Shown here piece after piece: positions 1 through 15,696 of a stretch of DNA of 15,696 nucleotides; within the stretch, counting starts at the first letter, position 1; each line of letters begins with the position of its first letter. Position numbers and translations under genes: made by a program. A model generated the notes under the pieces. That model was not told where the DNA came from. It made no database searches and saw only the letters and a list, made by a program, of their open reading frames with translations. Source of the stretch: an uncultured Chlorobiaceae bacterium (lineage in GTDB: Bacteria; Bacteroidota; Chlorobiia; Chlorobiales; Chlorobiaceae); assembly GCA_903838095.1 (NCBI GenBank), contig CAILXE010000057.1:1-15696 (forward strand). The letters run 5' to 3'.

Positions 1-147
1 AAAGAAAAAAGAAAACAAGAAGCTTGTATAAGTGGAGCGAGGGGGGAAAACTTGATATCCATACACGACTAAAGAAATAATTGTAACTTTCTGAATTGTT
101 GTGTTTCTGAAGATTTGAGTATTGAATACCCTTAAGAAGAGATAGGA

Positions 148-179
148 AACCATTTGATATAAAAATATTAGAAATGGTT
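148..179. repeat. 8-bp inverted repeat in leader of the small secreted gene
   Basis: AACCATTT at 148-155 is repeated as its exact reverse complement AAATGGTT at 172-179, separated by 16 A/T-rich bases. It lies about 35 bases upstream of the ATG at 215, so it could be an operator half-site pair or a weak 5' UTR hairpin. I could not identify a convincing -35/-10 pair in 1-200, which is A/T rich and otherwise holds nothing I recognise. In sequence this AT-rich, an 8-bp match may be chance. Confidence 0.3.
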
Positions 180-214
180 AGAGGAAAAAACTTATTTTAA
201 TATTGGAGGGAATT

Positions 215-556
215 ATGAAGAAGAAATTTGTTACAGCAGTTCTTGCATTATCCTGTGTCGTTGTTTCTGTTGGTACTACGTTTGCAGCTGATCCTGTAGG
301 TTGCAATAATCTCAACATCTATGGGGTTGGTGTCAATTCACCGTTAGATGGAGATATTTTTGTAAATTTAATTCCAGATGCTGCCTGTGGTGCTTGGGGA
401 GCTGGTGTAAAAAAACAGTTTCTTTTGAGCGCTACGAACACTGATCAGACTTTGGCTGCAATATTGACAGCCTATTCAATGGGGCAAAAGCTGTGGATTA
501 AAGCTGATATTACAGCTGTTAATCCTCCGTTGGTAGCCATGTCAATGCATAAATAA
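215..556 (+). CDS. Small secreted protein of unknown function (signal peptide, two cysteines)
   Basis: A 113-residue protein. I chose the ATG at 215 because GGAGGG (205-210) sits four bases upstream; an in-frame TTG at 203 would overlap that ribosome site. Residues 1-24 are a clear Sec signal peptide: MKKK, a hydrophobic core, then TTFAA before Asp. The mature part is about 88 residues with only two cysteines (in VGCNN and AACGAW), which could form one disulfide in the periplasm. Its second half (LAAILTAYSMGQKLWIKAD) vaguely recalls small exported proteobacterial proteins with a 'CG...L..A...G' core, but I do not recognise the family and assign no function. It is AT-richer than the downstream genes and is followed directly by hairpins, so it is probably its own transcription unit and not part of the polysaccharide operon. 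It could equally be the last gene of an upstream unit. Confidence 0.8.
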   Translation: MKKKFVTAVLALSCVVVSVGTTFAADPVGCNNLNIYGVGVNSPLDGDIFVNLIPDAACGAWGAGVKKQFLLSATNTDQTLAAILTAYSMGQKLWIKADITAVNPPLVAMSMHK

Positions 557-567
557 AGTATATTTTT

Positions 568-596
568 ATAAATATTGACAGTGCGTCAATATTTAT
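568..596. terminator. Perfect 12-bp A/T-rich hairpin after the secreted protein gene
   Basis: Bases 568-579 (ATAAATATTGAC) pair perfectly with 585-596 around a five-base loop AGTGC. It begins 11 bases after the stop codon. It has no T-run after it, so alone it is a weak terminator; it may protect the 3' end of the transcript or act together with the terminator that follows. Confidence 0.55.
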
Positions 597-598
597 TG

Positions 599-644
599 AA
601 AAACAGTCTGTTGCTAGTAGTCTCAGCATAGGCTGTTTTTTTTT
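599..644 (+). terminator. Rho-independent terminator
   Basis: AAAAACAGTCTGT (599-611) can pair with ATAGGCTGTTTTT (628-640), with two G-U pairs, and the 3' arm runs into a nine-base T tract (636-644). This is a classic intrinsic terminator. It separates the small secreted gene from the exporter genes, implying that the polysaccharide operon has its own promoter in about 645-710. I see no strong sigma-70 match there. Confidence 0.8.
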
Positions 645-722
645 ATCTATAGAGGACGCTTCCTGTTGTGTGATTATGTCAAAAAAACAAATCAAACCGT
701 TAGTGAAAACGGAGTGCTTCGC

Positions 723-1577
723 ATGACTTCTCTTCACCATGGGACCAACCCTCACTCCGCTCAACCCACGTCCCTCTTGGCGCTGGGCAAAAGCCTCTGG
801 CACAACCGTCAGCTCCTTATGCAAATGACCAAGCGTGAAGTGGTGGGTCGCTACAAAGGCTCGGTCATGGGATTGGCATGGTCGTTTTTTAACCCAGTGT
901 TCATGTTGGTGGTATACACCTTTGTCTTTTCCGAGATTTTTAAATCCCGCTGGGGTGGGATTGGCGGTGACGCTAGCAAAACGCAATTTGCCTTGGTTCT
1001 TTTTGTCGGTTTGATAGTTCTGAACCTGTTTAGTGAGGTACTCAACCGCGCCCCCGGATTGATTCTTTCCAACGTCAATTACGTCAAGAAAGTTGTCTTC
1101 CCAATTGAAATACTGCCAGTCGTTGCCATGGGTGCTACTTTGTTTCATAGTCTTATCAGCCTTGGGGTACTATTGGCCGCCTTTGCACTTTTTAACGGCT
1201 ATCTGCAATGGACGGCAGTTTTTGCCCCATTTGTGCTCCTGCCATTAGTCATTCTCGCCCTTGGTATTTCCTGGATGCTTGCATCATTAGGTGTATTTCT
1301 GCGCGATGTCGGGCAAACCATCAGCATCATGACTACCGTTTTGATGTTTCTTTCCCCTGTCTTTTACCCGGTGACCGCAGTTCCGGAAAGATTCCGTCCG
1401 TTTATTATGGCTAACCCGCTCACTTTCATCATCGAGCAAGCGCGAGAAGTGTTGATCTGGGGGCATTTTCCGAACTGGATCGGTTTGGGCGGTTATACCT
1501 TTGCTGCTTCCTTTATTGCCTGGGCAGGTTACGCCTGGTTCCAAAAAACTAGAAAGGGGTTTGCTGATGTCCTTTGA
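723..1577 (+). CDS. wzm: ABC-2 type polysaccharide/O-antigen export permease (Wzm)
   Basis: A 284-residue inner-membrane permease that with Wzt forms the ATP-driven channel exporting an undecaprenyl-linked glycan. I preferred ATG 723 because GGAG (711-714) lies eight bases upstream; a TTG at 666 would add 19 residues unlike the family. Family hallmarks are visible: the N-terminal amphipathic part and KREVVGRYKGSVMGLAW (about 37-53), the NVNYVKKVVFPIEILP stretch (117-132) typical of Wzm/TagG/KpsM-type permeases, and FLSPVFYPVTAVP (209-221) followed by NPLTFIIEQAR (231-241). About six hydrophobic segments are present, at roughly 52-72, 87-108, 128-156, 164-190, 198-216 and 255-273. Length is normal for the family. 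The gene overlaps the following ATPase gene by 11 bases, indicating translational coupling. Confidence 0.95.
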   Translation: MTSLHHGTNPHSAQPTSLLALGKSLWHNRQLLMQMTKREVVGRYKGSVMGLAWSFFNPVFMLVVYTFVFSEIFKSRWGGIGGDASKTQFALVLFVGLIVLNLFSEVLNRAPGLILSNVNYVKKVVFPIEILPVVAMGATLFHSLISLGVLLAAFALFNGYLQWTAVFAPFVLLPLVILALGISWMLASLGVFLRDVGQTISIMTTVLMFLSPVFYPVTAVPERFRPFIMANPLTFIIEQAREVLIWGHFPNWIGLGGYTFAASFIAWAGYAWFQKTRKGFADVL

Positions 1578-3663
1578 TGATATCGCCATCCGTGTTACAA
1601 CACTCAGTAAACGTTACGAAATCTATAATACTCCGCGTGACAGGCTTAAACAATTTGTCTTGCCGCGTCTAAGACGGATGATGGGCAAATCACCCAAACA
1701 ATATTTCTGCGAATTTTGGGCGCTCAAAGATGTTACTTTCGAGATCAAAAAAGGTGAAACCGTAGGTATTATCGGTCTCAATGGTAGCGGCAAATCTACT
1801 CTGCTCCAAATGATCTGCGGCACGCTTAATCCAACCAGCGGCAGCATTCAAACTCATGGTCGCATTGCCGCCTTGCTGGAACTCGGTTCTGGCTTCAACC
1901 CCGAATTTACCGGGCGCGAAAATGTTTATATGAACGCTGCCGTGCTCGGTTTGAGCAAGGAAGAAGTGACTGCTCGCTTTAACGACATTGCCGCCTTTGC
2001 CGATATCGGTCAGTTCATCGAGCAGTCGGTCAAGACTTATTCCAGCGGGATGGTTGTGCGGTTGGCGTTTGCGGTTGCAGTGTGTGTCGATCCAGATATC
2101 CTCATTATCGACGAGGCCTTGGCGGTGGGCGACGCTGCCTTTCAATTCAAGTGCCTGGAACGGATGCAGCGTCTTACCAAATCTGGCACCACGCTGCTTT
2201 TTGTCTCTCACGACATGAGTATGGTTAAAAGTTTCTGCCACCAAGTGATCTATCTGGAACATGGACAGGAGAAGATGCAAGGTCAACCGGACGCTGTGGC
2301 AGAACAGTATTTCCTTGATATTCGTGACGAACAACGCCGCCATGTCTCGGGTGGAATGCCGGTGTTTCATAAGAAAGCTTTGGGTGAGAGTGGTTTGCCG
2401 GCGTTCGGGACGGAACAGGGCCGGATTGTTTCCGCCTGCTTTCTGCCCGACGAAGGCATGAAGGCGGTCATTGGTGTAGGTGAAACTGTTCGTATTCGCA
2501 TCGAGACTGAGTATGATCCCGAACTTCCAGGCGCGGCCATGAGCGTGATCCTGATGGACCGGCGTATGCTCGACATCGCTGGCAAATTTTTTTTCCTGCA
2601 TGCTGATGCAGAGCGAAAAGGAAAGTTGGTCGCAACCATTAATGTGGAATTTCATGTCCGGCTCTGGCCGGGAACCTACTTTCTCACTTTGCGTCTGGAA
2701 AGTCGGGGGATGGGACGGAATTTCATGCCGGTGGACAAGCAGACGGCTGTATTGTCTTTTGAAGTAACTCCTTACGAACCTGAGTTTCTGGGTACGGTGG
2801 ATGTCGGGATGAGGCAGGTACATCCCTCAACCATGTCGCCATCGGCACTGATTGCCGGGGAAAAGCAGCGAGTCGTTGCCCTACTGGCGATACGCAATGA
2901 GGCTCTTTACCTGCCCCGTTGCCTGGAACACTTGTACCAACAAGGGGTTGAGACCTGTATTATTGACAACGACTCAACTGATGAGAGTCTGAAAATTGCC
3001 AAACAATACATGGGGAAGGGGGTCTTTCGTATCGAGAGGCAGCCCTACATGGGCTACTTTGATTTGGTTGAACAACTGCAAATGAAGGAAAAACTGGCCG
3101 AGGAGATCGAGGCAGATTGGTTCATCCATCATGATGCTGATGAAATTTTGGAGGCGCCCCAAGCCAATATGACACTCCAAGAGGCTCTTACAGATGTCGA
3201 CAGGCTTGGTTACAATGTAGTCAATTTCGAAGAGTTTGTGTTTTTACCAGCAGATGACGATTCTACCTTTGAGGGTATGGATTATGTAACAATGATGCGT
3301 CATTATTATTTTTTTGCACCTTCAGAGCAACGCCTCCAGCGAGCTTGGAAGAAACACAAACAGCGGGTGGAATTGGCGACTTTTGCCGGTCACCACGTTC
3401 ATTTTAAAAACAAAAAGATATACCTGCAAAACTTCAAACTACGCCATTACATCGTGCTTAGCCATGAGCATCTACTCCGAAAATACGGCCGAGAACGTGT
3501 ATACAGCCGGAAGGAAGTGGAAGAGCGCCAATGGCACGGTGCGCGTGCCCATTTCGACCCAACCAGGGTGAGATTGCCTCGTCGGGAGGAATTGCGGAAT
3601 CTTGATACCGACGGTTGGAACCGTTCCAATCCTTTTACCACCCATCCCTTTTTCGGGGAATGA
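1567..3663 (+). CDS. wzt: Wzt ATPase with sugar-binding domain fused to a C-terminal glycosyltransferase domain
   Basis: A 698-residue protein starting at ATG 1567, with AAAGGGG (1553-1559) at good spacing. Residues 1-250 are the ABC ATPase: Walker A GLNGSGKST (70-78), the signature region YSSGMVVRLAF (158-168), Walker B ILIIDEALAVGD (178-189) and the H-loop SHD (214-216). Residues about 280-415 look like the beta-rich Wzt C-terminal carbohydrate-binding domain that reads the finished glycan. Wzt proteins commonly end about there (roughly 400-450 residues). Here a third domain follows (about 433-698): RVVALLAIRNEALYLPRC, IIDNDSTD (465-472) and HHDADE (521-526), the pattern of a GT-A, GT2-like transferase with a DAD metal/nucleotide motif. 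There is no stop or frameshift between domains. I infer coupling of a late glycosyl transfer, perhaps a cap, to export. ATPase assignment is firm, the CBM likely, the GT activity probable. Confidence 0.92.
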   Translation: MSFDDIAIRVTTLSKRYEIYNTPRDRLKQFVLPRLRRMMGKSPKQYFCEFWALKDVTFEIKKGETVGIIGLNGSGKSTLLQMICGTLNPTSGSIQTHGRIAALLELGSGFNPEFTGRENVYMNAAVLGLSKEEVTARFNDIAAFADIGQFIEQSVKTYSSGMVVRLAFAVAVCVDPDILIIDEALAVGDAAFQFKCLERMQRLTKSGTTLLFVSHDMSMVKSFCHQVIYLEHGQEKMQGQPDAVAEQYFLDIRDEQRRHVSGGMPVFHKKALGESGLPAFGTEQGRIVSACFLPDEGMKAVIGVGETVRIRIETEYDPELPGAAMSVILMDRRMLDIAGKFFFLHADAERKGKLVATINVEFHVRLWPGTYFLTLRLESRGMGRNFMPVDKQTAVLSFEVTPYEPEFLGTVDVGMRQVHPSTMSPSALIAGEKQRVVALLAIRNEALYLPRCLEHLYQQGVETCIIDNDSTDESLKIAKQYMGKGVFRIERQPYMGYFDLVEQLQMKEKLAEEIEADWFIHHDADEILEAPQANMTLQEALTDVDRLGYNVVNFEEFVFLPADDDSTFEGMDYVTMMRHYYFFAPSEQRLQRAWKKHKQRVELATFAGHHVHFKNKKIYLQNFKLRHYIVLSHEHLLRKYGRERVYSRKEVEERQWHGARAHFDPTRVRLPRREELRNLDTDGWNRSNPFTTHPFFGE

Positions 3664-3667
3664 TAGT

Positions 3668-4447
3668 ATGGCAATAAAAGAGATTCCCATCATAGTCGGT
3701 GGTTTTTATCGTTCCGGGACATCTTTGACCCGCCGCCTACTGGACGCGCACAGCCGGATTCATTGCGGTCCTGAGGTTAAGTTCTTCAAGGATCTGCGCG
3801 GTGATTATCTGGATGACCCCCTCGGGCATGTCCGTTTCTTCTCCACTCTGCCGTCCCTGGGGTTAGAGCTGGATGAGATTCGAGACATTTTTGGTCGCGC
3901 ATTCATTGAGGCGCATGAACTTGCGACCCACAAGGCGGGCAAGGTGAGGTGGGCGGACAAAAATCCAGAAAACGTGTTGTATCTTGAACAATGGAAGCAT
4001 TTATTGCCAGGCGGGTTCGCGTTTATCCACGTGGTGCGTCATCCATTGGATGTGCTTGCCTCCCTGCTTGAGATCGGCTTTCCCAGGGCCGTGCCAGCAA
4101 CTTTCGAGGACAAGATCAAATTCCTTAAGACCTTCGTGGATGCGGGTTCGCAATATGAAACCCTGCATCCATCGATGAGCTTTCGTGTTCGTTACGAGGA
4201 ATTGGTAGCCGCCCCCACCACTACGCTGAAATCTCTATTTAATTGGCTCGGGGAGGATTTTGAACCGCAGGTATTGGATAGCTTCAGCCATGCTGAGCGA
4301 AGACGGGGAATAGAAGATCCTAAGGTTACCATGTCAAAGACTGTGCATGATCGAAGTGTCGGGCGTTGGCGGACCGACTTGACCTCGGAACAACTTGAAA
4401 TTGCCCGAGCTATTTTGGGGGCATCATTTTCGAGCTACGCAATATAA
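3668..4447 (+). CDS. PAPS-dependent sulfotransferase family protein
   Basis: A 259-residue cytoplasmic protein predicted to move sulfate from PAPS to a sugar hydroxyl. ATG 3668 is preferred over an upstream in-frame ATG at 3602 because it begins four bases after the wzt stop, GGGGA (3655-3659) lies eight bases before it, and the protein then starts at the first beta strand. Motifs: the 5'-phosphosulfate loop FYRSGTSLT (13-21), WADKNP (95-100), the 3'-phosphate site VVRHPLDVLAS (122-132) with Arg124, RYEELVAAP (175-183) and VGRWRTDLTSEQ (231-242). All are typical of bacterial Sulfotransfer_3-type enzymes, and length is in the normal range. Its position between the exporter and a second sulfotransferase-bearing gene suggests that the exported glycan, or its cap, is sulfated. 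The acceptor cannot be told from sequence. No PAPS-synthesis genes are in this window, so PAPS must come from elsewhere. Confidence 0.88.
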   Translation: MAIKEIPIIVGGFYRSGTSLTRRLLDAHSRIHCGPEVKFFKDLRGDYLDDPLGHVRFFSTLPSLGLELDEIRDIFGRAFIEAHELATHKAGKVRWADKNPENVLYLEQWKHLLPGGFAFIHVVRHPLDVLASLLEIGFPRAVPATFEDKIKFLKTFVDAGSQYETLHPSMSFRVRYEELVAAPTTTLKSLFNWLGEDFEPQVLDSFSHAERRRGIEDPKVTMSKTVHDRSVGRWRTDLTSEQLEIARAILGASFSSYAI

Positions 4448-4468
4448 AAACTCAACTAAGTAATCTGT

Positions 4469-7400
4469 ATGGATGACAAGAAAAAAGCTATTGTTGTTGT
4501 TTTGGGCATGCACCGCAGTGGCACGAGTGCTATTACGCGAGGCTTACAAGTAATGGGTGTGAGGCTTGGTGATAGATTAATGCCCTCCTTTGAGGGTAAT
4601 AATGCTAAAGGATTTTGGGAGGACATTGATCTTAATGCCCTGAATATTGAAATGTTGAATGCCCTTGGTAGTGATTGGCATCATTTAACACCTATTGACC
4701 CAATCGATATAGAGATTCTACGCAAGAAAGGTTACTTCCTTCGTGCCGCTGTGTTACTTCGCCAGAAAATTAGCAGTGCACCTGTTTTTGGTTTCAAAGA
4801 TCCTCGTGTAGCAAAACTATTACCATTCTGGAAAGAGGTCTTCATTCACTGTCAATTCGATGTGAGCTATGTCCTTACCGTGCGTCATCCACTCAGTGTA
4901 GTCAACTCTTTGGCTAAACGTGATAATATTGAAGCAGGGCAGAGCTATTTTCTGTGGTTGGGCTATGTTCTCACGAGTCTGACCGACAGCACTGTTGATA
5001 AGCGGGTGCTTGTTGACTATGACTGCCTGATGCAATCACCGGATCGTGAGTTGATGCGAGTTGCAAATTGCACTGGTCTGGAAATTGATCCTGCAGAGCT
5101 ACAAAGCTATAAAACCGAGTTTCTTGATCAAGGGCTGCGGCATACGGTTTACGCTTTGAATGATTTACTGCTGGATGACACTTGCCCCTTTATGGTACGT
5201 GAGGTCTACACAGCTTTACTTGATGTGGCATCCGATAAAACCAAGTTTAATGATTTAGAGTTTCAGAATAAAGTAGTGCGTTGGTCAGACGAATTTTCGC
5301 GATTTAGATCATCGTTATTGCTGATAGATAGGATTTTTGCACAAAAGGTCGTTGCTATGCAAGCCTTGGCTGAACGTGATGGGCAGATAAATCGTCTTAA
5401 TCAAGTCGTGACTGAACGTGATGGGCAGATAAATCATCTTAATCAAGTCGTGACCGAACGTGATGGGCAGATAAATCATCTTAATCAAGTCGTGACCGAA
5501 CGTGATGGGCAGATCGCTGACTTGTACACCTCAAACAGTTGGCGAATTACGCAGCCATTACGTATCGCTGTTTACCAGATGAAACGTGTCCAACGTGTTG
5601 TGGCATTGGCAATCTCTGCTATTAAACGTCGCGGCGGCTTGAGAAATACAATTAAAAAAGCAATGCAGTTATACCATTATGAGGGCTTGTCGGGCATCAG
5701 ACGTGGTTTCAGAACCATCACCACATCAGGTCAGGTTCTTCCAACGCTGGGTTCCGATAAATATGACAGAAATGACTATACTGAATGGATTCGTCGTTAT
5801 GATACGCTTACTGACGAAACACGCACCATCATGTGCGCACGCATCAATAGCTTTTCACGTAAACCGCTCATTTCAGTGGTGATGCCCACTTATAACCCCA
5901 AGCCGGAATGGTTGGTCGAAGCGATTGAATCTGTGCGCAAGCAAATTTACCCCCATTGGGAGTTGTGCATCGCCGATGATGCCTCTACCGACAATTCTAT
6001 CCGTCTCATTTTGGAACGTTACGCGAAGGAGGATTCACGCATTAAAGTGGCGTTCCGCAAGCAAAATGGTCATATCTCTGCGGCATCCAACAGCGCACTG
6101 GAGCTAGTTACTGGAGAGTGGGTTGCTTTGTTGGATCACGATGATTTATTCGCCGAACACGCATTGTTCTGGGTGGTAGATGCCATCCAGAACAATCCTG
6201 ATGTCCGCCTGATTTATTCGGACGAGGATAAGATAGATGAAGTAGGTAAAAGATTTGACCCTTACTTCAAATGCGATTGGAATGTGGACTTGTTCTATTC
6301 GCACAATCTGATCTCACATTTAGGGGTTTATCGTACAGACCTTTTGAGTAGTATTGGTGAATTTAGAGAGGGGTTGGAGGGTGCGCAGGACTACGACCTG
6401 GCCTTACGCTGCGTTGAATGTATTGAAGCCAAACAGATTCATCACATCCCCCGTGTGCTCTATCACTGGCGCATGCATGCTGAGAGCACGGCACAATCTG
6501 TGGACGCTAAACCCTATGCCATGCTGGCTGGGGAAAGGGCACTGAATGAGCACTTTCAGAGGGAAAAAATAAATGCCCAGGCCGAGTTCGTCGGTTACGG
6601 TTATAGGCTGTGCTACGCCCTGCCACTTTCCCCACCGATGGTCAGTTTGATCATACCTACCAGAAATGGGCTCCAACTGATTCGACAGTGCATTGAAAGT
6701 ATCCTTAAGAAAACCACATATCCGAATTATGAAATCCTGATAATTGATAATGGTTCGGACGATCCAGTAACACTTCAATACCTCGATAAACTGAAAGCTG
6801 AAGAGCGGGTAAGAGTAGTGCGTGATGACCGTCTCTTTAATTATTCTGCGCTGAATAATGCTGCTGTGAAATTGGCGCAGGGCGAGGTGCTGGGGTTACT
6901 TAACAACGATCTGGAAATCATCTCACCCAAGTGGTTGTCGGAGATGGTTAGTTTTGCGTTGCAGCCACGCGTAGGCGCAGTGGGCGCGCGGCTTTGGTAT
7001 TCAAATGAGAGACTTCAGCATGGTGGTATAATTTTAGGCGTAGGTGGGGTTGCGGGACATTCGCATAAACACCTACCTCGTGGCTCTTATGGTTGTTTTA
7101 ATCGCGCAAATCTGATTCAAGGTTTTTCGGCTGTAACGGGTGCTTGTCTCGTTATCCGGAAGACAATTTATGAAGAAGTCATGGGGTTGAATGAGGCTGA
7201 CCTCCAGGTCGCCTTCAACGATGTCGATTTCTGTCTCCGCGTGCGAGCAGCGGGTTATCGCAATGTCTGGACGCCCTATGCTGAATTGTATCATCACGAG
7301 TCCGCTACGCGGGGCTTTGAGGATAGCGCTGAGAAGCAGGCACGCTTTGCCAAAGAAGTGCACTACATGCAGCAAGAATGGGGTGATAGGCTATTGAATG

Positions 7401-7486
7401 ATCCTGCCTACAGCCCCAATTTGACGCTTGACCATGAAGACTTCAGTCTTGCCTGGCCGCCGAGGGTTGAACTCTTAGTGCCCTAG
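4469..7486 (+). CDS. Fusion: sulfotransferase-like domain, repeated coiled-coil linker, two GT2 glycosyltransferase domains
   Basis: A 1005-residue protein starting 21 bases after the previous stop; the ribosome site is weak. Residues 8-290: sulfotransferase-like, with VVVLGMHRSGTS (9-20), the GFWED motif (48-52), GFKDPR (108-113) and TVRHPLSVVNSL (137-148). Residues 302-350: three and a half copies of a 14-residue unit, ERDGQINxLNQVVT, then SWRITQPLR (357-365), a motif often seen at the end of coiled coils in fused bacterial glycosyltransferases. Residues 466-700: first GT2 domain with SVVMPTYNP (469-477), DDAS (503-506), LDHDD (555-559) and QDYDLALR (640-647). Residues 723-970: second GT2 domain with SLIIPTRNG (726-734), DNGSDD (760-765), LLNNDLE (810-816) and FNDVDFCLRVRAAGY (916-930). 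Both GT domains look intact, so it is probably bifunctional or polymerising. No membrane segment is evident. The N-terminal domain probably binds PAPS, but activity is inferred. Confidence 0.9.
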   Translation: MDDKKKAIVVVLGMHRSGTSAITRGLQVMGVRLGDRLMPSFEGNNAKGFWEDIDLNALNIEMLNALGSDWHHLTPIDPIDIEILRKKGYFLRAAVLLRQKISSAPVFGFKDPRVAKLLPFWKEVFIHCQFDVSYVLTVRHPLSVVNSLAKRDNIEAGQSYFLWLGYVLTSLTDSTVDKRVLVDYDCLMQSPDRELMRVANCTGLEIDPAELQSYKTEFLDQGLRHTVYALNDLLLDDTCPFMVREVYTALLDVASDKTKFNDLEFQNKVVRWSDEFSRFRSSLLLIDRIFAQKVVAMQALAERDGQINRLNQVVTERDGQINHLNQVVTERDGQINHLNQVVTERDGQIADLYTSNSWRITQPLRIAVYQMKRVQRVVALAISAIKRRGGLRNTIKKAMQLYHYEGLSGIRRGFRTITTSGQVLPTLGSDKYDRNDYTEWIRRYDTLTDETRTIMCARINSFSRKPLISVVMPTYNPKPEWLVEAIESVRKQIYPHWELCIADDASTDNSIRLILERYAKEDSRIKVAFRKQNGHISAASNSALELVTGEWVALLDHDDLFAEHALFWVVDAIQNNPDVRLIYSDEDKIDEVGKRFDPYFKCDWNVDLFYSHNLISHLGVYRTDLLSSIGEFREGLEGAQDYDLALRCVECIEAKQIHHIPRVLYHWRMHAESTAQSVDAKPYAMLAGERALNEHFQREKINAQAEFVGYGYRLCYALPLSPPMVSLIIPTRNGLQLIRQCIESILKKTTYPNYEILIIDNGSDDPVTLQYLDKLKAEERVRVVRDDRLFNYSALNNAAVKLAQGEVLGLLNNDLEIISPKWLSEMVSFALQPRVGAVGARLWYSNERLQHGGIILGVGGVAGHSHKHLPRGSYGCFNRANLIQGFSAVTGACLVIRKTIYEEVMGLNEADLQVAFNDVDFCLRVRAAGYRNVWTPYAELYHHESATRGFEDSAEKQARFAKEVHYMQQEWGDRLLNDPAYSPNLTLDHEDFSLAWPPRVELLVP
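5372..5514 (+). repeat. 42-bp in-frame tandem repeat (3.4 copies) inside the fusion gene
   Basis: Units at 5372-5413, 5414-5455 and 5456-5497, followed by 17 matching bases of a fourth (5498-5514). Units 2 and 3 are identical in DNA; unit 1 differs at two positions (CGT/CAT and a final T/C). The unit length is a multiple of 3 and equals two heptads (14 residues). Hydrophobic Ile6, Leu9 and Val13 fall at a/d/a spacing, with Arg at the fourth core position, fitting a short, rather polar coiled coil. The near-identity implies recent duplication and likely copy-number variation between strains. Confidence 0.9.
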
Positions 7487-7563
7487 TGCAAGGATTCAAC
7501 AAATACAATTCAGCTGCATCGATAAGGCCTAATGCCTAAAATTACTTAATAGAGTCTGTGTGA

Positions 7564-9024
7564 ATGGATAATCAGGTTACAAGTGCTTCGCATAGCGGGT
7601 CGATTCATAAAACCGTTGTTGTTGACCTCGACGGCACTCTTGTCAACACTGACATGTTGGTGGAGAATTTTTTTCTTTTTCTTCGGATGCATCCTTTACG
7701 TATCCTTGAGGTGATTGCGTGGCTGTTTAAAGGTAAAGTCTATTTCAAGCGTCGTCTTGCAGATACCATTTTGTCTGAAGTTTCTTGTCTTCCCTATAAT
7801 CAGACCATTTTGAACTGGCTTGAACAGCAACGTTCTGCTGGCGCAAAACTCATTCTCGCCACAGCATCTGATCTGCGAATAGCCAACAAAGTGTCTGGGT
7901 ACTTAGGTCTTTTTGATGAAGTGATCGGCACAGAAGAAACCAATCTTTCGTCAAATAATAAACGTGACGTGCTCGTCCAACGATACGGTGAGCGAGGTTA
8001 CGAATATGTGGGCAATTCCACGGCTGATCTGGCTGTCTGGAAGACAGCTTCTGTTATACATGTCGTAAATCCCGAGCGTGGGGTGCTTGCTGCTGTTCGG
8101 AAGATTGGCAAGGTCGAGATGGTTTTCGAGAACCGGCCGCCTTATTTTCGTACTTTGGTTAAGGCAATGCGCCTCCATCAGTGGGCAAAGAACCTGCTAC
8201 TGTTTGTGCCACTGCTCGCATCCCATAGAATTATGGAAGTCCCACTTTTGTGGAACGGCCTGCTGGCCTTCATTGCTTTTGGGGCTTGTGCATCAAGCGT
8301 CTATTTGTTGAATGATTTGCTCGATCTTCCGGACGATCGAAAGCACCCAACAAAATGTAAACGACCATTGGCCGCTGGTAATCTGCCAATTTTTCATGTG
8401 CTATTTTTGATACCGGTGTTGCTTGCCGGTGCGTTTGTTGTTGCGCTGTGGTTGTTGCCTATCCAGTTTGCTGCCGTGCTTGTTGCTTATTATATCCTGA
8501 CGATTGTCTATTCGCTGTGGTTGAAGCGTGTGGTGATGCTTGATGTTGTCACTTTGGCCATGCTCTACACCATCCGTGTAGTGGCGGGGGCTGCGGTGAT
8601 GTCGCTGGTTGCAACTTCCTGGATGCTCATTTTTTGTATGTTTATTTTTTTAAGTCTGGCCTTTGTGAAACGTTATACGGAACTTCATACTGCTAGAGAA
8701 AAGGGTGTAAATGATCAGGTGGCTGGGCGGGGTTACTACCCAGAAGACTTCGAGTTGTTGGCCTCGCTTGGTGGTGCTTCGGGTTATATCTCTGTGCTGG
8801 TGCTGGCTTTTTATATCAATGAAGCAACCTCGAGTATCTTGTACCACTCCCCAAAGTGGGTGTGGGCAACTTGCCCGTTGCTTCTTTTTTGGATTAGTCG
8901 TGTATGGTTGCTAGCGCATCGTGGAGAGATGCATGAAGATCCCATCGTTTTTGCACTGCGAGACAAAGTAAGTCGCTGGGTGGGAATTTTTTTTGTAATT
9001 TTTTTTGCTTTGGGGTCTTTCTGA
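7564..9024 (+). CDS. HAD phosphatase-UbiA prenyltransferase fusion; polyprenyl-phosphate phosphoribosyltransferase (Rv3806c-like)
   Basis: A 486-residue protein. Residues 15-185 form a HAD domain: motif I VVDLDGT (19-25), LATAS (99-103), a candidate Lys133 and motif IV VGNSTAD (149-155), where the usual first acid of GDxxxD is Asn but Asp155 remains. Residues about 195-486 are a multi-pass UbiA domain: NDLLDLPDDRKHPTK (250-264) followed by KRPLAAG (266-272), and the second metal-site region YSLWLKRVVMLDV (316-328). The NDxxDxxxDxxHPTK-xRPxAAG form is that of mycobacterial decaprenyl-phosphate phosphoribosyltransferase (Rv3806c), not of ubiquinone UbiA. Prediction: PRPP plus polyprenyl phosphate gives polyprenyl-phospho-5-phosphoribose, and the HAD part may remove the 5-phosphate, a step assigned to a separate phosphatase in mycobacteria. 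An ATG at 7564, 77 bases after the previous gene, has no strong ribosome site. It is coupled to the oxidase gene by TGATG. Confidence 0.9.
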   Translation: MDNQVTSASHSGSIHKTVVVDLDGTLVNTDMLVENFFLFLRMHPLRILEVIAWLFKGKVYFKRRLADTILSEVSCLPYNQTILNWLEQQRSAGAKLILATASDLRIANKVSGYLGLFDEVIGTEETNLSSNNKRDVLVQRYGERGYEYVGNSTADLAVWKTASVIHVVNPERGVLAAVRKIGKVEMVFENRPPYFRTLVKAMRLHQWAKNLLLFVPLLASHRIMEVPLLWNGLLAFIAFGACASSVYLLNDLLDLPDDRKHPTKCKRPLAAGNLPIFHVLFLIPVLLAGAFVVALWLLPIQFAAVLVAYYILTIVYSLWLKRVVMLDVVTLAMLYTIRVVAGAAVMSLVATSWMLIFCMFIFLSLAFVKRYTELHTAREKGVNDQVAGRGYYPEDFELLASLGGASGYISVLVLAFYINEATSSILYHSPKWVWATCPLLLFWISRVWLLAHRGEMHEDPIVFALRDKVSRWVGIFFVIFFALGSF

Positions 9025-10340
9025 TGGATCAATTACTTTCCTGGGGGCGTTATCCGTATAACTTGCAAACTCCTCATTCAATATATTGGCCAGATGATGT
9101 GCCACAAGCATTAACTGATAGCGGAAGTGCTGGGCAAGATGGAATGTTGGTGTTTGGTTGTGGACGAAGCTATGGTGATTCTTGCCTGGCCGAATCGAAC
9201 CATGTGCTCGTAACGCAGAATATGGACAGGGTGCTGGCAGCGGATTGGGAAACCGGTATTATCCTTGCACAAGCCGGTTTGACTTTGGCTGACGTAATTC
9301 GTATTGCTTTGCCACGTGGTTGGTTTTTGCCGGTGACGCCGGGCACCAAGTTTGTAACTTTAGGAGGTGCGGTCGCTAACGATGTGCACGGCAAGAACCA
9401 TCATGTCATGGGAACTTTTTGTCGTCATGTGAGCCGCTTGGTGATGTATCGCAGCGACGAGGGGGTTGTTGACTGTTCTCCTGCCGAACGGGAAGAACTT
9501 TTTGCAGCCACCGTCGGTGGCCTTGGCTTAACGGGGGTGATTTTGGCTGTTGAGCTTCAGTTACGGCGCGTGGTTTCCAGCGAAATCGAACAGCGAGTCA
9601 TTCGATTTGCTGGGCTCGATGAGTTTTTTGATATCTCGCAGAAGTATGATGCTACCCATGAATGCACAGTAGCTTGGATCGATTGTCTGGCCAGTGGTAA
9701 AAAAGCTGGGCGTGGTCATTACATTGTTGGAAACCATGCACAGGAAGGTCCCTTGGAGTTAGCCCCGCCAGGTGGAGTGACTATGCCCATTGATCCCCCT
9801 TTCTCTCTGGTCAATCAGTTTAGCTTGCGAGTCTTTAACACCATATATTACAATAGTCAGCAAAAGAAGGAGGTTTTAAGTCGGGTTGGATATGATGCCT
9901 TTTTTTACCCGCTTGATCGCGTGCTGGACTGGAATCGTATGTATGGTCGAGCGGGGTTCCAACAGTATCAATGCGTCGTGCCTCAACAAGACAGTTACGA
10001 AGTTATTCGCGCTGTCATTCAACAGATATCAAAAAGCGGTACAGGTTCATTCCTGGCGGTACTCAAGCAGTGCGGAAAAAGTGTTTCACCGGGATTAATT
10101 TCGTTTCCGCTACATGGTGTCTCTCTGGCGTTAGATTTTCCTCAGCGTGATCACGTAAATAAGCGCCTGTTCAGTAAACTGGATGCATTGGTTCATGAGG
10201 CTGGTGGCAGGTTATATCCCGCCAAGGACGCGCATATGAGTGCAGCATATTTTAAACAAGCCTATCCGCAGTGGGAGAGGGTAGAAGCCTTGCGCGATCC
10301 TCGTCTCATGTCACAGTTTTGGAAGAGGGTGAGCCAATGA
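9024..10340 (+). CDS. dprE1: DprE1-like FAD-dependent polyprenylphosphoryl-ribose 2'-oxidase
   Basis: A 438-residue oxidase predicted to oxidise the 2'-OH of polyprenyl-phospho-ribose to the 2'-keto intermediate, the first half of epimerisation to arabinose. ATG 9024 overlaps the preceding stop by one base. FAD-binding (VAO/PCMH-type) motifs: SWGRYP (6-11), VFGCGRSYGDSC (43-54), TPGTKFVTLGGAVA (105-118) and NDVHGKNHH (119-127), with the conserved HGKNHH seen in mycobacterial DprE1. The substrate-site Lys in YPAKD (398-402, Lys401) matches Lys418 of M. tuberculosis DprE1 by hand alignment. At the position of Cys387, the residue trapped by benzothiazinone drugs, this protein has Ala369 (FPLHGVSLALDFP, 361-373). 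Length is close to the mycobacterial enzyme. It overlaps the reductase gene by four bases (ATGA). Family assignment is firm; the exact lipid carrier is unknown. Confidence 0.93.
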   Translation: MDQLLSWGRYPYNLQTPHSIYWPDDVPQALTDSGSAGQDGMLVFGCGRSYGDSCLAESNHVLVTQNMDRVLAADWETGIILAQAGLTLADVIRIALPRGWFLPVTPGTKFVTLGGAVANDVHGKNHHVMGTFCRHVSRLVMYRSDEGVVDCSPAEREELFAATVGGLGLTGVILAVELQLRRVVSSEIEQRVIRFAGLDEFFDISQKYDATHECTVAWIDCLASGKKAGRGHYIVGNHAQEGPLELAPPGGVTMPIDPPFSLVNQFSLRVFNTIYYNSQQKKEVLSRVGYDAFFYPLDRVLDWNRMYGRAGFQQYQCVVPQQDSYEVIRAVIQQISKSGTGSFLAVLKQCGKSVSPGLISFPLHGVSLALDFPQRDHVNKRLFSKLDALVHEAGGRLYPAKDAHMSAAYFKQAYPQWERVEALRDPRLMSQFWKRVSQ

Positions 10341-11080
10341 ATAAAACTATTTTCATTGTCGGCGCTACCTCCGGTATTGCCGAAGCGGTAGCTCGGCGTT
10401 ATGCGGAACAAGGTGCACAGTTTTTTTTGGTTGCTAGAAATAGCCACAGACTTCAGGCTATATCAGCCGATTTAGCAGCTCGCGGTGCGAAAGAGGTACA
10501 AACTTTCGTGATGGACGCTAACAATAGCGATCTCATCCCCCAGATGGTTGATGCTGCCTGGCAAGCCTTTGGTACCATTGATGTGGCTCTGATCGCTCAT
10601 GGTACTCTGCCCGATCAGCAGCGTACCGAGACTGATATTCCTTATGCTATTGCCGAATTCCGCACTAATGCCGAAAGCGTGATCGCCACTCTTGCAGGTC
10701 TCGCAGGACATTTCGAATCCCAAAGGAAAGGAGTGATAGCAGTTATTGGCTCGGTTGCTGGTGATCGCGGTAGAGCCAGCAACTATCTCTATGGAGCTGC
10801 CAAGGCTGCTATTGATACTTACGTTTCAGGTCTGCGAGTGAGGCTTTTCAAGAGTGGTGTTCATGTACTGACTATCAAGCCCGGGTTTGTGGCGACCTCG
10901 ATGACCGCCGATTTAAATTTGCCGGAGCGGTTGACCGCTACACCGGAAAGTGTGGCGCGAGACATTGACAAGGCTATCACGAAGCGGAAAGATGTTCTGT
11001 ATACACCTTGGTTCTGGATTTTTATCATGCTGATTATCCGCTGGATACCAGCGGCAATTTTTAAACGTATAAAACTATGA
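10337..11080 (+). CDS. dprE2: DprE2-like SDR, polyprenylphosphoryl-2-keto-ribose reductase
   Basis: A 247-residue classical short-chain dehydrogenase/reductase predicted to reduce the 2'-keto sugar made by the neighbouring oxidase to polyprenyl-phospho-arabinose with NAD(P)H. ATG 10337 is chosen because AAGAGGG (10323-10329) is seven bases upstream and the Rossmann strand begins at once; an upstream in-frame ATG (10271) lies inside the oxidase gene. Motifs: VGATSGIAEAVAR (8-20), AHG (88-90), catalytic Ser139 in IGSVAGDRGR and Tyr152/Lys156 in YLYGAAK, then KPGFVATSM (181-189). The C-terminal tail YTPWFWIFIMLIIRWIPAAI (222-241) is hydrophobic, as in DprE2, and probably anchors the protein near its lipid substrate. 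The ATGA overlaps at both ends (four bases with the oxidase gene, four with the next gene) imply strict co-translation. Confidence 0.92.
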   Translation: MNKTIFIVGATSGIAEAVARRYAEQGAQFFLVARNSHRLQAISADLAARGAKEVQTFVMDANNSDLIPQMVDAAWQAFGTIDVALIAHGTLPDQQRTETDIPYAIAEFRTNAESVIATLAGLAGHFESQRKGVIAVIGSVAGDRGRASNYLYGAAKAAIDTYVSGLRVRLFKSGVHVLTIKPGFVATSMTADLNLPERLTATPESVARDIDKAITKRKDVLYTPWFWIFIMLIIRWIPAAIFKRIKL

Positions 11081-12963
11081 GTGACTTTATAAAACTTAAT
11101 CAACCTCCCCAATTTTTTGCTAATAGCTATTGGGGGCCATTTGGGGTGTTTTGTGCTTTTGGAGCAGTTCTTTTTGGAATCAAATTATGGCTGATTGCTA
11201 CCTATGGTAATGCAACACCATATTGGGATCAGTGGGATGCGGAAGCCGCAAACTTATATAAACCTTTTTTTGAAGGCACGCTTGGCTGGGGTGACTTATT
11301 TGCTCCCCACAACGAGCACCGCATTTTCACAACGCGTCTACTCGCCCTCGGGCTATTGACCCTTAATGGCATCTGGAATCCCCTGCTCCAGATGGTGGTT
11401 AATGCAGCCTTGCATGTCGCTACACTTGTGTTCGGCATTGCATTGCTGACTCGCGCTATAGGGCGCAATCATTTGCCGGCCTTATTGGTTTTTTCCCTGG
11501 TTCTTTTTGGTATTCCCTATGCTTGGGAGAACACGCTGGCGGGCTTTCAGACACAATTTTATTTCGTATTGCTCTTCAGTATTGCGTGTCTGTGGCTTAC
11601 CGTAACCCAACCTCCACTTTCCGCTCGTTGGTGGGGTGGAGTGGTTTGTGCAACGTTTGCTTTCTTTTCTCTGGCGTCAGGCATTTTCGCCCTTGCCGCG
11701 GCGGCAATCATTGGTCTTGTGTTTTATACGATGCAGTTGCGTAAAACCCGTAACCAGTTATTAGCGGTTGCGATTCTTGCCGGACTGTTCATGCTTGGCG
11801 CCGCGCTGACTCCTTCCTTGGCGTATCATGCATCTTTAAAAGCTGCTTCTTTTCTGCAGTTTTTTGATGCCTTGATGTCTGTTCTTGGTTGGCCACTTTC
11901 GGCAAATTTCTTTTCAGCCCTTATCCGTAATTTTCCGGCCTTAGTTTTTGGCGGTTTCATGCTTTGGAAACGTCCCCCAGTGAATGAACGCAAGTGGTTT
12001 TTGTTGGCGCTTGTCGTATGGTCGCTTGGGCAAGCTGTGAGCATTGCCTATGGTCGGGCAGTTGGCAATCTTTCCTCGCGCTATCTAGATTTGTTTGCGA
12101 TTGGCATCCTGGTGAACTTTGCGTGTTTGATTTCTATTGCCCAAGAGCATATATGTAAGTGTCGTCGCTGGATAATCGTTGCTGTGGGTACTTGGATAAT
12201 TACGGTTTTAACGTCTTTAGTGTTGCACGTTGATACACACATTCCAACTGATCTTGCCGACAAACGTGATGCCGGAATTGCGCAGGAAATCAATATGCGA
12301 AATTATTTGACAACTGGCGATTTTAATCATCTAAAAGACAAACCATTTCTTCATGTGCCCTATCCCAATTCTGTACGTTTGGCTTCGATACTCACGTCAC
12401 CTGAAATCCGGGCAATTTTGCCAACCAACATCAGGGTCCCTTTGATGGCCACATCGATTGAGAGTGAACCTGTCGGTGCATTTGTGACTGATGGATATTA
12501 CCCCACCACCCCCAAGCGTACGGGTATGGCATTGGGCAGTTACGGCACTCAAGGTGATGCGGCAACAGGGCAAGCGATAATACGATTCGACGCCAACAAG
12601 AAGAGTGCCCTGTTGGCGATTCCAGTGGCCGGATATCCCCTAAACAATGGCATCAAGCTTGAAATTGAGCAAAACGCCCAAAGGAAAACTGTAGCTATAA
12701 AAAGTAATCCAAAAGAATCTTGGGGAATGGTTTACATCAAGGTTGATAAAGGACCTTTTTCCATCATACTTACCGATTTAAGTAAAGAGAATACTGGTTG
12801 GGTGGCGGTTGGCGCTCCTGTTGTGACGGGTAGGCTGGATGTGTTCGCCAATCGCCTGCTTGCAAACTCGTTTGTGTTTATTATGCTGGGTCTTATGGTT
12901 GTGGTGTTGTTGCTAACGCAATGCGACTTGACAAGCCGTTTAACAAAGTGCGAGGGGGACTGA
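11077..12963 (+). CDS. Multi-pass membrane protein, putative GT-C glycosyltransferase (candidate arabinosyltransferase)
   Basis: A 628-residue protein, start overlapping the reductase stop by ATGA. An N-terminal hydrophobic helix (about 22-42) is followed by a loop rich in conserved-looking polar residues, PYWDQWDAE (48-56) and FAPHNEHRI (75-83), the place where GT-C enzymes carry their catalytic Asp/Glu. Further signatures are WENTLAGFQTQFYF (150-163) and NLSSRYLDL in the middle third. I count roughly ten hydrophobic segments up to about residue 390, then a soluble, probably periplasmic, region (about 390-600) and a final helix (VFIMLGLMVVVLLL). The layout resembles GT-C glycosyltransferases that use polyprenyl-phosphate sugars, but I cannot name a CAZy family from memory. 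Its tight coupling to the arabinose-lipid genes makes polyprenyl-phospho-Araf the most likely donor. Glycosyltransferase role is inference; membrane topology is visible. Confidence 0.78.
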   Translation: MSDFIKLNQPPQFFANSYWGPFGVFCAFGAVLFGIKLWLIATYGNATPYWDQWDAEAANLYKPFFEGTLGWGDLFAPHNEHRIFTTRLLALGLLTLNGIWNPLLQMVVNAALHVATLVFGIALLTRAIGRNHLPALLVFSLVLFGIPYAWENTLAGFQTQFYFVLLFSIACLWLTVTQPPLSARWWGGVVCATFAFFSLASGIFALAAAAIIGLVFYTMQLRKTRNQLLAVAILAGLFMLGAALTPSLAYHASLKAASFLQFFDALMSVLGWPLSANFFSALIRNFPALVFGGFMLWKRPPVNERKWFLLALVVWSLGQAVSIAYGRAVGNLSSRYLDLFAIGILVNFACLISIAQEHICKCRRWIIVAVGTWIITVLTSLVLHVDTHIPTDLADKRDAGIAQEINMRNYLTTGDFNHLKDKPFLHVPYPNSVRLASILTSPEIRAILPTNIRVPLMATSIESEPVGAFVTDGYYPTTPKRTGMALGSYGTQGDAATGQAIIRFDANKKSALLAIPVAGYPLNNGIKLEIEQNAQRKTVAIKSNPKESWGMVYIKVDKGPFSIILTDLSKENTGWVAVGAPVVTGRLDVFANRLLANSFVFIMLGLMVVVLLLTQCDLTSRLTKCEGD

Positions 12964-13078
12964 TAGCATGAAATTGTTTACAGACTTCCCCTGAAAATCG
13001 ATCTTATATCTGGCTGCTTCTTACGATTTTTTCTGCTTCTGATGGCTTCCAGGCACTAGCAGCAACTCATGTCGTTTT
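12964..13078. other. 115-base spacer, possibly with decayed coding sequence
   Basis: This is the longest gap inside the cluster. ATGAAATTG at 12968 opens only an eight-codon frame ending in TGA. In the +1 frame from there, an uninterrupted reading continues with a hydrophobic stretch (SYIWLLLTIFSASDGFQALAA) across the gap and into the next gene. It could be a frameshifted remnant of a membrane-protein start, or chance. No clear terminator or promoter is visible. Confidence 0.3.
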
Positions 13079-14929
13079 ATGTGTAAAATTGAACTACAAA
13101 AAGTCATGCGCCCCCATTATTTCGTGTCGTTAATAGTTGCGATTGTTTTATTGGCGTTCATTGGACTGAGTGTCAGAAAACCAGTAGACGAATCAATAAA
13201 GAACATTGACGAACGAATACCTTTGGGTATGCATGCCTCTATGTGGAGCAATAACAATCTGAACACAGATTGGAGCAGTGCAAGTCCCGTCCTCCCTTAT
13301 AACTTCTCGAAATTTCGTTTTAATTTTTCAGGATATATCCTTGGTTCTTATTTGCTGACACCAGCTGAAAAAGACGATACGCAACATTTATCCGATTTAC
13401 GCATGCTTAATAGGTGTTTTTTTATTGTCACACTGATTTTGTTTGCGGTAATTTGTTCGATGCTCGGCATAAGTTCGGTGTCGACCATTGTGGGTTTAAC
13501 AATTTTAACGTTTGCTCCTGGATTGGTGCACGACTCTCAGATGGCCAGGCCTGAGTCATTCCTCACATTATTAGTATGTTTTTTAATTTTTGGTTTGGTT
13601 TTCAGTAAAAGAATCAAATCTGTCGGCTATACTATTACAGGTATAGCTTTAGGCATAGGTATAGCGACAAAATTCACCTTTGTGCTTTTGTCGCTACTTG
13701 TACTGTACGCCATTTTTGATTCTAAGAAGGATAGGATAAAAAATACGGTATTTTTTGTTGCTTTCACTCTCTTGGGTTTCTTTTTAGCTGCACCATATGT
13801 GGTATTTGATTTTCAAGGATTCTGGAGGGGAATCCAGTCACTCAATATTCAATATTCTCAAAGTCATTTTCCTCACTCGATATTTGATAAATCAACGTCT
13901 TTTTTTACTCAGATACCTTTTTTCATAAAGGTTTATGGCTTTGTGTTTTTGTCACCGTTGGTAATGGCGGTTTACTGCAGTAGATTCCCTGGAAAATTTA
14001 AGAATACTGCCGGTGTTTTGGTCTCATTAGCCGTGGTATACGTGATTTTTTTTGTAACATTATGTCTTCATTCAGTATTCTTTGAAAGAAACTTTCACCC
14101 ATTAATTTTAATAATGGCTTTAAGTTGTACGGTGATTGTAGAAATGGTACCGAGGACTATGTGGCAATTAGTAATAGGTGTAATATTGTTTGCCCCACTC
14201 ATTTATTGGACATACATTATAAATTTAGTGCAATATCCAAGCTATCATACGCAAATCAATAATAGGCTGGATGAATTAACCAAATCATTGCATACCAGTA
14301 CTCCAATTGATGTAAGCTTATTTTCAAAAATACAAAGTTGTGGCCTTATCCGTCAAATTGATTACTCTGATAAAAGCTCCAATGACCTGAGGCAAGCTTA
14401 TTTAGATCAGTCGTATCGCATTTGTGGTTCTTGCATCAGTAAATTTAATGCCTTACCTACAAGTACACTCCATACCTATTTGGATCCTAGTATTTACATC
14501 TTATATAAGCCGTGTAACTGGCCGTTTGAAATCCATTCTCAATATAAACTCCTCGAAAGTTACTATTTTATAGCCCCTGTTTCGGCAGTTATTACAGAAA
14601 GCACGACTTGGAAAGGCACAGATTTTTATAAGTCAAAGCTACCAGGTTTACAAGTCATAGGCAGTTGGCATGAATCTGATGCCGATGTGGGTGAGTTGCT
14701 AATCCAGCTCAATCGTGGCGATAGGTTACTGTTCCGTTCGGGCCCGCGCGGCAATCAATATATGGAGATTATTGGATTGGAGAGCGATTTTATGACAGAG
14801 GCTCCGTATGCTGAGGATTGGATTGAACTTGTTTTCACGAGTCTAGTTCTACCCGAAAAATTTATTCTAAGAATTAAGGACAAAGGACGTGGGTGGGGTG
14901 AGTGGTCGGCTATTGCGATTAGAAATTAA
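13079..14929 (+). CDS. PMT/ArnT-like GT-C membrane glycosyltransferase
   Basis: A 616-residue integral membrane protein. ATG 13079 is the longest ATG start; Met10 (ATG 13106) is also possible, and neither has a good ribosome site. Hydrophobic helices occur at about 13-31, 113-130, 133-150, 160-176, 182-212, 222-242, 280-299, 310-331, 338-356 and 362-384, followed by a soluble C-terminal domain of about 230 residues. GT39/PMT_2-type markers: the first periplasmic loop (32-110), ARPES (156-160), GIATKFTFVLL (194-204), PYVVFDFQGFWRGI (239-252) and FERNFHPLI (335-343). Such enzymes transfer a sugar from a polyprenyl phosphate on the periplasmic side. I do not see an unambiguous DE/DD pair in the first loop; acidic candidates are Asp37, Glu38, Asp44 and Glu45. 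The gene is markedly AT-richer than those around it, suggesting separate acquisition. Donor and acceptor are unknown; arabinose from the preceding module is one option. Confidence 0.8.
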   Translation: MCKIELQKVMRPHYFVSLIVAIVLLAFIGLSVRKPVDESIKNIDERIPLGMHASMWSNNNLNTDWSSASPVLPYNFSKFRFNFSGYILGSYLLTPAEKDDTQHLSDLRMLNRCFFIVTLILFAVICSMLGISSVSTIVGLTILTFAPGLVHDSQMARPESFLTLLVCFLIFGLVFSKRIKSVGYTITGIALGIGIATKFTFVLLSLLVLYAIFDSKKDRIKNTVFFVAFTLLGFFLAAPYVVFDFQGFWRGIQSLNIQYSQSHFPHSIFDKSTSFFTQIPFFIKVYGFVFLSPLVMAVYCSRFPGKFKNTAGVLVSLAVVYVIFFVTLCLHSVFFERNFHPLILIMALSCTVIVEMVPRTMWQLVIGVILFAPLIYWTYIINLVQYPSYHTQINNRLDELTKSLHTSTPIDVSLFSKIQSCGLIRQIDYSDKSSNDLRQAYLDQSYRICGSCISKFNALPTSTLHTYLDPSIYILYKPCNWPFEIHSQYKLLESYYFIAPVSAVITESTTWKGTDFYKSKLPGLQVIGSWHESDADVGELLIQLNRGDRLLFRSGPRGNQYMEIIGLESDFMTEAPYAEDWIELVFTSLVLPEKFILRIKDKGRGWGEWSAIAIRN

Positions 14930-14940
14930 AGGAAAGAAGA

Positions 14941-15696
14941 ATGGTGAATAGAAAAATATTACTGCCCGGTGGTGCTGGCCTTGTTGGCCAGAACCTTGTT
15001 GCCCGATTAAAGGCGGCTGGTTATAACAACATAATCGTGCTCGATAAGCACAAGACCAACTTAAAGATATTGCAAGAAGTGCAGTCTGATATTGTGGCAG
15101 AGTATGCCGATCTCGCCGAACCCGGCGAGTGGCAGCGTCACTTCAAGGGCGCGGATGTAGTGGTCATGCTGCAAGCCCAGATTGGCGGTAACGAGTATCA
15201 GGAATTTATTCGGAACAATTTAGATTCAACGCGTTTGATTCTTGATGAGATCAAGCAGAACAAGATTCCTTACACCGTGCACATTAGTTCTTCGGTGATT
15301 GAGTCGGTGGCGAATGACGATTACACCAATACCAAGAAAGAACAGGAAAGAATGGTTGCTGACAGTGGCATTGCCTGCATTATTCTGCGCCCTACCTTGA
15401 TGTTCGGCTGGTTTGATCGCAAGCATCTTGGTTGGTTGTCACGGTTCATGAGGAAAATTCCGATCTTTCCCATTCCCGGGCATGGCTGTTACATGCGTCA
15501 GCCGCTTTATGCGGGTGATTTCTGCAACATCATTATCAGTTGTATTGAAAAGCGTGTGGTAGGCGGCGTCTACAACATCTCTGGGCATGAGCATGTTAAT
15601 TACATCGATATCATCCGGGAGATCAAGCGTGCGACTCGAGCACGGACATTTATTGCCAAGATTCCATACAGTTTGTTTTATTTTTTACTTTGGGTT
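14941..15696 (+). CDS. NAD-dependent epimerase/dehydratase (extended SDR), 3' end outside window
   Basis: Open from ATG 14941 to the window edge, 252 codons with no stop, so the gene is cut off by the window. AAAGGAAAG (14928-14936) is an excellent ribosome site overlapping the previous stop. The N-terminal Rossmann motif is LLPGGAGLVGQNL (7-19, GGAGLVG variant of GxxGxxG) with Asp35 (VLDK) suited to NAD(H) binding. Further markers are SSS (116-118), catalytic-type Tyr128/Lys132 (YTNTK), ILRPTLMFG (148-156) and RQPLYAGDF (186-194), where extended SDRs bind a sugar nucleotide. The last visible stretch, IPYSLFYFLLWV, is hydrophobic and suggests a membrane-associated C-terminus, as in the NDUFA9-like/atypical SDR group. 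It may make or modify a nucleotide sugar or a lipid-linked sugar for this cluster; the substrate cannot be assigned. Its composition returns to that of the earlier genes. Confidence 0.88.
   Translation, partial: MVNRKILLPGGAGLVGQNLVARLKAAGYNNIIVLDKHKTNLKILQEVQSDIVAEYADLAEPGEWQRHFKGADVVVMLQAQIGGNEYQEFIRNNLDSTRLILDEIKQNKIPYTVHISSSVIESVANDDYTNTKKEQERMVADSGIACIILRPTLMFGWFDRKHLGWLSRFMRKIPIFPIPGHGCYMRQPLYAGDFCNIIISCIEKRVVGGVYNISGHEHVNYIDIIREIKRATRARTFIAKIPYSLFYFLLWV

What the first reader, a model, noticed from the sequence alone, without database searches (positions are those of the whole stretch)
4469..7486. Single-polypeptide sulfotransferase, coiled-coil and dual glycosyltransferase: possible built-in terminator, ruler and polymerase
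The sequence directly shows a PAPS-type sulfotransferase domain, a repeated heptad-compatible linker and two complete GT2 domains in one frame. In the well-studied ABC-exported O9a system of E. coli, a separate capping enzyme (WbdD, kinase/methyltransferase) uses a coiled coil as a molecular ruler to set the chain length made by a polymerase (WbdA), and Wzt recognises the cap. Here the analogous parts would be fused: sulfate as the cap, the repeated linker as the ruler and the GT2 pair as the polymerase. The linker is much shorter than that of WbdD, and the sulfotransferase could instead decorate internal residues or be only structural.
Basis: partly seen in the sequence, partly recalled or inferred. 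Interest (0 to 1): 0.75.

Follow-up and report, generated by a model that had tools for sequence, protein, structure and literature searches.

The report
Sulfate-capping polymerase with built-in ruler
One bacterial protein joins a sulfate-adding enzyme, a helical spacer whose length mostly varies in steps of seven residues, and two sugar-adding enzymes; comparisons suggest it caps exported surface sugar chains with sulfate, a cap chemistry not found in the papers searched.

Summary
ORF 4469-7486 encodes a PAPS-sulfotransferase fold (residues 1-256), a long helix with 14-residue repeats and two complete GT2 domains. The fused terminator-ruler-polymerase layout is not new (Klebsiella O12 WbbB, O7 ORF6). 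What appears new is the terminator: a sulfotransferase (ST). Comparative evidence supports capping. In 24 of 74 usable related loci the ST gene directly follows a wzt with a carbohydrate-binding module (CBM); other sulfotransferases in some of those genomes do so in 0 of 20. The CBM type found beside these STs also occurs in four census loci without this ST family, and those carry other sulfotransferases (three backed by profiles or named relatives, one by motif only). Spacer length varies from 44 to 361 residues, yet 27 of 33 are 2 mod 7. Against: the window's repeats do not score as coiled coil by COILS; its own CBM is not the main ST-linked type (relatives of its type lie near ST-coil genes in 2 of 3 loci); 28 of 74 ST loci show no Wzt, and half of a wider ST sample lacks a coil; no glycan is known. 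A sulfate cap is likely, not shown.

The parts
666..1577 (+). wzm, ABC-2 permease of the glycan exporter
   Evidence: PF01061 E 2.3e-23
1567..3663 (+). wzt: nucleotide-binding domain, Wzt_C carbohydrate-binding module (residues 280-412), then a fused GT2_4-like domain (443-540); start ATG 1567 inferred
   Evidence: PF00005, PF14524 E 5.9e-12, PF13704 E 2e-12
3668..4447 (+). stand-alone sulfotransferase ST2 (first ATG, four bases after the wzt stop; start inferred); candidate second sulfating enzyme
   Evidence: PF13469 E 4e-24 on the longer frame 3602-4447
4469..7486 (+). the fusion: sulfotransferase - helical spacer - SWR motif - GT2 - GT2, 1005 aa
4469..5236 (+). PAPS sulfotransferase domain, residues 1-256 (GMHRSGTS loop 13-20, E51, KDPR 110-113, R139-x7-S147)
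5306..5527 (+). predicted continuous helix, residues 280-353 (about 110 A at 1.5 A per residue): spacer/ruler
   Evidence: pLDDT 90-95 to about residue 340; pLDDT 45-61 over residues 311-360
5372..5514 (+). 42-bp tandem repeat, 3.4 copies, 98% identical: 14 aa = two heptads per unit
5531..5545 (+). conserved S-x-S-W-R motif (W358) between spacer and GT modules
5873..6349 (+). GT2 domain 1 (residues 469-627)
   Evidence: PF00535 E 8.2e-53 for the protein; nearest solved sequence chondroitin synthase
6632..7309 (+). GT2 domain 2 (residues 722-947)
   Evidence: PF13641 E 8.7e-25
7564..9024 (+). HAD phosphatase + UbiA polyprenyl-phosphate phosphoribosyltransferase (pentofuranose donor)
   Evidence: NF006088 630.7 bits over cut-off 351
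9024..10340 (+). DprE1-like oxidase (ribose to arabinose epimerisation)
   Evidence: NF053785 346 bits, under its cut-off 500
10337..11080 (+). DprE2-like reductase (listed frame 10271-11080, start inferred)
   Evidence: NF053786 184 bits, under its cut-off 250
11077..12963 (+). membrane protein, GT-C-like (by size and place); relative at the same place in L018
   Evidence: no Pfam hit; 271 bits to L018
13079..14929 (+). membrane GT-C-like (PMT family) protein
   Evidence: PF13231/PF02366

Best explanation
The protein is a one-piece assembly enzyme for an ABC-exported surface glycan. The two C-terminal GT2 domains extend the lipid-linked chain in the cytoplasm. [quoted passage not shown] The helical spacer, which lengthens and shortens mostly in heptad steps, holds the two sites apart so that only chains long enough to reach the sulfotransferase are capped. 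Wzm/Wzt then exports the chain, its CBM reading the capped end. The downstream PPPRS/DprE1/DprE2/GT-C genes would add D-arabinofuranose side chains in the periplasm. Shown by computation: domains, fold, motif conservation, heptad phasing, linkage of part of the ST family to CBM-bearing Wzt, swapping of the end module on one GT2-GT2 core. Inferred: enzyme activity, terminal site of sulfate, ruler function, cap recognition by this Wzt, the arabinose.
For: Fold and intact PAPS motifs. Spacer W272-W358: 27 of 33 proteins 2 mod 7, 18 of 24 distinct lengths, P 2e-10; no phasing on the other side of W358. Near-identical proteins with spacer lengths 184/212/240. ST gene adjacent to CBM-bearing Wzt in 24 of 74 loci, to shorter Wzt in 11 more, against 0 of 20 other STs. 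A CBM profile built from 25 ST-linked Wzts scores >=100 bits in 7 of 60 census loci, each with an ST or ST-like gene among the first two genes after wzt; four of the seven are not of this ST family and were not in the profile. End modules interchange on the same core. Window-type CBM in the same locus as ST-coil genes in L352 and L353. Three of the five STs nearest the window's on the ST tree are Wzt-adjacent.
Against: COILS does not call the window's linker a coil. The window's CBM scores 4.9 bits to the main ST-linked CBM profile and is at most 20% identical to the 84 others; L057 and L077, ST-adjacent, also lack that type. 28 of 74 ST loci have no Wzt in the flanks held; in a less selected sample Wzt is seen upstream in 5 of 30 and no coil in 16 of 30. 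L018, with the window's gene order, shows no exporter upstream. Among the 80 loci none with this same GT2-GT2 core directly follows a CBM-bearing Wzt. A second sulfotransferase lies between wzt and the fusion. L195 (Bacteroidota) has the ST family after a wzt without the ST-type CBM. At least 3 of 53 other census loci have a sulfotransferase without that CBM type. No glycan structure.
Confidence: 0.6

Rival explanations
1. The sulfotransferase decorates internal residues (each repeat or some), and the helix is only a tether that keeps it near the polymerase.
For: ST domains of this family also occur with no Wzt nearby (28 of 74 loci), many without a coil in a wider sample (16 of 30), and L018 has no exporter upstream; bacterial capsules can be sulfated internally (recalled).
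Against: A tether needs no heptad phase, yet spacer length keeps it. Same position and order as known terminators, and CBM type goes with sulfotransferase presence.
Confidence: 0.2
2. The separate ST2 (3668-4447), next to wzt, makes the cap that this Wzt reads; the fused domain sulfates something else.
For: ST2 is the gene directly after wzt and a Pfam-grade Sulfotransfer_3; the window's CBM is not the usual partner type of the fused ST family. In L240, with an ST-type CBM, the sulfotransferase is also stand-alone, second gene after wzt.
Against: Two of three relatives of the window's CBM type lie in a locus with ST-family coil proteins; no ST2 relative above 45 bits was seen in the 80 ST loci.
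Confidence: 0.12
3. The N-terminal domain has lost catalysis and only scaffolds the complex.
For: Below Pfam's reporting level in this protein.
Against: PAPS-site residues kept: R16 67 of 67, T19 67 of 67, E51 68 of 68, R139, S147 and R151 69 of 69 homologues that have the column.
Confidence: 0.04

Closest known systems
Klebsiella pneumoniae O7 ORF6 (methyltransferase-kinase / coiled coil / GT2 / GT2)
   Same: Same order of parts in one polypeptide; ABC export; terminator at the far end of the coil (PMC11231755: outline and passages; first part of the Discussion).
   Different: Terminator there is a methyltransferase-kinase, with an extra CBM-like domain in the protein; here a sulfotransferase. 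The sequence of ORF6 was not compared here.
Klebsiella pneumoniae O12 WbbB (Kdo transferase / coiled coil / two GT modules)
   Same: Single polypeptide with termination, chain-length control and polymerisation (PMC11231755).
   Different: Cap is a Kdo sugar; its GT modules are GT99/GT102/GT103.
E. coli O9a WbdD + WbdA
   Same: Terminator with coil as ruler; Wzt CBM reading a cap (general account).
   Different: Two proteins; cap is methylphosphate. ST-coil proteins without a GT domain directly after wzt (L010, L019, L087) match this format.
Aeromonas salmonicida wbsalmo: wzt - ORF19 (216 aa, sulfotransferase domain) - WbbB
   Same: A sulfotransferase gene between wzt and a large polymerase, as with ST2 here (PMC4483657, passages).
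   Different: Sulfotransferase not fused; ORF19 is not among the mutants listed; the polymerase there is a WbbB homologue (63% identity to the Klebsiella one).
Geobacillus S-layer glycan WsaE
   Same: Fused methyltransferase and rhamnosyltransferases with an ABC exporter (recalled; PMC2943079 seen only in the listing).
   Different: Methyl cap (recalled).
Three-component pentofuranose side-chain systems (Citrobacter O1/O2)
   Same: HAD+UbiA donor synthase, DprE1/E2 homologues for Araf, GT-C transferase (PMC11127046, passages).
   Different: No MATE flippase gene seen in the window; contig ends.

Membership tests
PAPS-dependent sulfotransferase superfamily | sulfotransferase fold | tested here: met
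PAPS-dependent sulfotransferase superfamily | 5'-phosphosulfate loop and 3'-phosphate site (Arg-x7-Ser; motif names recalled) | tested here: met
   GMHRSGTS 13-20; R139 and S147 in 69 of 69
PAPS-dependent sulfotransferase superfamily | sulfate transfer from PAPS | not testable with these tools
   APS kinase present in the assembly; ATP-sulfurylase PF01747 only below cut-off, with a stop; CysDN not searched
Pfam PF13469 Sulfotransfer_3 | score over the curated cut-off (27 bits) | tested here: not met
   No hit at E<=0.01, so not filed as a PF13469 member; some relatives pass (L008 36.3, L010 27.6, L034 35.8, L039 35.8), others do not (L013 20.5, L019 22.2)
Coiled-coil chain terminators of ABC-exported glycans (WbdD / WbbB / O7 ORF6 kind) | modifying enzyme at the end of the coil away from the polymerase | tested here: met
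   Order ST - helix - GT2 - GT2
Coiled-coil chain terminators of ABC-exported glycans (WbdD / WbbB / O7 ORF6 kind) | extended coiled coil | tested here: inconclusive
   Helix 280-353 and heptad phasing in relatives; COILS negative on the window, positive after the ST in 62 of 80 loci but in only 14 of 30 of a wider sample; oligomer not modelled
Coiled-coil chain terminators of ABC-exported glycans (WbdD / WbbB / O7 ORF6 kind) | Wzt with a C-terminal CBM in the locus | tested here: met
   PF14524 in window wzt
Coiled-coil chain terminators of ABC-exported glycans (WbdD / WbbB / O7 ORF6 kind) | CBM specific for the cap made | tested here: inconclusive
   Family level: CBM type goes with ST presence. 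Window CBM is another type, found with ST-coil genes in 2 of 3 loci
[quoted passage not shown]
   needs glycan analysis
Three-component pentofuranose system | polyprenyl-phosphate phosphoribosyltransferase with HAD phosphatase | tested here: met
   NF006088 over cut-off; PF00702 and PF01040
Three-component pentofuranose system | DprE1/DprE2 pair | tested here: inconclusive
   DprE1 model is the best NCBIfam match of its protein, DprE2 model the second of its protein; both under their cut-offs
Three-component pentofuranose system | MATE flippase | tested here: inconclusive
   none among 10 window proteins scanned; contig cut at 15696

The most novel reading that the evidence does not exclude
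Sulfate is a third general cap chemistry for ABC-exported glycans, beside methyl/methylphosphate and Kdo: more than one sulfotransferase family has been joined to coiled-coil rulers, in several phyla, and Wzt carries a recognisable CBM type for sulfated ends. The ruler evolves in heptad steps that keep the angular register between capping and polymerising sites.
Probability: 0.5. Interest if true: 0.82.

Novelty: new variant of a known kind. Interest (0 to 1): 0.68.

Why it matters
Known caps are given as methylation, (methyl)phosphorylation and special sugars such as Kdo (PMC9445017, passages). A sulfate cap would make a sulfated end the mark that licenses export, explain sulfotransferases beside wzt, and offer natural ruler-length variants (spacers 184/212/240 in otherwise near-identical proteins) to test how a ruler sets polymer length. 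Heptad-locked spacer length adds a testable claim: rotation, not only distance, may matter.

Tried and rejected
A first census script missed genes whose frame opens inside wzt; corrected, where one more ST locus (L236) appeared and the Bacteroidota result stayed the same. Three Wzts first counted as CBM-bearing (L025, L032, L085) have too little after the nucleotide-binding domain; the count was lowered from 27 to 24. An earlier count said the wzt link holds 'in a majority' of loci; the count is 24 of 74. The Bacteroidota census (80 loci) was drawn because the tool groups the window's assembly with that sample; it gave one strong ST right after wzt (L195) and two weak hits (L163 first gene, L191 third gene), and no ST-type CBM. 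PDB profile search of the L271 family found no sulfotransferase, mostly coiled coils at E 0.16 or worse, and Pfam gave nothing, so L271 rests on motifs. L240's protein has no Pfam hit either; relatives are named 'sulfotransferase family 2', one with PF03567, and its best solved-structure hit, heparan sulfate 2-O-sulfotransferase, is not significant (E 0.079). Tetranucleotide comparison of the window with its assembly was indecisive. On the ST tree, adjacency to CBM-Wzt is scattered: 16 changes for 25 rows, shuffled mean 21.5. Six paper searches for a sulfotransferase terminator (a held open-licence library only) listed none.

Rows dropped: phasing used 69 ST proteins, of which 56 have the SWR motif and 33 also the W272-type anchor. 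Core-family figures rest on the best 120 of 2769 hits. Locus figures rest on the best 80 of 582 confirmed, itself a capped list; 6 of the 80 have under 1.6 kb upstream. 'CBM' there means at least 100 residues after the nucleotide-binding domain, not a Pfam match. Of 20 control STs three lie on loci cut to 2.2-2.5 kb. Of 73 Wzt hits, 60 were fetched: three with short frames, one without downstream sequence and the nine lowest were left out. For Bacteroidota 80 of the hits listed were fetched. The CBM profile was built from 25 of 28 ST-linked Wzts, leaving out the window, L057 and L077, which then did not match it; three of the 25 are census loci and L236 is the genome of L008. 111 genes went into (first two per locus, under 120 aa left out, cut at 480 aa). 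PF13469 matched 7 members there; which ones is not listed, and the three ST loci without ST-type CBM (L277, L279, L287) come from phmmer, one weak (12.9 bits). Further PF03567 members would not have shown, so 3 of 53 is a lower bound. One search tried six anchor columns, all with P about 0.007.
Full report

The spacer. Residues 280-353 are predicted as one helix in both models, well scored in the shorter one (pLDDT 90-95 to about residue 340) and poorly in the full one (45-61 over residues 311-360). The DNA there is a 42-bp tandem repeat, 98% identical, the only one TRF reports in the window, so the gene has probably gained or lost units of 14 residues, two heptads, recently.

Heptad phasing. 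In homologues the distance from the tryptophan after the sulfotransferase (W272) to the tryptophan of the SWR motif (W358) runs from 44 to 361 residues, and 27 of 33 distances leave remainder 2 on division by 7 (18 of 24 distinct lengths, P 2e-10). From Y247 the figure is 37 of 56 with one remainder (21 of 39 distinct, P 6e-8). The stretch after W358 shows no such preference (44 proteins, 13 distinct lengths). Among 28 close pairs, 24 differ in spacer length and 18 of these differences are multiples of 7. Five proteins with ST 88-100% and core 95-100% identical have spacers of 184, 184, 212, 240 and 240 residues. Some repeat numbers may be assembly errors, and pairs are not independent. Proteins with a Methyltransf_24 domain in place of the sulfotransferase show weaker phasing (9 of 17; 7 of 13 distinct, P 0.007). 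Tandem duplication in units of 7 or 14 would by itself keep phase, so this shows a heptad-built helix rather than proving selection on angle.

Modularity. All of the 120 best homologues have the core region and 69 carry this sulfotransferase. By my reading of the Pfam column the others have methyltransferase (27), LmbE-type (7), GT4-type (4) or no named extra domain (13); for some the extra domain may lie at the C terminus. On a FastTree tree of the core the sulfotransferase label needs 10 changes, at least 8 forced by supported branches: the end module has been swapped repeatedly on one core. Conversely, in loci with CBM-Wzt next door, the ST module sits in front of other partners: no GT domain (L008, L010, L019, L087, and L011 with a long coil), GT2 (L013), RgpF/WbsX/GT2 (L027), RgpF with WsaF (L034), WsaF (L073), GT4 (L082), GT4/GT2/methyltransferase (L054).

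Neighbourhood. Of 80 loci found with the sulfotransferase alone, 74 have at least 1.6 kb upstream. In 24 the gene directly before it is a wzt with a CBM (at least 100 residues after the nucleotide-binding domain), in 11 a shorter wzt, in 11 wzt lies elsewhere in the flanks, in 28 none was seen. For other Sulfotransfer_3 genes in 21 genomes chosen for having the linked pair, 0 of 20 follow a wzt; 10 of 10 of the family's own members in that set do, by the choice of genomes. Fisher P is 4e-5 for 35 of 74 against 0 of 20, and 0.001 for 24 of 74. A less selected sample weakens the link: in 36 of 399 genomes of the order of G394 with the ST, 30 loci with about 1.5 kb flanks show wzt upstream in 5, four of them genomes already in the first set, and no predicted coil in 16. 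The ST domain thus has other uses too. On the ST tree the window's five nearest neighbours are L009, L008, L011, L010 and L012, of which L008, L010 and L011 are CBM-Wzt-adjacent. The 80 loci span Pseudomonadota, Thermodesulfobacteriota, Chloroflexota, Bacteroidota and others; the CBM-adjacent ones are Pseudomonadota, two Thermodesulfobacteriota and one assembly titled Bacillota.

The CBM test. Of 28 ST-linked Wzts, 25 share one CBM type (mean identity 47%, minimum 35%); the window, L057 and L077 do not and were left out of the profile. On the CBM tree of 85 Wzts the ST label needs 4 changes against 24 for shuffles, on the nucleotide-binding-domain tree 6. Scored against the census of CBM-bearing Wzts in the class of G394 (369 genomes, 60 of 73 hits fetched), the profile gives at least 100 bits in seven loci and at most 38 in the rest. 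Three of the seven are family members used in the profile (L236, L237, L247). The other four lack this ST family, apart from a 16-bit match in L294; among their first two genes after wzt are a PF03567 sulfotransferase with coil and GT4 (L241), a PF13469 sulfotransferase with coil (L294), a stand-alone relative of sulfotransferase family 2 (L240), and a protein with FRAGST and R-x7-S motifs, coil and SWR motif (L271; fold unconfirmed). In the other 53 loci at least three have a sulfotransferase in those positions. Fisher P 3e-7 for 7 of 7 against 3 of 53; 9e-5 without the three profile loci; 0.003 if L271 is then counted as a failure. So the CBM type goes with sulfotransferase genes of different families. 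This is the best evidence that the CBM reads a sulfated end.

The window itself. Its wzt CBM is not of that type (4.9 bits; at most 20% identity to the others), and its wzt carries an extra GT2-like domain; its Wzm and nucleotide-binding domain do match those of ST-linked loci well. Searching 300 genomes with the window's CBM region and extra domain found three CBM relatives at 37-38% identity. Two of them (L352, L353) lie with ST-family coil proteins in the same locus, a few kb away and in L352 on the other strand; the third contig is 9.8 kb and cut. The window therefore fits a second, smaller ST-linked CBM type, on three cases. The stand-alone ST2 next to wzt is an alternative source of the cap. 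Among the 80 loci none with this same GT2-GT2 core directly follows a CBM-bearing wzt. The nearest gene order, L018, keeps ST-GT2-GT2, PPPRS, DprE1, DprE2 and both GT-C-like genes but has unrelated genes (ftsH, gcpE and others) upstream.

Downstream genes. PPPRS, DprE1- and DprE2-like genes and GT-C-like proteins match the published route to periplasmic pentofuranose side chains, DprE1/E2 homologues going with arabinofuranose (PMC11127046, passages); no flippase is seen before the contig ends.

Comparison with what is known. Terminator, coil and polymerase in one protein is established for K. pneumoniae O12 WbbB and O7 ORF6, and the coil is described there as a characteristic marker of the strategy (PMC11231755, passages, first part of the Discussion). 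Caps named in print include methyl, (methyl)phosphate and special sugars such as Kdo (PMC9445017, passages). The held text of the first has no word beginning 'sulf', that of the second none beginning 'sulfat', 'sulfo' or 'sulph', and six searches of the held library listed no sulfotransferase terminator. The nearest hint is A. salmonicida, where a sulfotransferase gene lies between wzt and wbbB. The layout is a known kind; the sulfotransferase terminator is a new variant.

Limits. No activity, glycan or chain-length data; no oligomer model; loci and proteins are samples ranked by similarity; related sequences are not independent, and P values on lengths treat distinct lengths as independent.

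Noticed in passing
window 1567-3663: Wzt is fused at its C terminus, after the CBM, to a GT2_4-like domain; L353's Wzt instead ends in a weak sulfatase-like match (E 0.0015, under cut-off); L355 and L356 hold relatives of the GT part in frames without the Wzt part.
   Followed up: partly
window 3668-4447: Second, stand-alone sulfotransferase directly after wzt; no relative of it above 45 bits in the 80 ST loci.
   Followed up: partly
L271:1548-2795 and proteins P0121-P0240: Family of at least 438 proteins (120 listed), nearly all listed ones without Pfam domains, with sulfotransferase-like motifs, a coil and the same SWR motif in the 26 aligned: candidate unrecognised sulfotransferase-ruler family.
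   Followed up: partly
window, whole contig (G000:C57): The assembly seems grouped with green sulfur bacteria (inferred only from the size of G086:C1, recalled), yet the nearest ST and Wzt relatives are mostly Betaproteobacteria by title; the contig may be acquired or mis-binned. Composition test indecisive.
   Followed up: partly
window 7564-14929: D-arabinofuranose-type donor and transferase genes beside a sulfotransferase polymerase, conserved in L018; PPPRS and DprE1 also lie about 4 kb after an ST protein in L064.
   Followed up: partly
P0002 and P0008: Close relatives with the sulfotransferase at the N terminus and, by length and Pfam column, a methyltransferase added at the C terminus: two possible modifying enzymes on one polymerase.
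   Followed up: no
P0021, P0023, P0024, P0027, P0028: Near-identical proteins that differ mainly in spacer length by 28 or 56 residues: natural ruler variants, or assembly differences.
   Followed up: partly
window 203-556: Small ORF before wzm with a signal-peptide-like start, no function assigned.
   Followed up: no
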